Shown here piece by piece: positions 1 through 64,000 of a stretch of DNA of 64,000 nt. The position numbers and the translations under genes are program-made. This DNA comes from Candidatus Aegiribacteria sp. MLS_C (lineage in GTDB: Bacteria > Fermentibacterota > Fermentibacteria > Fermentibacterales > JCC-6): the NCBI GenBank assembly GCA_002030045.1, contig LQBI01000004.1, forward strand, positions 23,915 to 87,914, given 5' to 3'. The notes beneath the pieces are model-generated. The model was given only the letters and a program-made list of their open reading frames with translations, did no database searches and was not told where the DNA came from. Numbering within the stretch: position 1 is the first letter of the stretch; every line of letters begins with the position of its first letter.

Positions 1-2027
1 CCGCTGATATTTCCGTAGACCGTCTCCGATACCCCTCCCTCCAGGACCCTCTCAAGTGAGTAGATGTTGCAGAGCCATTTCAGGTAGACCCCGTCGGGAG
101 ACCGGGTGATGCAGTTGAGTATCCTTATCTTATCGGCGTAGGCTGCCCTGCTGTGGGCATGCAGGTCCCACGCCCTCCTCATGTGGGCCAGAGCGCTGTC
201 GGCGTTCCCAAGGTTCAGCCACACCAGGGCCAGGTTGTTGTGTATCTCGGCGTAATCCGGCGCCCTTCGTCTGAGTGAATCGTAGGCCGCAAGACTTGCG
301 TTGATGTACTCGAGGGCCAGCTCCTCGTCCTCGACTTCGATGCCTCTCTGCCGGCATATAACCGTCAGCGGCGGGGATATCTGCTGGTACAGCCTGGAAC
401 TTGACACGTACGCGCTGCCCAGGGCGTACCAGCCTCCCAGTTCGTCAGGGTCGGTCTCGACACACATCCTGCACCACTTCAGAGAACTGTCGGCCAGCTG
501 TCTGGCTCTGCTGTAGTAGTTGATCGCCATGTCGGCTGCTTCCGTTCTGTCTCTGCTGTTCCATTCCATCGCCGCACTTACGGCGTTGTCGACATCCTGC
601 TGTATGCTTGTGAGGAAGATGTCCTTGCCCCTGAACAGCTCCTTCCCCGCCCTCATGGATGCGCAGTATTTAGGCATTGCGGTGACGAACAGGAAGACCG
701 CCGCCCCGGCCATAGCCGCAGAAACACCGTACCTCACTGCCGCGGAGGGCCGGCAGGGACGGAAAGGTATGCAGGCAAGCAGCAGTCCGGTCAGAAGGGC
801 CATCATGAATGCCGACGGCGGCCACCTGAGGGCGACCGAGACGAGCGCCTCGGCCAGGAGTGCAAGTATCCCTCCGGCTATTCCGAGGAACATCCAGCCT
901 TCGGCATCAATGAGTTTTCCTTCTCCCCCCCCGTCTTCAGCATTTCCTCTCCTGCCCTTTCTCACGGCCGTCATGACGGACACTGCCAGGAAACCCCAGA
1001 GAAGGAGCCCGACCAGACCGGAATCCCCAAGTATCTCAAGGTACTCGCAATGGGCGTGCAGAGTGTTGTGACTGACCCCGAGCAGGAAGTAGTCCGGGTT
1101 CCTGTAACCGGGAAAGACTATCTGGAAGGAACCGGGACCGTATCCGAGCACGGGATTCCCGAGCCACATGCGGAGCGAACCCGACCAGATGAGGTTCCGG
1201 ACCTGGAGTGTCCCCCGCTCCATCTGAGTCAGTTCCTCTACCCTGTTCCAGAGCACCACCACCGATAATCCGAGGAGCACCAGCAGCAGCAGCAGGATTG
1301 CCGCAAGCCTCTTCCTGTCCCTGCGGAGCGCAGGTATCAGCGGAACCGATACCGCAAGGACCGCTATGCCCAGGAGACTGCCCCTGGTCTTGCTGCTCAC
1401 TACCGCGAACAGGCAGAGGAGAGCGAATACTCCCGCAGCGGGTATGCGGAACTTCGACAGCCTGTGACGTCCCAGCAGGAAGCCGGTGCCCACGGGTATC
1501 ATCACCATGGAGAAACTGCCAAGAAGGTTGGCGTTGCCCATGGTTCCGGAACTCCTGGAACTATGAGTAATACTGGCGTCCCATGAGAAGATGTTCAGTC
1601 CCAGGGACTGAAGGATCGAATAGACCGATATGACAGCGGCCGCGGTCAACAGGACCCAGATGATCAGGTTCCTGGAACCTGAGTCCACGAAGCCGGCGAT
1701 GACGAAGGCAAGCCCGCCGAGCGCGAGAAAGCCGTACAGGTATTTCGTTCCGTTCACGGACTGCACTCCGCCGAAGTGCCTGAACACCAGCCAGGCGAGA
1801 AGAAGTACGAAAGCCAGTACCATCGCGAAGCTGATCCTCCTGCACGCTATGACACCGCGGACACCCAGGATGACAGCTCCTGCTAGCAGAAGAACGGCTG
1901 AGCCTCCTACGAATACGGCTTCCTTGACCAGAATGCTGCTCCTGCTGTTGGTCTGTATGATCAGCAGAACTCCCAGCATGGTCAATATGAGAAGACCGTT
2001 CAGGGCGTGCCGCATGCCCCGGTTCAC
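1..2027 (-). CDS. O-antigen ligase/polymerase (Wzy_C) with C-terminal TPR region, partial
   Basis: Reading the minus strand from a GTG at 2027 gives one open frame to the window edge, so the C-terminus is missing. The first ~400 residues are a run of hydrophobic segments. Near residue 180 is the sequence GTMGNANLLGSFSMV, the glycine/asparagine signature of Wzy_C-type O-antigen ligases and polymerases, followed by a charged SSKTRGS loop typical of the periplasmic part. The last ~170 visible residues are soluble and TPR-like (for example AEIHNNLALVWLNLGNADSA). The protein should act in the inner membrane, either polymerising repeat units or ligating the exported glycan to lipid A-core. Since Wzm/Wzt genes lie in the same operon, ligase is the better guess (inference). 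The GTG overlaps the TGA of the WecA-like gene upstream by four bases; an ATG four codons later (2015) is an alternative start. Confidence 0.85.
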   Translation of the reverse strand, partial: MNRGMRHALNGLLILTMLGVLLIIQTNSRSSILVKEAVFVGGSAVLLLAGAVILGVRGVIACRRISFAMVLAFVLLLAWLVFRHFGGVQSVNGTKYLYGFLALGGLAFVIAGFVDSGSRNLIIWVLLTAAAVISVYSILQSLGLNIFSWDASITHSSRSSGTMGNANLLGSFSMVMIPVGTGFLLGRHRLSKFRIPAAGVFALLCLFAVVSSKTRGSLLGIAVLAVSVPLIPALRRDRKRLAAILLLLLVLLGLSVVVLWNRVEELTQMERGTLQVRNLIWSGSLRMWLGNPVLGYGPGSFQIVFPGYRNPDYFLLGVSHNTLHAHCEYLEILGDSGLVGLLLWGFLAVSVMTAVRKGRRGNAEDGGGEGKLIDAEGWMFLGIAGGILALLAEALVSVALRWPPSAFMMALLTGLLLACIPFRPCRPSAAVRYGVSAAMAGAAVFLFVTAMPKYCASMRAGKELFRGKDIFLTSIQQDVDNAVSAAMEWNSRDRTEAADMAINYYSRARQLADSSLKWCRMCVETDPDELGGWYALGSAYVSSSRLYQQISPPLTVICRQRGIEVEDEELALEYINASLAAYDSLRRRAPDYAEIHNNLALVWLNLGNADSALAHMRRAWDLHAHSRAAYADKIRILNCITRSPDGVYLKWLCNIYSLERVLEGGVSETVYGNIS

Positions 2028-3097
2028 CGTCCCATGCCCCTTTTCTCCGCACTGTGCATGAAGTAGGAGAAGAGCATCACCAGTCCCAGCGCGTGGAAGA
2101 ATACCAGTATCGCCTGGAAGGGCGAAAGTGTCGAGAGCAGAAGCGCGGGCATGCCCATCAGGACGGCCACTGCAAGAAGCAGCTTCACAGCTTCGCTATG
2201 GGAGAGACCTAATCTCATAAGCCTGTGGGCCAGGTGGTTGCGGTCCGCGGCGAAGAGGGGTCTGCCATTCTTCCACCTGTAGACGAGTACGAAGGTGGTG
2301 TCGATAATGGGAAGAGCCAGTATGAGCAGGGGTGTGAAGATGGCGATCTCCCGGACTGAACCTTCCCGGGTGTAGACCCCGAGGACCGCTATGATACCCA
2401 GCATGAATCCCAGCATGTTACTTCCACAGTCTCCCATGAAGATCGAGGCGGGGTTATGGTTGTACACGAAGAAACCGATTGTGGCTCCTGCCAGGCAGGC
2501 ACTCACGAATGCCACGGAGTAATTGCCGTTCAGGAAGTTGACCGCCGCGAAGAAGATGGCGGCAATGGAGCAGGTCCCGGCCGAGAGTCCGTCGGCGTGG
2601 TCCAGGAGATTCACCGAGTTCGTGATGCCCACTAGCCACAATACAGTGATGGGAACGGTGAGCCACGCCAGGCTGCTGCCGGTGAGGAACAAACTGAGGA
2701 GAGCTCCCCTGGTTATGAAGAAAGCTCCCGCCAGCACCGCGGCCGCCGTGTGGAGCATGAGCTTCACCGAGGGTCTGAGCCCCAGGATGTCGTCCACCAG
2801 ACCCACCAGTGCCATGAGCCCTCCGGCCATGATCACCATGAGGCAGAGGGTTCCCCATGAAAGCGGTATCATGCTGGAGTCTCCGTCGATCAGCTTCATG
2901 CCCAGGGCTGCTGTGACGGCGAAGGAAGCGTAGATAGCCATTCCTCCCAGAAGGGGGGTGGACATCAGGTGTTCCTTCCTGCCCTGCGGGTTGTCCATCA
3001 GGCCTGTCCTGAGAGCCAGCATCCTCGCCAGCGGCGTAAGTACCACGCCAAGTACGAGGGAAGCCATGAACGATATGCTTATCTCCCTGAAACCCAT
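2024..3097 (-). CDS. WecA/TagO-like polyprenyl-phosphate sugar-1-phosphate transferase
   Basis: This 357-aa polytopic protein belongs to the MraY/WecA glycosyltransferase-4 family, which moves a sugar-1-phosphate from a UDP-sugar to undecaprenyl phosphate in the inner membrane. Family motifs appear in order: DNPQGRKEH and PLLGGMAI near residues 35-55, GLVDDILGLRPSVK near 100, NSVNLLDHADGLSAG near 160, FMGDCGSNMLGF near 215 and the late histidine motif DRNHLAHRL near 285. The last motif fits WecA/TagO/WbpL better than MraY. One oddity is NLLDHADGL, where most relatives have NLxDGxDGL. It starts 4 nt after the stop of the ATPase gene and its stop overlaps the ligase start. It is one of two candidate glycan-initiating enzymes in this operon. 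Confidence 0.88.
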   Translation of the reverse strand: MGFREISISFMASLVLGVVLTPLARMLALRTGLMDNPQGRKEHLMSTPLLGGMAIYASFAVTAALGMKLIDGDSSMIPLSWGTLCLMVIMAGGLMALVGLVDDILGLRPSVKLMLHTAAAVLAGAFFITRGALLSLFLTGSSLAWLTVPITVLWLVGITNSVNLLDHADGLSAGTCSIAAIFFAAVNFLNGNYSVAFVSACLAGATIGFFVYNHNPASIFMGDCGSNMLGFMLGIIAVLGVYTREGSVREIAIFTPLLILALPIIDTTFVLVYRWKNGRPLFAADRNHLAHRLMRLGLSHSEAVKLLLAVAVLMGMPALLLSTLSPFQAILVFFHALGLVMLFSYFMHSAEKRGMGR

Positions 3098-3101
3098 GTG
3101 C

Positions 3102-4175
3102 TCAGTTACCGTCCGTCTCTACCCTGGATCCCTCCTGGTCGAAGAGATGGCTCCTGGTCATATCCATCCTGAACCGGAACCCATCACCGGGAGAGGCCTG
3201 TACGGTGGGGGCGCACCTGGCGGACAGCTGTCTGCCCGCAAAGCTCATGTATATGATGTTCTCGTTCCCGAGAGTCTCCATAACCTCCACCTTCCCCTCC
3301 CTGGGACTGGATGGGTCGGGGTGGATGTCCTCGGGTCTGATGCCGAAAAGGTATCTTCCGGCGGGAACGGATGCGAAGCGGCCGGCCTCCATCTCGGCGT
3401 TTCCTGTGGTCATCCTGCCAGCGCTGAGTTCCACCTCGAGGAAGTTCATCGAAGGACTGCCTATGAAACCGGCGATGAAGCTGTTGTCAGGGTGGTCGTA
3501 CAGCTCCAGGGGAGTGTCGATCTGCTGGATGTAACCATCCTTCAGGACCACTATCCTGTCCCCCAGAGTCATGGCCTCTGCCTGGTCGTGAGTGACATAG
3601 ATCATCGTCGAACCCAGCCTGGTATGGAGCTGGCTGAGTTCGTTCCTCATCTGCACTCTCAGCTTGGCGTCCAGATTGGAGAGCGGCTCGTCGAACAGGA
3701 AGACCTCGGGATGCCTGACTATTGCCCTTCCCACGGCGACCCTCTGCCTCTGGCCCCCCGACAGTTCCCTCGGTTTCCTGTCCAGGTACCGGGATATGCC
3801 GAGGATCTCGGCGGCATCGGTCACGTTTCGCCTGATGGACTCGGTATCCATCCTCTTCATCTTCAGGGAGAACGCCATGTTGTCGAAGACCGTCATGTGA
3901 GGGTAGAGCGCATAGTTCTGGAATACCATGGCGATGTCCCTGTCCTGGGGCTTCACTTCGGTCACGTCTCGGTCCCCGATGAATACGCGGCCGGTGGTAG
4001 GCTCCTCGAGACCCGCCAGCACCCTGAGACTGGTCGACTTGCCGCACCCGCTGGGTCCCACCAGTACCAGGAACTCGCCGTCCCTCACCTCCAGGTCGAA
4101 CCTGGCAAGGGCCAGCACCCGGTTGTCGTATATCTTGCTGACTCCGCTGAACCTGACAGAAGCCAAGTTACACAT
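3102..4175 (-). CDS. Sugar ABC transporter ATPase, UgpC/MsmX/MalK family
   Basis: This 357-aa ATPase has every motif of the MalK/UgpC group: Walker A GPSGCGKST (~40), Q-loop VFQNYALYPHMTV (~84), signature LSGGQRQRVA (~137), Walker B VFLFDEPLSNLD (~157) and the switch histidine YVTHDQAEA (~192). A C-terminal TOBE/regulatory region follows from about residue 235, including FGIRPEDI near 280. Family members energise uptake of oligosaccharides or glycerol-3-phosphate, and MsmX types serve several transporters. No permease or binding-protein genes lie nearby, so here it is an orphan or shared ATPase. Its neighbour upstream encodes a starch-binding-type CBM48 lipoprotein, which hints at alpha-glucan use, but that link is inference. 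Confidence 0.9.
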   Translation of the reverse strand: MCNLASVRFSGVSKIYDNRVLALARFDLEVRDGEFLVLVGPSGCGKSTSLRVLAGLEEPTTGRVFIGDRDVTEVKPQDRDIAMVFQNYALYPHMTVFDNMAFSLKMKRMDTESIRRNVTDAAEILGISRYLDRKPRELSGGQRQRVAVGRAIVRHPEVFLFDEPLSNLDAKLRVQMRNELSQLHTRLGSTMIYVTHDQAEAMTLGDRIVVLKDGYIQQIDTPLELYDHPDNSFIAGFIGSPSMNFLEVELSAGRMTTGNAEMEAGRFASVPAGRYLFGIRPEDIHPDPSSPREGKVEVMETLGNENIIYMSFAGRQLSARCAPTVQASPGDGFRFRMDMTRSHLFDQEGSRVETDGN

Positions 4176-4215
4176 CCTTTCGAGACTGTCCCGTAAAACA
4201 GGCCTGCCGGTACCC

Positions 4216-4590
4216 TCAGTCAGGTATCATGACCAGCGAGACGGTCCTGCCCTGGAACTCCGAAGTCAACGGGTTGACAGGGTCCCTCAGCCACCCGTGC
4301 CCGTTGACAAGGAACGAGTACCGGTAGGATCCTCCTTCCAGGTGCGATATGTCCAGGGTCCAGAAACCTTCAGGGTTCCTGCTCATCATTCCGGCCAGGG
4401 GGTCGATGACGCCGCCGGCGGCCACCAGGCCTCCCCATTCGTTCCAGTCGCCCAGGACCTGCACAGAGGATGCACCGGGCATCCAGAGGACCAGGTCCAC
4501 GCCCTCCGACTGCGGTCTCTCTACGGGACGCATGAGCCCGCAGGAACAGAGAAGCAGGGCCGAAACGCCGACGGTCATCCTTCCGGTCAT
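4216..4590 (-). CDS. Small lipoprotein with CBM48/glycogen-binding-like domain
   Basis: The product is 124 aa. It begins with a short signal and a lipobox-like LLLCSC (the Cys at -2 is unusual), suggesting a lipid-anchored periplasmic or outer-membrane protein. Residues ~28-120 look like a single early-set/CBM48 fold: VDLVLWMPGASSVQVLGDWN, then a long loop, GFWTLDISHLEGGSYRYSF and NPLTSEFQGRTVS. The VxVxGxWN and YxYxFxVNG patterns are those of AMPK-type and branching-enzyme glycan-binding domains. No catalytic domain is attached. Its ATG overlaps the stop of the 419-aa gene upstream (ATGA), so it is translated from the same message. The glycan it binds is unknown. Confidence 0.75.
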   Translation of the reverse strand: MTGRMTVGVSALLLCSCGLMRPVERPQSEGVDLVLWMPGASSVQVLGDWNEWGGLVAAGGVIDPLAGMMSRNPEGFWTLDISHLEGGSYRYSFLVNGHGWLRDPVNPLTSEFQGRTVSLVMIPD

Positions 4591-5846
4591 TTGAGAAGCC
4601 CCCTCAGTTCAAGCCCGAACACCGGAGAGCAGTCGTATGCCCAGTCTACCGATACGAGCCCCCGAACGGGACCCAGGGCGGAAGAAACAACGGCCCGGCA
4701 GGACGGCTGCAGGCTGTCGTCCAGGTCCCCTGATACAAAAACCTCGGCGCACACGTCCCTCCTGGGGGAGTACGCTGCAGAGCCGGTCACCCTGGAACTG
4801 TCGTCCAGCACTTCGAGCATCATTCCCGCCGCGGCGAAGGAGTCGGCTATTCCGGCTTTCACGCATCCCCGGTGATCGCCGTCCACAAAGATATCAAGCA
4901 TTATGTCCCAGGTCACTCCCTCCCTGTCCACCATTCCGGCCCTGGCCGAGATACCGCTGAGGCTGTCACTCTCCAGGTCGATCATGCCTTCCAGTCCGGC
5001 TGAGACCATGTGCCTGCGGGACCTGAGGTAGGATCCGAGAAAGAGGACCCTCTGACCCGGTGAATAGGCCTGAGTAACCATTCGGACCGAGTCACCGGCG
5101 AACCTTGCTCCAGGGACCACCTCCACTCTGCCCCATCCGGTATCAAGGAGACAAAGATCCAGTATCTCGCAGCTGAGCCCCCATCTTCCGGATCCGCCGT
5201 CACCTCCTGTGAGGACCAGCCTTGGTCTGACGTAGCGGAAGTCGGTCCTGACCTCCAGGACGTTGACGGCCATGTGGAAGGCGGACGAGTCACCGGGAGA
5301 AAACTCCATCCTCCTGTAGTCGGCACCTGTGAAGCCCATCCAGGGTGAAGACACGGTGAACTGCTGGAGGGTGTCGTCCGAAACCTCCTGCAGGAGGTAT
5401 TCCGAACTGAACCCGAGTATTCCTCCTCCTGAGACGCTGAAACCGCTTATGGAATCGGGTTCCAGCCATCCCCATTCAACCACCGGGGATCGAAGACCGG
5501 GCAGGAAGGGAATGCGGTCTGAGTAATGGACGCCCCCTCCTATCCAGGGAGTGCCCGGCCATTTAACCTCCGCCCCGGCCCTCCTCAGGTAGAGGTCCGA
5601 AGAGGGTGAATTCTTCGCTGCCGCGACCGCCAGGATGTCCACCTCCCGGGAGAGGGCATGAACCGAGAAGGCTGCGTCCATCAGGGTACTGTCCATCGAT
5701 GGCCTGCTGTCGCTCCACATTCCCCCGGCCTTCGCCATGAACAGCATCGAACAGTCCAGCTCCCAGTCGCCGGGAACCGTCCCCGATCCCGTGGAATCCT
5801 GTCCGGAAGCTGTGAGGGTCAGCAGGAGAGCGATCGCGGGTATCAA
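4587..5846 (-). CDS. Exported hypothetical protein, beta-rich
   Basis: This 419-aa product is not recognised. The N-terminus (MIPAIALLLTLTASGQDS) is a typical signal peptide. The rest is rich in alternating hydrophobic/polar stretches ending in aromatic residues, as in outer-membrane or large periplasmic beta proteins. It is flanked on both sides by ATGA-type overlaps with the 263-aa beta-barrel-like protein and the CBM48 lipoprotein, so the three are probably made together and may form one envelope complex. Unlike its upstream partner it does not end in an aromatic residue (it ends in LLK), so an outer-membrane barrel is possible but not shown. Confidence 0.7.
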   Translation of the reverse strand: MIPAIALLLTLTASGQDSTGSGTVPGDWELDCSMLFMAKAGGMWSDSRPSMDSTLMDAAFSVHALSREVDILAVAAAKNSPSSDLYLRRAGAEVKWPGTPWIGGGVHYSDRIPFLPGLRSPVVEWGWLEPDSISGFSVSGGGILGFSSEYLLQEVSDDTLQQFTVSSPWMGFTGADYRRMEFSPGDSSAFHMAVNVLEVRTDFRYVRPRLVLTGGDGGSGRWGLSCEILDLCLLDTGWGRVEVVPGARFAGDSVRMVTQAYSPGQRVLFLGSYLRSRRHMVSAGLEGMIDLESDSLSGISARAGMVDREGVTWDIMLDIFVDGDHRGCVKAGIADSFAAAGMMLEVLDDSSRVTGSAAYSPRRDVCAEVFVSGDLDDSLQPSCRAVVSSALGPVRGLVSVDWAYDCSPVFGLELRGLLK

Positions 5847-6634
5847 AACTCATCCTCCCCGTGGTAGGATACTCCAAGGTAGCTGACAGTATCGAGTTCG
5901 TCGATCACCACTGACCAGTCCAGACCGAAGCGACCTGAGGCAAGTGAAACGCCTGAACTCCACGAGGACCCGTCGGATCCGGACCTGACTGTCAGCCAGT
6001 CCCTCACACCCAGCTCGAATCCCACCGCCGGCCGCCCGTCCGTGACTGAGAAATGCCCCCTGAACCTTCTGTCGAATATGGTGGTGAAACCGTAGTCGAT
6101 CCTTCGCTCCCCTATCCTGTCCCCTGCAAGCCTGATCCCGCTCATGTCAACCCCTACCGCAACTGTGGGGAATACCGAGAACTGGAGACCCAGATTCGCC
6201 GAGAGCATTCGGACATCGCCATCGGGATCGCCTTCCGAGAAGACGTAGCCCAGGCCCCCCCCGAGTGTTATGCTGGGACCGAAGACCCCCTCCATGAAGC
6301 CCACCGGGTCTCCCCTCAGGGTCAGCGCGGTGCCCAGTGAGGCATGAAGAGTGTCTATTCCTCCGGAGCTTCGGGTCCAGGCTGCGGCCGCCGAGTAATA
6401 ACGGTTCCCAAGCCTGCCTGCCGCCGCCGCTGCCAGTGAACCGTTCTCTGAATCCTCCGCAGAGGTGTAGAGGGCGCAGCTGAATCCTGTCATGCGAACC
6501 AGTCCGGCCGGGGCCGAGACACATTCTACAGCATCGGACGACCACGCCCAGGGGCCGCACGCACATCCGGCAGCAGCCGGACCCTGAGGGAAAGCCTTCA
6601 TGCAGAGCAGAAAGAGGACTAAGGAGCTGGTCAG
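5843..6634 (-). CDS. Exported outer-membrane-like protein with probable CTG start
   Basis: The first ATG is at 6601, but translation from it lacks a signal peptide and has no ribosome-binding site. In frame upstream is a CTG at 6634 overlapping the TGA of the phosphoglycosyltransferase gene, with AAGGGG a few bases before it. From that codon the protein begins (M)TSSLVLFLLCMKAFPQG, a plausible signal sequence, giving 263 aa. The mature part has short amphipathic beta-type segments and the last residue is Phe, the usual terminal residue of BAM-inserted outer-membrane barrels. The family is not recognised. It leads a run of three exported proteins at the end of the polysaccharide genes. Confidence 0.65.
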   Translation of the reverse strand: MTSSLVLFLLCMKAFPQGPAAAGCACGPWAWSSDAVECVSAPAGLVRMTGFSCALYTSAEDSENGSLAAAAAGRLGNRYYSAAAAWTRSSGGIDTLHASLGTALTLRGDPVGFMEGVFGPSITLGGGLGYVFSEGDPDGDVRMLSANLGLQFSVFPTVAVGVDMSGIRLAGDRIGERRIDYGFTTIFDRRFRGHFSVTDGRPAVGFELGVRDWLTVRSGSDGSSWSSGVSLASGRFGLDWSVVIDELDTVSYLGVSYHGEDEF

Positions 6635-8022
6635 TAGGCACCCCTTCCCTTGAAGATGACGGCTACCGTCCTGAGCAGAATGGTGAAATCCAGCATCAGC
6701 GACTGGTTCCTGATGTAGTAGTAATCATATTCCAGATTGTCGTGAAGGGGAAGCTCCTTCCTGCCCATGATCTGCCACAGGCCTGTCAGTCCCGGCTTGA
6801 CCTCGAGCCTGTGACGCTGCCAGCCGTTGTAGTCATCCACTATGAAAGGCATCTCAGGCCTGGGCCCCACCATGCTCATGTCACCCTTCAGCACGTTGAA
6901 CAGCTGTGGCAGCTCGTCCATGCTGGTTCGTCTCAGAAGTCTCCCCAGCCGCGTTATTCGGTTGTCCCCGATGGATACCGGAGCAACCTCGTACTCGTCG
7001 CTGTCGGGTTTCATGGTCCTGAACTTGTAGAGTGTGAACTCCCGGCCTCTCAGGCCCACCCTCCTCTGTCTGAATACGGGAGAGCCGTTCCTGCTGATGA
7101 GATGGACAAGGTAGATCACGGCCATGACGGGCAGCATCAGGACTATGAGGCAGAAGGAGAGCACCACGTCCATCGACCTCTTCATCATCCTGTGCAGGGT
7201 GCCGGGACTGCCCTGGCCTATCTCCACGATGGGAAGCCTGGCCATGTCGTCAAGGTCCGTGATGCCCATGGCTATCTCGAACAGATCGGTGACCAGACGG
7301 TAGTGAACGTCGCTGCGGTCCATGGAAGAGATGAGTGCCATGACGGTGGAGTGGTTCAGCTGCGGAGATGCGAAGAAGACCTCGTCGATATCCATTCTTT
7401 CGATCGTCTGTTCCAGACCGTCCAGCCCCGATACGATGGGCACGCCAAGGAGCATGTCTGCGTCAGAGTTACCGACCGCCACTACTCCGGCTATCTCGGG
7501 CGCCCTGCCGGGAAGCCTCCTGAGGGAGCTGACAACCCTGGAAGCCACCTCGCCGGTTCCCACTACAAGTATCCTGGGCGCCTCGCTCACCGGGGCCGAC
7601 GCCTGTGCCAGCCTCCTGGCCAGTATCCTTGCAAGGACGGAGGCCGGAAAAGCGGTCCCTATGAAAAGGAACAGCATAAGCCTGGAGTATTCGACCCTGA
7701 CCAGGTAACTCGCAGCCATCAATGATACAAGGAGCGTTGCGAAGGCCTTCAGGAGCCGCTGTATCTCCGCCATGCCGCCGGGATGTCTCCTCGGCACGTA
7801 GAGGCCCGACCTGGCGAAAGAGAACAGCCAGATGAATGTCAGCACGGGCAGGGCCACCAGGTAAAGGGTTATCTCGTGGTGGAAATCCGGCAGTATATCG
7901 ACCAGTACGACGGTCCTCAGGAACCATGTGAAGGCGAAGACCAGGGGGATCGTCACCAGGTCTGCCAGGACCAGGAGCATCATAAGGATCCGGTCCGCTC
8001 TTCGAGCCGGGGCCAGTTTCAT
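6631..8022 (-). CDS. Polyprenyl glycosylphosphotransferase (WbaP/EpsE-type)
   Basis: The start is the ATG at 8022, which overlaps the stop of the GT2 gene (ATGA), giving 463 aa beginning MKLAPARRADRI. An upstream extension in the same frame only reads through the GT2 gene and is not protein-like. The order is four membrane segments, a Rossmann-like CoA-binding-type domain (RILVVGTGEVASRVV near 145), another membrane helix, and the catalytic C-terminal domain: RMMKRSMDVVLSFCLI, VFRQRRVGLRGREFTLYKFR, RTSMDELPQLFNVLKGDMS, VGPRP and KPGLTGLWQI. This family transfers a sugar phosphate to undecaprenyl phosphate to begin glycan synthesis. It is the second initiating enzyme of the operon besides the WecA-like one. 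Confidence 0.92.
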   Translation of the reverse strand: MKLAPARRADRILMMLLVLADLVTIPLVFAFTWFLRTVVLVDILPDFHHEITLYLVALPVLTFIWLFSFARSGLYVPRRHPGGMAEIQRLLKAFATLLVSLMAASYLVRVEYSRLMLFLFIGTAFPASVLARILARRLAQASAPVSEAPRILVVGTGEVASRVVSSLRRLPGRAPEIAGVVAVGNSDADMLLGVPIVSGLDGLEQTIERMDIDEVFFASPQLNHSTVMALISSMDRSDVHYRLVTDLFEIAMGITDLDDMARLPIVEIGQGSPGTLHRMMKRSMDVVLSFCLIVLMLPVMAVIYLVHLISRNGSPVFRQRRVGLRGREFTLYKFRTMKPDSDEYEVAPVSIGDNRITRLGRLLRRTSMDELPQLFNVLKGDMSMVGPRPEMPFIVDDYNGWQRHRLEVKPGLTGLWQIMGRKELPLHDNLEYDYYYIRNQSLMLDFTILLRTVAVIFKGRGAY

Positions 8023-8984
8023 GCAGTCTCCTTCCCGGACCCGAATATACCCCTGAGGAGGCCGGCGGAAAGTGCGCAGCCCCTCCAGAACGCAAAGACC
8101 GGGACGAGGGGCGTTGTTAACGGATCGTTCCGCAGAGCCACCAGGGCCATCGGCATCGATGATGCAAGAAAGAGCGACGCCCAGACAGCCAGGGGCATCA
8201 GGTTGAACGGCAGCATCAGAAGGGTCGGAGGCAGCAGAAGGCACATCAGGATCTGCAACCGCAGGCACCTTGGAGTGTAGGTGTCCGATCCCGCCTTTGC
8301 CGGGTATCTCCTGAGGACCCTTGTCTTCCACCTGCCCCTGCCGTACTTCATTCGGAAGTAGGATGACCATGTGGCCCTGTGGGTGTGTGAAACCCTGGCG
8401 TCAGGTGCGAAACGGAGTGCCATACCCATGGATTCGAGCCTGTACGAGAGGTCTACGTCCTCGTGGTCCGGGAAAGGGAAGGACTCGTCAAAACCCTTCG
8501 ACACCTCAAGGGCCTCCCGTCTGTACCCGGCGGAATAGGTATCTATCATGTCCACTCCGGAATAGCGTGACAGCAGCCTGTACCTCTCCTGGAACTCCAC
8601 CTGGGCCAGCCGCTGGACCAGTCTGTTCCCTCCCCGTGAATAGACGCCCTTCACTGCGTCGGCCCCTGATTCCAGCGCCTGCGCCATCCTTTCCGCCCAT
8701 GAAGGCTCGGGAACGCAGTCCGAATCGGTGAAAAGCACCAAAGATCCGGACGAAGCCCTCCAGCCCCTGTTCCTGGCCGCGGCGGGCCCGGCCTGAGGCC
8801 CTTCGACCACGAGGTCGGCGAGGTGTTCCAGTGCTTCGGGAAGCGGACCGTGGCCGTCCAGTGAAACCACTACCTGCATTCTGCGGCGGATCGTCTGGCC
8901 CGATAGGGCCTCGAGGCATCCCTTCAGGGCATCGAATCCATTCCTGACGGGAACGACAACGCTCACTCCGCAGCTGCCGGTCAA
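8019..8984 (-). CDS. Glycosyltransferase family 2
   Basis: This 321-aa protein starts with the GT-A fold signature VSVVVPVRNGFDALKGCLEAL, then GPAAARNRGW and LFTDSDCVPEP (the DxD-like metal/nucleotide site, ~95). FPFPDHEDVDLSYRLESMG (~172) is the typical acceptor-side ED motif. The C-terminal ~90 residues contain two or three hydrophobic segments that would tie it to the inner membrane. It should add a sugar to the lipid-linked glycan; donor and acceptor cannot be read from sequence. It overlaps both neighbours by four bases. Confidence 0.9.
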   Translation of the reverse strand: MTGSCGVSVVVPVRNGFDALKGCLEALSGQTIRRRMQVVVSLDGHGPLPEALEHLADLVVEGPQAGPAAARNRGWRASSGSLVLFTDSDCVPEPSWAERMAQALESGADAVKGVYSRGGNRLVQRLAQVEFQERYRLLSRYSGVDMIDTYSAGYRREALEVSKGFDESFPFPDHEDVDLSYRLESMGMALRFAPDARVSHTHRATWSSYFRMKYGRGRWKTRVLRRYPAKAGSDTYTPRCLRLQILMCLLLPPTLLMLPFNLMPLAVWASLFLASSMPMALVALRNDPLTTPLVPVFAFWRGCALSAGLLRGIFGSGKETA

Positions 8985-10432
8985 TTCTTCCTCGAATTCC
9001 TGAACAGGTAGCGGCGGAAAGTGGAGAACGCACGAAGTGTCCTCCTGGCCTCATCGGGGTCCCTGAGGCTTCGCCAGAACTTCCTCAGCAGGTACCGGGG
9101 CCTGAGGTAGAACCTTCTCCTCGCCCTGTCGCAGAAGTCCACAAGATCCTCGGATGAAAGGCTGTCAGTTCTGATGACGCAGTTGTGCAGCCCCTCTTCA
9201 GTCAGCCATTCCCTCCATCTGCAGGCCTTCAGGTTCCCCGATTCCAGGGCCTGCCTGTAGGCTTCCGTTCCGGGGTAGACCATCATGGGGTAGAACTGGA
9301 CTGTATCGGGATCGAGTTCCAGGGCGAACTCCAGCGTCTCCTCCATCGTCTCGGCGGTCTCACCCCGGGTGCCCACCATGAAACAGCCGTGCACCAGGAT
9401 ACCCGCTCTCCTCGCGTCACGCATGAACCTTCGTGAGTCTTCGGTTGTTATTCCCTTGTTCATGTTGCGAAGCATCAGATCGCTTCCGCTCTCGAATCCA
9501 ACGCAGACGGTCCTCAGTCCCGACGCGGCGCAGATCTCCAGGGTATCCCGGTCCACGTCGGCCCTCATGTTGCAGGTCCAGGAGATCCGGACTCCACTCT
9601 GCATGAAGGATGAAGCCAGGTCCCTGAGCCTGGTCCTGTCCGCCGATATGGTGTCGTCCTCGAAGAACACGGCGCGGACACGGGGCAGGTTTTCCTGGAC
9701 CCATAGTACTTCACCGGTCATGTCCTGCACGGAGCGTGTCCTGAACCTCTTTCCCTGAAGTGTCTGCGGGAAGACGCAGAAGGTGCAGCCGTGGGGGCAG
9801 CCCCTGCCTCCCATGATCATGACCTGGGGATGCAGGGCGTTGGGATTGTTGTAGGCTCCAATGTCCAGGTGTCGTGCGTAGACCGTGCTCACCCACGGCA
9901 GACCGTCCAGGTCCTCGACCTTTCCGGCCTCTCCGGTGTCTGTGAAGCCGTCACGGGGACCCCTCAGGCAGAGCCCGGGGACACCGGCAGGGTCGAGACC
10001 CTTCTCAATTGCTTCGGCAAGACCGAGGAGAGGCGTCTCGTACTCCCCGACTACCACTCCATGAAACCTTGATCCGAGTTCCAGTGTCTCTCTCGGCAGC
10101 GCTGATGGATGGGTGCCCACCAGCACCACCGTGGCACCGGTCCCGGCGCAGGCATCGGCGAAAGCCGCATCCGTCTCTATGGATGGAGTGGAGGTCTCCA
10201 CAACGACCAGACCCGCCCCGTGGTCCCTCACCCTGCGGATTGCCTCCCCGGGATCCATCCCGGAAGCCGGTGCGTCCACCAGGTCCACCTGGTGCCCCGC
10301 CTTTTCCAGCGCACCTGCGGCGTATGCAAGCCAGATGGGGTAGTAGAGGGTGCCGCTCTTTGTGACCGCCGGACTCCTCTGTCCCCTGCTGTAATGGGGC
10401 AGGAAGGGCGGGTTCACGGCTGATATCCTCAT
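8981..10432 (-). CDS. B12-binding-type radical SAM protein
   Basis: The ATG at 10432 (MRISAVNPPF) overlaps the stop of the GT9 gene and gives 483 aa; a longer upstream frame only shadows that gene. Residues ~1-180 form a cobalamin-binding-like domain (YPIWLAYAAGALEKAGHQVD; VETSTPSIETD). The radical SAM core follows with GCPHGCTFCVFP (C-x3-C-x2-C, ~210) for the [4Fe-4S] cluster, FFEDDTIS, CVGFESGSD and GCFMVGTRGET. Family members in polysaccharide operons include methyltransferases and unusual sugar- or lipid-modifying enzymes. The substrate here is not known; the context suggests a modification of the surface glycan or its carrier. Confidence 0.85.
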   Translation of the reverse strand: MRISAVNPPFLPHYSRGQRSPAVTKSGTLYYPIWLAYAAGALEKAGHQVDLVDAPASGMDPGEAIRRVRDHGAGLVVVETSTPSIETDAAFADACAGTGATVVLVGTHPSALPRETLELGSRFHGVVVGEYETPLLGLAEAIEKGLDPAGVPGLCLRGPRDGFTDTGEAGKVEDLDGLPWVSTVYARHLDIGAYNNPNALHPQVMIMGGRGCPHGCTFCVFPQTLQGKRFRTRSVQDMTGEVLWVQENLPRVRAVFFEDDTISADRTRLRDLASSFMQSGVRISWTCNMRADVDRDTLEICAASGLRTVCVGFESGSDLMLRNMNKGITTEDSRRFMRDARRAGILVHGCFMVGTRGETAETMEETLEFALELDPDTVQFYPMMVYPGTEAYRQALESGNLKACRWREWLTEEGLHNCVIRTDSLSSEDLVDFCDRARRRFYLRPRYLLRKFWRSLRDPDEARRTLRAFSTFRRYLFRNSRKN

Positions 10433-11478
10433 TGCTGTCTCTCCCTGCCGTTCTCCATCGCCAGCCTCATTCCCATCCAGACCTCCTCTATTTCGATCGA
10501 TTCCATACATAACGCACTGGCGTGACGGCATCCGGGAAAAAGACTGTTCGAATAGCACGGGGAGCAGTCCGCCCTGCCCCTGATCGGCACCACCAGTCCG
10601 GGAGGGTAGAGCGCATCGGGGTCCGAAGGACCGAACAGAACCACCGACGGCACTCCCCTCGCCGCAGCCAGGTGTGCCGTACCGCTGTCCGCACCCAGGA
10701 ATCCGCAGCACCTGTCGATTACGGCAGCGGTCTGTCCCCAGGTGGTCCTGCCGGTAAGGTCGAGCATCCTAACGCCTGCGGAAACTGCTGTCTGAGAAGC
10801 CGCGTCACCGTCGTCCGCACCGCCCAGCATCACGATGCTCATACCGGAACGCCCCAGTCTATCCGCGATGGCGGCGAACCGTTCCGGCGCCCATCGCTTC
10901 TGAAGAACGGTATCCCTGGGGTTGCGGCCTCCTCCCGGGGCAATTGCGAAAAGAGGACGGGGGAGAGCCAGCCTGTCCGCCCATTCCCTCTCCTCAGGTC
11001 TCACCGGGAAGAACGGTCTCCAGTCCTTCACCGCTACACCGGCCACGCGGGAATAGGCCAGTCCGGCCAGCTCCCCCGGTTTCATCGGGAACACTTCCTC
11101 CCATTTGCCGAGAGGGGTTTCTCCGCATGACGACAGGTGAGCCCCCGTCAGAAAACGTACCCACCGTCGCACTGCGGGAGAACCCTGAAAGACCAGCGCA
11201 CGGTCGATCCCTATTAAGCCGCTCCTGTTCCTCAGGCTCCATACTGCCAGGTCCAGAGTCTCGTTCATGCCCGACGGAGGAACCGGTGCGACGCGGACCC
11301 TCGAGATACCCGGCATACGCTCCCAGACGTCCGCGGCGGACGGACCGGTCAGAACCTCGAAGACCCCTCCACCCGAAACGAGTTCTCTCACCGCCGGAGT
11401 GCACATCAGCGCGTCCCCGAAGGCGTGGGTCTTTACAAGCAGAACCCTTCCCTCAGCCAGTCCCGGTCTCCTTACCAC
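10429..11478 (-). CDS. Glycosyltransferase family 9 (heptosyltransferase-like)
   Basis: The family N-terminus GRVLLVKTHAFGDALMCTPA lies just after a GTG at 11478, which overlaps the upstream gene by 26 nt. A longer frame to 11544 would add 22 Pro/Arg/Gly residues unlike the family, so 11478 is preferred (349 aa). C-terminal family features are IAPGGGRNPRDTVLQKRW (~185), MLGGADDGD, LTGRTTWGQTAAVIDRC and the donor-site GADSGTAHLAAARGVPSVVL (~265). CSPCYSN followed by a second CxxA..C is the usual end of this family. Relatives add heptose to LPS core. The enzyme should act at the inner face of the inner membrane. Confidence 0.88.
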   Translation of the reverse strand: MVRRPGLAEGRVLLVKTHAFGDALMCTPAVRELVSGGGVFEVLTGPSAADVWERMPGISRVRVAPVPPSGMNETLDLAVWSLRNRSGLIGIDRALVFQGSPAVRRWVRFLTGAHLSSCGETPLGKWEEVFPMKPGELAGLAYSRVAGVAVKDWRPFFPVRPEEREWADRLALPRPLFAIAPGGGRNPRDTVLQKRWAPERFAAIADRLGRSGMSIVMLGGADDGDAASQTAVSAGVRMLDLTGRTTWGQTAAVIDRCCGFLGADSGTAHLAAARGVPSVVLFGPSDPDALYPPGLVVPIRGRADCSPCYSNSLFPGCRHASALCMESIEIEEVWMGMRLAMENGRERQQ

Positions 11479-12952
11479 GGTCCGTCCGGTTCTCCCTCCA
11501 GGCCCTGTACCTCTCGGCGGAATACCGAAGACCCGTGAGGGCAAGTACTGCCATGGGAAAATCGATGGATACCCTGTGCGGTGTCCCTGAAGCCGTGAGG
11601 AGGTGCATCAGGCTGTAGCCAGCCACCGCCGTCGCCAGGTAGAACCCCTCGGGTCCTCGGTGCAGAGCGCATCTCCAGGCCCCTCCCCATAGGAAGAAGA
11701 GCACCCAGAACAGCGCCGCCAGCCCCGCCAGGGTGTAGAGTGGAGAGAATGTGTTGAGGGGGAAGGGTTTGAACATCTCGATGAACCTCAGGGATATCAG
11801 TCTCAGTGTGAGCACGGGATTGGCCAGCATGAACTCGATGTTCCTCCTGTACAGGATGCTGTCCCTTACCCATTCCGGCTCGTCCCTGAACTCAGGGAAC
11901 TCCACCAGTTCCGGACGGTTCAGCCGCCCGGTGTACTCCTCCCTTATTCCGCTGTAGAGCATCAGGGCACCCTGCGCCTCCCCCTCGAAGTGCTCCGTGA
12001 ATATCCTCCCGTTGTACTCCCACAGATTCACCCCTCCCTGGGACGGCAGTATCATGAAGGAACCCGTTATGCCCAGGTTCCTGATACCCCAGGGCAGCAT
12101 CAGCACGGCGAACGTGCACAGCATGACCAGTCCGGAGAGGAATCCTCTCGCTGACACCGTTCCTCCGGAAGCGGAGGTATCCCTGCCTCCCGGAAGCACT
12201 CTCCTGACCAGAGGCAGGAAAGCGAGCAGTACAGCGGACCATGCCATCACCGGCAGGGCCGCCGGCCTTACGTAGAAGGCGCCGGCCCAGACGCAGCCCG
12301 CAAGGATTGACGTCGAAACCCGGTTCCGGGATTCGGGAACGGTCTCCAGGAGCTTCAGGGACATCAGAATCCCCAGCAGGAAGAGAAGGGTGAATATGCC
12401 CTGGGTGGCGGGCACCGCCTCGTAGAACAGCTGGAACGGGTCGAGGGCGAAGAAAAGGCCGGCCAGTAGAAGGTATCCCCCGGAGAGGAAGCGGCGTGCG
12501 ATCAGCAACCCTATGTAGACCGTCGCCAGCCCCAGCAGAAGCTGTACTCCGCTTACGGCCAGGTAGTTCTCCATGCCGAACACGCTGAAAACACCGGCCA
12601 TGAACAGAGCGTAGCCGGGAACGAGGAAGACTGTGGGTCTTCCGGGCCTCATGGCGCCGTAGAAACCATCCACCCGCCTGTAGAACTCGAAGGTCCTCCT
12701 GAAGAGCAGTGGTGCCTGTTCCTCCCTCTCGGGATGCAGCATGCTCCCGGAGAGCATGAAGCCGTTGCCGTTCATGATGTTCACTGCCAGGTCCGCCTGG
12801 GTCCTCCCCTCACCTATGGGAAAGACACCCCTGAATGCGGCTGCGAACACAATGATCCGCGCAAGCAGTGCCAGCAGCAGTATCCTCCGGATCAGCGGAC
12901 CACGGAAAGGGTCCCGGAAATCCGGAAGGGACCTCAGTGCGCCCGAAGCCAT
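11453..12952 (-). CDS. GT39-like multi-spanning membrane protein
   Basis: This ~499-aa protein has about eleven hydrophobic segments and resembles ArnT/PMT-type (GT39/GT-C) transferases, which use polyprenyl-linked sugars on the periplasmic side. An early loop reads ADLAVNIMNGNGFM, then PGRPTVFLVPGYALFMAG. A later loop ILPSQGGVNLWEYNGRI has the P-x-x-G-x-x-NLW-x-x-N pattern that also occurs in the paralogue at 13653-14984. I take the ATG at 12952; a TTG at 12964 is possible. The gene overlaps the YdjC-like gene by 19 nt. The acceptor is unknown. Confidence 0.8.
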   Translation of the reverse strand: MASGALRSLPDFRDPFRGPLIRRILLLALLARIIVFAAAFRGVFPIGEGRTQADLAVNIMNGNGFMLSGSMLHPEREEQAPLLFRRTFEFYRRVDGFYGAMRPGRPTVFLVPGYALFMAGVFSVFGMENYLAVSGVQLLLGLATVYIGLLIARRFLSGGYLLLAGLFFALDPFQLFYEAVPATQGIFTLLFLLGILMSLKLLETVPESRNRVSTSILAGCVWAGAFYVRPAALPVMAWSAVLLAFLPLVRRVLPGGRDTSASGGTVSARGFLSGLVMLCTFAVLMLPWGIRNLGITGSFMILPSQGGVNLWEYNGRIFTEHFEGEAQGALMLYSGIREEYTGRLNRPELVEFPEFRDEPEWVRDSILYRRNIEFMLANPVLTLRLISLRFIEMFKPFPLNTFSPLYTLAGLAALFWVLFFLWGGAWRCALHRGPEGFYLATAVAGYSLMHLLTASGTPHRVSIDFPMAVLALTGLRYSAERYRAWRENRTDRGKETGTG

Positions 12953-13671
12953 CTTCCGAACCAATCCGAGAGCATCATTTCAAGTTCCTCCGGCTGATAG
13001 AGCGACCATTCCGGAACCGTCGAGGGATGCATCACCAGCTCGGCGGTGCCCTCCCCCGAGATGCGTTCCTCGAGTCCCTCGAGATATACCCTGTCCACGC
13101 TTCCTGATACAGTGAATCCAAGCATGGCGTCGGGAGTCGCTATTCCCGCAGCTTCGGCCATTCGGGCCAGTTTCCTTCCCAATCTGTCCAGCACCATAGC
13201 CTCCATGCTCCCGCGCCTGTCCGGAAGGATCGCCGCCCGCACGGACGATATGCCGTACTCACTCGCCAGTTCCAGTATCACCTGCCTCAGTCCGGGCGAA
13301 TGGTGCAGATGCCGGTGGCTGTCCAGCCTTGTGACCATTATTCCCAGGGACAGCACCCTCTCGACCTGCATGCTCCACTCGCGGCGGACATCCCCGGCCA
13401 GCGATGCTCCCCTCAGGAACCACCAGGAATGGGAGGAGGGAAACCCTTCCCGTGAGAGGAAGGGGGGCTCCACGCAGTTAAGATGGACGGAGACCGCGGC
13501 ATCCGACCCGGAAGCTATCTCAGCCGCCTCCTCGACCCTGCTTCCGGTGGCCAGAATGCTGAGACAGTTGACCATGCCTGCCTCAATGAGGCGGGAGGCC
13601 GCCTCGTTCACGGAGGGGGAAATACCTACGTCGTCCAGGGTCACGGATACCTTCAAACGGTTTTCTCCCAT
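12934..13671 (-). CDS. YdjC/ChbG-type carbohydrate deacetylase
   Basis: From the ATG at 13671 (MGENRLKVSVTLDD) the product is 245 aa; the longer upstream frame only shadows the preceding gene. Metal-site residues of the ChbG/YdjC family are visible: the VTLDDVGIS pair of aspartates (~10-14), VSVHLNCVE with its His (~62) and LDSHRHLHHSPGLRQ (~120), with ELVMHPS near the C-terminus. Family members deacetylate N-acetyl groups on chito- or other amino-sugar oligosaccharides. Between two GT39-like genes, a likely role is to deacetylate a glycan building block so that it can be modified (inference). Confidence 0.85.
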   Translation of the reverse strand: MGENRLKVSVTLDDVGISPSVNEAASRLIEAGMVNCLSILATGSRVEEAAEIASGSDAAVSVHLNCVEPPFLSREGFPSSHSWWFLRGASLAGDVRREWSMQVERVLSLGIMVTRLDSHRHLHHSPGLRQVILELASEYGISSVRAAILPDRRGSMEAMVLDRLGRKLARMAEAAGIATPDAMLGFTVSGSVDRVYLEGLEERISGEGTAELVMHPSTVPEWSLYQPEELEMMLSDWFGRWLRAH

Positions 13672-14984
13672 CCTGCCCTGCGGCCTGCGAAAAGTGCGGT
13701 AAGTACGATGGGAACCATGTCCACCGGAAGCCTGTAACGGACTCCCCCGTGGGCCAGCGAGTGAAGCGCCAGGTAAAGAAGGAAGGTGGCGCAGAGCAGC
13801 AGCACATGCGGGTCCTTCCTTCTCCTGAAGGCCTCCAGGACCCCGATGAGCAGCATGGGCGTGTATATGATCAGCCCGGCCGCGGAAGCGGCCGGATGGT
13901 CTATGGTGCCTCCTATCGGCGACAGGAAACCTGCGGCTCTGGTGAGGGTTAGATAGCCTACAAGTACCGGATTCGCCGTCAGAAAGGAGACTGCCCTGTC
14001 CATCAGCAGCCGGCTCCTCTCCAGTTCGGTGTCCAGCCCCTCCATTTCCGGGTACGCCAGCAGTTCCCTCCTTGATATCCCGGATTCCACGGCATCGGGC
14101 AGGTGGATGCCTTCCATGGCCAGTATCTCCGGGTTGTTGCGCATCCACAGGTTAAGCACACCCTTGGTGGGCATGAGTACGGGACTCCCGAGCCGGACCT
14201 GGTTGCGGACTACCCAGGGCATGCAGCAGAGTATGAAACCGGTCGCCACCATCAGTGCCTGCTTCCATCTCCTCCTGAGAATCAGCCATAACATCTGCAC
14301 TGGCAGAAGGAAGAACGCGGTGCTCCTCACCAGGAACAGAAAACCGGTGGATACGCCGGCGGCTGCGGACCTCCATAACCGTGCCGGGGCATCCCCCTGC
14401 ATGCGCCTCGCTCCTCCACCGGAGGATTCCACTGTCAGCAGCAGAACGAGCGGGAGCATCGATACGTGAACCGTTTCCGTCATTGCATATGCGCCATAGT
14501 AGATGTAATACGGGTAGAGTGACCATATCAGGGCGGCCAGAAGACCCTGCCTGGAACCCCACAGGACCGTGACCATCCTCATGAGCGCCAGGGCTCCGAT
14601 CAGGGCGAAGATGCAGTTGAGCAGGAAGACGCTCCCCGCGAAAGGTCCGGCAACAGTCACCGCGAGGGCCAGGAGAAGCGGGTATCCCGGTTCCATCGAG
14701 GCGGTGGGGGTTTCCACCGGTACCATGCCGAACATGTAATCCGGATCGGAACTCCAGGAATCACGCAGAGGATTCTCCCCGGCCATCATGTGCCTGAGCA
14801 GCCCCTGTTCCCTGCTGTACGACAGCCCCCGACCCTCCAGTATCCCGCCGGCGGCCTCGATGTAGATGCCCTGGTCCCTGGTGGGCTCCGGAAGCCTGCC
14901 TCCCAGGAACGAGAACCAGGCCATCCTCGGCAGGATCACCGCGAGGACCAGTACCGCGTACCTGTGCCTCGAAAAAAGGTTCAT
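13653..14984 (-). CDS. GT39-like multi-spanning membrane protein (second copy)
   Basis: The ATG at 14984 overlaps the stop of the Wzt-like gene (ATGA) and gives 443 aa starting MNLFSRHRYAVLVLAVILPR. It has about ten hydrophobic segments. The first periplasmic loop carries TRDQGIYIEAAGGILEGRG, with acidic residues in the position of the catalytic Asp of GT-C transferases, and a later loop reads LMPTKGVLNLWMRNNPEIL. That loop matches the one in the neighbouring 499-aa protein, so the two are paralogues flanking the deacetylase gene. It probably moves a sugar from a lipid carrier onto the nascent glycan in the periplasm. Confidence 0.8.
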   Translation of the reverse strand: MNLFSRHRYAVLVLAVILPRMAWFSFLGGRLPEPTRDQGIYIEAAGGILEGRGLSYSREQGLLRHMMAGENPLRDSWSSDPDYMFGMVPVETPTASMEPGYPLLLALAVTVAGPFAGSVFLLNCIFALIGALALMRMVTVLWGSRQGLLAALIWSLYPYYIYYGAYAMTETVHVSMLPLVLLLTVESSGGGARRMQGDAPARLWRSAAAGVSTGFLFLVRSTAFFLLPVQMLWLILRRRWKQALMVATGFILCCMPWVVRNQVRLGSPVLMPTKGVLNLWMRNNPEILAMEGIHLPDAVESGISRRELLAYPEMEGLDTELERSRLLMDRAVSFLTANPVLVGYLTLTRAAGFLSPIGGTIDHPAASAAGLIIYTPMLLIGVLEAFRRRKDPHVLLLCATFLLYLALHSLAHGGVRYRLPVDMVPIVLTALFAGRRAGWEKTV

Positions 14985-16177
14985 TCCTGCTTCCAGACAG
15001 CTTCCGCCAGCCGCAGCGGAGGATCCCGCCTCTCCTCCAGGAGGGTGACGGGATAGAAGAAGTCCTGCCAGTGGTAGTCCCTGGAAGCCCTGGGATCCGT
15101 CAGGGCGATCCCGAGGAGGTAGGACCCCGGCTCCTCCACTTCGAGCTGGATTCGTATCGATGTCCTGCTGGACCCGTCCACGGTGAGCAATGGCTGGTTC
15201 ATCTCCAGGTTGTTGGTCCCGATGATCTTCTCGCCATCGCTTCTGTGGAGGGAGAAACCGAACACTATTCCATCGACGGGACCGGGCATGCGGCTCTTCA
15301 CAAGAGCGTCGACGACAAGTACCTCTCCCTTCCTGAATGTCCTTGCCGGTGTGCCGCTGCCGTTCCTGATGGTCACGGAATCGAACCACACCTCCCTGCT
15401 GCCCCATTCCCTGGGTGAGGAATCCTGACCGGAATGCCTCCTCTGCGAGTTCTCAAGGTATCCCGAGAGCACTTCCCCGGGTTCTCCGTCCCTCACTATC
15501 CTGCCCTCGCCCAGCCATACTACCCGCCTGCACAGCCTGGAAACTGCCTTCATGTCGTGAGAGACGAAGATGATGGTCCTTCCCCTTTCCCTGAAGTCCC
15601 AGATCCGGCGGTAGCACTTTTCCTGGAATGCGGCGTCCCCGACTGCCAGCACCTCGTCTATCAGGAGAATATCGGGGTCCACTGCCGTGGCCAGACTGAA
15701 ACCGAGCCTCATGAACATGCCGTTGGAGTAGTACTTGACGGGAGTGTCCATGAACCTGGTGAGCTGTGCGAACTCGGCTATTCCGGGCACCAGCTCCATC
15801 ATCTCCGACCTGCCGAGTCCGAGGAGGGCGCCGTTCAGCATCAGGTTCTCCTCGCCCGTCAGGTCGGGGTGGAAGCCCACGCCCAGGTCGAGAAGCGAGG
15901 CTATCCTGCCGCAGGAGGAGGCGGTCCCGGAAGTCGGACGATATATGCCGGCCAGTATCTTCAGCACGGTGGACTTGCCCGCTCCGTTGGGGCCCACCAG
16001 ACCCACCGATTCACCGGGTCCGACGTGGAGGGTCACTCCGTCGAGGGCCCTGAAGTGTTCGGTGGTCGTCCTCCTGTTGAAGAGGTTCATCATGGTCTCA
16101 CGCATTGTGACGGCCCTGTCGTGGTAGAGCCTGTAGTCCAGGGTCACCCCGTCCATCCTTACAGCCCCCGGAACCAC
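14981..16177 (-). CDS. wzt: O-antigen/teichoic-acid ABC exporter ATPase, Wzt-like
   Basis: This 398-aa ATPase is of the TagH/Wzt class. Walker A GLVGPNGAGKST is at ~57, then the Q-loop region LLDLGVGFHPDLTGEENL, the class-specific signature YSNGMFMRLGFSLA (~150), Walker B ILLIDEVLAVGD (~170) and the switch FVSHDM. Residues ~260-398 are a beta-rich C-terminal domain corresponding to the Wzt carbohydrate-recognition domain that reads the end of the glycan. With the permease 1 nt upstream it exports the lipid-linked polysaccharide. The frame opens with GTG at 16177; an ATG at 16156 with GGGGG upstream is an alternative start. Confidence 0.92.
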   Translation of the reverse strand: MVPGAVRMDGVTLDYRLYHDRAVTMRETMMNLFNRRTTTEHFRALDGVTLHVGPGESVGLVGPNGAGKSTVLKILAGIYRPTSGTASSCGRIASLLDLGVGFHPDLTGEENLMLNGALLGLGRSEMMELVPGIAEFAQLTRFMDTPVKYYSNGMFMRLGFSLATAVDPDILLIDEVLAVGDAAFQEKCYRRIWDFRERGRTIIFVSHDMKAVSRLCRRVVWLGEGRIVRDGEPGEVLSGYLENSQRRHSGQDSSPREWGSREVWFDSVTIRNGSGTPARTFRKGEVLVVDALVKSRMPGPVDGIVFGFSLHRSDGEKIIGTNNLEMNQPLLTVDGSSRTSIRIQLEVEEPGSYLLGIALTDPRASRDYHWQDFFYPVTLLEERRDPPLRLAEAVWKQE

Positions 16178-16178
16178 C

Positions 16179-16973
16179 TCAGAGCTCCTTCACGACCACA
16201 GGTTCCGCCTTCCTGAATACAAGGACTCCGATCCCCAGTAGCAGGACCGACCAGGAACACAGGGAGATCCAGCACCAGGCGGGGGGCCAGGCGCCCGCGT
16301 ACAGGACAGAGTGCATGATCTCCATGAGGCCCGCCACCGGGTTGAACTTGAGGACGGTAAGCAGGGTACCGGATCCTACGATGTCAACGCCTATGGAATC
16401 CAGCGGATATATGATGGGCGAAGAATAGAACCAGGCCAGCAGAAGCACCTCTATGAACTGTTTCACGTCCCTGTAGAAGACGTTGCCCACTGAAAGCATC
16501 ATTCCCAGCCCGGTGGTCATCAGTGCGAAGATGAGCAGGGCGGGCAGGGCGAGCACCAGGGAGAACCCCGGATAGTGTCCGAAGATGATGAGCACCACCT
16601 CCAGAACGGCCATCGCAAGAAAGAGGTGCACCAGGTTGGCCACGACCTCGGCGGCCGGGAGTGTCATCCTCGGGAAGTATATGCTCCTTATCAGTCTCTG
16701 GTTGTCCAGCAGTGTCCCGGTGGATGCGCTGAGCGAGGACGCGAAGAAGTTCCAGGGCAGCAGACCGGTGAGCAGGAACAGGGAGAAGTGAGGTATGGCG
16801 CCTCCGAACCTCAGTATCCTGGTGAATGCGAAGTAGTACACTATCATGCTGAAGAGCGGCTTCAGGAGGAACCAGGCGAAACCTAGCGCGGAACGCTTGT
16901 ACCTCACCTTGAGGTCCTTGGTGACCAGGCTCTCCATCAGGAGAACTATTCCGGCCTTCCGCCCATCACCCAC
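16179..16973 (-). CDS. wzm: Polysaccharide ABC-2 exporter permease, Wzm-like
   Basis: The product has six hydrophobic segments and the family entry LVTKDLKVRYKRSALGFAW, followed by LTGLLPWNFFASSLS and NVFYRDVKQFIEVLLLAWFYSSPIIYP split by helix boundaries. All are hallmarks of TagG/Wzm ABC-2 permeases. A longer frame reaches 17012, but the GTG at 16973 overlaps the plsY stop by 8 nt and places the family start at a normal distance, so I use it (264 aa). It pairs with the Wzt-like ATPase to flip the polymer across the inner membrane. Confidence 0.9.
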   Translation of the reverse strand: MGDGRKAGIVLLMESLVTKDLKVRYKRSALGFAWFLLKPLFSMIVYYFAFTRILRFGGAIPHFSLFLLTGLLPWNFFASSLSASTGTLLDNQRLIRSIYFPRMTLPAAEVVANLVHLFLAMAVLEVVLIIFGHYPGFSLVLALPALLIFALMTTGLGMMLSVGNVFYRDVKQFIEVLLLAWFYSSPIIYPLDSIGVDIVGSGTLLTVLKFNPVAGLMEIMHSVLYAGAWPPAWCWISLCSWSVLLLGIGVLVFRKAEPVVVKEL

Positions 16974-17595
16974 TTCCGCCGCCTCCCGTGCTGAACCGGT
17001 TCTCCCTGCCATGAAGCAGCTTCACCATGTTGGACTTGTGCCTAACCAGTATGAGGGCGGCGACGACGCAGATGATGATCCTCACCGGGGTCGATTCCGG
17101 TTCCAGTATGAATACCGAGGGGACCATCGCCACCGCCGCGGATATGGATCCCAGAGACACGTACCGGGTTAACAGAAGGACCAGGGTGAAAACCGCTATA
17201 CCGGCCAGGATAGTGAACGGTGACAGTATCACCAGGGCCCCCATCGTCGTGGCGACGCCCTTTCCGCCCCTGAACCCCAGCCAGGGGCTGTAAACATGTC
17301 CCAGGACTGCACATATGGCGGTAGCCGACGCCGTCCATTCGCCAGCGGGCGGAGCAAGGCCGAGTATGCCCTCCGAGGCTGCCAGCACGGGAACCGCCCC
17401 CTTGAGGACGTCGAGAAGCAGCCCGAAGAGACCGGCCTTCCTGCTGCCGCAGACCCTGAAGAGGTTCGTTGCACCCACGTTGCCGGAGCCGGAACTGCGT
17501 ATGTCTACACCGTTCAGCCTGCCTATGATGTAGGACCAGGGAATCGACCCCATCAGGAAACCGGCTGCCGGATACGCGACATCGTAGACCGTCAT
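16966..17595 (-). CDS. plsY: Acyl-phosphate:glycerol-3-phosphate acyltransferase PlsY
   Basis: The 209-aa polytopic protein shows the three PlsY motifs: GSIPWSYIIGR with SGSGNVGATNLFR (~35-47), GHVYSPWLGFRGGKGVATT (~98) and the late RHKSNMVKLLHGRENRF (~185). It acylates glycerol-3-phosphate from acyl-phosphate at the inner membrane, the first step of phospholipid synthesis. The C-terminus ends in a Ser/Gly tail (STGGGGSG) that overlaps the next gene. It begins 1 nt after the der stop codon, so two housekeeping genes head the polysaccharide operon. Confidence 0.95.
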   Translation of the reverse strand: MTVYDVAYPAAGFLMGSIPWSYIIGRLNGVDIRSSGSGNVGATNLFRVCGSRKAGLFGLLLDVLKGAVPVLAASEGILGLAPPAGEWTASATAICAVLGHVYSPWLGFRGGKGVATTMGALVILSPFTILAGIAVFTLVLLLTRYVSLGSISAAVAMVPSVFILEPESTPVRIIICVVAALILVRHKSNMVKLLHGRENRFSTGGGGSG

Positions 17596-17596
17596 G

Positions 17597-18898
17597 TCAG
17601 TGCTTCCGCCTCCTGTAGATTAGTCCCAGGGGGACGCCCAGCATGCCCATCTCCTCCCTCACGCTGTTCTCGATGAACCTTCTGTAGTTCTCGGGGATGT
17701 CCTCTGGACGGTTCACGAAGATCAGTATCCTCGGCGGGTGGCGCGAAACCTGCGTGGCGTAGAAGAAGCGCACGGGCCTGCCCCTTGGCGAGGGCGGCTG
17801 GACCCTGTCCACCGCATCCTGAATGACCGTGTTGAGCTTGTGTGTCTGAATGTCCGACGCCCTTACGTCCCCGACCTCCACTACCGTGGGGATTATTTCC
17901 CCTGTACCTTTCCCGGTCAGGGCTGAGAAGAACAGTATCGGCATGTATCTCGCCTGGTTGAACCGCTGCACGATCGCCTCTCTCCAAAGGCCGGCGTCAA
18001 TGCCGAGGTCGGTCTTGTTGACTCCGATGACCACGCCCTTGCCCATGTCCCAGGCCTTCGCCGCGATGCGTATATCCTGCTGCACAGGATACTCCGAACC
18101 GTCCATCACCACAAGTGCCACGTCCCCTCTTGAAATGGACTTCCATGCCCTGACCGTGCTGTAGAACTCCACGTCGTCCATCTCACGGGACTTCCGTCGA
18201 AGCCCGGCCGTATCTACTATCTGTATTTGACGGTCGTTCCAGGTGAGGAAGGTATCGGTGGAATCCCTTGTGGTTCCGGGAGCATCGTGAACGATGTTCC
18301 GTTCAGAACCGCAGAGCCTGTTAACGATGGAACTCTTCCCAACGTTGGGCCTTCCCACCACCGCCAGAGAAAGCCCCGAGTACTCCTCTTCCTGTACCTC
18401 GGGAAGAACCGACACTACCTCGTCCAGAAGGTCTCCGGACCCGTGGCCGTGCATGGCGCTGACTGGCCAGGGTCTGCCCAGACCCAGGCTATAGAACTCC
18501 GGGACCAGGTCCATGGTCCTCTGGCTGTCCACCTTGTTAACAGCCAGGAAGCATGGCAGTCCCGTCCTTCGGACCAGGTCCGCCGCTTCCTCGTCGAAGG
18601 GGTGCACTCCCTCGGTCACGTCCACCACCAGTATCACGGCGTCGGCCTCACGGAGAGCGAACTCTATCTGTCTCTCTATGCTGTCCTGGAATGTATCCTC
18701 CCTGCCGGGATCCAGCCCTCCGGTGTCTATCACGAGGAAATCATGCCCTGCCCAGTGTGCGGCCTCCATCTTCCTGTCCCTGGTCACTCCGGGACGGTCG
18801 TCGACTATCGCTATGCGGCCTCCGGCTATCCGGTTAAAGAGGGTCGACTTGCCCACGTTGACCCTGCCCAGTATGGCTACCGCCGGAAGTGTGGACAT
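17597..18898 (-). CDS. der: Ribosome assembly GTPase Der (EngA)
   Basis: The 433-aa protein has two tandem GTPase domains and a KH-like end, the Der layout. Domain 1 has GRVNVGKSTLFN (~11), DRPGVTRD (~34), DTGG (~58) and NKVD (~117). Domain 2 has GRPNVGKSSIVN (~183), DAPGTTRD (~205), DTAG and NKTD (~294). The C-terminal KH-like part ends ENSVREEMGMLGVPLGLIYR. It acts in 50S subunit maturation. The first P-loop reads GRVNVGKS rather than the usual GRPNVGKS, a mild change. It is the first gene of the long minus-strand operon, starting 35-40 nt from a TATAAT box. Confidence 0.96.
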   Translation of the reverse strand: MSTLPAVAILGRVNVGKSTLFNRIAGGRIAIVDDRPGVTRDRKMEAAHWAGHDFLVIDTGGLDPGREDTFQDSIERQIEFALREADAVILVVDVTEGVHPFDEEAADLVRRTGLPCFLAVNKVDSQRTMDLVPEFYSLGLGRPWPVSAMHGHGSGDLLDEVVSVLPEVQEEEYSGLSLAVVGRPNVGKSSIVNRLCGSERNIVHDAPGTTRDSTDTFLTWNDRQIQIVDTAGLRRKSREMDDVEFYSTVRAWKSISRGDVALVVMDGSEYPVQQDIRIAAKAWDMGKGVVIGVNKTDLGIDAGLWREAIVQRFNQARYMPILFFSALTGKGTGEIIPTVVEVGDVRASDIQTHKLNTVIQDAVDRVQPPSPRGRPVRFFYATQVSRHPPRILIFVNRPEDIPENYRRFIENSVREEMGMLGVPLGLIYRRRKH

Positions 18899-18937
18899 TC
18901 AGGGACTCCATTCCTTATAGATTCGATGCAAACGATA

Positions 18938-18943
18938 ATTATA
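18938..18943 (-). promoter_or_regulatory. Putative -10 box of the der operon
   Basis: The 79-nt gap between der and the divergent 160-aa gene contains a perfect TATAAT on the minus strand 40 nt before the der ATG. No strong -35 is visible at the right distance (the bases there read TTCCTT on that strand). The AT-rich patch 18931-18944 stands out in an otherwise GC-rich stretch and may serve both directions. Confidence 0.4.
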
Positions 18944-18977
18944 CGACCTCGGGAACCCGTAAGGAAGGATCTGACCC

Positions 18978-19460
18978 ATGATGACCCAATCACTTCTCAT
19001 GACAGCCATCCTTGCCTCGGCCGCCGGACCGGCCGGGCTTCTGCCCTGTTTTCGGGACTCGCTCCTGGCCGGAAGGGTGGACGGCGCGCTCGAGATGGTA
19101 TCGCAGGACGCCATGGCCGAAGTGGATTCGGTGCTGGAGAACCATCCCGGACAGGTTGCCGGCATGCTGTCGTACTTCGGCCTCCCTCCTGAGATGGGAG
19201 AAGGGAACACCGGCGGAGCCGGCTTCCTGGCGGCGGTCCTGGGAAGTCCCCAGGTACCCGCCCTGATACTCCTGCTCGGAGTAACGCCGGTAGAGCCTGT
19301 CGAAAGGGACGGGATGACCTTCGTACCCGTATCGTTCGGGTTGTACGGAGCCCGCGACACTGTGTTCGTGAGAATCGTCCCTGAGGGCGACGAATGGCTG
19401 ATAAGGGACTATTTCGAGGAGCTTCCGGCGGTCCAGGCGGGAAGGTCCGGAAGGGGCTGA
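18978..19460 (+). CDS. Exported hypothetical protein
   Basis: The product is 160 aa and is not recognised. A signal peptide is likely (MMTQSLLMTAILASAAGPAG). The remainder has a helical part with ALEMVSQDAMAEVDSVLEN, a hydrophobic stretch (ALILLLGV) and a C-terminal beta segment with FVRIVPEGDEWLIRDYFEELP. That last part is like small periplasmic NTF2/DUF4878-type folds that end in a WxVxD..F pattern. Two adjacent ATGs (18978, 18981) follow AAGGAAGG. It is divergent from der and monocistronic. Confidence 0.6.
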   Translation: MMTQSLLMTAILASAAGPAGLLPCFRDSLLAGRVDGALEMVSQDAMAEVDSVLENHPGQVAGMLSYFGLPPEMGEGNTGGAGFLAAVLGSPQVPALILLLGVTPVEPVERDGMTFVPVSFGLYGARDTVFVRIVPEGDEWLIRDYFEELPAVQAGRSGRG

Positions 19461-19582
19461 CCCCTACTCCGCCGGACGGGAGAACGGCTTATCTCGCGCC
19501 AACTCCCTCAGGGTCGTGACAGCAGTTAGATTAATCTTCTGAACCGGCCGCGGAACGGCCGAACGAAGAATCAGAGGAATCA

Positions 19583-20701
19583 ATGCCCTTCATTGACAAC
19601 GACGCCGAAGCAAGGCAGTACAGGGCGCTCAGGACCATTACCAGGGCGATCAGCAGGGTCAGGGACCTGCATACCCTGGTAACCCTTCTGGCTGCCGAGA
19701 CCAGCAGGGTACTGGGAGTGGAGAGGTCGACCGTCTTCCTGTACAGTCCGAGGAGCGATGAACTCTGGTCCTACGTGGCGGAAGGCGAGACCGAGGAGAT
19801 AAGGTTCAACGCCGGGCAGGGTATCGCCGGTTCGGTATTCCGCAGCAGGAAGACCCTGGTCCTGGACGACGTCTCCAAGGACGAGAGGTTCAACCGGGAC
19901 ATAGACATGAACACCGGTTTCGTGACCCGCAATATGATCACCGCCCCCGTAATGAACCCGTCGGGAGAGTGCATAGGCGTATTCCAGGTGATAAACAAGA
20001 AGAACGGCGGATTCTCCCCCGGCGATGCCGAGTTCCTGGAGGTTGTGGCCACCGACACTGCGGTGACGATAGAGAACGTCCGTCTTCTCGAGAGCAGGAA
20101 GAGGATGTTCGAGAGCCTCATCAAGGCGCTTACGGTCTCCATCGAGGCCAGGGACCCCCTCACAGCCGGCCACAGTTTCGACGTTACCTTCCTCTCCGGG
20201 AAGATCGCCGAGTACATGGGTGTGGACGACGATACGGCGGAAGCCATCTACTACGCCGCCCTGCTGCACGACTACGGCAAGCTGGCGGTTCCTGACAGCA
20301 TACTCAAGAAGCCCGGAACCCTGACGGAAGAGGAGACCTCGATCCTCAGGAAGCACGTTCAGCACACCCGCATCATGCTGTCGTCCATCGAGTTCGAAGG
20401 GATGCTCGAGCAGGTCCCGGTATTCGCTTCCCAGCACCACGAGCGTATCGACGGCGGTGGTTACCCCGAGGGGCTCAAGGGTGACGAGATATCCCTGGGA
20501 GGAAGGATAATAGCCGTGGCCGACGTCTTCGAGGCGCTCACCGCCAAGCGGCACTACAGGGACCCCTACACCCTCGCGAAGACAATCAACCTCCTTCTGG
20601 AGGGAGTGGACACCCAGTTCGACAGAGGGGCCGTGATGGCCCTCAGGCAGTACTTCATCGACATAGGCAAGGTCAGACCGGAGGAGGTGCCGGTCGAATG
20701 A
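19583..20701 (+). CDS. GAF domain-HD-GYP phosphodiesterase
   Basis: This 372-aa cytosolic protein has an N-terminal GAF domain (~15-170: VLGVERSTVFLYSPRS, GQGIAGSVF, APVMNPSGECIGVFQVINK) followed by an HD-GYP domain. The catalytic motifs are intact: the first His in TAGHSFDVTF (~197), LLHDYGKLAVPD (~233), QHTRIM (~268) and HHERIDGGGYPEGLKGDEI (~293). HD-GYP proteins hydrolyse c-di-GMP or related cyclic dinucleotides. The GAF domain should sense a small ligand and gate the activity. GAGG lies 6 nt before the ATG. The next gene downstream makes a different cyclic nucleotide. Confidence 0.92.
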   Translation: MPFIDNDAEARQYRALRTITRAISRVRDLHTLVTLLAAETSRVLGVERSTVFLYSPRSDELWSYVAEGETEEIRFNAGQGIAGSVFRSRKTLVLDDVSKDERFNRDIDMNTGFVTRNMITAPVMNPSGECIGVFQVINKKNGGFSPGDAEFLEVVATDTAVTIENVRLLESRKRMFESLIKALTVSIEARDPLTAGHSFDVTFLSGKIAEYMGVDDDTAEAIYYAALLHDYGKLAVPDSILKKPGTLTEEETSILRKHVQHTRIMLSSIEFEGMLEQVPVFASQHHERIDGGGYPEGLKGDEISLGGRIIAVADVFEALTAKRHYRDPYTLAKTINLLLEGVDTQFDRGAVMALRQYFIDIGKVRPEEVPVE

Positions 20702-20753
20702 GGCCGTTCCGCTCGGTCGGAATCACGTCCGCCACCCTTCCAGAAGGCTGAAA

Positions 20754-22868
20754 GTGTCCCGGCAGGGTTTCTCCCCCCGCAGCAGGACGGTCAGGATCCT
20801 CATGGTACTCCTGACCGGCCTTGCGGTGACCGCTTCGGTCTGGGCCATATCACGGCTGGACTTCCACGATGACCTGGAGAGGAGCACGCTGGACCTCCGG
20901 TTCAGGCTCTCCCCAACCCAGGAAGATGCAGACAGCAGCGTCATCCTCGTGCTACTTGACGGTGGTTCGATGGACAAGCTCCCGTGGCCGGTTCCCAGGC
21001 AGCTGTACACCGATGTGCTCGGTCTTCTGCAGGAATGGGGAGCCTGCGTTGTCGCCTTCGACATACTCTTCGACCTCCCCTCAACCTACTCTTTCACAGA
21101 GGACAGCCTCTTCGGGGAATCGGCAGCCCGCGGCAGCACCACCTTCGTAATGGCTCTTCTACAGAGGGAGGGCTCACCGGTCCCTTCAAACGCGATCATT
21201 CCGGCGGGAATAACCGGCGGTGAACTCGACTCAGCCCGGTACTGCACTCCGCCGAATCCCATGATCGCCAGGGGAGCGTCCATCCTCGGCAGCACCAGCG
21301 ACAGGCAGGACCCCGACGGTGTTTTCAGGAGCGTCAGGCTCATTTCTGGAACGCCTTCAGGTACGGTTCCATCCCTTCCCCTTGCAGTGGCATGGATGGC
21401 CCTTGGAAGGCCCGAGGTCACCTTCGACGGCAGCAGCCTCTCCATAGGTGGCACAAGAATCGGCACAACCGGGAACTGCAGGCTTCAGCTCGCCTTCCAC
21501 GGTCCCGCAGGAACCTACCGGAGCTACCCGCTGGCGGACCTCACAGCGGCACTCAGCGCAAGGGCTGCGGGCCAGCCGAGCCCCGTGGACCCGGCTCCCT
21601 TCCGTGATGCCGTCGTTCTCATTGGATACGCGGCTCCAGCGCTCTACGACCTCAAGCCGACTCCCTACTCCGCCCAGTGCCCGGGAGTCGAGGTCCTTGC
21701 CACAGCAGTGGACAACCTCCTCAACGGTGACTACATACATAAATACCCCGAATGGGTATCCATTGCGACGGCACTTCTCGTCTCGGCTCTCACAGCCATA
21801 TTCCTGTCCTCCGTGAACAGGATCTCCCTCGGCGCCGTCCTTGCCGTACTCCCCACCGGACTGCTCCTTCTCGCCTCGCTGCTTCTGTTCAGACGGGGCT
21901 ACTGGCTTGAGACCGTATGGCCTGCCACCGCCGGCATTCTTACCATGCTCGCCGGAGGCCTGTACCTCTTCAGTTCCGAGAGCAGGAGGAAGCAGGAGAT
22001 AAGGAACGCCTTCTCCCAGTACCTCTCCCCCGACGTCGTGGCCCATGTCACGGACAACCCCGAGATGCTGGTGCTGGGAGGCGACAGGAGACGGATGACG
22101 GCCTTCTTCTCGGACATCAGGGGTTTTACGGGCATATCCGAGAAGCTCTCTCCAGAGGAACTCGTTTCCATACTCAACCGTTACCTTACCACCATGACGG
22201 ATATCATACTGGACACCGGCGGTACCGTGGACAAGTTCGAGGGCGACGCCATAGTTGCCTTCTGGGGCGCCCCGATCCACTTTGAGGACCATGCTGCAAG
22301 GGCCTGTTCCGCAGCACTCCGCTGCCAGGAGGCCCACGCCGCCATGAACGCCGAACTCTCCGGGGACGGGTACCCTGAACTCGTGACCAGGATAGGGATG
22401 GCCACCGGTGAAATGGTAGTGGGTAACATGGGATCGGACCGCCGTTTCGACTACACCATCATGGGCAGCACCGTCAACCTCGGCTCCAGGCTCGAGGGGG
22501 TCAACAAGGTCTACGGCACCTCCATAATGGTCCCGTACGAAACCGCCCGGGATGCCGGCGATGATTTCGTTTTCCGCGAGCTGGATACGGTTCGCGTGGT
22601 GGGCCAGCAGCAACCGGTCAAGATCTACCAGCTGATCTGTGAAAGAAAGGATTTCGAAGAAGACCGCGCGGCTTCAATGCAGACCTACGCCGAAGGTCTT
22701 GCCCTCTACAGGCAGGGACGCTTCACCGATGCCGCCGAAGCATTCTCAAAATCCGAATCCGAAGACGCACCTTCCGCCATCATGGCGGAAAGGTGCAGGA
22801 AGATGTCCCGGGACCCCGGAGACGGTTCGCCCGAATGGGACGGAGTCTACAACCTCATGTCCAAATGA
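20754..22868 (+). CDS. CHASE2 domain adenylate cyclase (class III)
   Basis: A GTG start follows AAGGCTGAAA and gives 704 aa. After one N-terminal membrane helix comes a periplasmic CHASE2 sensor domain (~45-310: VILVLLDGGSMDKL, WGACVVAFDILFD, VVLIGYAAPALYDLKPTPYS). Three membrane helices follow (~325-405) and then a class III cyclase domain (~430-620). Catalytic residues are present: FSDIRGFTGISEKL and FEGDAIVAFWGAP (metal Asp), VDKFEGD (Lys for adenine), DYTIMGSTVNLGSRLEG (Asn/Arg transition-state pair). It should make cAMP in response to an envelope signal. A short TPR-like tail (AEGLALYRQGRFTDAAEAF) ends the protein. Confidence 0.93.
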   Translation: MSRQGFSPRSRTVRILMVLLTGLAVTASVWAISRLDFHDDLERSTLDLRFRLSPTQEDADSSVILVLLDGGSMDKLPWPVPRQLYTDVLGLLQEWGACVVAFDILFDLPSTYSFTEDSLFGESAARGSTTFVMALLQREGSPVPSNAIIPAGITGGELDSARYCTPPNPMIARGASILGSTSDRQDPDGVFRSVRLISGTPSGTVPSLPLAVAWMALGRPEVTFDGSSLSIGGTRIGTTGNCRLQLAFHGPAGTYRSYPLADLTAALSARAAGQPSPVDPAPFRDAVVLIGYAAPALYDLKPTPYSAQCPGVEVLATAVDNLLNGDYIHKYPEWVSIATALLVSALTAIFLSSVNRISLGAVLAVLPTGLLLLASLLLFRRGYWLETVWPATAGILTMLAGGLYLFSSESRRKQEIRNAFSQYLSPDVVAHVTDNPEMLVLGGDRRRMTAFFSDIRGFTGISEKLSPEELVSILNRYLTTMTDIILDTGGTVDKFEGDAIVAFWGAPIHFEDHAARACSAALRCQEAHAAMNAELSGDGYPELVTRIGMATGEMVVGNMGSDRRFDYTIMGSTVNLGSRLEGVNKVYGTSIMVPYETARDAGDDFVFRELDTVRVVGQQQPVKIYQLICERKDFEEDRAASMQTYAEGLALYRQGRFTDAAEAFSKSESEDAPSAIMAERCRKMSRDPGDGSPEWDGVYNLMSK

Positions 22869-22880
22869 CGGTCCCGGGAA

Positions 22881-24482
22881 TCACCAGACCACCGTCAGTC
22901 CGGCGCCTCCGGTGAATACGTCGCCGTCATCCTCGCTCTCGCTGGCGTAGGACGCGTACTGTGCGTAAAGGTCCATGGTCAGCCAGTCCAGCACAGGGAA
23001 TCCTCCGCTGGAGACAACTCCCATTCGCCTGTCCGACTCCCCCCTGGAATAGTACCCGCCAAGGGTAAGTGAAAGTTCTTCCGATGGATACCATGTGCCC
23101 CGCAGGTCTCCGGTCCAGCTCCATTCCTCCTCCAGGTCCATCCTCGAGCGCCTTGCGGATAGACACCCCGACAGGACCAGCGGGTAGTCAAGTGAAACCG
23201 TCTCCCTCATCACACCGCTCACCATGCTGTAGTCCCCGCTGCCGCTCCCTATGGAGTTGTCGTGCACTGTGACGGCCAGTGAAGAATTGGATTCGAGACC
23301 GAAGATCTCACTCCTGTACCCGGCGGATACCGAGAAGGTGGATGTCCTGACCCCGGTTCCACTGGTATCCTCGGACTCTACGGATGAGGGGGAGTAGCTG
23401 ACTGTCAGGCTTGGGAAACCCGGAAAGTACATTCCCGCCCTGGCACCGAAGGAATTACCTGTGAAGGTGTTGTCAGAGGTGTCCATGAGGTTGTCCCTGT
23501 CCCACCGGTAGAACAGGCCGGCGAAGAGCTTACGGTTCATGAAGTACCTGTCCCCCCCGGCCTCCACCCTCATCCTGTCGTTCCGGAGGTATGGGGCCCC
23601 CATGCTCTCGTAGCCCGGGTCCACCCTGCTGAAGGAGAGGGACAGGAGGTTCTCCGAGAAACGAGCCATGGCGGACAGGTCAAGTGCCCAGCCGTACCCG
23701 GAGCTGACGTTGATCCCCGTAAGGTCGATCAACCACTGCGGCACCATGTCCGTATCCACGTCCGGACTCCTGGTATCACGGGTATACATGGATCCGGCCA
23801 CCTCGCCCTCGAACCTCAGGATACCTCCTCCGAAGACGGCTCCCCAGTCGAGGGAGGCCACCATGTTCCTGGACGGAGTTATTCGGAAGGTGCTGTCTTC
23901 AGCTATTGATCCGTACCTGTCCCTGCCGTTAAGGAAGATCAGGTGCAGGTGGCTGCCGAAGGGTGATCCGAGGCCGGCCTGTACGGCGTATAGATCTCTG
24001 CCGTATGCTCCCGGATCGTTGCCGTCCGGTTCCACCGCTCTCCTGTTCCTGCCTCCGGCGACGGCAAGGTACAGGTTGCCAGGCTGAAGGGCCAGGTTGC
24101 CTCCCGAAATGTCCGCCGCGTTCAGGGTCAGCCTTGAGAAGACGGGGTTGAAGGAACCTATTCCGATGGTGGATATGAAGGAGAGCACCGATTCCTCCCT
24201 GCTGGAAGCCGAGGGAGAGGAGGAGATGTAGACCCTGTTCATGCTCTGCCTGTCCATGCTCTCCTCGGAAGACACGAACACGCTGGCAACTACAGGAATT
24301 CCGCAGACGTTCAACACCGGGTTGAACCTCCATCGCCAGAACTCCTCCGGTATCCGTGTCCATTCCGCTCTGTCGGTGGCGTACTGGGTGTAGTAGGAGG
24401 AGCTTCCTGAGAGAGTGACGTCCGCCTCGAGCAATACCGGAACGAATAACAGGATAACAAGAACCGGAACCCGTGGTATCAC
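22881..24482 (-). CDS. Probable outer-membrane beta-barrel protein
   Basis: The 533-aa product has a signal peptide (MIPRVPVLVILLFVPVLLEA). Many amphipathic strands follow with aromatic ends, such as GRDRYGSIAEDSTFRI, AGLFYRWDRDNLMDTS and LTLGGYYSRGESDRR. It ends in Trp (GAGLTVVW), as expected for BAM-assembled barrels. No known family is recognised. The ATG overlaps the stop of the 621-aa propeller gene (ATGA), so the two exported proteins are co-translated. It converges with the cyclase gene, leaving only 12 nt between stops. Confidence 0.7.
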   Translation of the reverse strand: MIPRVPVLVILLFVPVLLEADVTLSGSSSYYTQYATDRAEWTRIPEEFWRWRFNPVLNVCGIPVVASVFVSSEESMDRQSMNRVYISSSPSASSREESVLSFISTIGIGSFNPVFSRLTLNAADISGGNLALQPGNLYLAVAGGRNRRAVEPDGNDPGAYGRDLYAVQAGLGSPFGSHLHLIFLNGRDRYGSIAEDSTFRITPSRNMVASLDWGAVFGGGILRFEGEVAGSMYTRDTRSPDVDTDMVPQWLIDLTGINVSSGYGWALDLSAMARFSENLLSLSFSRVDPGYESMGAPYLRNDRMRVEAGGDRYFMNRKLFAGLFYRWDRDNLMDTSDNTFTGNSFGARAGMYFPGFPSLTVSYSPSSVESEDTSGTGVRTSTFSVSAGYRSEIFGLESNSSLAVTVHDNSIGSGSGDYSMVSGVMRETVSLDYPLVLSGCLSARRSRMDLEEEWSWTGDLRGTWYPSEELSLTLGGYYSRGESDRRMGVVSSGGFPVLDWLTMDLYAQYASYASESEDDGDVFTGGAGLTVVW

Positions 24483-26344
24483 CTTTCCTCCTCGGGTACG
24501 GCAAGTGACCCGTTGTTGGAGGAGTCGAGGCAGTACTGGGGCCAGCCCCCTTCCATGGGTCCAGCGCCGGTTCCCCGGACAGCGTAGATCCTGTGGTCGT
24601 CGCTGCCGAAGTACACGGTACCGTCAACGCCTATGGTGGGGCTGGACCTGACCTGGTCCCCGGTGGGGAACCACCACAGACCGAAGCCGGAGGGCGAATA
24701 GCAGTGAAGTCTGCCGTCCTCGCAGCCGAAGACCATGGCCCCGGTCAGGGTGAGCGCGGGTGTGGAGGTCACCACGGCACCGGCAGGCACTACTCCCGTC
24801 CTGGAGCCGTCCTCCGTCTCAAGGGCGTACACGTTGCCGCTGCCGGTGCCGGCGTAGAGCACTCCCGACGATGAGATCACCGGAGCCGTGTGGACAGCTG
24901 AGGGCAGGTCGCCGGTCCATTCGGTCCTTCCTTCACCGTCGAGGCAGATGACGCTCCTGCCTGCGGCTGCGAAGAGCCTTCCACGGAAGATGACCGGTCC
25001 CCCGGAGAAGGGTTCCTCGAAACGACGCTCCCATACCGTCGCCAGCTCACCGCTGCCGGAAACCTCCACGCACCTGAGGATGCCGTCGTCACCGGCGAAG
25101 TAGACCCTGCCCGAAGAATCGGCCACCGCCGGAAGCCGAATCCCGCCCCCGGTGCCCAGCGTGTCGGTGACCTCTCCGCTGACGGCGTCGATGCAGTAGA
25201 AGACACCTTCGGAGGAACCGGCCACCACCAGACCGGAGGGCAGCTCAAGGGGGCAGCATTCCATGGTCCCCGTCCGAGAACACCTCCAGAGAGGGAAGCC
25301 TGAGCCGTCAAGGCACATCATCCCGGACGCGCCGGCGGCGTAGATGTTCCCGCGGGCTCCAACCGTCACTGCGTAGACCGGTCCGCCGAAGGCGCACCTC
25401 CACTGCTCCCTGCCGGAGCCGTCGAGAGAATAGATGTAACCGTCGTCGCTTCCGCATATCACGCTGCCGTCGGGGGCCAGTGCCGGACCGCAGTACACCC
25501 TGTCCCCGGTCTCGAAGCTCCACACCCCTGTGCCATCATCACCGGCCGCCTCCGCGGAGGAGCAAGTGAATGTCCGCACCTCGCTTGCCCCGGTGGACAC
25601 GCCCTGGTAGAAGCCCTCCACCTGCCAGGCGTAGGTTGCGCCGGTGCGGAACGGCTCCGCAACTATCGGATACGCCAGCTGGGGTTCCTGCACACCCTCC
25701 TGCAGGAACCAGGCGGGATTGGCGTTCACTGCGCTCTGCGGGACCTGGCCGTGAACCAGTTCCACCACCGTGAGGCTGTACTCCATTCCCTCCTGCGGTA
25801 TGGAGGGGAGCCATGTGAAGAGAGGCCTCGGATCCGTCAGCTCCTCGCCGTCGACAGGGAAAAGCAGTTCGGGAGGAGAATGGTTCTGGACGCCCTGGGT
25901 GATCCCTCCCTGTCCGATGATACCGCCGCCGTCCTCGTATACGTATATGGTGACCGTGTACAGGCCGTCCGGAAATCCTCCCATCCTCGCCACGCTAGCC
26001 TCGAAACCGCTGTCGTAGAACTCGGTGCTGATCGGTGAGAGTTCGGCGGACGAAATGTACATGGTGCCCGGCGGGAGCGTGAAGACTGAAGTGGTGGCGT
26101 CCATCAGCAATCCCTGGAGGGACTCTTCTATGGTCACGAAGAGGAATACCGAGAAGGTCTCCGTGGAGGTGTTGGTGAGCCTTACCCGCCACAGGTCCTC
26201 GACGTACAGCTGGCCGGGAGGAGGCGAGAGGAGCTCCACCTCCACTGGAAGCTGCGGTAACGGAGGCGTCCGGACACCGGGAAACGCTACCGGCGGAGGC
26301 ATGGAAAGCGTAAGGAAAGAGAATACGAAAACAGATAATAACAT
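24479..26344 (-). CDS. Exported PQQ-like beta-propeller protein
   Basis: The 621-aa protein has a signal peptide (MLLSVFVFSFLTLS), a Pro-rich linker and two Ig/FN3-like modules (~35-260). The second includes FTWLPSIPQEGMEYSLTV and YAWQVEGFYQGVST. From about residue 275 to the end is a propeller of PQQ/pyrrolo-quinoline-type blades, each with an A-x-D-G-x-V-x-x-G-S-x-D-G pattern (for example APDGSVICGSDDGYIYSL, VGVDGTVYFGSDDHRIYAV). Such proteins act as periplasmic or surface scaffolds; no catalytic residues are evident. It is the first gene of a two-gene operon with the beta-barrel protein. Confidence 0.8.
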   Translation of the reverse strand: MLLSVFVFSFLTLSMPPPVAFPGVRTPPLPQLPVEVELLSPPPGQLYVEDLWRVRLTNTSTETFSVFLFVTIEESLQGLLMDATTSVFTLPPGTMYISSAELSPISTEFYDSGFEASVARMGGFPDGLYTVTIYVYEDGGGIIGQGGITQGVQNHSPPELLFPVDGEELTDPRPLFTWLPSIPQEGMEYSLTVVELVHGQVPQSAVNANPAWFLQEGVQEPQLAYPIVAEPFRTGATYAWQVEGFYQGVSTGASEVRTFTCSSAEAAGDDGTGVWSFETGDRVYCGPALAPDGSVICGSDDGYIYSLDGSGREQWRCAFGGPVYAVTVGARGNIYAAGASGMMCLDGSGFPLWRCSRTGTMECCPLELPSGLVVAGSSEGVFYCIDAVSGEVTDTLGTGGGIRLPAVADSSGRVYFAGDDGILRCVEVSGSGELATVWERRFEEPFSGGPVIFRGRLFAAAGRSVICLDGEGRTEWTGDLPSAVHTAPVISSSGVLYAGTGSGNVYALETEDGSRTGVVPAGAVVTSTPALTLTGAMVFGCEDGRLHCYSPSGFGLWWFPTGDQVRSSPTIGVDGTVYFGSDDHRIYAVRGTGAGPMEGGWPQYCLDSSNNGSLAVPEEER

Positions 26345-26361
26345 TCGCGACCCCCATCATG

Positions 26362-26367
26362 TATAAT
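26362..26367 (+). promoter_or_regulatory. Putative -10 box for the SH3/M48 operon
   Basis: A perfect TATAAT lies in the short divergent gap between the propeller gene and the SH3 gene, in an AT-rich patch. A convincing -35 was not found. It would give a leader of about 80 nt before the ATG at 26456. An in-frame TTG at 26369 lies inside the would-be transcript start and is not a credible start codon. Confidence 0.35.
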
Positions 26368-26455
26368 ATTGGATTGTAAGGAGGCTTTCCGCAACCTTCA
26401 GGCATCAGCTGCGGAGATGATGATTACGGACAGGTTCCCCGACAAGGAGGTATTC

Positions 26456-27004
26456 ATGAGGACATTAGCGATCCCCATACTTGTGTTCACGCTCCTGGCC
26501 CTGGCTGAGGACGAAGCACCGCAGCCGGGTGACCAGGTGGCGATTTCAGTCCAGAACCAGTACATCTATCCCATGCCCGCATTCTACGCATCGCCGACGC
26601 AGCCGGTGACCTACGGCACCCTGGCGGTCATAGAGGAAGTGCAGGGTGAGTGGTACCGCGTCACCACCTCACTGGACAGGAGCGGGTGGATCCACATGAC
26701 GGCGGTCACCGGAGCGATAGAGGCCTCCTACGGAGGCACAGGCGCTTCCGGCAGTGTCACTTCCGATGAGATAATGCTGGCCGGCCGAGGATTCAGCCAG
26801 GACATCGAGGAGACCTACGCCGGTGAGAACCCGGAACTGGACTTCTCGCTGGTGGACATGATGGAGACATCCTGGGAAGTGTCGTCGGACCAGCTCTACC
26901 AGTTCCTTCTCGAGGGCAATCTGATCGAGGGTACGGGAGCGTCCGCCTCAACACCAGCATCCACTTCCACGACCTCCACCACGACGGGAGGAAGGGGACA
27001 ATGA
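26456..27004 (+). CDS. Exported SH3-like domain protein
   Basis: AAGGAGG sits 5 nt before this ATG, which opens a signal peptide (MRTLAIPILVFTLLALAEDEA); the longer frame upstream lacks both. The mature protein (182 aa in total) has an SH3b-like domain near residues 30-90 (VQNQYIYPMPAFYASP, YGTLAVIEEVQGEWYRVTT, GWIHMTAV). A helical part follows (GRGFSQDIEETYAGENPELDF) and then a Ser/Thr tail ending STTSTTTGGRGQ. Bacterial SH3b domains often bind peptidoglycan or proteins in the periplasm. The stop overlaps the M48 peptidase start (ATGA), and that protein carries the same type of tail. Confidence 0.75.
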   Translation: MRTLAIPILVFTLLALAEDEAPQPGDQVAISVQNQYIYPMPAFYASPTQPVTYGTLAVIEEVQGEWYRVTTSLDRSGWIHMTAVTGAIEASYGGTGASGSVTSDEIMLAGRGFSQDIEETYAGENPELDFSLVDMMETSWEVSSDQLYQFLLEGNLIEGTGASASTPASTSTTSTTTGGRGQ

Positions 27005-28005
27005 CGATTCCAGGAGTGATCCTGACGGCTCTCCTGGCCTTCGGCCTGGGAGACGTGGTTGATATTCTTGAGGATGATGACGTTCAGAGCGCCATCAGCA
27101 TCGCCGAATCCTTCCAGAGGGCCAACCGCGAGATGAGCGAGGTCGAGGAGTACTACCTCGGCAGGTCGGTGGCCGCCACCGTCCTCAACATGTACACGCC
27201 CCTGGAGGCTCCTGCGATGCAGCAGTACGTCAACCTGGTCGGACAGAGCGTCGCATGCTGCTCACCGAAACCCGCCATCTACAACGGCTACCATTTCATG
27301 CTCCTCAACAGCAGCGAGATCAACGCCATAGCCTGTCCGGGAGGCAACATCCTGATCTGCAGGGGCCTGATCGACCTTGCCGGCAACGAGGACGAACTCG
27401 CCGCGATACTTGCTCACGAGGTCGCCCATGTGGCCCTCAGGCACGGGGTCTCCTCCGTGGACCAGGCCAGGTGGACCGAGTTCGGCATGACAGTGGCCGA
27501 GGAGTCCGCTGAGCAGTGGGGCAGCGGAGAGGTGCAGGCAGCGGTGGACGACTACGGCGACCTTGTGGACGAAGTGGTTTCCAATATCATCAACAGGGGC
27601 TACAGCCGGGAGACCGAGTACCAGGCGGACAGCCTCGCGGCGGTGATACTCTCCAGGTCCGGCTATTCGCCCGGAGCCCTTGCCTCGGTGCTTCAGAAGA
27701 TGAGCGCGATCACCACGAGGTCGGGCCCCGGCTTCTGGCAGACCCATCCCTCTCCCGAGGACAGGCTCTCCCACCTGAACACCGTGCTGGCCGGTCTTCC
27801 ACAGAGCGATATCGACCCTGTGAGAACCGCAAGGTTCCAGGAGTACTCCTCGGGCTCCGTGACGGTGCCCGATAGCTCCACTACCTCGACTACGGGAGGA
27901 AGAGGCTCCACCTCTTCATCAACCGGTACCACCGGAACCGGAGGCAGGGGCTCCACTTCATCCTCCACTTCCACTTCCACTTCCTCCTCATCGTCGAGGA
28001 ACTGA
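27001..28005 (+). CDS. M48-family metallopeptidase
   Basis: The product is 334 aa with an N-terminal signal or anchor. The zinc site is complete: LAHEVAHVALRHG (HExxH, ~138) and the downstream GYSRETEYQADSLAAVILS with its Glu ligand (~201). FWQTHPSPEDRLSHL (~245) is the usual M48B/BepA-type C-terminal motif. Family members are periplasmic proteases that clear misfolded outer-membrane proteins. The last ~55 residues are low-complexity Ser/Thr blocks separated by GGRGS repeats, which are not part of the family. It sits between the SH3 protein and a glutamine cyclotransferase in one operon. Confidence 0.9.
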   Translation: MTIPGVILTALLAFGLGDVVDILEDDDVQSAISIAESFQRANREMSEVEEYYLGRSVAATVLNMYTPLEAPAMQQYVNLVGQSVACCSPKPAIYNGYHFMLLNSSEINAIACPGGNILICRGLIDLAGNEDELAAILAHEVAHVALRHGVSSVDQARWTEFGMTVAEESAEQWGSGEVQAAVDDYGDLVDEVVSNIINRGYSRETEYQADSLAAVILSRSGYSPGALASVLQKMSAITTRSGPGFWQTHPSPEDRLSHLNTVLAGLPQSDIDPVRTARFQEYSSGSVTVPDSSTTSTTGGRGSTSSSTGTTGTGGRGSTSSSTSTSTSSSSSRN

Positions 28006-28009
28006 GGGA

Positions 28010-28801
28010 ATGCGTCCCGGAGGCTACATACCATGGGGCGGAGCGGCCCTGTCGGTCCTGCTCGTATCCTGCGAAGGCGCCAGTGAGCCTTCGGGAGGTT
28101 CCGGCACTGTTCCGGAGACCCTGACCGTAGTGGTGCTGGAGACACTCCCCCACGACACCACCTCGTTCACCCAGGGACTCGAGGTACACGACGGCGTACT
28201 CTGGGAATCCACAGGTCTATTCGGCCATTCCACCGTAAGGATGCTTGATCCCTCCGACGGCTCCCTGATCGCTTCCTACGACCTTCCGGACACCCTCTTC
28301 GGAGAGGGGCTGACGGTGGCGGGCGACAGCGTCTACCAGCTGACCTGGCTTTCCGGCCTGGTACTGAAATGGTCCGTGGAGGATCCCGTCCCGGGAGTCG
28401 CCGGGACCATCGATACCGAGGGCTGGGGGATCTGCGCGGTGAACGGCAGCACCGTAGCAACCAGCAACGGGAGTTCCACCCTCAGTTTCAGGGACCTGGG
28501 CACACTGGATACCCTCTACACCGTCGAGGTGACCATGGACGGCGTGGGCCTCAGCCAGCTGAACGAGCTGGAATACCATGACGGCGATATCTACGCCAAC
28601 AGGTACTACTCCGACTTCATCTACAAAATCGACCCCGAAAGCGGAAAGGTCACCGGACTGATAGACGCCAACGGGCTCAGGCTGATGCTCGACACCTTCA
28701 CCGCCGGAGTCCTCAACGGAATAGCCTGGGACCCGGACAGGGAAGCCTTCCTGCTCACCGGCAAGAACTGGCCGCTGATCTTCGTCGTAGACCTTCAGTA
28801 A
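28010..28801 (+). CDS. Glutaminyl-peptide cyclotransferase (plant/bacterial type), lipoprotein
   Basis: This 263-aa protein begins with a signal ending in a lipobox (LLVSC), so it should be lipid-anchored. The rest matches the five-bladed propeller glutamine cyclotransferase family: PHDTTSFTQGLEVHDGVLWE at the start of blade 1, STGLFGHSTVR, GEGLTVAGDSVYQLTW, LNELEYHDGDIYANRY and the C-terminal GVLNGIAWDPDREAFLLTGK. The enzyme converts N-terminal Gln of exported proteins to pyroglutamate, protecting them from aminopeptidases. A strong terminator follows directly after the stop. Confidence 0.88.
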   Translation: MRPGGYIPWGGAALSVLLVSCEGASEPSGGSGTVPETLTVVVLETLPHDTTSFTQGLEVHDGVLWESTGLFGHSTVRMLDPSDGSLIASYDLPDTLFGEGLTVAGDSVYQLTWLSGLVLKWSVEDPVPGVAGTIDTEGWGICAVNGSTVATSNGSSTLSFRDLGTLDTLYTVEVTMDGVGLSQLNELEYHDGDIYANRYYSDFIYKIDPESGKVTGLIDANGLRLMLDTFTAGVLNGIAWDPDREAFLLTGKNWPLIFVVDLQ

Positions 28802-28802
28802 A

Positions 28803-28836
28803 GAGAAGGGGGAAGCCCGAGGGCTTCCCCCTTCTC
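28803..28836. terminator. Bidirectional intrinsic terminator
   Basis: A perfect 15-bp inverted repeat (28803-28817 with 28822-28836) with a 4-nt CGAG loop lies between the convergent stops of the cyclotransferase and the RNA-binding protein gene. The stem is GC-rich in the centre and A/T-richer at its base. It can serve both strands, although T-runs are short. Confidence 0.85.
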
Positions 28837-28850
28837 CATTGCGCTCCGGC

Positions 28851-29105
28851 CTAGCTCGGCCTGGTGTGGGCGAAGTCCACCCTTACCTGGCGTCCTTCTA
28901 TCTCCTGGCCGTGCATCGCCTCCTGGGCGCTCTGCGCGTCATCGGGGCTGGCGAAGGTCACGAAACCGAAGCCCCTGGACCTACCGGTGTCCCTCTCGCA
29001 GACCACGTTCGCCTCCTCTATGTCGCCGAACTCCTCGAAGGCCTTCTTGAGACCCTCGTCTGTGGTCGCCCAGGGCAAGCCGCCTACAAATAGCTTCCTG
29101 TTCAT
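28851..29105 (-). CDS. RRM-domain RNA-binding protein
   Basis: The product is a single 84-aa RNA recognition motif. RNP2 is KLFVGGLPW (residues 4-12) and RNP1 is RGFGFVTF (~45-52), with the expected helices between. It resembles the small Rbp proteins of cyanobacteria and many environmental bacteria, which bind RNA and are often induced by cold. AGGAG lies 7 nt before the ATG at 29105. A longer in-frame extension upstream is Arg/Pro-rich leader sequence and not family-like. The gene has a long leader from a near-consensus promoter. Confidence 0.93.
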   Translation of the reverse strand: MNRKLFVGGLPWATTDEGLKKAFEEFGDIEEANVVCERDTGRSRGFGFVTFASPDDAQSAQEAMHGQEIEGRQVRVDFAHTRPS

Positions 29106-29363
29106 ATGATCTCCTGTTCCCGGGACATGAGGTCCCAAAGTACCATGCGGCCGCAATGCCGCGACTGAACCCCGAAAATGGGGCCTGACAGGCCGGGACG
29201 ATGCCCGGCGCCGAACCGCCGAAGGCGGAAGAAAAGCGCAGAGAGTCATGCTTCCGGAATGAGTTGGAAGAGAACGAACAGGTGGTATAGGGGCCGGATC
29301 AGAAATAGCAGAACCTCTTCAGTACATGATCGAAGTCAACCATAAAACCGTATAAAACCGACT
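29106..29363 (-). ncRNA. Long 5' leader of the RRM gene
   Basis: If transcription begins near 29363, as the promoter at 29370-29398 implies, the message has a ~258-nt untranslated leader. No ORF with a good start is seen in it. The part nearest the gene is GC-rich with several short self-complementary stretches (for example GGCCGGGAC...GTCCCGG-type pairs around 29130-29200). Long structured leaders are typical of cold-shock and autoregulated RNA-binding protein genes; that role is inference. Confidence 0.45.
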
Positions 29364-29369
29364 TGCGGG

Positions 29370-29398
29370 ATTATAGACCAATGGCCCCGGGGTGACAA
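29370..29398 (-). promoter_or_regulatory. Sigma70-type promoter upstream of the RRM gene
   Basis: On the minus strand, TTGTCA (29393-29398) and TATAAT (29370-29375) are separated by exactly 17 nt. This is the best-looking promoter in the chromosomal part of the window. It overlaps the end of the neighbouring hypothetical gene region and reads toward the RRM protein. Confidence 0.65.
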
Positions 29399-29401
29399 CC
29401 C

Positions 29402-29995
29402 CTACAGAAGCGTCTTTATGGAGCCCCAGGTATCCCTTTCAAGACGAGTCACTCCGTGACCTGTGACCGTCATGTCCCACATCGTCCAGTGCAGGTCGGT
29501 GGCCCACATGTACCCGTACCCGCTCATGCTGGCCCTGAACAGTATCCGGCCCTCCAGAGCCGATGTGAGGGTCACAGTTCCCGAAACATCGGTGGAATCG
29601 CTGACGTTGAAGGACACGTATCCCGGGCTGGAATGGTTGTCATACTCGTTGAAGATGACCACATCGGAAGTGAAGGGATCCACCTGGATTATCATGGATA
29701 CGTTCACTCCGCCGTCCATCGTGTAACCCGTGTGCAGGAACCCGGTACCCATGGAAACTGTCATGGAATCGCATCCAGCCGGAAAGTCCAGGAAGACCGT
29801 GGTCTGGAAGTCGGCATCATCTCCCGGATCGCACTTCCCGTACATCGACTTCTCGAATTCGAGCCCTCCGGCAACCCCGGTCCAGCCGGAGCCGTAATTC
29901 CACTGCGCATTGAGTTCGGTAAAGGGATACTCCCATACAGCGTCCCCCCATAGAACGGCAGGTCCGAGGAGTATCAGGATGAACAGCTTTCTCAT
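29402..29995 (-). CDS. Exported hypothetical protein, jelly-roll-like
   Basis: This 197-aa product has a clear signal peptide (MRKLFILILLGPAVLWGDA) and an all-beta mature part with many aromatic, Ser and Thr residues (YVSFNVSDSTDVSGTVTLTS; DLHWTMWDMTVTGHGV). The pattern resembles secreted carbohydrate-binding or LamG-like jelly rolls but no motif proves it. GGAGGG is about 10 nt before the ATG. It is the last gene before tRNA-Asn and has the composition of the chromosome. Confidence 0.55.
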   Translation of the reverse strand: MRKLFILILLGPAVLWGDAVWEYPFTELNAQWNYGSGWTGVAGGLEFEKSMYGKCDPGDDADFQTTVFLDFPAGCDSMTVSMGTGFLHTGYTMDGGVNVSMIIQVDPFTSDVVIFNEYDNHSSPGYVSFNVSDSTDVSGTVTLTSALEGRILFRASMSGYGYMWATDLHWTMWDMTVTGHGVTRLERDTWGSIKTLL

Positions 29996-30227
29996 CAGGT
30001 TATCCCTCCATGCCCGGGTTGATCACCGAACTAACCTAAAAAAAACACACAGGGAATAGTCAAACATGCATCGGCAACACTCAGCCGCCTTCCCCGCATA
30101 CACGACCAAGAGTATGTCACACCGTAAATTGGAACAGGTATGATCACAGATGTCGAACTGTTACGGACAAGCTGAACTGCTTGACGGAGCGCCTCACGGA
30201 CCGTATTTTCCCCGTCCATCAGAATGC

Positions 30228-30303
30228 GCCTCGATAGCTCAGTTGGTAGAGCGGGTGGCTGTTAACCACTAGGTCCGAGGTTCGAGTCCTCGTCGAGGCG
30301 CCA
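30228..30303 (+). tRNA. tRNA-Asn (GTT)
   Basis: All cloverleaf parts fold: acceptor GCCTCGA/TCGAGGC (30228-30234 with 30293-30299), D-stem GCTC/GAGC, and anticodon stem GGTGG/CCACT with one G-U. The anticodon GTT is at 30261-30263. The T-arm is CGAGG/CCTCG with loop TTCGAGT, then discriminator G and an encoded CCA (30301-30303). The chromosome-like composition ends here and island DNA starts immediately 3' of the CCA. Confidence 0.96.
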
Positions 30304-31941
30304 AGCATGTCTCCCAGCGAACTCATTTCCAGCGGTTAACGATGAAGATCGTGTATGTGGTTGACTACCATGCACTCCAACTCGAAGGCCGTTATTCCCG
30401 TCCCAATAGACCCTGTTCACCACGGATTTCATCAGAGCCTTTTGTTCACGACCGTCAAGACGACCAATGGTTCGGGCGAAGTTGTCCAGCGCTATAACAA
30501 CGGCTTCTGTCACCACTTTGTCGTTTCCACAGCCGCTGATACGTGCTTCCAGATGGAGGATGTTGTCCGTATTCTCCCTCTTTCTCTGACTCTGACGCTC
30601 AAGCTCCGCCTTAACCTCATTCTGAGCATTCTCATCGAGACTCCCAAGATTCTCCATTAGGGTCTTGATCTTATCATTGGTGCGTTTCAGGGTTTTCTGA
30701 TGGACTTGAAGTTCTTTACGCATCCTCGGTAGGTCTGCGGTGATCTGATTGTTTGTCTCCTCGATGATCCTTGAAAGCCGATCGGGCTTGAAAGCAAGTT
30801 CTGATACACTCTTGATAACAGTCTCCTCAATCTCACTAGCAGGAACCGATCCAGTACATTCAGGAGTCTTGCATACATACCTGAAATAACGAACCTCTCC
30901 CGGCTTCGTTGTTGAATCGGTCTTCATGGGCTTAAGGCACTTCCCGCAGTACATGAGTCCTGAAAGCAGATAGTTGTGTTTCCGTCTGGCAACGACATTG
31001 TGCCGCGTTGCATTGCCTTCATCAAGGACAGTCTGAACCTTATCGAAGAGTTGCTCGGGTACGATGGCTTCCCATGTTGCCTTGACCTCTGAATAGAGCT
31101 GAGTCTCCTTCAGGGAATCCTGATCCACGTGTTGGTACTTCTTGTTGACTTGCAGTATACCGACATATGCCTTGTTCCTGAGTATCCTACGGACATTCTC
31201 CAGAGTGAATTTCTTTCCTCCTCGAACTACTCCCTGCTTGGAAATTCTCCGTTTTGTTCGATGTCCCTCGCGGTTCAGAAGCTCGATAACTTTTCTTAGA
31301 GAGCCGAGTTTCAGATACTCCGTGAAAATATGTTGGACGATTACAGCCTCGTCCTTATTGACTACGAGCTCTCCCTGCTTATCTGCAAGGTCATATCCCA
31401 ATGGCGGAACTCCACCAGTCCAGATACCCTTACCTGCTCGATTAACTTTACTGATCTGCATACGCTCGGAGGTCTGTTCGCGCTCCAGCTCAGCCAGTGC
31501 CATTAGGATGTATGAGATGAATCTGCCATATGATGAGGTGGTATCGATCTGCTGAGTAACACAGACAAAGCCAACACCACGCTTGTCGAGGTAGTCGAAG
31601 AACTCGATGAAGTCCCTGATGGACCTGCTAACCCTATCCAGCCGAGTACATAAAACTGTATTTACCGCTCCAGTCTCGATGTCCTGATAGAGTTGCTGGA
31701 ACTCGTCACTTTGGACTGACTTACTGCCGGAGATTCCCTCAAGAATATAGGTCTTCGCCTCTGTCCATTCTTCCTCTCTCACAGCACCACGATCAGCTCT
31801 GATCTGATTCTGGTAGGCGATGTGTGCTCGCATCATATCTATCTGAAGTGTGGTCGATCCTTCCTCCACTCGAGCCTGTCCTAGAGTACTTACTCTCGCG
31901 ATCAATCCGCACTTACGATAGACCATCGATATCGTCCTCAT
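30262..31941 (-). CDS. Large serine recombinase (integrase)
   Basis: The 559-aa protein has the resolvase catalytic domain (CGLIARVSTLGQ with the nucleophilic Ser at residue 18; GISGSKSVQSDEF; CTRLDRVSRSIRDF), the recombinase domain (GGVPPLGYDL, VRRILRNKAYVGIL), a zinc ribbon (MYCGKCLKP...CKTPEC) and a coiled coil (~400-470). These are all features of phiC31/Bxb1-type integrases. The last 14 codons (ending LDEDSNLGPSG) are the antisense of tRNA-Asn and the stop TAA is in the anticodon loop. Thus the 3' end of the gene is formed by the attachment site. It overlaps the 143-aa gene upstream by 29 nt; an internal ATG at 31926 would reduce this. Confidence 0.92.
   Translation of the reverse strand: MRTISMVYRKCGLIARVSTLGQARVEEGSTTLQIDMMRAHIAYQNQIRADRGAVREEEWTEAKTYILEGISGSKSVQSDEFQQLYQDIETGAVNTVLCTRLDRVSRSIRDFIEFFDYLDKRGVGFVCVTQQIDTTSSYGRFISYILMALAELEREQTSERMQISKVNRAGKGIWTGGVPPLGYDLADKQGELVVNKDEAVIVQHIFTEYLKLGSLRKVIELLNREGHRTKRRISKQGVVRGGKKFTLENVRRILRNKAYVGILQVNKKYQHVDQDSLKETQLYSEVKATWEAIVPEQLFDKVQTVLDEGNATRHNVVARRKHNYLLSGLMYCGKCLKPMKTDSTTKPGEVRYFRYVCKTPECTGSVPASEIEETVIKSVSELAFKPDRLSRIIEETNNQITADLPRMRKELQVHQKTLKRTNDKIKTLMENLGSLDENAQNEVKAELERQSQRKRENTDNILHLEARISGCGNDKVVTEAVVIALDNFARTIGRLDGREQKALMKSVVNRVYWDGNNGLRVGVHGSQPHTRSSSLTAGNEFAGRHAWRLDEDSNLGPSG
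30264..30303. other. Probable attachment site (island left junction) in tRNA-Asn 3' half
   Basis: A large serine recombinase gene on the opposite strand runs into the tRNA and ends inside its anticodon loop, and the base composition changes at this point. Tip-to-tail contact of integrase and tRNA 3' end is the classic layout of an integrated element. The exact crossover is not known, and no second copy of the tRNA 3' end was found up to 64,000. Confidence 0.6.
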
Positions 31942-32344
31942 CTACCTGCCGTATAAGTCTGTCCTTGTACTCTATAGGAAGTTTCTCCCAGCCCTCTGCA
32001 ATAGCTCTTACCCAGATAGGGTATCCTGCCCATTCTTCATCAGACAGTACGCCCTGCTCCCGCTTTTTCAGAAGCTCAGTAAGGGCCACGGCGTTACTTC
32101 TACCAATCATGTACTCAAGGAAGAACCGATCAGAGTCAGTACCTTCAAGAGATTTGCTCAACACCTTGGTTGATTCCGCTACCGCTCGTGCAGTGTACAA
32201 GATGAATTGGTCGATTCTCTCAGAAGTAGACTTGTCAGAAATGAATTCAATCTCAACCGTATACTTCTTCGAGGGTATGAAAGCATCATGATCATCCCCG
32301 AGGATTGGTACATCAGGCAGAAACGGTACTTCAGAATTTTCCAA
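31913..32344 (-). CDS. Small acidic hypothetical protein, recombinase companion
   Basis: A TTG start preceded by GGGAGAGG gives 143 aa. It is not recognised. Residues ~28-60 read KKYTVEIEFISDKSTSERID and then a helix, and the rest is helical and acidic (EQGVLSDEEWAGYPIWVRAI; ending VDEDDIDGLS). It overlaps the recombinase start, so the two are translationally coupled. The second recombinase in the window also has a short gene directly upstream with a similar strand-helix opening (61275-61433). A role as accessory or directionality factor is inference. Confidence 0.6.
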   Translation of the reverse strand: MENSEVPFLPDVPILGDDHDAFIPSKKYTVEIEFISDKSTSERIDQFILYTARAVAESTKVLSKSLEGTDSDRFFLEYMIGRSNAVALTELLKKREQGVLSDEEWAGYPIWVRAIAEGWEKLPIEYKDRLIRQVDEDDIDGLS

Positions 32345-33240
32345 CTAACCTCTCCCATCATACCACAGAATCAGGTAACTCATTCTGTGACCCTACATCA
32401 CGACTATGTGAAAGAGATAAGTTTCAGGCTACCTATGATAACCTTACGGTCATTTTGGCGACCCCAACAGTGTTCTAATCAAATTGATAACTTTCGACTG
32501 CATGATCTGTCGGTCATTGATAAGATATCCTCGATAGCATTGAACCACTTGGACAAATAATCCAAGTGCTTCTATCAAAAGAATGTACTAATCTATTCAT
32601 CCTGTATTCAGTATGGAATTGTCTGATTGTACTAGAACTGCTTGTGATGTTCAGACACAGAACAGAAATTTATAATACCATGTATGTCTTTGAGTTATGG
32701 CGTATGATTGTCTAGGACTGAACTTTTAGAACGAATATGGGTATCTTACTTTGTCAGATCGCATGAAGCTGTCTGAACTCTAGATCGAAGAGCGTGATGA
32801 TGAGTGGTACTGATAATGTCGGAAGTGGTCAAATGGTAACTAGTTATGAGTGTGCACTACTCGCCAATGATTCGATTGGATTCAATCACCGAATCCCACT
32901 CGGTATAAGCACACACCCGACAGTAAGTTTTTCTGAGAAATACAGTTCTCTATGGGGATGTGATTTCTCCAAAGCTCCGTTTTCGCACTCATCTCTAAAA
33001 AGCTCGAATGAGTACGACAAATGCAACCCTTGCGTTTATCGCACCTATATACATCAATGGTCGAGAATGGTTGAACACAATAGTTATTACTCGAACACAA
33101 ATGGAAAGGATGACTCCAAGAGCTGCTCCTGCGAGTTGGACAATCTTGGAGCTAAGCATCTGCGGGAGCTGAGAGCAACTGCAGACACTCCTGACAAACG
33201 AGGACTTCGATCTATAGATCGGAGAGTAACTCGAAGGAGT
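32345..33240. other. Gene-poor stretch at the start of the island
   Basis: No convincing gene is seen in this ~900-nt AT-rich stretch. Two overlapping open frames around 32794-33420 on opposite strands have unconvincing composition (many Ser/Cys, no ribosome-binding sites). Probable promoters for the 143-aa gene lie near its left end but no clear -35/-10 pair stands out. Confidence 0.4.
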
Positions 33241-33241
33241 G

Positions 33242-33276
33242 GCAGCCCAAAATGCGGGGCGAGGCCCCGCGGCTGC
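33242..33276. repeat. Two-tier GC-rich hairpin
   Basis: GCAGCC (33242-33247) pairs with GGCTGC (33271-33276). Inside, GCGGGGC (33254-33260) pairs with GCCCCGC (33264-33270) around a GAG loop, with a 6-nt A-rich bulge on the left only. Both stems are perfect. It stands in AT-rich surroundings just before the 210-aa gene. No T-run follows, so it is not a standard terminator. Confidence 0.6.
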
Positions 33277-33297
33277 TGCTATGACTGAAGTCGAGGG

Positions 33298-33930
33298 ATG
33301 TTGACTGATGAAAATGAAACTGACACCATGAATAACACTCACAGCACTAATACTCAGAACACTGACACTCAGGAGAACACGGGTAGTAATCCTCTGAGCA
33401 GGAGGGTGAATACTGTACACAGACTAAGCACTCAGGAGGAGATTCTGAGCAGGAGAAAGTGTGGAGAGATTCCAGACTCTCTGTTCAGGGCAAGTAAGAG
33501 AATAGACAGGGCACGCGATCAGTTGCAGAGACTCCGTTCGATGATACACCGACACAAACAACTCTTAGCCGAGCACGCGCATAGGGCGATCACTTATAAG
33601 GTGATCGACAGTGTAAGAACAGGACTCACACAGACTCTACAGGAACTGAATTGCTCAGACTGCTGCAGTGTAGGGACTCTACGGACGCTGGGACAATGGG
33701 TGTCCCGCGTCAGGGAAAGACTCAAGGTTACGGGGCGATCCGAGAATGGAGCTAATGTCGGCCGCATCAGCTCTAACCTCGGCATACACCCGAACAGAGA
33801 CGAGGAAGGGCGTAGAGGAGTGCTATACGGACTACATAGGGCACACCTAAGTAGATCTCAGTACACACTATGTGCGAGGCTGCTGAAGGCTGTTCCCATA
33901 TCCTACGAGATGTACGAGCACTCATGGTAA
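33298..33930 (+). CDS. Hypothetical basic helical protein
   Basis: This 210-aa frame is not recognised. It starts with a Thr/Asn/Gln-rich segment (HSTNTQNTDTQENTGS) and continues as a basic helical protein (FRASKRIDRARDQLQRLRSM; GTLRTLGQWVSRVRERLKV). The ribosome-binding site is weak (CGAGGG directly before the ATG), so the start may be internal. It is bracketed by a strong hairpin upstream and a 13-bp inverted repeat downstream. Nothing suggests a function; the basic character would allow nucleic-acid binding. Confidence 0.4.
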   Translation: MLTDENETDTMNNTHSTNTQNTDTQENTGSNPLSRRVNTVHRLSTQEEILSRRKCGEIPDSLFRASKRIDRARDQLQRLRSMIHRHKQLLAEHAHRAITYKVIDSVRTGLTQTLQELNCSDCCSVGTLRTLGQWVSRVRERLKVTGRSENGANVGRISSNLGIHPNRDEEGRRGVLYGLHRAHLSRSQYTLCARLLKAVPISYEMYEHSW

Positions 33931-33947
33931 GGACAAGACCCAGAGAA

Positions 33948-33982
33948 AGGGTACTAGAGGGTAGGCCTACCTCTAGTACCCT
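33948..33982. terminator. 13-bp inverted repeat after the 210-aa gene
   Basis: AGGGTACTAGAGG (33948-33960) is perfectly repeated inverted at 33970-33982. The 9-nt centre contains TAGGCCTA, itself a palindrome, so the whole 35 nt is nearly one long palindrome. It starts 17 nt after the stop codon. It may be a terminator without a U-tract, or a protein- or recombinase-binding site. Confidence 0.5.
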
Positions 33983-34141
33983 CCACGTACACCGAGCACG
34001 GGACCTCGACGATCGCGACCTTCGATCATCCAGCACCTGCATACACAACCACCCGTGCACGGCCAGACATGTGCGAACACTGACAGGCCCGGGCAGGACC
34101 TACAAACGTTCAACGACCGCTAGTCAGTTGAACGGGTGGTG

Positions 34142-34434
34142 GAGATGATAAGACGGTACCTCGCAATCGCAGGAGGTGCAGCCATGATGGCTGAGATGCC
34201 TGAAGCGTCCCTTCCAGACAACAACTCACACACGATGGAAGAACGACGCGCACCAAACGATACGACGGCACTGACACTGTCATACTCCAACCCGCGTTGT
34301 CTGATGGAAGGACGAGGTACTACGAATCTACCTCCTCACCCAGCTCGAGATCGTCGTTCGAATCAGGCAACGCGGAGAGACCGCGCATGAGATAGTGGAT
34401 GATGTACTCCTCGCCGCAGAGAGAGTATTCCGCT
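34142..34434 (+). pseudogene. Possible frameshifted small gene
   Basis: The frame beginning with the ATG at 34145 (MIRRYLAIAGGAAMMAEMPE) looks like a gene start with GGTGGTGGAG before it, but downstream the protein-like signal moves to other frames. One shift reads KRYDGTDTVILQPALSDGRT (~34258-34320). A further one reads IYLLTQLEIVVRIRQRGETA and VDDVLLAAERVFR, ending at a TAA near 34434. No single frame covers the whole stretch. The simplest reading is a decayed gene or sequencing indels. Confidence 0.35.
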
Positions 34435-34543
34435 AATGCTACCCAGATATACCCTACCACGATCACGAACAGGGTCTGGCTGGGCTGCTGTTATCGATAT
34501 CCTCCATAGTAAGCTCATACGCGGTCTCAACCCCCGCCCACCC

Positions 34544-34564
34544 CGCGGCGCCAAGCGCCGCGGC
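34544..34564. repeat. GC-rich hairpin
   Basis: CCGCGGCGC and GCGCCGCGG form a perfect 9-bp stem around a CAA loop. About 30 nt further right is a second G-rich/C-rich imperfect hairpin (34579-34604). The block resembles the one at 33242-33276, and the pair brackets ~1.3 kb. Confidence 0.5.
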
Positions 34565-34728
34565 ACCAAATGAACGCAGGGGGCGAAGGGTGCCCCGCCC
34601 CTACCGGTCATTACACTATCGCGTTTATTGAGTTTACTTAATCTGGATAACCATCAATCTTGAATGCGAGGTGGCGATTAAAGTGGATATGTCAGGTGCA
34701 TGCGAGAAATACCTTCACAGAGCCAGAA

Positions 34729-35004
34729 CTATCCGATAGGCCTTCGATCAAGCACCTGACGGAAATGTTCTTCAATCTCTTTGTATGACATGCAAAGAAC
34801 GTCGGGAGGATAGTCTTCAAGACTCTTCATGAAAGGTATTGGAGCTTCAGTCTTAAGTTTGTCAGGATTCAATCTACGCCAAACACTGTAGGCGATTCCC
34901 TCCAACTCATAGCAGGTACTGCAGTATACCCAGCTGACGGGTATTGGCCATGGACCTTGAGTCAGTCTACCTGAACTTCCGCAACAGCTACATTTATAAC
35001 TCAC
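34729..35004 (-). CDS. Small zinc-ribbon-like protein
   Basis: A GTG start gives 91 aa beginning MSYKCSCCGSSGRL. The pair CSCC and CSTC (residues 5-8 and 28-31) forms a likely four-cysteine zinc ribbon. The remainder is helical (IAYSVWRRLNPDKLKT; MSYKEIEEHFRQVLDRR). No family is recognised. It stands alone, convergent with the gene-poor region and divergent from the secreted propeller gene, within the island. Confidence 0.5.
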   Translation of the reverse strand: MSYKCSCCGSSGRLTQGPWPIPVSWVYCSTCYELEGIAYSVWRRLNPDKLKTEAPIPFMKSLEDYPPDVLCMSYKEIEEHFRQVLDRRPIG

Positions 35005-35220
35005 TCACTTACTCCCGCCTGCTGATTGATTGCTAGCGCATTAGATATTGTTGTTTCAGTAATATTAAGGTGTTAATAGAGACCTGCGAAATTCCTGTTA
35101 TAATCCAAAACCAAACTCAAGGGATTCTGCGTATTTCCTGTAAATTGGTAATATCCTACCAGCGGAACATGCTCTTACTCAACCCAATTATATGTATAAC
35201 CAATATCAACTCAAGGCCAC

Positions 35221-35302
35221 CGAGTACAATAAAAGCCGAATAGCCAATCAGATTGGTTGGCGTTGAGGACAGTCATCAGAGCCAATCATTTCTTTGTACT
35301 CG
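35221..35302. repeat. Inverted repeat enclosing a small palindrome
   Basis: CGAGTACAA (35221-35229) is repeated inverted at 35294-35302. The interior holds CCAATC-A-GATTGG (35244-35256) and another CCAATC at 35282-35287, so the GATTGG could pair with either copy. It lies in the 387-nt gap before the secreted propeller gene, where no ORF is seen. It may be a structured RNA leader or an operator; function is unknown. Confidence 0.3.
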
Positions 35303-35391
35303 TATCAATGCTCCGAAAATCCAATGTTGAATCAGCTATTGGCTTTCACTTTAGTATTGAGAATTATTAGAGTAATTAGAAAGGGTTTGAT

Positions 35392-36462
35392 ATGCAGACA
35401 ATAGTGGCTTTACTGGCAATCTTGCTTTCTGCGTCCTCACCTGAGATTGAGGTTATCGCCTCAGACTTGGGCTGGCATAGTTGTGATCCTGATCTTGAGT
35501 TCGACTCCGAGGGCAATCCCTGCATCTGCTACGTTGAAAGCGAAACCAAAATCCTAAGGTTTGCTACAAGGGGAGATTCAGGCTGGGAGATTGTGAGTGT
35601 ACCAACAGGTAGCGATCGACGAGTATTTGAGGTCTCGTTCGAGTTGGACTCATTCGATAATCCCCATATTGCATTCACTAGCCGAGATGATACTAGCAGC
35701 GTTCTGATGTATGCATACAAGGATGGAATCGGATGGCATATTGATACAATTGATGAGCGCGATGACCCCGGTGGCTATATATCGTTAGCTCTTGACTCGA
35801 ATGATGTACCGTATGTTTCATACACTATAGGCCATACTGATCCGGGTGTTCGCTATGCCCGTCGCGATGGAACAACATGGATTGCCGAAACCTTAGCAGC
35901 AGCCACAGGTGAGTGGGGTGGCGGTGTTGCCATGGGCGTAGACGGTGAGAATAGACCTGCCGTTGTTTATTACGATTGGGACAATTCTGGATCAATGGAG
36001 GTACTTAGATGGTCTAGTAGCTCATGGAGGTTCGATGTTATTGACAGTGATCTCGGACATCTTGGTGGTATAGGACTGGCGGTTATGTATGATGCTCAAG
36101 ATGCCCTTCACGTAGCGTATTTCGATGACTCGGCCCATTCTCTGATGCATGCCAAGTGGGATGGTAGCAATTGGTCTATAACAACAATTGATAGAGGTAT
36201 AGGTGACTATGGGGGATTCGCCTCTATTGTTATCGATGAGGACTGCAATCCGTATATATCATATTTCGATTACAATAGAGAAACACTAATGTACGCTAGA
36301 TACGATGGTGTCTCATGGATTACGGAAAATATCATCGATGGGATTGGCATATTCCCCGGGAGTAGTTCAATTGCATTAAATCAAGACGGCTCACTTTGGT
36401 TAGCATACTTTAACTTCGAGGACAAAACCCTGAATTATACGGAAATCGGAAGTGTCAACTAA
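35392..36462 (+). CDS. Secreted seven-repeat beta-propeller protein
   Basis: The 356-aa protein has a signal peptide (MQTIVALLAILLSASS) followed by seven repeats of ~45-50 residues. Each begins with a hydrophobic-x-hydrophobic-D-x-x-x-x-P-h-h-h-Y/F pattern, for example LEFDSEGNPCICYV, LALDSNDVPYVSYT, IVIDEDCNPYISYF and IALNQDGSLWLAYF, and ends with a Y/W-aromatic strand (MYARYDGVSWITENI). Seven such units suggest a seven-bladed propeller. No catalytic or Asp-box (SxDxGxTW) motif is clear. GAAAGGG lies 6 nt before the ATG. It is cargo of the island with no obvious partner. Confidence 0.65.
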   Translation: MQTIVALLAILLSASSPEIEVIASDLGWHSCDPDLEFDSEGNPCICYVESETKILRFATRGDSGWEIVSVPTGSDRRVFEVSFELDSFDNPHIAFTSRDDTSSVLMYAYKDGIGWHIDTIDERDDPGGYISLALDSNDVPYVSYTIGHTDPGVRYARRDGTTWIAETLAAATGEWGGGVAMGVDGENRPAVVYYDWDNSGSMEVLRWSSSSWRFDVIDSDLGHLGGIGLAVMYDAQDALHVAYFDDSAHSLMHAKWDGSNWSITTIDRGIGDYGGFASIVIDEDCNPYISYFDYNRETLMYARYDGVSWITENIIDGIGIFPGSSSIALNQDGSLWLAYFNFEDKTLNYTEIGSVN

Positions 36463-36660
36463 CTAAATTGTATTGACCAATTAATCGGTGTTTCAGCGTT
36501 GCCTATGTATATGCATCAAGAAGTTATATCATCAGAGATTCCTGAGGATTTCTTACATGACACGGTCTTCTCACATGGTGATGTCTCCGCAAACCTAGGA
36601 GCATTTCATTTCACTCGTATAAGAAACTGATTGTAAGTGATACGACCCTTTGTAGCTTGA

Positions 36661-37212
36661 TTAGTATCTACCCGGGTCAGTTAAGAGACCTCTTCCTCTA
36701 GGAAAACCAAAGACTGATCCACCAAGGGCACCACTTACAGTATGTGTATCACCCATGCCAAAATCAGCTTCAATAGTGAAATAATACGCGTCATAGTCTG
36801 CAATACGATCTTGAAACACGGAGTCATTTAAGAATTGTTCAATTGAGTCAATCCTGATAACTGCCAAATCGAACAACATTTCACTATGTCCTGCCTGTAG
36901 GCATTCGAGGTGATAAACCGGGACTTGTGCGGGAAGAATCCATTCATCGAATTCGGGATATACGCGCACAACTAGTGTTAGATCTACAATATCATAATCG
37001 CCAGCATTCTTCAGTCCGAATGTTACGACTCCGATCCTACCCCCATCGTCACTCCTTTTCCACAAATAGCCATGAGGATTCCATATCTGTAATTGCTCAG
37101 CCAGCTCAATGCTGGTGTAATCAGGGGGCGGTGGATTCTCTAGTCCACGTCCACAGCTAACTGTGATAGCTATAGCTAGCGTGCATAGAACTGCGATATT
37201 CAACTTGTACAT
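36661..37212 (-). CDS. Putative lipoprotein
   Basis: The 183-aa product starts with a signal and lipobox (IAITVSCGRG), so it should be lipid-anchored. The mature part resembles an immunoglobulin-like/CARDB-type domain: GVVTFGLKNAGDYDIVDLTL and an acidic C-terminal half with FTIEADFGMGDTHT. No family is certain. It lies just downstream of the methyltransferase gene, same strand, separated by 70 nt, but is unlikely to belong to the defence locus. Confidence 0.55.
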   Translation of the reverse strand: MYKLNIAVLCTLAIAITVSCGRGLENPPPPDYTSIELAEQLQIWNPHGYLWKRSDDGGRIGVVTFGLKNAGDYDIVDLTLVVRVYPEFDEWILPAQVPVYHLECLQAGHSEMLFDLAVIRIDSIEQFLNDSVFQDRIADYDAYYFTIEADFGMGDTHTVSGALGGSVFGFPRGRGLLTDPGRY

Positions 37213-37282
37213 TTGAATAACCTCCTATCAAACGTTTCATCAATATGGATAATCCAGCGAGTAATTCATTCCTCTGATTTAC

Positions 37283-40200
37283 CTACTCCCTGAGAGCCAC
37301 GCGAGGATCGCCGGGTGGCGGATCGAGGATGGTCTGATACGGGGTATCTGAGTTGATTGCCTCGGACATGCGGTCGTAGATCTCGAGGATGGTGTTCTTA
37401 GTCCTGTATTCTTCGTGTTTAGCCTCATCCCTTTCTCTTACGATACGGAAGTGATCCAGCACATGTGAAACTGCGTCTCTAGCTGTGGGGAAAAACTCCA
37501 GTACTTCATTGCTACCCTCTACCTTCCATCGTTCCGGAACTCCAAAGTAAATATGTAACATCGCAGCATCAAGCTCTGCTCTTAGGATACGACGCCTTTT
37601 TCGGTTCCATGTATATAGTTTCCCTGAGTCTATTCCATTCAACTCGGCTCCAAGGAGCATGTCGACAGATGTTCGGGTTAGCTCAATGATCCTTGACATC
37701 ACCCAAGAGCTGAGATCGATTCCTGTATTCCAAGGACATACCTGTTTGAGTATTGAATGTGGTACTACAGGTAGCTGTTTTAGGATGAAGTAACCCAGCG
37801 ATGATCCGCCGAGCTTCTGTCGAGTGCAGTAGTCGAAGATGAATGAGTTGAGACATGCAAGCAAGATACAGGTTGCTGCTTGTTGTCCGCCGTGAAACAT
37901 AATCGGTGCTTTGTGATTAACTGCGTACAATGGTAGAATAGCGAACACTGCAGTCCTCGCAACTACCGAGCTTGTAACGTCCCTGAATGCAAGCAGGAAC
38001 TGTGGTTTGCCGAGCCCTTCAAGTCGAGCTGCCACCTTATCCTCATGCACCCAGTAGCGGGGCAGTGTGAGATGGCACTCATCCTCATGCTGCTCATCGG
38101 TAAGCTCTGGGAGTTTGCCTTGTCGAGCTTGAGCTTCAGTCTGACCCTCATACGTGCCGAACCGGTGGTCATACTGCCAGAACATCTTCCCTTCATAGAG
38201 CGGTAGGTACTTCTCCTCTCCCCTTTCGAAAACGTTACCGTTGAGTATCCATCCCTGATCCTCGAGCTGCTCCCTCGTCCGGAAGAGAATTGAGTCGTTG
38301 GACATATCGAACATCCGCAGGAATTTGATACCCCACGGATTCCCATTCTCAGGATCATTCTCATTGATCAGCACAGGGATACGTCGATAGATGTACTTAG
38401 TGAGTTCCGCGTCCTTTTTCGAGCGAAAGATAGGACAAGTCATAGTGTTAGGGTTCAATAGACGAAACTCATCAGAGGACATGGAGAAGTGCCTTTCGGA
38501 TTCACTGAGGTCAGTCGTTGTATAGGCGCCAAAAAGCAGGTCTGCTAACTGAATGTTGCAGTCGACGCCACCGATGACCAACAGGCAAAACTGCACTCTA
38601 TGGTCAATGTGCGGGAATAACCTAGCTTCATTGATAAAAGCCTGATAGCTAACGAGAGCTGATCTCTCGACCAAGTCTTGAAAGAAGTACTTTGTGGTAT
38701 CGTCTGTAGCGATGCCGGACGGGACAATACAACCAACTCGTCCTCTACCGCTTATCAGGCTACGCTTGAGTTCAGCGAACACAGTGTATGTGTTAACATC
38801 TCCCCTACCACACAACGGGAAGTGACCAGACTCCCTGAGCAGGCTACTTTCGCCTTCAGCCATACGTTTGGTATCTTGGAATGCTCTGAAAAGCTCAGGA
38901 TCACTCTCCTTGAGCCCCTTGATCAATCTTCGCCGTGCAGCTGCATTGGGTGCATTCGCAATCCGTTCACTTCGTCCCGCGAAGAACTCCTTCTCCTGAA
39001 GCTTAACACGCTCCCACGGCGGATTACCCAGCACCACATCGAATCCGGGATCATCCCCGGTGAACACATCCGGATACTCTAGATGCCAGTGGAAGAACTT
39101 ATACATCCCCGCCAGACGCTGGACTTCGTCTTTTATATCAGTCGGAACTGTATCTGCCTGCCCCTGAAGCCTTCGAATGGTGTCTGTGGTGATAAACTGT
39201 ATGACCCCATCTGTCTTATTCCACACGAAGGCTGAACACCAAGCATCCGCTACAAGCTTCGCGTCGCGGAGCTGTCTTGATGTTTCGAGGGCGTTGTATC
39301 TGGATTCCTTCTGCTTGAGTTCCAGTACGTTCTCTTCGGATTGGTTATCAATCTCAGCTACTTGTAGCGCAATGGTTCTGATGTTGTCCTCGAACGTCCC
39401 CACGTCATCAAACAGCAGCCTCATCTGACCTTTACGTTCCTGCTTGTTAGCCATTTTTAGCTTGGAGCAGACCTTCTTGTCATCGCCTGTGATCGGCTTG
39501 AAGGCTCCATCAGGGATGCCGTCCTTGATGAGTTCAGGAGTAGTTCCGAGTAGACTGTTACCACATTTAATGTGGTGGTCGAGGAATGAGAGGGGTTTAC
39601 CGGGTTCAAGAGCCTCGAGCCAGAGGCTGACTTTGCAGAGTTCCACCGCCATAGGGTTGATATCCACACCGTAGATACAGTGGCTAATCACATCCCTGAG
39701 AGCATGTCTGTAGGGCTCAGGGGCAGGTTCATCTTCACCAGTACGTATGGCTGCGAGACGCTTTGCCATTCTGTGTGCAGCGGCGATAAGGAAGTGGCCT
39801 GAGCCGGATGCTGGATCGCAAACCTTAATACTCAGGAGAGCTTGTTCAGCTCCATCCGGTCCGTTTCTTCTGCCCTGTTCAATCCTTTGGTCCATCACCG
39901 GTTCGAGGGCGGAGTTGAGGAGTTCGTTGATCAGACTTGTGGGAGTGTAGTAACTGCCTGTGCTCTTACGTTCGTGCCCTGCCAGTGTCTTGAGGGAGAA
40001 ATCGGATGTTTCAGTGTTGATCTCGGGCTGAAGCTCGAGGAGTGATTCGTACACGCTGCCAAGCTCCTCCGAACCGAGATTACGGAAATCAATCCTCCGA
40101 TACCCCTGTTTCTCTGTAAGCAGGGCGAGTTGTCTGACGGCATCAAGGAGATGGTTGTTGGAGATGTCAGAGGTCTCCAGATCGGGCATTGCCTCTGAGG

Positions 40201-41317
40201 ACCATAGGAAGCTACCAAGCGCAGGTAGACCCAACTCTGGACAGCCATCGTCTGAGCACAACTTGGTGAAGACCAGTCGGGCTGTACGCCAGAGGTCGGG
40301 GTGTCGGGAACCCTTTTTCTTCTCGGCAATGTCTCGAAGTCGTGTGAACGAGTAGTACTTCTCGTACATGCTCCGGGCATTGGGTGTCGAATCCGGTTGG
40401 TGGAGAAGGTCTCTGGCCTCCACAACCAGCAGGAATAACAACCTGTACACTAGACGTAGAAGTTGTCTGTAGTAATCCTGAGTATTGAGTTCGCCCGATC
40501 GGAGTTTCTGGGTCAGTGTGTGGTTACCTCTGTACGCGAGGAATCCCTGCCCGAGTGCTGTGATAGCCTCCTCTACACCCGACCTGAGTGAATCGAGAGC
40601 GCGGGTGCCGTCCTGCTGAGCCTGCTGTGACCACTTCTCCAGCCAGCATAGCTCAGGCCTGTCACCCTCAACTCTTGATTGATGGCAGAGCAACCAGAGA
40701 AGGGTGAAGTCTGAGTATGCTTCTCCCTCCATCATGCCTTCGAGATCGAACTCAACGTATGCCTGTCTGGTCATGCTGATGTTGTCGCGGAGGATGCGGA
40801 GGGTCTGACCGTTCGATACGAAACCCCATAGATGATCGTCAGAGCTGTTCAGAAAGTCCTGAACCATACTGTGTGGGCTCTGGGTGGCAGCACCTACTGT
40901 ACCCTTCGTGCGCTTATCAAGCTCGATACCGGTGCCCAGAAGATGAATTGGTACCTGACCCCATGAATGAGATATCGGGTAAGTCTTGCGGTCGACGACT
41001 GCAGCCTGCTTCAGTGGTTGTAGCCTGCCGAAGCCCAGTTCATCGAACAGGGGGAGTAACCACCTCTCCCTTGTTATTGCGGTTGTGGGCTGATCTTCAT
41101 GTAACACCTCCACAGAAGCCCGGAAACGGGGCCATAGGGCCGAAAGTCTATTCCAAGCTCTACTGGTAGCCTCGTTGATTCGTTCGCCGTGTAAGTGGTA
41201 ATCTTCGGGTCTCAGACCCTCTAGATTCTTATCGCCTGATGCTACCCTCTCGAGCAGATCGGAGGGGAGCATGGAGCCAAGGGATCGGATGGTGTCGAAG
41301 CTGCTTCCGGCTTTCAT
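37283..41317 (-). CDS. Eco57I/PglX-like N6-adenine methyltransferase (DrmMI-like)
   Basis: This 1,344-aa protein is a large class I adenine methyltransferase. Motif I is [18 protein letters not shown] (~502), followed by [20 protein letters not shown] (~555). The catalytic motif IV is [13 protein letters not shown] (~760). The ~450 residues before motif I match the helical N-terminus of Eco57I/PglX-type enzymes ([14 protein letters not shown]), and the ~500 after it would recognise DNA. Its ATG overlaps the SNF2 gene stop by four bases. In class 1 DISARM an enzyme of this type (DrmMI) marks self DNA. A restriction-modification or BREX origin cannot be excluded from sequence alone. Confidence 0.85.
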
Positions 41318-44133
41318 GATGACCCACCTACCGGGAGATACACGTAGACACCTATTAGGTCCGCAGGCAGTTTTGGTTCGACCTCGTACTGGACATTCTG
41401 CATGCGTGCAGCGCTGCGGACTTCTCTGTGGGCCTCAAGCAGTTTTTCTGCCCTTTTCCTGGCTCTGGCTTCAATTGAAGTGTTCAATATCTTGAACTGA
41501 TCAAGGACTAGTTGCACAAAGTGTCTCGCTTGGTCGGGAGGAGTGTTGTCGTCGGGCTTCAGGTGAATGAGCTTCTCGGCATCCTCTTGTGACAACCATT
41601 GAGGGTTGCTTGGCTCTCCTTCAAATGCCATCAGCTGACTGTCCTCGGCTAGAAACGTCCTGCTCCCGCGAACATCATCCTGTCTGAGGTGGTACCGGAA
41701 TCGGAGCAGTAGAAGAGTGGTTCGCGTGCTGACACCTCTGGTGCGAATGGCTCCACACCTTCGGGCCCGTGTCTCGGGAGTCGGGTCGAGAGCGCTGTCC
41801 AGAACGAATGAGGCGAGGTTTTCAACGTACGGGTGTGTACGCGACAGGTAGTCTACACCATCCTTCGGCGGGAACTCGAAGGTAGCCCTGAAAGACTCAG
41901 GACAGCCAAGGTTATCTCTCAGTGCTCTGGGTGACTCTTCCAGACGGACTGTGCAGGGATCGTCTCCGGTAAGTCTGCCATCCAATGACTGAATTGCTTC
42001 AACGAAGAACTGCTTGGTGTCCTCCTGTGATCCGAGGGAGGCTCTGACCTTACGGAGTTGTGTATCCACGATCTCGGGTTTGATGGTCTCCTGAGCGAAT
42101 ATGGTCCGTGATCTCTTCTCGCGCTCAGATGCCTCTTCCCAGTCTTGAAACAGCTCATTTCCTGCTCGTGCCATGTACTCCTCGAAGCCACCAATGACCA
42201 TCTGATCGCCATCGCCCTGACTCGACAGCAGACTCTCAACCAGAGCCTCTATGATCTCGTTGGTTCGGGCGGGAACAGGGACGGAGATGCCGAGGGTTGA
42301 CCTGATAGTACGGTGTTTTCGAAGAAGGACCTCGAGGACCTTAACATCGATCACGTTGTCGGCTCCGTAGTAGGTGACGACGTTCACAGTCTCGGATCGC
42401 TGACCGAATCTGTCCACCCTGCCGGATCGTTGCTCGTGTCTCATGGGATTCCATGAAAGGTCGTAGTGCAGTACCGCATCGAACCAATCCTGAAGGTTGA
42501 TACCCTCACTGAGACAGTCAGTACAGACCAACACACGTGGATCGCTCTCGGCGAGAAGCTTGACTCGTTCCTCCCGCTCTGTTGGTGGGAGGTGACCTGT
42601 AACACATGCCACTTCGACCTTATTGGGTAACAAGTCCTTCAGTTGCGAGGCGACGTACTCGGCCGTGTTGATGAAGCGGCAGAAGATGATGGGTTTGAAG
42701 TCATCCCGGATGAGACTCTTGACCAGTTCAGCTGCCTTCTGGAGCTTCAGGTCCTTCTTTCCAGCAAGTTTCTCTGCATCACGCGCGAACTCCAGAAGCC
42801 TCCTACGTTCTCTGGTGGGATCATCCGCGAACTCGTCGATCTCGCTTCCCGGGATGACATCGAGGGCTTCATCTCCCGCTTCAAGGTCCATGTCGAGGAC
42901 TGTACGACGTCCGATCTCATCAGCCTCCTCCACATTCTCTGTATCGACTACACCTGCCCGTGTGCGTAGCGTGGCTGCTGCTGCAGCAGGGCTGGAAGCG
43001 AGTGCTCTGAGGAGTGCAAGGGCAGACCAGTATCGGACACGGTAACGATGGTCCTTCTGTCTGGAGGTGACGGATTCGCGAGTGTAGGTAAGTACTCTGT
43101 TGAAGAACTTCTTGTAGTCTGGATGAAGGTGGTACGACTCCTCCTTCTCAAGGCGTTCAGGGAAGAACGTACGTTCATCGAGATACTGGATGATATCTCC
43201 TCGTGTCCGCTGTACGAAGTGCTTGGCGAGTTCTCTCCTGTGACGCTCGTTCTCCTTACCGGTGAGTACCTCGGGGAGTTCGCTGAAATCAGGTCTTAAG
43301 AATTTTAGAAGCGATCTGAAGGCCTCTTCTTTGCCGCTGTGAGGTGTTGCCGTGACGAGGATCATGTGTCGGCTGCTGTCAGAGGAAAGGTCTTTAATGA
43401 GGGTGTGGCGCTGATGACGACCACGTTGACCCACACCTCCCGATGCACACCCATGTGCTTCATCTACGATGACCATTTCGGGGCATGCGCGTTTGAAGTC
43501 ATTACGGTGACGCTCAGACTTAATGTAATCGACAGATACAACCGTTACGGGATACCTGTCGAAAACCGATTCACCGTAGGAGCATCGAGATTCAAGTTTT
43601 CGGACGGTGCCGGGGAGGACGAGAGCTGCCTCGATGTTGAATTTCTCAGATAACTCAGATTGCCATTGCTCGGCGAGGTGTGATGGGCAGAGGACTGTAA
43701 ACCGATGTATATCCCCGCTGTCGAGCATCTCCCGGACGATCAACAGGGCCTCGATGGTCTTACCAATACCTACATCGTCTGCTATCAGCATACGCACTGG
43801 ATCGAGCTTAAGGGCCATGAGGAGGGGAACGAGTTGGTATGACCGGGGCTGAACTGAAAGCTTACCGAAGCTACGGAACGGTCCGGCGCTGTTCCTGAAG
43901 CCGATACGGACAGCTTCTCGAAGGAGATTACAGGAGCGGTAGTCTCCGATCTCACTGGAGTCGGGAAGCCCAAAATGAGCCGGTTCTACGATCTCCAACG
44001 GGAGATAGACACCGGCAACCTCTTCGTCAGTACCTCCCAGTGGCCTGAGGATCAGGAGTTCGTCGCTGGACTCTGGGAGGACTACCCATTCACGGCCTCT
44101 GGTTCGTACGAGTGCACCCGGTGCGAAAGTCAT
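41314..44133 (-). CDS. SNF2-family helicase/ATPase (DrmD-like)
   Basis: The 939-aa protein has the helicase motifs of Snf2 proteins: ADDVGIGKTIEALLIV (motif I, ~118), VTVVSVDYIK, MVIVDEAHGCAS (DEAH, ~224), VTATPHSG (motif III), then IIFCRFINTAEYV, VLVCTDCLSEGINLQ and HEQRSGRVDRFGQ (motifs IV-VI, ~500-610). A C-terminal ~300-residue helical region is typical of DrmD/DpdE-like proteins. It should translocate on DNA. Gene order, a SNF2 ATPase directly followed by a PglX-like methyltransferase with an ATGA overlap, matches drmD-drmMI of class 1 DISARM. Confidence 0.85.
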   Translation of the reverse strand: MTFAPGALVRTRGREWVVLPESSDELLILRPLGGTDEEVAGVYLPLEIVEPAHFGLPDSSEIGDYRSCNLLREAVRIGFRNSAGPFRSFGKLSVQPRSYQLVPLLMALKLDPVRMLIADDVGIGKTIEALLIVREMLDSGDIHRFTVLCPSHLAEQWQSELSEKFNIEAALVLPGTVRKLESRCSYGESVFDRYPVTVVSVDYIKSERHRNDFKRACPEMVIVDEAHGCASGGVGQRGRHQRHTLIKDLSSDSSRHMILVTATPHSGKEEAFRSLLKFLRPDFSELPEVLTGKENERHRRELAKHFVQRTRGDIIQYLDERTFFPERLEKEESYHLHPDYKKFFNRVLTYTRESVTSRQKDHRYRVRYWSALALLRALASSPAAAAATLRTRAGVVDTENVEEADEIGRRTVLDMDLEAGDEALDVIPGSEIDEFADDPTRERRRLLEFARDAEKLAGKKDLKLQKAAELVKSLIRDDFKPIIFCRFINTAEYVASQLKDLLPNKVEVACVTGHLPPTEREERVKLLAESDPRVLVCTDCLSEGINLQDWFDAVLHYDLSWNPMRHEQRSGRVDRFGQRSETVNVVTYYGADNVIDVKVLEVLLRKHRTIRSTLGISVPVPARTNEIIEALVESLLSSQGDGDQMVIGGFEEYMARAGNELFQDWEEASEREKRSRTIFAQETIKPEIVDTQLRKVRASLGSQEDTKQFFVEAIQSLDGRLTGDDPCTVRLEESPRALRDNLGCPESFRATFEFPPKDGVDYLSRTHPYVENLASFVLDSALDPTPETRARRCGAIRTRGVSTRTTLLLLRFRYHLRQDDVRGSRTFLAEDSQLMAFEGEPSNPQWLSQEDAEKLIHLKPDDNTPPDQARHFVQLVLDQFKILNTSIEARARKRAEKLLEAHREVRSAARMQNVQYEVEPKLPADLIGVYVYLPVGGSS

Positions 44134-44173
44134 TGTTCCAACATCTTTACTAGTGACATCTATTCCAATACTA

Positions 44174-44638
44174 TCAATTAACTGTTACAGCTTCTACAAT
44201 CTTGTTCCAGCTGTCGATATGGCATGCAACGTGCTGTTTCAGAACGCTGTCTACTCCTTTTCTGAATGTCTCATATGCTTCTTCCCAGATGAAGTCATCT
44301 TGAAGACCATTCCTCTTGGCTTGAGCTATTGCCATTTCTCTGTGAGAGAGAATGAAGAACTCGTCCCCACCTTCATTTAACCGGCACAAGACCCAGAAAT
44401 CTGGATGCCCCTTGTTTTCAGTTTCAAACTTCTGAAAGAATTTCGTGAGAAACTTGTTAGATGTTGTTGTCTTTACCTCTATTACAATCACTCTACCATC
44501 AGATGTTACAATGTGAATATCTGTACTCTTTTGGTTACCCACTACCACAGATGCAAGTAGTCCCCGACGAAGCAACTCGGAACAAACTCGGTATTCACCC
44601 GCCAAACTAAGTTTGTACTTATCCATTTGCTTACTCAT
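44174..44638 (-). CDS. PD-(D/E)XK-type nuclease-like protein
   Basis: The 154-aa product has the core of a small restriction-like nuclease: LAGEYRVCSELLRRGLLASV (helix with Glu), KSTDIHIVTSDGRVIVIEVK (D...ExK; Asp ~40, Glu/Lys ~54-56) and WVLCRLNEGGDEFFILSHRE. The spacing is that of PDDEXK proteins. AAGAGGAG precedes the ATG. It sits between the SHOCT protein and the SNF2 gene, 40 nt from the latter, so it may supply DNA cleavage to the defence locus. Local composition is more AT-rich than the large genes around it. Confidence 0.65.
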   Translation of the reverse strand: MSKQMDKYKLSLAGEYRVCSELLRRGLLASVVVGNQKSTDIHIVTSDGRVIVIEVKTTTSNKFLTKFFQKFETENKGHPDFWVLCRLNEGGDEFFILSHREMAIAQAKRNGLQDDFIWEEAYETFRKGVDSVLKQHVACHIDSWNKIVEAVTVN

Positions 44639-44652
44639 AGTCGATTCTCCTC

Positions 44653-44766
44653 TTAACTATCATCATCTCGATATGAGACTTCCCAAACACCGAAGGGAAA
44701 TGCAACACCATCAACATCAGTACAATAGCCATGGTTCACAATGAAAGGGATAATCGAAGATACCAT
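44653..44766 (-). CDS. Possible 37-aa protein
   Basis: Between the nuclease-like gene and the SHOCT gene, one frame encodes MVSSIIPFIVNHGYCTDVDG and then VAFPFGVWEVSYRDDDS, which has protein-like composition. GGAG lies ~14 nt upstream, closer to another ATG in a different frame (44770) that gives only 17 codons. The call is tentative; it may be a remnant. Confidence 0.25.
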   Translation of the reverse strand: MVSSIIPFIVNHGYCTDVDGVAFPFGVWEVSYRDDDS

Positions 44767-44794
44767 CCATCAGATTCTCCAAAGCACTCTGCTG

Positions 44795-45085
44795 CTATGA
44801 TCCCCTTATTATCTGATCTCTCATTTCCTTGTATTCGTCTTTTGTGATGCGTCCCTTCTTCAGGAGTTTTTCAATTCTTCTTAATTCTCTTTCCTTATGT
44901 TTTGTTGAGCTTGGTTTACTTCTCAGCTTCTTTACATTGGTGATTACAGTAATGACTCCTACTCCCGCTCCAGCAGCTTTCTTGGTGATATCAGCGACTT
45001 TATTCCAGTCTACCTTCTTAGCACCTTCAGCAACTTTCTTAACCGTCTCAGCTATAGCTTTAACTACCTCAGGATTCACACTCAC
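44795..45085 (-). CDS. Small SHOCT-like domain protein
   Basis: A GTG start after AAGGAGT gives 96 aa. The first half is a Lys/Ala-rich helix (VKAIAETVKKVAEGAKKVDW) and a short hydrophobic stretch (AAGAGVGVITVITNV). The end, RRIEKLLKKGRITKDEYKEM, is the short C-terminal SHOCT-type motif that usually mediates oligomerisation. It starts 57 nt after the helicase stop. Function is unknown; its position suggests an accessory gene of the defence locus. Confidence 0.55.
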   Translation of the reverse strand: MSVNPEVVKAIAETVKKVAEGAKKVDWNKVADITKKAAGAGVGVITVITNVKKLRSKPSSTKHKERELRRIEKLLKKGRITKDEYKEMRDQIIRGS

Positions 45086-45142
45086 ACTCCTTCCTTATTG
45101 GAAGTTAAGGTCTTGCTAGTCTCTCACTGCCTATGTCTAGTC

Positions 45143-48100
45143 CTAGATAATGTTTGTAATCCCGAATACTGATGGGTATCGCTGTGCTATCCCCATCCAA
45201 CCATCCTTATACGCAAACCTAAGGATGGTGTATCCCATATTCTCAAGACAAGCCTGTTGTTCACCATCACGCTTCTCCCGCTCGGGGTACTCGTGGACAG
45301 GTCCATCAACGTAGATAACTGTGTACTTATCCTCGTACAGGAAATCAGGCCTCGTAGCACACTCTGCGATCAGTTTCTGTGCGTGCGTGGGTAGGCAGAG
45401 TCCATTATCACTGATAAACCTCAACCACTCCCTCTCGAGGTCTGAACCAGCCAGATGGAGCAGGCGGTCCAGATGGTCCTCTCCCCTACCATTTGTCTCA
45501 ATTGGTACGAGACTGGCATCTCTCAGTTTTAGAAGAAGATCACGTACTAGGAACCGATCAAGGTGTTGGTGGTACCTCTGATTACCATAACTGAGAAGGC
45601 AGTCATAGCAGGCCTTACCGCAGTCTTCATCCGCATGAGGGCTGTGCTTTAGGTCCACTCCTGTATCGGGATCGAAGTGACATATCTCAAGAGCCTTCAT
45701 CAATACATCTCTGTACGCAGTTCGATCTTCAAACAACCTGCTGAGTACTCCAGCTCCTCCTTCAGCTGATTCGTAGAAAAGAATCTGGCTGGGGGAGTCA
45801 CCAGTCGGGAGTGTATCCGCAGCTAACTCACTATCCTCAATCTGGAAGGTGAACTGGATGGCATTCTTCAGAGCAGTCTGGAGTGACAACATTGTTTCGA
45901 GTTCAAGTTCTGTAGACGGCTTGAACAAGATGCAGTTCTTGTTGTCTTCAACGTATGGCAAAACTCTCTGTGTGTTGTTACTCAGTGGATCATCCTGATC
46001 ATCCACTATCGCTTCGTTTCTCTGCCATTTACCTTGATCGATATCCAGCACGAAACCTAGTTGCCCTTGATCCCGTCTGCGTTTCCAACCGAGGTTGAGT
46101 CGCCAGATACGGGCTGCCTGTCCGAAGGTGAGGGTGGCAAGGTCATTGCCCTCGTGCTCTATTCGTGCTTGCCTGTATGAGGGTCTGCCGTCTCGTACCT
46201 CAAATCTATACGCAGAGGCCAGATCATACCCGTACCGTACTCTTTCCTCTTCGTCAGCGCTAATACGCTCCCTGCGCCGTGTGGAGACGTTCTGAAGGCG
46301 TAGTAGTCTCTCAAAGGGTCTACCAAGCTCCGCTCCACAGGCTTCACACAGATCGGGCCCTGCTTCGTCGGCGAGTTCGTGGAAGTAGCCGCAGTTGGAA
46401 CAGACCTTGGCGGAGCCTACAGCGATCTTCTCACCCTCCACCATGAAGATGACACGGTCGACTTCGTACTTAGCTCCCTCGTGGTAGAGTATTGCTCTGG
46501 GGCCGAACTCCGAAATCGCGAGGAACCTCGGTCTGGATATGTATTCGTCCTGATCCTTTCTCCTTCGGCGTCCCGGTATGTAGGCGGAGAGAGGGAGTCG
46601 GGGGAAGTTGTAACCCGGCAGGAAACCTTCGCTGGCGAAGTAACGATAGCTGTAGAAGTCGCTCTGACCTCGGGCAGAGTCGTTGAGTAGAAGCTCCAGT
46701 TGCCTGTACGCCTGTCCGTGGAGTCGTTTGGCCCGTTCCTTATCCTTAGTAGAACGTGAAGCGTTCTTCATGATCTTGTTCTGAAGGTCGAGTTGGCTCC
46801 TTGCCGATTTGAAAAGATGCTTCCAGCGGGATGTTGCGGATACGAAAGCATCGAGGGAGTGAAGAAGCTCCTTACGGGTCCAGCCATCCGAATACCAGTA
46901 TGTGTTATGGAGATCGGGCTGTATGTCCGACAGGATGCTTGTTGATCGTTTCATTGCCCGGTCTACTGCTCTTGGGTTCTCCAGTGAGTCACGAACGCTG
47001 CCGAGGAGATCGAGGGATGGATCATCACCTTCGACATCAAGTACTTCTTTCAGGGAGCTTCCAAGCCTCTGCCCTGTCTCCTTGAGCCAGATGGAGTGAA
47101 GGTGGCTTCGAATGAGCTCCTCATTACAGAGATCTACCTGAGGTGGGAATACAGCACCGGAAACCATCAATTCAGGGCGTCTGAAGAAGTATTGATCATG
47201 AGGGCTGCCCTTACCGCAGTAGGCGAAGACGAGTGCAGGCTGGCCGCTCCTGCCGGCTCTACCGCTGCGCTGAGCGTAGTTCGCGGGGCTGGGTGGGACG
47301 TTACGGAGACTGACGACGTTGAGTTCGGCTATATCTACTCCGAGCTCCATCGTTGGGGAGCAGAACATAACGGGGAGGTCTGCTGATCTGAATTCAATCT
47401 CTCGCCGTTCGCGCTCATCACTTGATACCTGCGCGGTGTGTTCCTTGGCGCGGAGGGTGAGGACGCGCTTGGCGATCTCGGAGTAGAAGTATCGGAAGAA
47501 GTCATTCGGGGCAGATTGATCTTCGGATGTCTCGGGGACACGGATGGGGTCCCTGAAACCACTCTTTCCGTCTCCTGCTTTCCAGAGGATTGCGCTGGCC
47601 TTGACTTGGTAGCCGGGTACATCTGAACCGCGTGGGGGTTCGGAGAACCTGCCAACGAGACCACCCCTCCTGAGCACCTTAAGAAGGTCTCGGATGATGA
47701 TGTCCGTGTCGTCGAGTGAGAGCTTGTGGTTGTAGTCCGGGAATGTGCTGTGCAATCTAAGGTGCCTGCCGAAGGCGCTACGAGATGACAGAAATACATT
47801 CGCACTGTAGTCCTCGCGTCTGGATCGCGGACGCGGGAAGAGGATGGCCGCGAAGGTGAGGGTATCTTCATCATCAAGAGCCCAAGGAGGTCGTAGGTGC
47901 TGACCGCTTCTCTGTCGAATCGTGTCCTGCTGTCCTTTATCCAGATATCGGACGTTGATGCAGAGTTCACGACGCATGTAATCCAGAAGGGTCTTCGCAA
48001 CGTACTCGCGTGTATCAGGTTTGGCTTCGGATAGAGTTGTATGGCAGGAATCCCACAGCTCTTGGTCTTCACATACGTCTTTTAGGTAGGCATAGCCGAT

Positions 48101-50317
48101 CTCCAACAGACCGCACTGTTCAAGGTTGGGGACGTTTACCCTCCAGCCACGCTTGAGATCTCGGTAGATGTAGTAACCAAGGACTGCCTTGAAGGCTGAC
48201 TCAACATCCTGTCTGGCTTGATGCCTGACATCTGGATCGAGGGCGTAGGCTTCGAATGGTAAGTCCAGTGCATCGAATACCGACTCCGCCAGATGCTCGT
48301 AGTTCAAGCCTTGCTGTCCAGCTCGTTTGGCAGCCTCGTAGATGCCCGCTCTCAGGATACCCATCTCAACGAAGTCATTGAAATGCCCAGCTTGAAGCGA
48401 AGCGTCCTGCCTGTTATCTGTGAAGCTGAGGAGTTTTTTTGCAGGGTTAGGGAGTTGATCGTCATCCATCAGGGAGAGAACGGTGAAAATACTGAGAAGA
48501 GTTGTGGCGGTGCTGCGCCCCTCAGTACCCAGAGAAGCCAGCTTACTAAAGTCTGAGCGCTGTTGAGGTGCGTAGGCTACCCCGCAGTTCGGGCAGAACC
48601 TGAAGGGTGCGGGGATGAATGCAAACTGAGTTCCGTCATCTGACAAGTATCCCTGTTCATCGATTGTATAGAGCTTCGGCAGCCAGTGCCTTCTACTCCG
48701 TGGAATGCGTGCTACCCCGTCTTTTATCTCAACCCAGTCCTCCGGCAGGCGACTAATGACCTCATCTTCCGCCTCGGGCCAAGGCTTTTCATCACTCTGA
48801 TATAGGTATCCCGCGCTACGGTCCTCTTCACCGGTGATGCGATCGTAGATGTCTCGCTTCTCGAAACTAGCTTCTCCATCCTCGATGTGTCTCTTTGCAA
48901 CGCAGTAGTACTCCTGCCCACACTCCCGGCAAAAGACGAGTGGGAGGAGCACCTGATCAGGATCATCGGGGGCATAGAACTGGCCTGAAAGGGTGATCTT
49001 ACGATGCTGAGGGGGCTGTAGTGTGGCGAAGACCGTCTCGCTGGGACTGATGAACTGATGGACCCTGTAGGCGAATGGAGGATGCCCTGTGGCAGGATTG
49101 GGTGTGCAGTGTGATCCAGTTTCAAGTCCATCGATAATTGCCTCTGCACACACACCCGCATCAAGCCCGGTACAGGCTGATAGTACAGACGCTGCACCTT
49201 TCTCGCCGGTGATGGGTGTGGGTGTTGCACGTATAAGCCTGTTGTCATCTAGGCGGGTTACACCAAACTGTGTTTCAAGCCAGCTGGCTAGAGGATGGTT
49301 TCTGAGCTGCTCGAAGCTGTTTGGTAATCCAGAACCACCTTCGATCGTAGATCGGAGTTTCTGAACCTCATTTTGTGCCTTGAAATCGATCTCTGGGGTA
49401 ATCCTCTGAAGTGTCTCACCGATTACATGCTCTGCATGAACCTCTGAGCCGAAGAGGCGCGAGGCGACAGCAGCGACCTCCTCCTTCTGAGCTTGAAGAG
49501 TACCGGGCCCGGCGAGGGTTGCTGAGGTGCCGATCATCTGGACGTTCGGGGAACTGAAGTACTCCTTGGCTCGCCGTACTAGTAGTGCAACGTCAGCGCC
49601 CTGTCGGCCTCTGTAGGTATGGAGTTCATCCAGTACGAGGAACCTCAGATCGGATGCTGCACGTACGAGAGGTTCTTCTGCTGGTCTCGTGAGAATCAGT
49701 TCGAGCATGACATAGTTGGTGAGGAGTATGTCGGGGGGATCGGCGCAGATGGCTGCCTTCTCCTCCTCGGACTCCTGCCCCGTGTATCTGGCGAAGGTCA
49801 CAGGACCTCTGTCGTCCGGGTAACCTTCGTTGATGAACTTCTGCAGTTCCTTCTCTTGGCTGTTTGCGAGAGCGTTGAGGGGATATACGATTACGGCGCT
49901 GATTGATCGTTTACGGCTCTCTGAGCGGAGGACGTGATCTACGATGGGGATGATGTAGGCGAGGCTCTTTCCCGATCCTGTTCCAGTGGTCAGGACATAG
50001 TTAGCACTTTCACGAGCTGCTCTAATGGCGTCGACTTGGTGCTGATACAGCCTTAGCGGCGTTGGCATCGTGTCCTTGTCGAAGGCAAAGATGTTCTGAC
50101 ACTCAGGATGAAGTAAGTCCTCCTTAACCAGCTCCTCAATGCTGCCACCACTCTCGAACATCGGGTTGATTTGCACCAACGGATCGGGCCAGAGGAGACC
50201 CTCTGAGATGGTCTGTTCGACCTTATCTGATATTCGTTGATCTCGGATGCGGATAAAGCTTCTGATGTATCGTGCGTATTCACTGACTAGTCTCTCTCGA
50301 AGCCCAAACGCATCCAT
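45143..50317 (-). CDS. DEAD-box helicase-DUF1998 protein with C-terminal nuclease-like domain (DrmAB/DruE-like)
   Basis: I start at the ATG at 50317, which follows AGGAGG by 5 nt (1,724 aa); an in-frame TTG at 50338 is unlikely. Helicase motifs are VLTTGTGSGKSLAYIIP (~110), FLVLDELHTYRGRQGADVA (~230), GTSATLAG, VMFCSPTMELGVDI and YAQRSGRAGRSGQP (~1,080). Zinc motifs include FCRECGQEY, FCPNCGVAY and CSNCGYF...CEACG. The DUF1998 end is CGKACYDCLLSYGNQRYHQH (~1,565). The last ~100 residues (RPDFLYEDKYTVIYVDGPVH; GYTILRF) look like a Vsr/DUF559-type nuclease fold. It could be a fused DrmA-DrmB or a Druantia DruE relative. Confidence 0.8.
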   Translation of the reverse strand: MDAFGLRERLVSEYARYIRSFIRIRDQRISDKVEQTISEGLLWPDPLVQINPMFESGGSIEELVKEDLLHPECQNIFAFDKDTMPTPLRLYQHQVDAIRAARESANYVLTTGTGSGKSLAYIIPIVDHVLRSESRKRSISAVIVYPLNALANSQEKELQKFINEGYPDDRGPVTFARYTGQESEEEKAAICADPPDILLTNYVMLELILTRPAEEPLVRAASDLRFLVLDELHTYRGRQGADVALLVRRAKEYFSSPNVQMIGTSATLAGPGTLQAQKEEVAAVASRLFGSEVHAEHVIGETLQRITPEIDFKAQNEVQKLRSTIEGGSGLPNSFEQLRNHPLASWLETQFGVTRLDDNRLIRATPTPITGEKGAASVLSACTGLDAGVCAEAIIDGLETGSHCTPNPATGHPPFAYRVHQFISPSETVFATLQPPQHRKITLSGQFYAPDDPDQVLLPLVFCRECGQEYYCVAKRHIEDGEASFEKRDIYDRITGEEDRSAGYLYQSDEKPWPEAEDEVISRLPEDWVEIKDGVARIPRSRRHWLPKLYTIDEQGYLSDDGTQFAFIPAPFRFCPNCGVAYAPQQRSDFSKLASLGTEGRSTATTLLSIFTVLSLMDDDQLPNPAKKLLSFTDNRQDASLQAGHFNDFVEMGILRAGIYEAAKRAGQQGLNYEHLAESVFDALDLPFEAYALDPDVRHQARQDVESAFKAVLGYYIYRDLKRGWRVNVPNLEQCGLLEIGYAYLKDVCEDQELWDSCHTTLSEAKPDTREYVAKTLLDYMRRELCINVRYLDKGQQDTIRQRSGQHLRPPWALDDEDTLTFAAILFPRPRSRREDYSANVFLSSRSAFGRHLRLHSTFPDYNHKLSLDDTDIIIRDLLKVLRRGGLVGRFSEPPRGSDVPGYQVKASAILWKAGDGKSGFRDPIRVPETSEDQSAPNDFFRYFYSEIAKRVLTLRAKEHTAQVSSDERERREIEFRSADLPVMFCSPTMELGVDIAELNVVSLRNVPPSPANYAQRSGRAGRSGQPALVFAYCGKGSPHDQYFFRRPELMVSGAVFPPQVDLCNEELIRSHLHSIWLKETGQRLGSSLKEVLDVEGDDPSLDLLGSVRDSLENPRAVDRAMKRSTSILSDIQPDLHNTYWYSDGWTRKELLHSLDAFVSATSRWKHLFKSARSQLDLQNKIMKNASRSTKDKERAKRLHGQAYRQLELLLNDSARGQSDFYSYRYFASEGFLPGYNFPRLPLSAYIPGRRRRKDQDEYISRPRFLAISEFGPRAILYHEGAKYEVDRVIFMVEGEKIAVGSAKVCSNCGYFHELADEAGPDLCEACGAELGRPFERLLRLQNVSTRRRERISADEEERVRYGYDLASAYRFEVRDGRPSYRQARIEHEGNDLATLTFGQAARIWRLNLGWKRRRDQGQLGFVLDIDQGKWQRNEAIVDDQDDPLSNNTQRVLPYVEDNKNCILFKPSTELELETMLSLQTALKNAIQFTFQIEDSELAADTLPTGDSPSQILFYESAEGGAGVLSRLFEDRTAYRDVLMKALEICHFDPDTGVDLKHSPHADEDCGKACYDCLLSYGNQRYHQHLDRFLVRDLLLKLRDASLVPIETNGRGEDHLDRLLHLAGSDLEREWLRFISDNGLCLPTHAQKLIAECATRPDFLYEDKYTVIYVDGPVHEYPEREKRDGEQQACLENMGYTILRFAYKDGWMGIAQRYPSVFGITNII

Positions 50318-50935
50318 CCCTACCTCCTGCACAAGCAATAGAAATCGAATTTAAAATATAGCCATGCAATGCAGTTGAGGATAGGGTGCATGGTTAGAAA
50401 CAGATCGAATCTAGCAGAGTCTTAACTGAAGGTTATCTCGTAAACATTTATGCTGGGAAGTTAGGCTACTTATCGAAGATGGTAGTTAAGCGCGAATGCT
50501 CTTCAATGTATTCAGTAGAAGTAGCATGCATTGTCGTATATATATAACAATGAACGGCATAGCCTAACTTAGTTGTTGCAGCTTAGGAGGTTAACTGAAC
50601 TTTCAGAGCTAAAAACAGGGTTTTCTGATTATAGGATATATCGTTACTAGTGAAAGAGCGAGAGAATCGTTCATCAGTATAGGAACACTGCATTGGTTCG
50701 TGCAAGTGAAGTGCCAAGATACTCGCATTTGATGAAGCTGGAGAGGAAGAGAAAAGGTTGGATTCTTATTCTTGTATATTGAAGTGGTCAGGTATTCGTC
50801 TGTTTTGTACTTCTGATGAAGTGTTATGTAATGGCACTGATCTCGAGCAAGACGTATATTTAATAATTGACTTATTGAAGTCTTCACAGATTCCTTTTTA
50901 GTTAATACAGTAACCTGAAAGGAAGCCTGGGTTTT
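50318..50935. other. AT-rich divergent intergenic region
   Basis: This 618-nt gap separates the defence locus from the UvrA-like gene. No convincing ORF is seen; one minus-strand frame overlapping the UvrA start (50609-50965) lacks a start signal and protein-like composition. It must hold promoters for both sides. Confidence 0.5.
50883..50911 (+). promoter_or_regulatory. Putative promoter of the UvrA-like operon
   Basis: TTCACA (50883-50888) and TACAGT (50906-50911) are spaced by 17 nt and lie 25 nt before the ATG at 50936. The match is 5/6 and 4/6 to the sigma70 consensus. GAAAGGAA just downstream would be the ribosome-binding site. Confidence 0.35.
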
Positions 50936-53900
50936 ATGGAATTCAGTTCTTGCTTCGATATCCACAACGCTAATGCAAACAACCTATGTGGTTTCAATGT
51001 TTCTATTCCAAAGGGACAGTGGATAGCAGTTACTGGACCATCTGGTTCAGGAAAGTCAAGTCTTGTCTTTGACATCATTTATAGAAGTGGAAGTAGAAAT
51101 GCTTTAGATAGACTTACCGCAAGCCGTAAAAGATACCTTGTAGAACCTACTCCACCTGGAGCCGATTCTGTTGACAACCTCGGTGTTGCTTTTGCTATGC
51201 GTCAAAGTTTATCTCGCCCCAATATTAGATCCACACTCGCCACAATGACACGTATTCAGTCAGAACTACGATCAGCTTATCTACTCAGCAGTCAGCCGAC
51301 ATGTCCTGAGACAGGAAAGAAGCTTGTACGTTTTTCAGATAATCCCAGAGTTGAGGCATTCACACTTCTAGGCTCGAGATGGCCAAGGAGCGAAATCCTT
51401 GTCATTGGAATGATGAATAGAGATGATGAACAGCTGAAAAGGCTTGTTCGGCTTGGTTTTTCGTCATTAGATGATCTTGAAAGAAACATGCAAAAAACTC
51501 TTGCTAGGGCTAGCATAGATAATAGCAAATACACGTGCTTAAGAATAGCTTCAAGTGACATCACATTATCAAAGAAGTTGGTATCCTATTTTGATGTAAT
51601 TGGTGAATGGCCCCTTCTTATTGCTAGCCATCAAGATGATATTCAATCCATCCAAGAGGTCTTGGATTTATCTTCTTGTCTTATTTCACCCTCGTCATTG
51701 GTTTTATATCCGTCTCCCTCCATGAGTCTATTCAGCTACAATGTTCCACCCGAGAGAGGGGGTGGAATGTGCCCAGAATGCCGTGGAACTGGACTAGACG
51801 CTACTTATAGATCAGGCGGCAGTAATGAGTTATCCAATAAACACAGCAAGAAACTATCAATAGCAGATGAGGACGTAAACGAGTTAGAAGATATAGGGGA
51901 AGATAACCAAAGTAGTATTTCTAGTTCTGAGGATGATTTAGTCTGTAATAAATGTATGGGGAAACGTTATTCCATGAATCTTGCTGCTTATCAAATTGAG
52001 GGACTTAGCATTACCGAATTACTTTCACTATCTCCTGTTGAACTACTTCGTCAAAGCTGGCTTGAAGGGGATGACAAGGAGGATGTGTATCAATTCGAGT
52101 ATGTATTCAATTTAGTGAGTGCATTAGTACAATTGGGGCTTGGCCATATACCACTTGGTAGATCATTTGCTTCCCTAAGCTTAGGTGAGAGACAGCGTGC
52201 ACGGTTAGCAGTACAGGTAGCTTCCGGACTACATGGAGCAACTTATGTGCTTGATGAGCCTTCCCAAGGACTTCATAAAGCTGATCTTAATTACATCACA
52301 AGTGCAATTGAAAGTCTTGTCAGCCGTGACAGTACCGTAATAACAGTGGATCATAATGCTGAACTACAAGAAAAGGCACAGTACACAATCAGTCTTGGGC
52401 CAGGCTCCGGTCCTGAGGGGGGACAGCTACTTTCTCAAGGGGTCGATAATACTTCTAAGACTTGGCCTTCAATCCAACGGTCAGTTAGAATCAAACAACC
52501 TTCGTGGTGGATACATATTAATGGTCTTTCCAGAAATAATATCGAGTCACTAAATCTTGATATTCCTTGCTCTCAACTTGTTGGTGTTTGTGGTGTTTCA
52601 GGAAGTGGTAAAACTTCTCTGATTGAAGGTTTAGATATATTACTCCAAGATTCGCATACATCTATTACCAACGAGATTCATGGTAGCGTTGTTACTGATC
52701 GTCAAATTGACCGAGCAGTTCTTCTTGGTCAGATGCCCCCACCCGCAAACCCATTGTCAATCCCTGCAACTGTCTTGGGAATACACGACTTCTTTCGAAA
52801 GGAATTTGCCAGAACAGATGTAAGTCGTTCTATTGGATTACGTCCCATTGATTTTTCACTTACTAGCAAGAGCAGACTTGCTTGTGGCAATTGCTCAGGT
52901 ATTGGTTATATCACTGAAAAATCTAAGACTTACGGTATGTGTCGAAGAATCTGCGAAGTCTGTGGTGGAAAAAGGTTTCTTCCAATGGCAAGCCTTTCAC
53001 AACTACAAGGAAGAAGCATTATTGAAATTCTAGAATTAAGTCTCAAAGATATACATGCTATATACTTGCATATACTACCGAAAAAATATCTTCAAGCACT
53101 TCAGTGGTGTGAGGATTTACTGCTTGGCCATCTGCTATATGGTCAACCCTTTTCAACACTCTCTGGTGGAGAGGTCCAAAGGCTCCGTTTCGCTCAGACT
53201 CTATCTAAGTCACCCACGAAAAAGGACATTTTCCTTCTTGATGAGCCAAGCAGAGGATTACACTCACGTGAGTTAAATCAACTTGGTAAAGTCTTACGTG
53301 GACTTGCTGATGGCGGAACTTCGGTAATCGACGTTGAACATGATATCGAAACACTGAGGATATGTGATCAACTAATTGAACTTGGTCCCGGTGCTGGTGT
53401 GGATGGTGGTCATGTTATTGCTTCAGGACCTCCAGCAGCAATCGCATCACTTAATACTCCGACGGGTAAGGCTCTTCGTGGAGAAATTGCCCTAAACAAT
53501 ATTCCACCAGCTATGCAAACAAAGAATGATCTCACGATAGCCGCGCCTTCCGGAGATAAAATACCACTTTCTCACGGACAAACGTTAGTATTAACTGGGC
53601 CATCGGGTTCAGGCAAAACACAAATCGCCGTCGGTGGAATATATTCACTCTGCGAGAGTGCACTGTATGCAGGCCTTGGAGGTAGAGATAAAAGCAAGAA
53701 CGAAGATGAAGAAACTAACATCCATTCGGCAGTATTGAATCCAAGACCTGCTTTCTTACTTTCCATCGACAGATCAACTTTCATGAATCTAGAAACTGTT
53801 GGCTCTGTTCTAGAGGCTACACAACTACTAGCTAGAGTATTCATTTCCTCCGATCAAAGATACTGTCCTCGTTGTGGCTGCAGATTGAACTATCACAGTT

Positions 53901-55765
53901 CATCATCAATAAATACAAATGAGTTACCTGCTTGGTATCAAGATGATGAATGTGCTTTCAAACCAAAGAGTAAAAAAGGTACCACTCAATTGACTTCTGT
54001 TTTTGCAGATGCTCTGGGTGTAGGTACTATTGCGTATAATAACAAATCACTTCCTATTAAGGCTTTGAACGATTGCCACTCTGCAAGTGTAACCAAAGGT
54101 CCATTTATCATTGCATCGACTCTTGAGATAGCGCAAGCGATAGGTGGAGGAACAGCTGTTATCTTAGATAAAGATACACTTTCTCCTTTACGCTGGATTG
54201 GATCACTTGTTTGTCTTGAATGTGGATGGAAAGGAAAGAATCTCCTTACAGAAGCATTCTTTGACAGACAACACCCTTTGGGCGGTTGCCATGGATGTAA
54301 TGGTACGGGACATCTTTCTGTCTTTGACCGTGCGCTGCTGTTTGAAGGGAATGGTCTAGTTAGACCCTTGAAAAGAATCCTTTATGGTAAGAGAGTGAAA
54401 CAACTTGCAGATGCGTTTGCTTCACAGTATGAATTACCATTCCCTCAGGATGAGTTATCCAAGCAAAGCGATGAAGTCCTATTTCCTCTACTTTATGGAT
54501 ATCCTTACCATCCAATAAGGATACGTGGAAAGGACTTCCAGTGGAATGGAATATATCAGTATGCGTTAGCTTACTTGAAGTATGGAAGAGACGATAACTT
54601 TGCCAAGTCTGTTCTTGAGACAAAGAGAGAAATCCCTTGCGTACATTGTTTGGGCACAGGCTACTCTGATCAGGCAAGAACATCGAGATTAGCAGGTATG
54701 TCGATTAATGAGGCAATGGAAATACCTCTTGCAGTACTTGATAATAAGTTAATTGATAGTGATGTGAATACCAAAGCATATGGTAAACTGATACATATTG
54801 TTCATCATGCAGCTAGTCTTGGACTAGGTGATATTTCACTAGGTCAACACATCTCCGATCTAAATCCAACAAAACAAAGACTTCTTGCTTTATTAGTCGC
54901 TGATAGGACTATTGCTTCTGGTGATTTACTGATTTGGGAGCAACCCGGATGGGAATTTTCGGCAAAAGAGTGGCTGCCTATTCATAACTTATTAAGCTCT
55001 ATGAAATCTCGGGACATCTCAACAATCATAACTGACAGTAGATCCCGAGTGAAACCACAGGACTCAAAGATACTAGAGTGTTCTACTGGTAAACACTTTC
55101 ATGAGTTTGTACCAGATCATCAGGTACCTAGGGATTGTTATAATAATAGTCCATTAAATAGCGATTATAACAAAACGAATGAAGACTATGAAACGACACA
55201 TAGTGAATGTGAATCCGTCTTGTGGATAGAGCGCGATGAGTCTTCCTTCAGTTATGTTGATGATTTTTTGAATATAATCCAAAATGATGGTACTCAGACC
55301 ATAACAATAGGTATAGAGTCACCTTCATGGTCATCTAGAACAACATTACAAAGCTTGCTCAGTATTCTACCCAGAAGTTCAAAGTATCGCTCACTTCAAA
55401 GTACAAAACTACATGAAATACTGGGTATTAAGGGTCTCTCAAAGCAAGTGGTTTCAAAGACTGCATTCCTAGTGGAGTGCGGACTAGGGTATCTAAGACT
55501 CTCCGATACGGTATATAGTTTGCCATTAGGACAACGAATCATACTGAATTGCTTGAAACAAACTGGACTACTCGAGCAAACTCATCCTCGGCTGTTAGTC
55601 CACTTGGTAGAACCTTCGCCTTCTGGTCATAAGGCAGACTTAGAAATATGGGCGAAAATTGTAGAACGAGTTATAGCAGTTGGTTCTTCTGTATTATTGT
55701 CTTGTGATGAAAACTCTCGTCGGGTTATAGCTCCGAATGCAAAACTACTCAGGCAAGAGGTCTAA
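50936..55765 (+). CDS. Giant UvrA-like ABC ATPase, two UvrA units fused in one chain
   Basis: UvrA is normally ~940 aa with two ATPase halves; this protein is 1,609 aa with four. Half 1: Walker A GPSGSGKSS (~34), zinc module CPECRGTG...CNKCMGKRY (279 on), signature SLGERQRARL (~415), Walker B YVLDEPSQGLH (~437). Half 2: GVSGSGKTSL (~553), CGNCSGIGY...CEVCGGKRF (~649), LSGGEVQRLRF (~740), FLLDEPSRGLH (~764). Half 3: GPSGSGKTQI (~886), CPRCGC and CHGCNGTG zinc pairs, but the signature is only LNPTKQRLLA and Walker B is LLIWEQPGWEF. Half 4 has lost Walker A and keeps only LPLGQRIILN and HLVEPSPSGH. So one protomer looks active and the other decayed. UvrA-like proteins bind damaged or drug-bound DNA. 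It leads the plus-strand part of the RiPP-like cluster. Confidence 0.85.
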   Translation: MEFSSCFDIHNANANNLCGFNVSIPKGQWIAVTGPSGSGKSSLVFDIIYRSGSRNALDRLTASRKRYLVEPTPPGADSVDNLGVAFAMRQSLSRPNIRSTLATMTRIQSELRSAYLLSSQPTCPETGKKLVRFSDNPRVEAFTLLGSRWPRSEILVIGMMNRDDEQLKRLVRLGFSSLDDLERNMQKTLARASIDNSKYTCLRIASSDITLSKKLVSYFDVIGEWPLLIASHQDDIQSIQEVLDLSSCLISPSSLVLYPSPSMSLFSYNVPPERGGGMCPECRGTGLDATYRSGGSNELSNKHSKKLSIADEDVNELEDIGEDNQSSISSSEDDLVCNKCMGKRYSMNLAAYQIEGLSITELLSLSPVELLRQSWLEGDDKEDVYQFEYVFNLVSALVQLGLGHIPLGRSFASLSLGERQRARLAVQVASGLHGATYVLDEPSQGLHKADLNYITSAIESLVSRDSTVITVDHNAELQEKAQYTISLGPGSGPEGGQLLSQGVDNTSKTWPSIQRSVRIKQPSWWIHINGLSRNNIESLNLDIPCSQLVGVCGVSGSGKTSLIEGLDILLQDSHTSITNEIHGSVVTDRQIDRAVLLGQMPPPANPLSIPATVLGIHDFFRKEFARTDVSRSIGLRPIDFSLTSKSRLACGNCSGIGYITEKSKTYGMCRRICEVCGGKRFLPMASLSQLQGRSIIEILELSLKDIHAIYLHILPKKYLQALQWCEDLLLGHLLYGQPFSTLSGGEVQRLRFAQTLSKSPTKKDIFLLDEPSRGLHSRELNQLGKVLRGLADGGTSVIDVEHDIETLRICDQLIELGPGAGVDGGHVIASGPPAAIASLNTPTGKALRGEIALNNIPPAMQTKNDLTIAAPSGDKIPLSHGQTLVLTGPSGSGKTQIAVGGIYSLCESALYAGLGGRDKSKNEDEETNIHSAVLNPRPAFLLSIDRSTFMNLETVGSVLEATQLLARVFISSDQRYCPRCGCRLNYHSSSSINTNELPAWYQDDECAFKPKSKKGTTQLTSVFADALGVGTIAYNNKSLPIKALNDCHSASVTKGPFIIASTLEIAQAIGGGTAVILDKDTLSPLRWIGSLVCLECGWKGKNLLTEAFFDRQHPLGGCHGCNGTGHLSVFDRALLFEGNGLVRPLKRILYGKRVKQLADAFASQYELPFPQDELSKQSDEVLFPLLYGYPYHPIRIRGKDFQWNGIYQYALAYLKYGRDDNFAKSVLETKREIPCVHCLGTGYSDQARTSRLAGMSINEAMEIPLAVLDNKLIDSDVNTKAYGKLIHIVHHAASLGLGDISLGQHISDLNPTKQRLLALLVADRTIASGDLLIWEQPGWEFSAKEWLPIHNLLSSMKSRDISTIITDSRSRVKPQDSKILECSTGKHFHEFVPDHQVPRDCYNNSPLNSDYNKTNEDYETTHSECESVLWIERDESSFSYVDDFLNIIQNDGTQTITIGIESPSWSSRTTLQSLLSILPRSSKYRSLQSTKLHEILGIKGLSKQVVSKTAFLVECGLGYLRLSDTVYSLPLGQRIILNCLKQTGLLEQTHPRLLVHLVEPSPSGHKADLEIWAKIVERVIAVGSSVLLSCDENSRRVIAPNAKLLRQEV

Positions 55766-55827
55766 GTTGATCTATTGACTTCAGTACAGACAGAAGGAAC
55801 GCGAACATTCGTAATAGGATTGGATAA

Positions 55828-56298
55828 TTGGCTGATAAGTGTAGATATCAATGGGACTTGTGCGAAGTTGACTCAGCAGGACACAGACACACTCGTACAA
55901 TAAATGGCATTCCATATGATGTGATTAAACTTCAACGAATTACGAGAGATCTTCCTATCGTTTTACTAGAGCAGTCATGTTTCCAGTCATTACTTAATAG
56001 AAAAGTCTGGGGCTCACCTCATTCGAATTCGGATAGGTTCAGTCCACTTGAAGTTGTTTCTTATCTTAGAACAGGAGTAGTGTCGAAAAGATACGTAGCT
56101 GAAGTGCAAAATGAAATACTTCCAATACTAAAAGCGGATATGCAATATCCTATTCTCCTTACAACTATTGATGGTGTAGACATGGTACTTGATGGAATGC
56201 ATAGGTTGGCAAAGGCATACCTATTTTGCTTGGAAATATATTCAATCGAAGTACCGTTAATTATCCTTGAGAGGTGTCGGATTCCTGTTTGTAGATGA
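55828..56298 (+). CDS. ParB/Srx-fold-like protein
   Basis: A TTG start gives 156 aa; the start is uncertain because no good ribosome-binding site is present. The C-terminal half reads ILPILKADMQYPILLTTIDG and VLDGMHRLAKAYLF, the DG-x-HRL-x-A-x pattern of ParB-N/sulfiredoxin-fold proteins. Relatives bind CTP or act as small nucleases or kinases. The N-terminal half has WDLCEVDSAGHRHTRTING and IVLLEQSCFQSLL. It follows the UvrA-like gene by 62 nt and precedes the kinase-like gene, so all three are probably one transcript. Its role is not known. Confidence 0.6.
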   Translation: MADKCRYQWDLCEVDSAGHRHTRTINGIPYDVIKLQRITRDLPIVLLEQSCFQSLLNRKVWGSPHSNSDRFSPLEVVSYLRTGVVSKRYVAEVQNEILPILKADMQYPILLTTIDGVDMVLDGMHRLAKAYLFCLEIYSIEVPLIILERCRIPVCR

Positions 56299-56344
56299 AG
56301 TATACTACACGAAGAGGATTCATTTCTTTGTACAGTAAAGGTTC

Positions 56345-56836
56345 ATGATGAAGAGCTTAACTAGTTCTAAGACAATAGTAATAACTGGAGCGTGCTGTTC
56401 TGGTAAGACTACGCTTAGTCGTATGATTTCAACGATGCTTTCTTTGCCAGTAATACACTTGGATGAAGTACTACCCCGACGAGGAGGGAATCATTGGACC
56501 TCAGAAATAGACTTACGCACATTACTCCTTCATTTACGAGGTCGTCATCTTATCGAGGGAGCACAGGTACTTGGTCTTAACAGCGCAGACCTTAATGATT
56601 TTCTAGTTTTCTTAATCGATGCAGAGCGTGATGAAGTTATTAGAAGACTAGTCAGACGTGGATTTCATGATAACCAAGGTCGATTAGTGAAAGGTCATAG
56701 TCAGCTTTCGCGTATTAATACTGAGATTGATTGGCAGATGAAGAAAATCGATGAATTTTCACGCCGCATTCCTAATTTGATCCATGTTCAAATGCCTTGG
56801 GAAAGAGCTGTAATGCAGATTTTAGATTGTATCTAA
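56345..56836 (+). CDS. P-loop nucleotide kinase-like protein
   Basis: The 163-aa protein starts with Walker A GACCSGKTT (15-23), followed by LPVIHLDEVLPRRGGNHW (substrate/metal Asp) and an arginine-rich lid (DEVIRRLVRRGFHDNQGR). This is the plan of adenylate/shikimate-kinase-like proteins such as AAA_17/AAA_18 families. Two adjacent ATGs follow AAAGG. It is the last gene of the plus-strand operon; its stop lies 9 nt from the end of the convergent radical SAM gene. A substrate cannot be named; it might phosphorylate the RiPP, a precursor or a nucleotide. Confidence 0.7.
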   Translation: MMKSLTSSKTIVITGACCSGKTTLSRMISTMLSLPVIHLDEVLPRRGGNHWTSEIDLRTLLLHLRGRHLIEGAQVLGLNSADLNDFLVFLIDAERDEVIRRLVRRGFHDNQGRLVKGHSQLSRINTEIDWQMKKIDEFSRRIPNLIHVQMPWERAVMQILDCI

Positions 56837-56844
56837 TCAGCGTA

Positions 56845-57738
56845 TCATTTAGTTCTAATCACTTCGAATTCGTTTGAGTACTCTCTCCACACTCCTGGAC
56901 ATACTCGAGATATACCACAAGAGCTACATGAGTCAGGCCAAAACCTCTGACGTCCAAACTCAGTTTGATAATAGTCAATCGTGTTTCCTGATGATACCTT
57001 AAAGGTCTTAATCAAACCTGGCCAATAGAGTTCTGAACAAGAGTACTCCATGTCTCGCAATAGGCAAACGGGAAAGCCTTCTACCTGAACAAATCTCTGT
57101 TCGAATTTGGATACTGTTGTTCTTGCTTCTTTAAGAGCCTCTGTTAGTCTTGGTTTCAAATTAGATGTAGACAGATCTGAAATATGCATAAGCGATAATT
57201 GGACATGATGGCAATTATGACTCTTTGATAACTCCGCTATTTCAAAAAGGTTACTTGTATTTCTAGCTGTTATTACAGCATTTGTAGCAACGTGAATTCC
57301 AGCTTGAGAACAGGTATCGATAGCAGAAATAGCTCTACTCCAAGACCCTTTTCTATTGACTAATTCATCGTGAGTATTGGCAAAGCTAGAATGCAATGAA
57401 ACTGTTACTTCTACTCTACAGATAGATGTCATCTCGGATAGAACTCTGATAACATCCTGATAGTCAGCTATAGCCCCATTTGTTTGAACTTGAATTCTAG
57501 AAAATCCCAACTCAGCCGAATAATTTAGTAAATCAACAAGATCAGTTCTAGAACTAGGTTCACCCCCTGTTAGTACAAGATACTCAACTCCATCTTTACG
57601 TAACGTGAGTAGCATTCTACGTATAGCATCTAATGTGTAATCCTGTACATCCTCATCACGCACACAAAAACAACATTTCTGATCACAATTGGAGGTTAGA
57701 ACAACTGAGCCTGCACAGATATTATTCAGTGGTCTCAC
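56845..57738 (-). CDS. Radical SAM protein (second enzyme of the peptide cluster)
   Basis: A GTG start overlapping the upstream SPASM gene by 17 nt gives 297 aa. The core has SNCDQKCCFCV (Cys 18, 22, 25), LVLTGGEPSSR (~57), VQTNGAI, VTVSLHSSF and NAVITARN. The C-terminus carries CSSCGISRVCPGVWREY, a short C-x2-C-x5-C auxiliary-cluster-like motif. It differs from the SPASM enzyme and may install a second modification or act on another substrate. No ribosome-binding site is visible, so translation should depend on the upstream gene. Confidence 0.85.
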   Translation of the reverse strand: MRPLNNICAGSVVLTSNCDQKCCFCVRDEDVQDYTLDAIRRMLLTLRKDGVEYLVLTGGEPSSRTDLVDLLNYSAELGFSRIQVQTNGAIADYQDVIRVLSEMTSICRVEVTVSLHSSFANTHDELVNRKGSWSRAISAIDTCSQAGIHVATNAVITARNTSNLFEIAELSKSHNCHHVQLSLMHISDLSTSNLKPRLTEALKEARTTVSKFEQRFVQVEGFPVCLLRDMEYSCSELYWPGLIKTFKVSSGNTIDYYQTEFGRQRFWPDSCSSCGISRVCPGVWREYSNEFEVIRTK

Positions 57739-58891
57739 TAATAGCCCTACGTAATTCTGTTATTAAGGTTATTTTAGCTTTGCAATACTCCTCCAGCCAC
57801 TTTGGAAAGCGTTTACCAATTATGGCTCTATGCATCATGCATGCACCTGTACAGACGTCGAAGACAGGACACTCACGACAATCTTCAAGCAACCGCTTCT
57901 TCTCTTCAGCGAATGTTTGATATCTACCCTTTCCCAGTATGAGACCACGTAACTGCTTTTCCTCGAGGTTAAAGACATTCCCTACTCTTGCATAGTTATC
58001 ACGGATATAGGCATCACAGAGGAATGACTCTCCATCTGGATATACCATTAAAAAGCCTTCACACTTATCCTTGCTGTATTCACACCATGGTGTAGGCAAT
58101 CCTTGCATCTTTGATATAATGCTTGTTAGTGGATCGATAAACATCCCTGTTTGCTTATCTTTCGCAGTTCCCGCACATCGTGCCCAGTATTTGAATGCTT
58201 TAAGCATGAACGAAGTGAACTCAGAAGGGCTTATTGCAAACTCCTCCAATTGGCCTGATTCATCAAGGTCGTAACATGGAAGAAACCTTACGAATTTGCA
58301 ATTTAGATTGTTCAGAGTGTCAATGATCTTCTCGGGAATATTAACATTATGTCTAGCAATGACAGTAAGAAGACCATAATTAATCTGTCTTTCATGCAGA
58401 AGCTTGATTCCATTCTTAACTAACTCAAAGCTCCCTGATCCATCTGCATGCCTTCTATACATGTCATGGATGTTCTTAGGTCCATCGATACTAATGCTTA
58501 TTGGATGATATGATGTAAGATTACTAGCAGATTGCCATATATCGAGCCAGCTATTTGTTAGCAGGGTTCCATTAGTCTGTACTGAGAGTCCAACGCGATT
58601 TCCAAATTCAACGCTGGATTTATTACAGGCTTCAATTATTAGCATTAACGATTCATCACTAATTAGAAGAGGCTCGCCACCGTGCAGAAGAAAAAGAAGT
58701 CTTGATTCCTGAACACACGACCCAATTCTCTCGATTAGTTTCCACGGTTCGGGCATCATTGATGGAGATGAAGAACTCACCCGTTCGTAGCAATAAGAAC
58801 AAGATAAATTACATGACGTTGTGACCTTTAAGACGATAGTTCGTCTTACTGTATTGGTCAGCTTGTAATCATCTTGAGAGCTAATCACCAA
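57722..58891 (-). CDS. SPASM-domain radical SAM peptide maturase
   Basis: The 389-aa protein has the radical SAM cluster motif SCNLSCSYCYE (Cys 27, 31, 34), LLFLLHGGEPLL (~72), VGLSVQTNGTLLT and SISIDGP. A complete C-terminal SPASM domain follows: CEYSKDKCEGF, YPDGESFLCDAY, VGNVF and DCRECPVFDVCTGACMMHRA (~345), enough for two auxiliary [4Fe-4S] clusters. Enzymes of this build crosslink ribosomal peptides (sactipeptides, streptide, three-residue cyclophanes). The start is TTG 58891 or GTG 58888, inside the final codons of the 64-aa peptide gene, so the two are translationally coupled. I infer that this peptide is the substrate. Confidence 0.9.
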   Translation of the reverse strand: MVISSQDDYKLTNTVRRTIVLKVTTSCNLSCSYCYERVSSSSPSMMPEPWKLIERIGSCVQESRLLFLLHGGEPLLISDESLMLIIEACNKSSVEFGNRVGLSVQTNGTLLTNSWLDIWQSASNLTSYHPISISIDGPKNIHDMYRRHADGSGSFELVKNGIKLLHERQINYGLLTVIARHNVNIPEKIIDTLNNLNCKFVRFLPCYDLDESGQLEEFAISPSEFTSFMLKAFKYWARCAGTAKDKQTGMFIDPLTSIISKMQGLPTPWCEYSKDKCEGFLMVYPDGESFLCDAYIRDNYARVGNVFNLEEKQLRGLILGKGRYQTFAEEKKRLLEDCRECPVFDVCTGACMMHRAIIGKRFPKWLEEYCKAKITLITELRRAISETTE

Positions 58892-59079
58892 CCTCTTGTA
58901 TAATCGCTATGATTAGTCCAATGTGTCATCTGAGTATCTTGCCCAGATGCCTTGATCTGTTCTACGATAAGTGCAATCCCTCGTGCTTCAGTATCGCTAT
59001 ATGCTTGACCAATTGCATGAGAGTCTTCTGTTTGATGTGTATTATTCTTAACCTCTTCTTCGGTCCTCACATAATCCAT
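58885..59079 (-). CDS. Putative RiPP precursor peptide
   Basis: The ATG at 59079 has a very good ribosome-binding site (AAAGGAGTG, spacing 4-6). The 64-aa product has a polar, acidic leader-like part (MDYVRTEEEVKNNTHQTEDS, then SDTEARGIALIVEQIKASGQ) and a short aromatic end, HWTNHSDYTRGW. That end contains W54-T-N56 and Y60-T-R62, two aromatic-x-x tripeptides of the kind crosslinked by cyclophane-forming SPASM enzymes, plus a C-terminal Trp. Its last codons overlap the maturase start. There is no double-glycine cleavage motif, and no protease or transporter gene is nearby. The call rests on size, position and the core pattern. Confidence 0.75.
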   Translation of the reverse strand: MDYVRTEEEVKNNTHQTEDSHAIGQAYSDTEARGIALIVEQIKASGQDTQMTHWTNHSDYTRGW

Positions 59080-59136
59080 TTTTCACTCCTTTGGAGTAAT
59101 GAGGTTCAACCAATATTCCACATTACTGTATGACTA

Positions 59137-59165
59137 ATTCTTCTTTCCACTCTCATCAATGTCAA
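59137..59165 (-). promoter_or_regulatory. Putative promoter of the peptide/radical SAM operon
   Basis: On the minus strand a perfect TTGACA (59160-59165) is followed after 17 nt by AAGAAT (59137-59142). This lies 58 nt before the peptide start codon, in the 153-nt gap after the second recombinase. The ribosome-binding site lies in a small palindrome (ACTCC-AAA-GGAGT, 59088-59100) that could mask it. Confidence 0.45.
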
Positions 59166-59232
59166 TGATTATCCAATCCTACTTGAACGAATCTTATTAG
59201 ATGGAATACAGCAGTATATTCCAAATATATCT

Positions 59233-61197
59233 CTACCTATTGAAATATAGGCGGAGCTGCCGTTCTGTTATCAACTGCTTTTCCCAGTTGTCACCCATTC
59301 TGCTGATCTCCTGCTGCAGTTCCGGTGGCAAATTCAGCAAGTTGAGGAGCTGTGTGATCCTTGCTCTAGAGTAGCCCAGCCTGCGTGCCAGCTCCGCCCT
59401 TGTCAGGTCCTCCAGTTCCATGGTCGTGTAGAGTTCTTCAGCCAGTATGAGTGGGTTCCTGAAGCGCTTCTTGGGCTTCTTCTCAGGGAGTGCCTGTATG
59501 CCGGCATTTAGCCACAGAACAGTACGTTGGGAGACTCGCTTGGCGCGCCATTTCCCGATCTGCTCGAACCCACCCTTTTTGGTTGACATTCTGTAGATGT
59601 ATCTGAGTGCATTGACGTGGAGATTGAACACCATCTTGTCTTCACTGACCACAATATCCCTGAACAAGTACTTCACTAAGTCTTCACGTTGCTTTCTTGG
59701 ACCAAACTCAGCCAATCTACGCATATTACTCAGCAGTGATACGATCTCATCTTTGGATACCTTCTGAGATTGCTTATCATCAAGGATAGCCTTAATCTTT
59801 CTCATACTATCCTGAATATTGGCAAGTACTTCTGTTTGATCCTTAACTTGTTGCATGTTAAGCTTATACTCATTGCTTTCTTTTTCGAATGAAGGTAAAG
59901 CTCTGGATAACTCATGCACTTCATTCTTTATCTCTCGTGACCTATTGGTAAGAGCAATGAGCTTCCCTTTAAGTTTCGGAATCTCATCGTGAATGGACTT
60001 GTTGACCAGATTCTCAAGCTCTGCAATATAGGCCTCAGATGCTATTATCTTCTCTATGACTTCATATGTAGCCCTATCAGCCTCTTCAGCATCAATATGA
60101 AATCTACTCCTCCTCCCCGAACTAAGCTCTTCCGACACTGGACAGGCATCATTAAAGCATGAGTAGTAATAGTACATCTTCCCGTGCCGCTTACCGCTTC
60201 TGCTCTTAAGCAGAGTATCACATGCAGCGCATTTCGCTCTCTTCTGTATTAAATAGAAATGCCCCTTATCAGGTTTCTTCTTCGCAATATTACCTTTCTT
60301 TTTCTTTGCCATCGCTCGTGCAGATTGAACCTCGTAGAAAAGGTCTTCTGATATAATGGGTTGCCATGCTGCATTACTGATTCTCTCAACAACTTCACCA
60401 GTACTCTCATCTATTTCAGAGTATTTCCTAAGTGCAATGTACTTCACATTAGTAAGTATGGTCCTTACAACGTTTTCTGTAATGGGGCCCCCTCCCTTTC
60501 TTTTCCCTGTTTTCCTGTTCATCCAACTCTTATTCTTATAACCTTTCCCGGTTAGATAATCGGATACTGCTTTATCGGATCCTAATTCCATGTACTTCTT
60601 GAAAGCCTCTTCTACTATGAGGGCCTCCTTCTCGTTCACAATGAGTGTTCCTGCTTCAAGAGGGTTTGGATTAAGGTTATACCCTAAGATCGGTCTACCG
60701 CCGTTATATAGGCCTTCCTGGGCACGATACAGTGTATTACGCCTGTTCCTTTCACTCTTGATATCGAGTTCAAGTTTGGCCAGAGTCATGAGTATTACAA
60801 CCATGGCTTCACCTGTTGGTGTGCTCGTATCCAAGCTCATTCTGGTACAGATTAGCTCGACATCGTTATCATCCAGAAACTTATAGAACTCAATGAAACC
60901 AGCAACATCACGACCAAGGCGGTCTAGTGCAGTGCACATAACAACATTGACTTTATCAAACTCAATATCAATTCTCAGCCTGTCGAATTCATCACTTTCA
61001 AATGATTCACTTCCTGAGATACCCCTTAGGTTGTATGTGTCGAATTCAATGTATTGTGGTCCATCTTTGTTACTGTTCTTTGCCTCTATATGCTTTCGAA
61101 GTTCCTGGAGCTGGATATCGAATGAATTCTTGTAAGTCTCGGCTTGTCTAGGATCACTGACACGGATCACCAGACCGCAGTGTTTGACCTCAGCCAT
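59233..61197 (-). CDS. Large serine recombinase with extra C-terminal HTH domain
   Basis: The 654-aa protein has the catalytic domain (CGLVIRVSDPRQ, Ser14; GISGSESFESDEFDRL; CTALDRLGRDVAGFIEFY), the recombinase domain (GGRPILGYNLNPNP, VRTILTNVKYIALR), a zinc ribbon (CAACDTLLK...CFNDAC) and a long coiled coil (~400-480). It is clearly related to the recombinase at 30262-31941. Beyond the usual end it carries ~90 residues with EDLTRAELARRLGYSRARIT, a ParB/KorB-like helix-turn-helix (~598-622), then a short tail. GGGGAGA precedes the ATG. It could integrate this or a nested element; the HTH may give site choice or self-regulation. Confidence 0.9.
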   Translation of the reverse strand: MAEVKHCGLVIRVSDPRQAETYKNSFDIQLQELRKHIEAKNSNKDGPQYIEFDTYNLRGISGSESFESDEFDRLRIDIEFDKVNVVMCTALDRLGRDVAGFIEFYKFLDDNDVELICTRMSLDTSTPTGEAMVVILMTLAKLELDIKSERNRRNTLYRAQEGLYNGGRPILGYNLNPNPLEAGTLIVNEKEALIVEEAFKKYMELGSDKAVSDYLTGKGYKNKSWMNRKTGKRKGGGPITENVVRTILTNVKYIALRKYSEIDESTGEVVERISNAAWQPIISEDLFYEVQSARAMAKKKKGNIAKKKPDKGHFYLIQKRAKCAACDTLLKSRSGKRHGKMYYYYSCFNDACPVSEELSSGRRSRFHIDAEEADRATYEVIEKIIASEAYIAELENLVNKSIHDEIPKLKGKLIALTNRSREIKNEVHELSRALPSFEKESNEYKLNMQQVKDQTEVLANIQDSMRKIKAILDDKQSQKVSKDEIVSLLSNMRRLAEFGPRKQREDLVKYLFRDIVVSEDKMVFNLHVNALRYIYRMSTKKGGFEQIGKWRAKRVSQRTVLWLNAGIQALPEKKPKKRFRNPLILAEELYTTMELEDLTRAELARRLGYSRARITQLLNLLNLPPELQQEISRMGDNWEKQLITERQLRLYFNR

Positions 61198-61274
61198 ACC
61201 ATCTCCCCTATTTTTTCTACAGGAAAATGAATAGGCAATTTAGCTATGAAAGGAAAGGTCTGGCTTATTACTGC

Positions 61275-61433
61275 TCAGGAGATCTCCAGTTTCATATCTA
61301 CCGATACTATATTTCCATCCTCAATTGAATCCATATGTGCCTTTATGATCCACTCGGAGATAATTTCAATCCCCTTCTTTGGAAGACATCGATCCAACTC
61401 AATCCGGATCTCGAGATTAGCATCGTTATCCAT
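61275..61433 (-). CDS. 52-aa companion protein of the second recombinase
   Basis: The frame from an ATG at 61433 to a TGA at 61275 encodes MDNDANLEIRIELDRCLPKK, then GIEIISEWIIKAHMDSIEDG and NIVSVDMKLEIS. The strand-helix-strand pattern is convincing for a small folded protein, and the gene is 77 nt upstream of the recombinase on the same strand. Its opening resembles residues ~28-60 of the 143-aa gene upstream of the first recombinase (TVEIEFISDK then a helix). The function is unknown; an accessory or directionality factor is possible. Confidence 0.5.
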   Translation of the reverse strand: MDNDANLEIRIELDRCLPKKGIEIISEWIIKAHMDSIEDGNIVSVDMKLEIS

Positions 61434-61786
61434 ATGAAGGTATCCTGATTATTGAATTGAGAAGCATTGATTTGCTGAGAAAGCCTGTCAGAGAGTAGTA
61501 CAGGTTCTTCTTAAGACAGATAAGAGGTTCGAGCAATGACTGTATTATCTTGTATGATCCTAAATTTGCATGGCTGGAATGCTGGAAAATAAAGCGGTGG
61601 AGTAATCCTGTATTTCCCAGGCATCTTTGAATTGAAATCTCCATGCTTTTCCCATCACTTCCATTAGAAACACTAATCTCTATTCAGAAGTGTACGGGAA
61701 AAACGACTTCTTCCCAAATCCAAACATGATGCTGATACAGTGATGACATATTAAAGTATTTTGATGATATAATATGGACTAATACC
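61434..61786. other. Intergenic stretch without a recognisable gene
   Basis: This 353-nt AT-rich stretch holds no convincing ORF. It should contain the promoter for the 52-aa gene and recombinase. A TATAAT occurs at 61766-61771 on the plus strand and an ATTATA-type box on the other, but no matching -35 is clear. Confidence 0.4.
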
Positions 61787-62749
61787 CTAGTCGGAGTCAG
61801 GGTTTTCTTCTTGGTTATCCTCTGGTTTCTGGAATTCCTCAGCTAGTTCAAGTAATAAGTCGAAAGAATCCATTTTTGGGATACAAGCTGCACTCCATTT
61901 ATCTGCAATTCCATAAACTATTCGCCCACCATTGCATTGTTCAAAGAAGTCTATGATAGCTTCTTTATGCTTATATTCTGTACTGTATTTATCTGGCCTT
62001 ATTAGAAAGATTTCAGATTCCAAGTGATACCCGTAATGAAAAACCATGGCATCTTCACCTTCTCCATTGAGAATCTTCAATACTGAGCCATTATCTTTGT
62101 AAGGTATCCCTTTAGCATCCAATAGAGCAGAAAGTTCTTCAGCATCCTTCTTCCAGAACTTCCACATGTTAAATTCTTCCCACTCTTTGCCAGTGCTGTT
62201 AGTGATGTAGTCCTTCTCTTCCAATGCAAAGTACTTCACACCTGGTAGATAAAATCTTTCGGGTTCCTTGTAATAGCAAGGAGAGGATTGCTTTATCTGC
62301 TCGTAGTGTTCCCTGGAATAAGGTAGTGCTGGATTAGGATAGAAAGGATCATCAGGATCAAAGAATGATGGCATCTCTATATTTTTGAATATCAATTCTA
62401 TAGACTTCAATCTGATATACTCATCATCGCTATCTAGAAGGATATTGAGATCTTCTAGTCCTTTCATATGTAAAGCTAATATCTTTCTCTTTGATGCCTT
62501 CCATAGATCATGTTGACGCCTCAGTAGCACTTCTTTGAATACAGAACCAGGTTGCATCCATCTTGAAATTGTTCTCTGTGTTACGCCAATCTCTGCTGCT
62601 ACTTCTGACTGTGTCTTTCCTTGCAAAAGTAGTGAAATAGCATGCATATGCCTTGGTTTCAATTCAACAACTTCTCGGCCATAGCCTTCGTCCGCACCTT
62701 TGTAACCGGAAATCTTCTCCCAGTCAGGTTCATTGGTGTTTTCACACAT
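61787..62749 (-). CDS. HTH-domain protein
   Basis: The 320-aa product begins with a helix-turn-helix of the terminase-small-subunit/transposase type (ELKPRHMHAISLLLQGKTQS, EVAAEIGVTQRTISRWMQPG, ~30-72). A ~75-residue helical part follows and then a C-terminal region of unknown type with many aromatic and acidic residues (WEEFNMWKFWKKDAEELSAL; GGRIVYGIADKWSA). It may regulate the element or be a phage-derived DNA-binding protein. It is divergent from the DUF932 gene across a 279-nt gap. Confidence 0.6.
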   Translation of the reverse strand: MCENTNEPDWEKISGYKGADEGYGREVVELKPRHMHAISLLLQGKTQSEVAAEIGVTQRTISRWMQPGSVFKEVLLRRQHDLWKASKRKILALHMKGLEDLNILLDSDDEYIRLKSIELIFKNIEMPSFFDPDDPFYPNPALPYSREHYEQIKQSSPCYYKEPERFYLPGVKYFALEEKDYITNSTGKEWEEFNMWKFWKKDAEELSALLDAKGIPYKDNGSVLKILNGEGEDAMVFHYGYHLESEIFLIRPDKYSTEYKHKEAIIDFFEQCNGGRIVYGIADKWSAACIPKMDSFDLLLELAEEFQKPEDNQEENPDSD

Positions 62750-63028
62750 GATGCACTCTCATTTCATCGTTAAACTTCTCAATATCATGGACATTCGGTG
62801 ACATTTTCAGACATCCATCTCTTCGAAAAAAAGTATACGGGGATCAGCCTCTCATCCCAAAAACAGAACCCAATACATGGCTAAAACACCTATTATTAGG
62901 CTATAAATATTGTAATGGCAGCCATTTAAGGTCTTCGCTGTTTTCCAGCATTCTCACTCCCCAATACCAGGATTCAGGCGTTAAACCAGCTTTTTGTAGT
63001 GCAGATCAACTAAAGAAAGGAGTCTATC
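62750..63028. promoter_or_regulatory. Divergent regulatory region between the HTH and DUF932 genes
   Basis: No ORF is seen in these 279 nt. The sequence GGACATTCGGTGACATTTTCAG (62791-62812, shown in part) holds two GACATT repeats 12 nt apart and a related GACATC further on, which could be operator half-sites for the HTH protein (inference). An AT-rich box (TATAAATATTGTAAT, from 62902) precedes the DUF932 gene. AAAGAAAGGAG lies just before its ATG. Confidence 0.35.
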
Positions 63029-63817
63029 ATGACTAGGAAGAACAGAAAAAGAGTCCAGGTCAGTGATCCTGTTGCGGAGGTTCGCATAAGCCCTGTTCGT
63101 GTGAATGGTCATCAGGTAACCCACAAGGGAGTTGAAATACAGCTCGATGATGGGTCCTGGGAAGCTATCAATATCCACTCTAACGACTACAACCTTGTTC
63201 CCAATGCCGATGCTGACAGAGTTGCCAAGCAGATACTTGCTGATAGTGCCTATGGCTGGGAGAAGAAGGATGAGATCTGGACAGGCCGATACTGGGCTGC
63301 GCTCTATCAGGCCGATTCAGATGTGGAAGCTCCTTCTGTTGGAGATGCCCTTAGCCTTGGTCTGAGGGTAGAAAACAGCTACGATGGAAGCTGCCAGTTC
63401 AGGCTGATACTCATGGCATATGTGCTCTCTTGCTCGAATGGCCTGGTCGTCCCCCAGCACTTCGCCAACTACAGAATGAGGCACACAATGAACAACGAGT
63501 TCGATACTGCAGAGGCAGTATACGTTCTGAACTCCGGTATGGAGCAGGTAGTAGGTCTTCTGCCGAAGATCGATGAGCTTTCCAGAACACCTTTGACCCT
63601 CTCTCTGCTTTCACGAGTAGCAAAGGAAACATCCATACCCAAGCGTGACTGGGGATACATCGCTGAGAACATTGGTGATGCTTCAAACGCATGGGATCTC
63701 ATGCAGGCCATTACCCACAGGCTGACGCACTATGGACGTGGAAGATCAAGCCTTCACTACCAGGAAGAGATAGGCAACTACTTCATGGGACGGATCGTTC
63801 AGGGTATTCCAGCCTGA
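63029..63817 (+). CDS. DUF932 phage/plasmid-like protein
   Basis: The 262-aa protein has the DUF932 layout: VNGHQVTHKGVEIQLDDGSW near the N-terminus, YNLVPNADADRVAKQILADS, GDALSLGLRVENSYDGSCQF, the characteristic LSCSNGLVVPQHF (~137) and a late helical region with WDLMQAITHRLTHYGRG. DUF932 proteins are common on phages, plasmids and integrative elements; their function is unsettled. It has a strong ribosome-binding site (AAAGGAG) and begins a plus-strand run that continues off the window. Confidence 0.85.
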   Translation: MTRKNRKRVQVSDPVAEVRISPVRVNGHQVTHKGVEIQLDDGSWEAINIHSNDYNLVPNADADRVAKQILADSAYGWEKKDEIWTGRYWAALYQADSDVEAPSVGDALSLGLRVENSYDGSCQFRLILMAYVLSCSNGLVVPQHFANYRMRHTMNNEFDTAEAVYVLNSGMEQVVGLLPKIDELSRTPLTLSLLSRVAKETSIPKRDWGYIAENIGDASNAWDLMQAITHRLTHYGRGRSSLHYQEEIGNYFMGRIVQGIPA

Positions 63818-63874
63818 ATGATGCCATACCTTAAAACAGAAGAACAAAATCTATGAATCGATAAGGAGGATTCC

Positions 63875-63928
63875 ATGGGTTCAGAGGACAGCATAGCAAA
63901 TGAACTAGTACCTAATTGCAGAAGTTAA
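63875..63928 (+). CDS. Possible 17-aa peptide
   Basis: AAGGAGG lies 7 nt before an ATG that encodes MGSEDSIANELVPNCRS and stops. The ribosome-binding site is as good as those of the flanking genes, so it may be translated. It could be a leader peptide for the gene at 63980 or a truncated gene start; nothing else can be said. Confidence 0.35.
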   Translation: MGSEDSIANELVPNCRS

Positions 63929-63943
63929 TGCTATGTGATATAT

Positions 63944-63970
63944 TTGATGGGTCTGTTATATACCCATCAA
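63944..63970 (+). promoter_or_regulatory. Inverted repeat abutting a ribosome-binding site
   Basis: TTGATGGGT (63944-63952) is repeated inverted as ACCCATCAA (63962-63970) with a 9-nt AT-rich spacer. The right arm directly touches GGAGG (63971-63975) of the next gene. As DNA it could be a repressor site; as RNA it would form a hairpin beside the ribosome-binding site. Confidence 0.5.
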
Positions 63971-63979
63971 GGAGGAAGC

Positions 63980-64000
63980 ATGGCTTACACTTCTGCTCCA
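63980..64000 (+). CDS. Start of a gene cut by the window edge
   Basis: GGAGG, then 4 nt, then an ATG encoding MAYTSAP up to the last base of the window. Too little remains to assign a family. Its spacing and signals suggest a real gene in the DUF932 operon. Confidence 0.45.

What the first reader, a model, noticed from the sequence alone, without database searches (positions are those of the whole stretch)
50936..59079. Candidate undescribed system: fused-UvrA ATPase facing a radical-SAM-modified peptide operon
Two convergent operons of the same AT-rich composition meet with 9 nt between stops. One encodes a giant UvrA-like ATPase, a ParB-like protein and a P-loop kinase-like protein. The other encodes a 64-aa peptide, a SPASM radical SAM enzyme and a second radical SAM enzyme. 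Seen directly: gene order, overlaps, motifs. Known: SPASM enzymes mature RiPPs, and UvrA-like ABC proteins such as DrrC give self-resistance to DNA-binding antibiotics. Inference: the cluster makes a modified peptide whose target or toxicity involves DNA or a DNA-bound enzyme, and the UvrA-like protein is either immunity or effector. It lies beside an anti-phage locus, so a defence role is also open.
Basis: partly seen in the sequence, partly recalled or inferred. Interest (0 to 1): 0.92.

Follow-up and report, generated by a model that had tools for sequence, protein, structure and literature searches.

The report
Orphan fused UvrA facing peptide-modification operon
On a mobile island of an uncultured bacterium, an operon that probably makes a small ring-cross-linked peptide lies end to end with an operon for a strange two-in-one DNA-repair-like ATPase; both are real and without close relatives in what I searched, but nothing yet shows that they work together.

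Summary
In detail: two convergent operons, 8 nt between stop codons, six intact ORFs. The 1,609-aa protein is a tandem UvrA that has become asymmetric. Copy A keeps both ATPase sites and zinc modules 2 and 3 but has lost module 1 and shrunk its insertion domain. Copy B keeps modules 1 and 2 and a full-length insertion domain but has lost module 3 and nearly all ATPase motifs. It fails the UvrA family cut-off, and the genome has a separate normal uvrA. The facing operon is a credible RiPP operon. Its 64-aa peptide is coding by codon statistics and ends in WTN-HSD-YTR-GW, three back-to-back aromatic-x-polar triplets of the kind three-residue-cyclophane enzymes cross-link. Its SPASM enzyme scores best with sulfatase/cyclophane maturases; its second radical SAM enzyme is HxsC-like. 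Searches of about 1,000 distinct genomes, plus plasmid, phage and viral collections, found no orthologue of either half. Other tandem UvrAs (1,844 and 1,996 aa) stand without radical SAM relatives in the flanks read. The two operons share a codon signature different from the neighbouring anti-phage locus, but a third gene shares it too. UvrA as immunity to the peptide is the best guess, unproven. A defence role has no positive support.

The parts
50936..55765 (+). Tandem UvrA-like ATPase, 1,609 aa: copy A (aa 1 to about 860), two intact ABC ATPase sites, zinc modules 2 and 3, truncated insertion domain; copy B (aa about 870-1609), zinc modules 1 and 2 and full-length insertion domain, ATPase motifs mostly lost, zinc module 3 deleted
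   Evidence: below the TIGR00630 cut-off (466 vs 729.8 bits)
55828..56298 (+). 156-aa protein with a GxHR-type motif (DGMHR); 'ParB-like' only tentatively
   Evidence: PHROG 17560, E 9e-7 over 40 aa; AlphaFold model uninformative
56345..56836 (+). 163-aa P-loop nucleotide-kinase-like protein
   Evidence: AAA_18 1e-5; PRK08118 1.4e-6, all below cut-offs
56845..57738 (-). Second radical SAM enzyme, 297 aa, HxsC-like, with a C-terminal CxxCx5CxG motif
   Evidence: (TIGR03977 79.5 bits, below cut-off)
57722..58891 (-). Radical SAM/SPASM peptide-maturase-like enzyme, 389 aa (probable start GTG at 58888)
   Evidence: (anaerobic sulfatase maturase 199 bits, YhhB 143 bits, both below cut-offs)
58885..59079 (-). 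64-aa putative RiPP precursor; C-terminal core WTN-HSD-YTR-GW
59137..59165 (-). Promoter-like site TTGACA-17-AAGAAT upstream of the peptide (10 of 12; total count of such sites is at chance level)
59233..61197 (-). Large serine recombinase with a C-terminal ParB-type HTH, directly upstream of the peptide operon; marks the mobile element
61787..62749 (-). 320-aa HTH protein (terminase-small-subunit-like N-terminus) with the same codon usage as the two operons

Best explanation
A block of AT-rich cargo on a recombinase-carried island. The minus operon makes a ribosomal peptide whose C-terminal triplets W-T-N, (H-S-D) and Y-T-R are cross-linked by the SPASM enzyme into three-residue cyclophanes, with a further or alternative modification by the HxsC-like enzyme. 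The plus operon encodes an asymmetric fused UvrA dimer. Copy A supplies the ATPase and zinc module 3. Copy B is a pseudo-ATPase that supplies the single full insertion domain and the zinc-1/UvrB-binding-type module. Together they would form a one-chain clamp that recognises a DNA-bound ligand or lesion and uses ATP to displace it or hand it to repair. The likeliest reason for the two operons sitting together, if they do act together, is that the UvrA protects the cell from the peptide or from damage it causes. Shown: ORFs, domain losses, codon-usage match, motif pattern. Inferred from family knowledge: cross-linking and DNA binding. Guess: immunity.
For: Peptide coding and overlapping with the SPASM gene. 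Three back-to-back aromatic-x-polar triplets at the C-terminus, 0.2-0.3% in shuffles, post hoc motif. YhhB cross-links Tyr-x-Arg and XncB/OscB cross-link Trp-x-Asn (PMC11002830), and YhhB is the second-best NCBIfam match of the SPASM protein. rSAM2 is HxsC-like, and a relative lies beside a His-x-Ser-rich peptide ORF in another genome. UvrA map: three intact Walker A motifs, two intact signature/Walker B/H-loop sets all in copy A, and complementary loss of zinc modules and insertion domain. Separate canonical uvrA of 954 aa in the genome. Codon-usage correlation uvrA-SPASM 0.92, uvrA-rSAM2 0.84, against 0.33-0.41 with the helicase and methylase of the neighbouring defence locus. Stand-alone UvrA-like proteins give self-resistance in DNA-binding antibiotic clusters (PMC10192343, PMC10413001).
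Against: The operons are convergent, so not co-transcribed. No orthologous locus was found to show co-inheritance. A third gene (61787-62749) has the same codon signature (r 0.84 with uvrA), so composition marks the whole block, not a two-operon system. Known UvrA resistance proteins lack zinc module 1 but need an insertion domain; here copy A has lost it and only copy B could supply it. There is no exporter or peptidase in the operon, and I know of no cyclophane RiPP that acts on DNA. Both structure predictions failed (pLDDT 31 and 38), so copy B's fold beyond aa ~1290 is not established.
Confidence: 0.35

Rival explanations
1. Two independent cargo operons of one mobile block: a RiPP operon and an accessory UvrA-like operon (for example for DNA damage or foreign-DNA handling) that came from the same AT-rich donor but do not act together.
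For: Convergent arrangement; a third unrelated gene has the same codon signature; none of 42 viral-contig UvrA loci has SPASM or rSAM2 relatives; nearest SPASM loci lack a fused UvrA.
Against: Only 8 nt separate the stop codons, and uvrA and SPASM share the closest codon usage in the block; no third cargo gene lies between them.
Confidence: 0.45
2. An anti-phage or abortive module associated with the neighbouring Dpd/Druantia-like locus, with the UvrA as sensor and the peptide as effector.
For: Adjacent to a defence-like locus at 37283-50338; UvrA binds DNA.
Against: Codon usage and GC of the defence genes differ sharply (GC3 0.56-0.58 against 0.28-0.37); PADLOC matches are generic ABC-type or viperin-like cross-hits.
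Confidence: 0.08
3. The SPASM enzyme is an anaerobic sulfatase maturase (or similar) with a protein substrate elsewhere, and the 64-aa ORF is not its substrate.
For: Best NCBIfam match is anaerobic sulfatase maturase, 199 bits, below its 349-bit cut-off; nearest genome hits are about 29% identical maturase-like enzymes.
Against: No C/S-x-P-x-R motif in any protein of the two operons; the peptide gene is coding and overlaps the enzyme gene; cyclophane enzymes are related to sulfatase maturases and also score.
Confidence: 0.12

Closest known systems
Triceptides (three-residue cyclophane RiPPs; XncB, OscB, YhhB)
   Same: Short precursor beside a radical SAM/SPASM enzyme; W-x-N and Y-x-R triplets match reported cross-link sites
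   Different: SPASM protein is below the YhhB cut-off (143 vs 445 bits); extra HxsC-like enzyme; chemistry untested
His-Xaa-Ser (Hxs) system: paired radical SAM enzymes HxsB/HxsC
   Same: A SPASM enzyme paired with a short HxsC-like radical SAM enzyme
   Different: No HxsA-type repeat peptide and no recognised HxsD; both enzymes below family cut-offs
UvrA-like self-resistance proteins (DrrC, Ecm16, MtrX)
   Same: UvrA-like ABC ATPase lacking zinc module 1 in its catalytic half; stands beside a candidate biosynthetic operon
   Different: Fused pseudo-dimer; catalytic half has lost the insertion domain; a second half keeps zinc module 1; the cases named in the papers read protect against DNA intercalators and other DNA-binding antibiotics
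Tandem UvrA proteins (NCBIfam NF001885, and the 1,844- and 1,996-aa proteins in L195/L199)
   Same: Two UvrA units in one chain
   Different: L195 and L199 have four Walker A motifs and pass the UvrA family cut-off; here one unit is degenerate and the protein falls below it

Membership tests
UvrA (TIGR00630, excinuclease subunit A) | Curated score cut-off 729.8 bits | tested here: not met
   466 bits; two other tandem UvrAs score 1,877 and 2,389
UvrA (TIGR00630, excinuclease subunit A) | Two complete ABC ATPase units per UvrA copy | tested here: not met
   Complete in copy A, degenerate in copy B
UvrA-like self-resistance proteins (DrrC/Ecm16) | No zinc module 1 / UvrB-binding domain | tested here: inconclusive
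   Module 1 cysteines lost in copy A but retained in copy B (C977/C980, C1093/C1096)
UvrA-like self-resistance proteins (DrrC/Ecm16) | Insertion domain of about 100 residues | tested here: inconclusive
   About 54 aa and acidic in copy A, about 113 aa in copy B
UvrA-like self-resistance proteins (DrrC/Ecm16) | Confers resistance to the product of the linked cluster | not testable with these tools
   Needs an experiment
Triceptide / 3-CyFE system | Radical SAM enzyme with SPASM domain | tested here: met
   PF04055 and PF13186 above cut-off; CxxCx5CxxxC...C present
Triceptide / 3-CyFE system | Precursor with aromatic-x-X3 triplets near the C-terminus | tested here: met
   WTN, HSD, YTR consecutive; shuffles 0.2-0.3%, motif set chosen after seeing the sequence
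Triceptide / 3-CyFE system | Score above a named cyclophane-maturase family cut-off | tested here: not met
   YhhB 143 of 445 bits; FxsB 108 of 370; XyeB 72 of 450
Triceptide / 3-CyFE system | Cbeta-aryl cross-link formed | not testable with these tools
   Needs mass spectrometry or NMR
His-Xaa-Ser system | HxsC above cut-off and an HxsA-type repeat peptide | tested here: not met
   79.5 of 267.9 bits; the peptide has no H-x-S repeats

The most novel reading that the evidence does not exclude
A new producer-immunity pair: a cyclophane-type RiPP that acts at DNA or at a DNA-bound enzyme, protected against by a one-chain, asymmetric UvrA pseudo-dimer in which ATPase and lesion recognition have been split between two fused copies.
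Probability: 0.2. Interest if true: 0.85.

Novelty: new variant of a known kind. Interest (0 to 1): 0.5.

Why it matters
The fused protein looks like a natural separation-of-function UvrA: one half with ATPase sites and zinc module 3, the other with the insertion domain and zinc module 1. That would let one ask directly what each UvrA protomer does in damage recognition, which is hard in the symmetric homodimer. If tied to the peptide, it would extend UvrA-type self-resistance from DNA intercalators to radical-SAM RiPPs and point to a RiPP with a DNA-associated target.

Tried and rejected
Single-sequence scans for the fused UvrA and the SPASM enzyme found nothing in viral contigs, nor copy B in genome contigs. 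Copy B or the full protein was not found in the phylum (42 genomes), 385 relatives, 294 Planctomycetota-centred, 296 Bacteroidota-centred and 299 Bacillota-centred genomes; the last three searches carried no positive control. Plasmid and phage tblastn: only ordinary UvrA matches, none covering 80% of the query. The 156-aa protein has no plasmid match. A weak peptide match in a same-genus genome (G015) was rejected as antisense to a longer ORF and with an internal stop. AlphaFold of the 156-aa protein and of copy B gave pLDDT 38 and 31, unusable, so no fold search was run. The UvrA tree puts both copies on very long branches, so their placement is unresolved. No att-type repeat of the tRNA-Asn end was found in the window, and the contig ends at the window end. 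No C/S-x-P-x-R sulfatase-type substrate motif in either operon. No Rfam element other than the tRNA.

Full report
What is there. The window is the end of contig 4 of a 2.98-Mb genome. From about 30.2 kb, at a tRNA-Asn gene whose end overlaps the frame of a large serine recombinase, GC falls from about 60% to 40-55%: an integrated island that runs off the contig. A second large serine recombinase (59233-61197) stands directly upstream of the peptide operon on the same strand.

The peptide operon. The 64-aa ORF has a good ribosome site, overlaps the SPASM gene (GTGA) and scores as coding: 0.246 bits per codon, above every wrong-frame control window and at the 89th percentile of true windows. Its end reads ...THWTNHSDYTRGW: three consecutive triplets WTN, HSD, YTR. 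Reported three-residue cyclophane enzymes join Trp to Asn or Arg two residues on (XncB; OscB: Asn or Asp) and Tyr or His to Arg (YhhB) (PMC11002830). Shuffling gives such a run in 0.2-0.3% of cases, but I chose the motif set after seeing the sequence. The 389-aa enzyme carries radical SAM and SPASM domains above Pfam cut-offs. Its best NCBIfam matches are anaerobic sulfatase maturase (199 bits) and then YhhB (143), both below cut-off. The 297-aa enzyme is HxsC-like and keeps a C-terminal CxxCx5CxG motif shared with relatives in another genome (G160), one of which lies beside a peptide ORF rich in His-x-Ser triplets. So: RiPP operon, probably; triceptide-like chemistry, plausible; neither enzyme passes the cut-off of a named family.

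The fused UvrA. Aligned with ordinary UvrAs, copy A (aa 1-860) has Walker A at 34 and 553, signatures at 414 and 742, Walker B at 440 and 769 and H-loops at 471 and 800. It has zinc module 2 (C279/C282, C337/C340) and module 3 (C650/C653, C673/C676). Module 1 is gone, and the insertion domain is cut to about 54 acidic residues. Copy B has one Walker A (888) and degenerate remainders (LNPTK at 1309, LIWEQP around 1335). It has module 1 (C977/C980, C1093/C1096), module 2 (C1118/C1121, C1235/C1238) and an insertion domain of about 113 residues, and lacks module 3. Zinc-module numbering follows the Ecm16 paper (PMC10192343). The best UvrA HMM alignment of copy B ends near residue 1270 of the protein, and the last 369 residues match nothing on their own. 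The losses are complementary, as expected of a one-chain dimer whose halves have specialised. This division of labour is my inference from anatomy. The protein scores 466 bits against the UvrA cut-off of 729.8, and the genome has a separate intact uvrA, so this is an accessory protein.

Relatives. No orthologue of the fused UvrA or of the SPASM enzyme was found in the searches listed under 'tried'; several negative searches had no positive control. An alignment-guided scan of viral contigs returned 42 UvrA loci. Two are tandem UvrAs of 1,844 and 1,996 aa with four Walker A motifs and scores of 1,877 and 2,389 bits. None of the 42 has a SPASM or rSAM2 relative in the flanks held. Fused UvrAs therefore occur apart from radical SAM operons, but these are not orthologues: in trees both copies of the present protein sit on very long branches away from them.

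Are the two operons one system? Codon usage: uvrA correlates 0.92 with SPASM, 0.84 with rSAM2, 0.84 and 0.80 with its own operon mates, but 0.33-0.41 with the helicase and methylase of the defence locus and about 0 with a core gene. The same holds for the neighbouring 320-aa HTH gene (0.84 with uvrA). So the block probably has one origin, and the defence genes another. This is consistent with one system and equally with shared cargo. The immunity idea has a precedent in Ecm16, DrrC and similar proteins (PMC10192343, PMC10413001). Against a simple transfer of that precedent: Ecm16 without its insertion domain does not bind DNA, and copy A here has lost that domain; it can be supplied only by copy B. 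I hold cyclophane-type RiPP at about 0.6, asymmetric UvrA pseudo-dimer at about 0.8, and a functional link between the operons at about 0.4.

Verdict. A correct and careful observation, two orphan modules of real interest, a link that is open, and no support for a defence role.

Noticed in passing
window 37283-50338 (-): Defence-like locus of mixed kinship: a DrmMI/type IIG-like methylase, a DpdE-like SNF2 helicase (792 bits), a pPIWI_RE-type REase-like protein and a 1,731-aa DruE-like helicase with an MrfA zinc-binding domain; not a standard Dpd, DISARM or Druantia set.
   Followed up: partly
L195 (same as L196) 9965-15496: A 1,844-aa tandem UvrA on a viral contig about 5 kb from a tail gene and a terminase-like gene; its first copy lacks zinc module 1 while its second has a truncated insertion domain (46 aa), another asymmetric split.
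   Followed up: partly
L199 9875-15862: A 1,996-aa tandem UvrA with both copies complete; the two copies are sisters in the tree, suggesting an independent duplication.
   Followed up: partly
L186 1-2397: Peptide ORF rich in His-x-Ser/Ala triplets followed by two HxsC-like radical SAM genes without an HxsB-like gene in the stretch held.
   Followed up: no
window 30228-31941: tRNA-Asn overlapped by the 3' end of a large serine recombinase frame, the likely left end of the island; no matching repeat elsewhere in the window.
   Followed up: partly
window 50339-50935: About 600 bp upstream of the fused uvrA with no convincing gene and no Rfam match.
   Followed up: no
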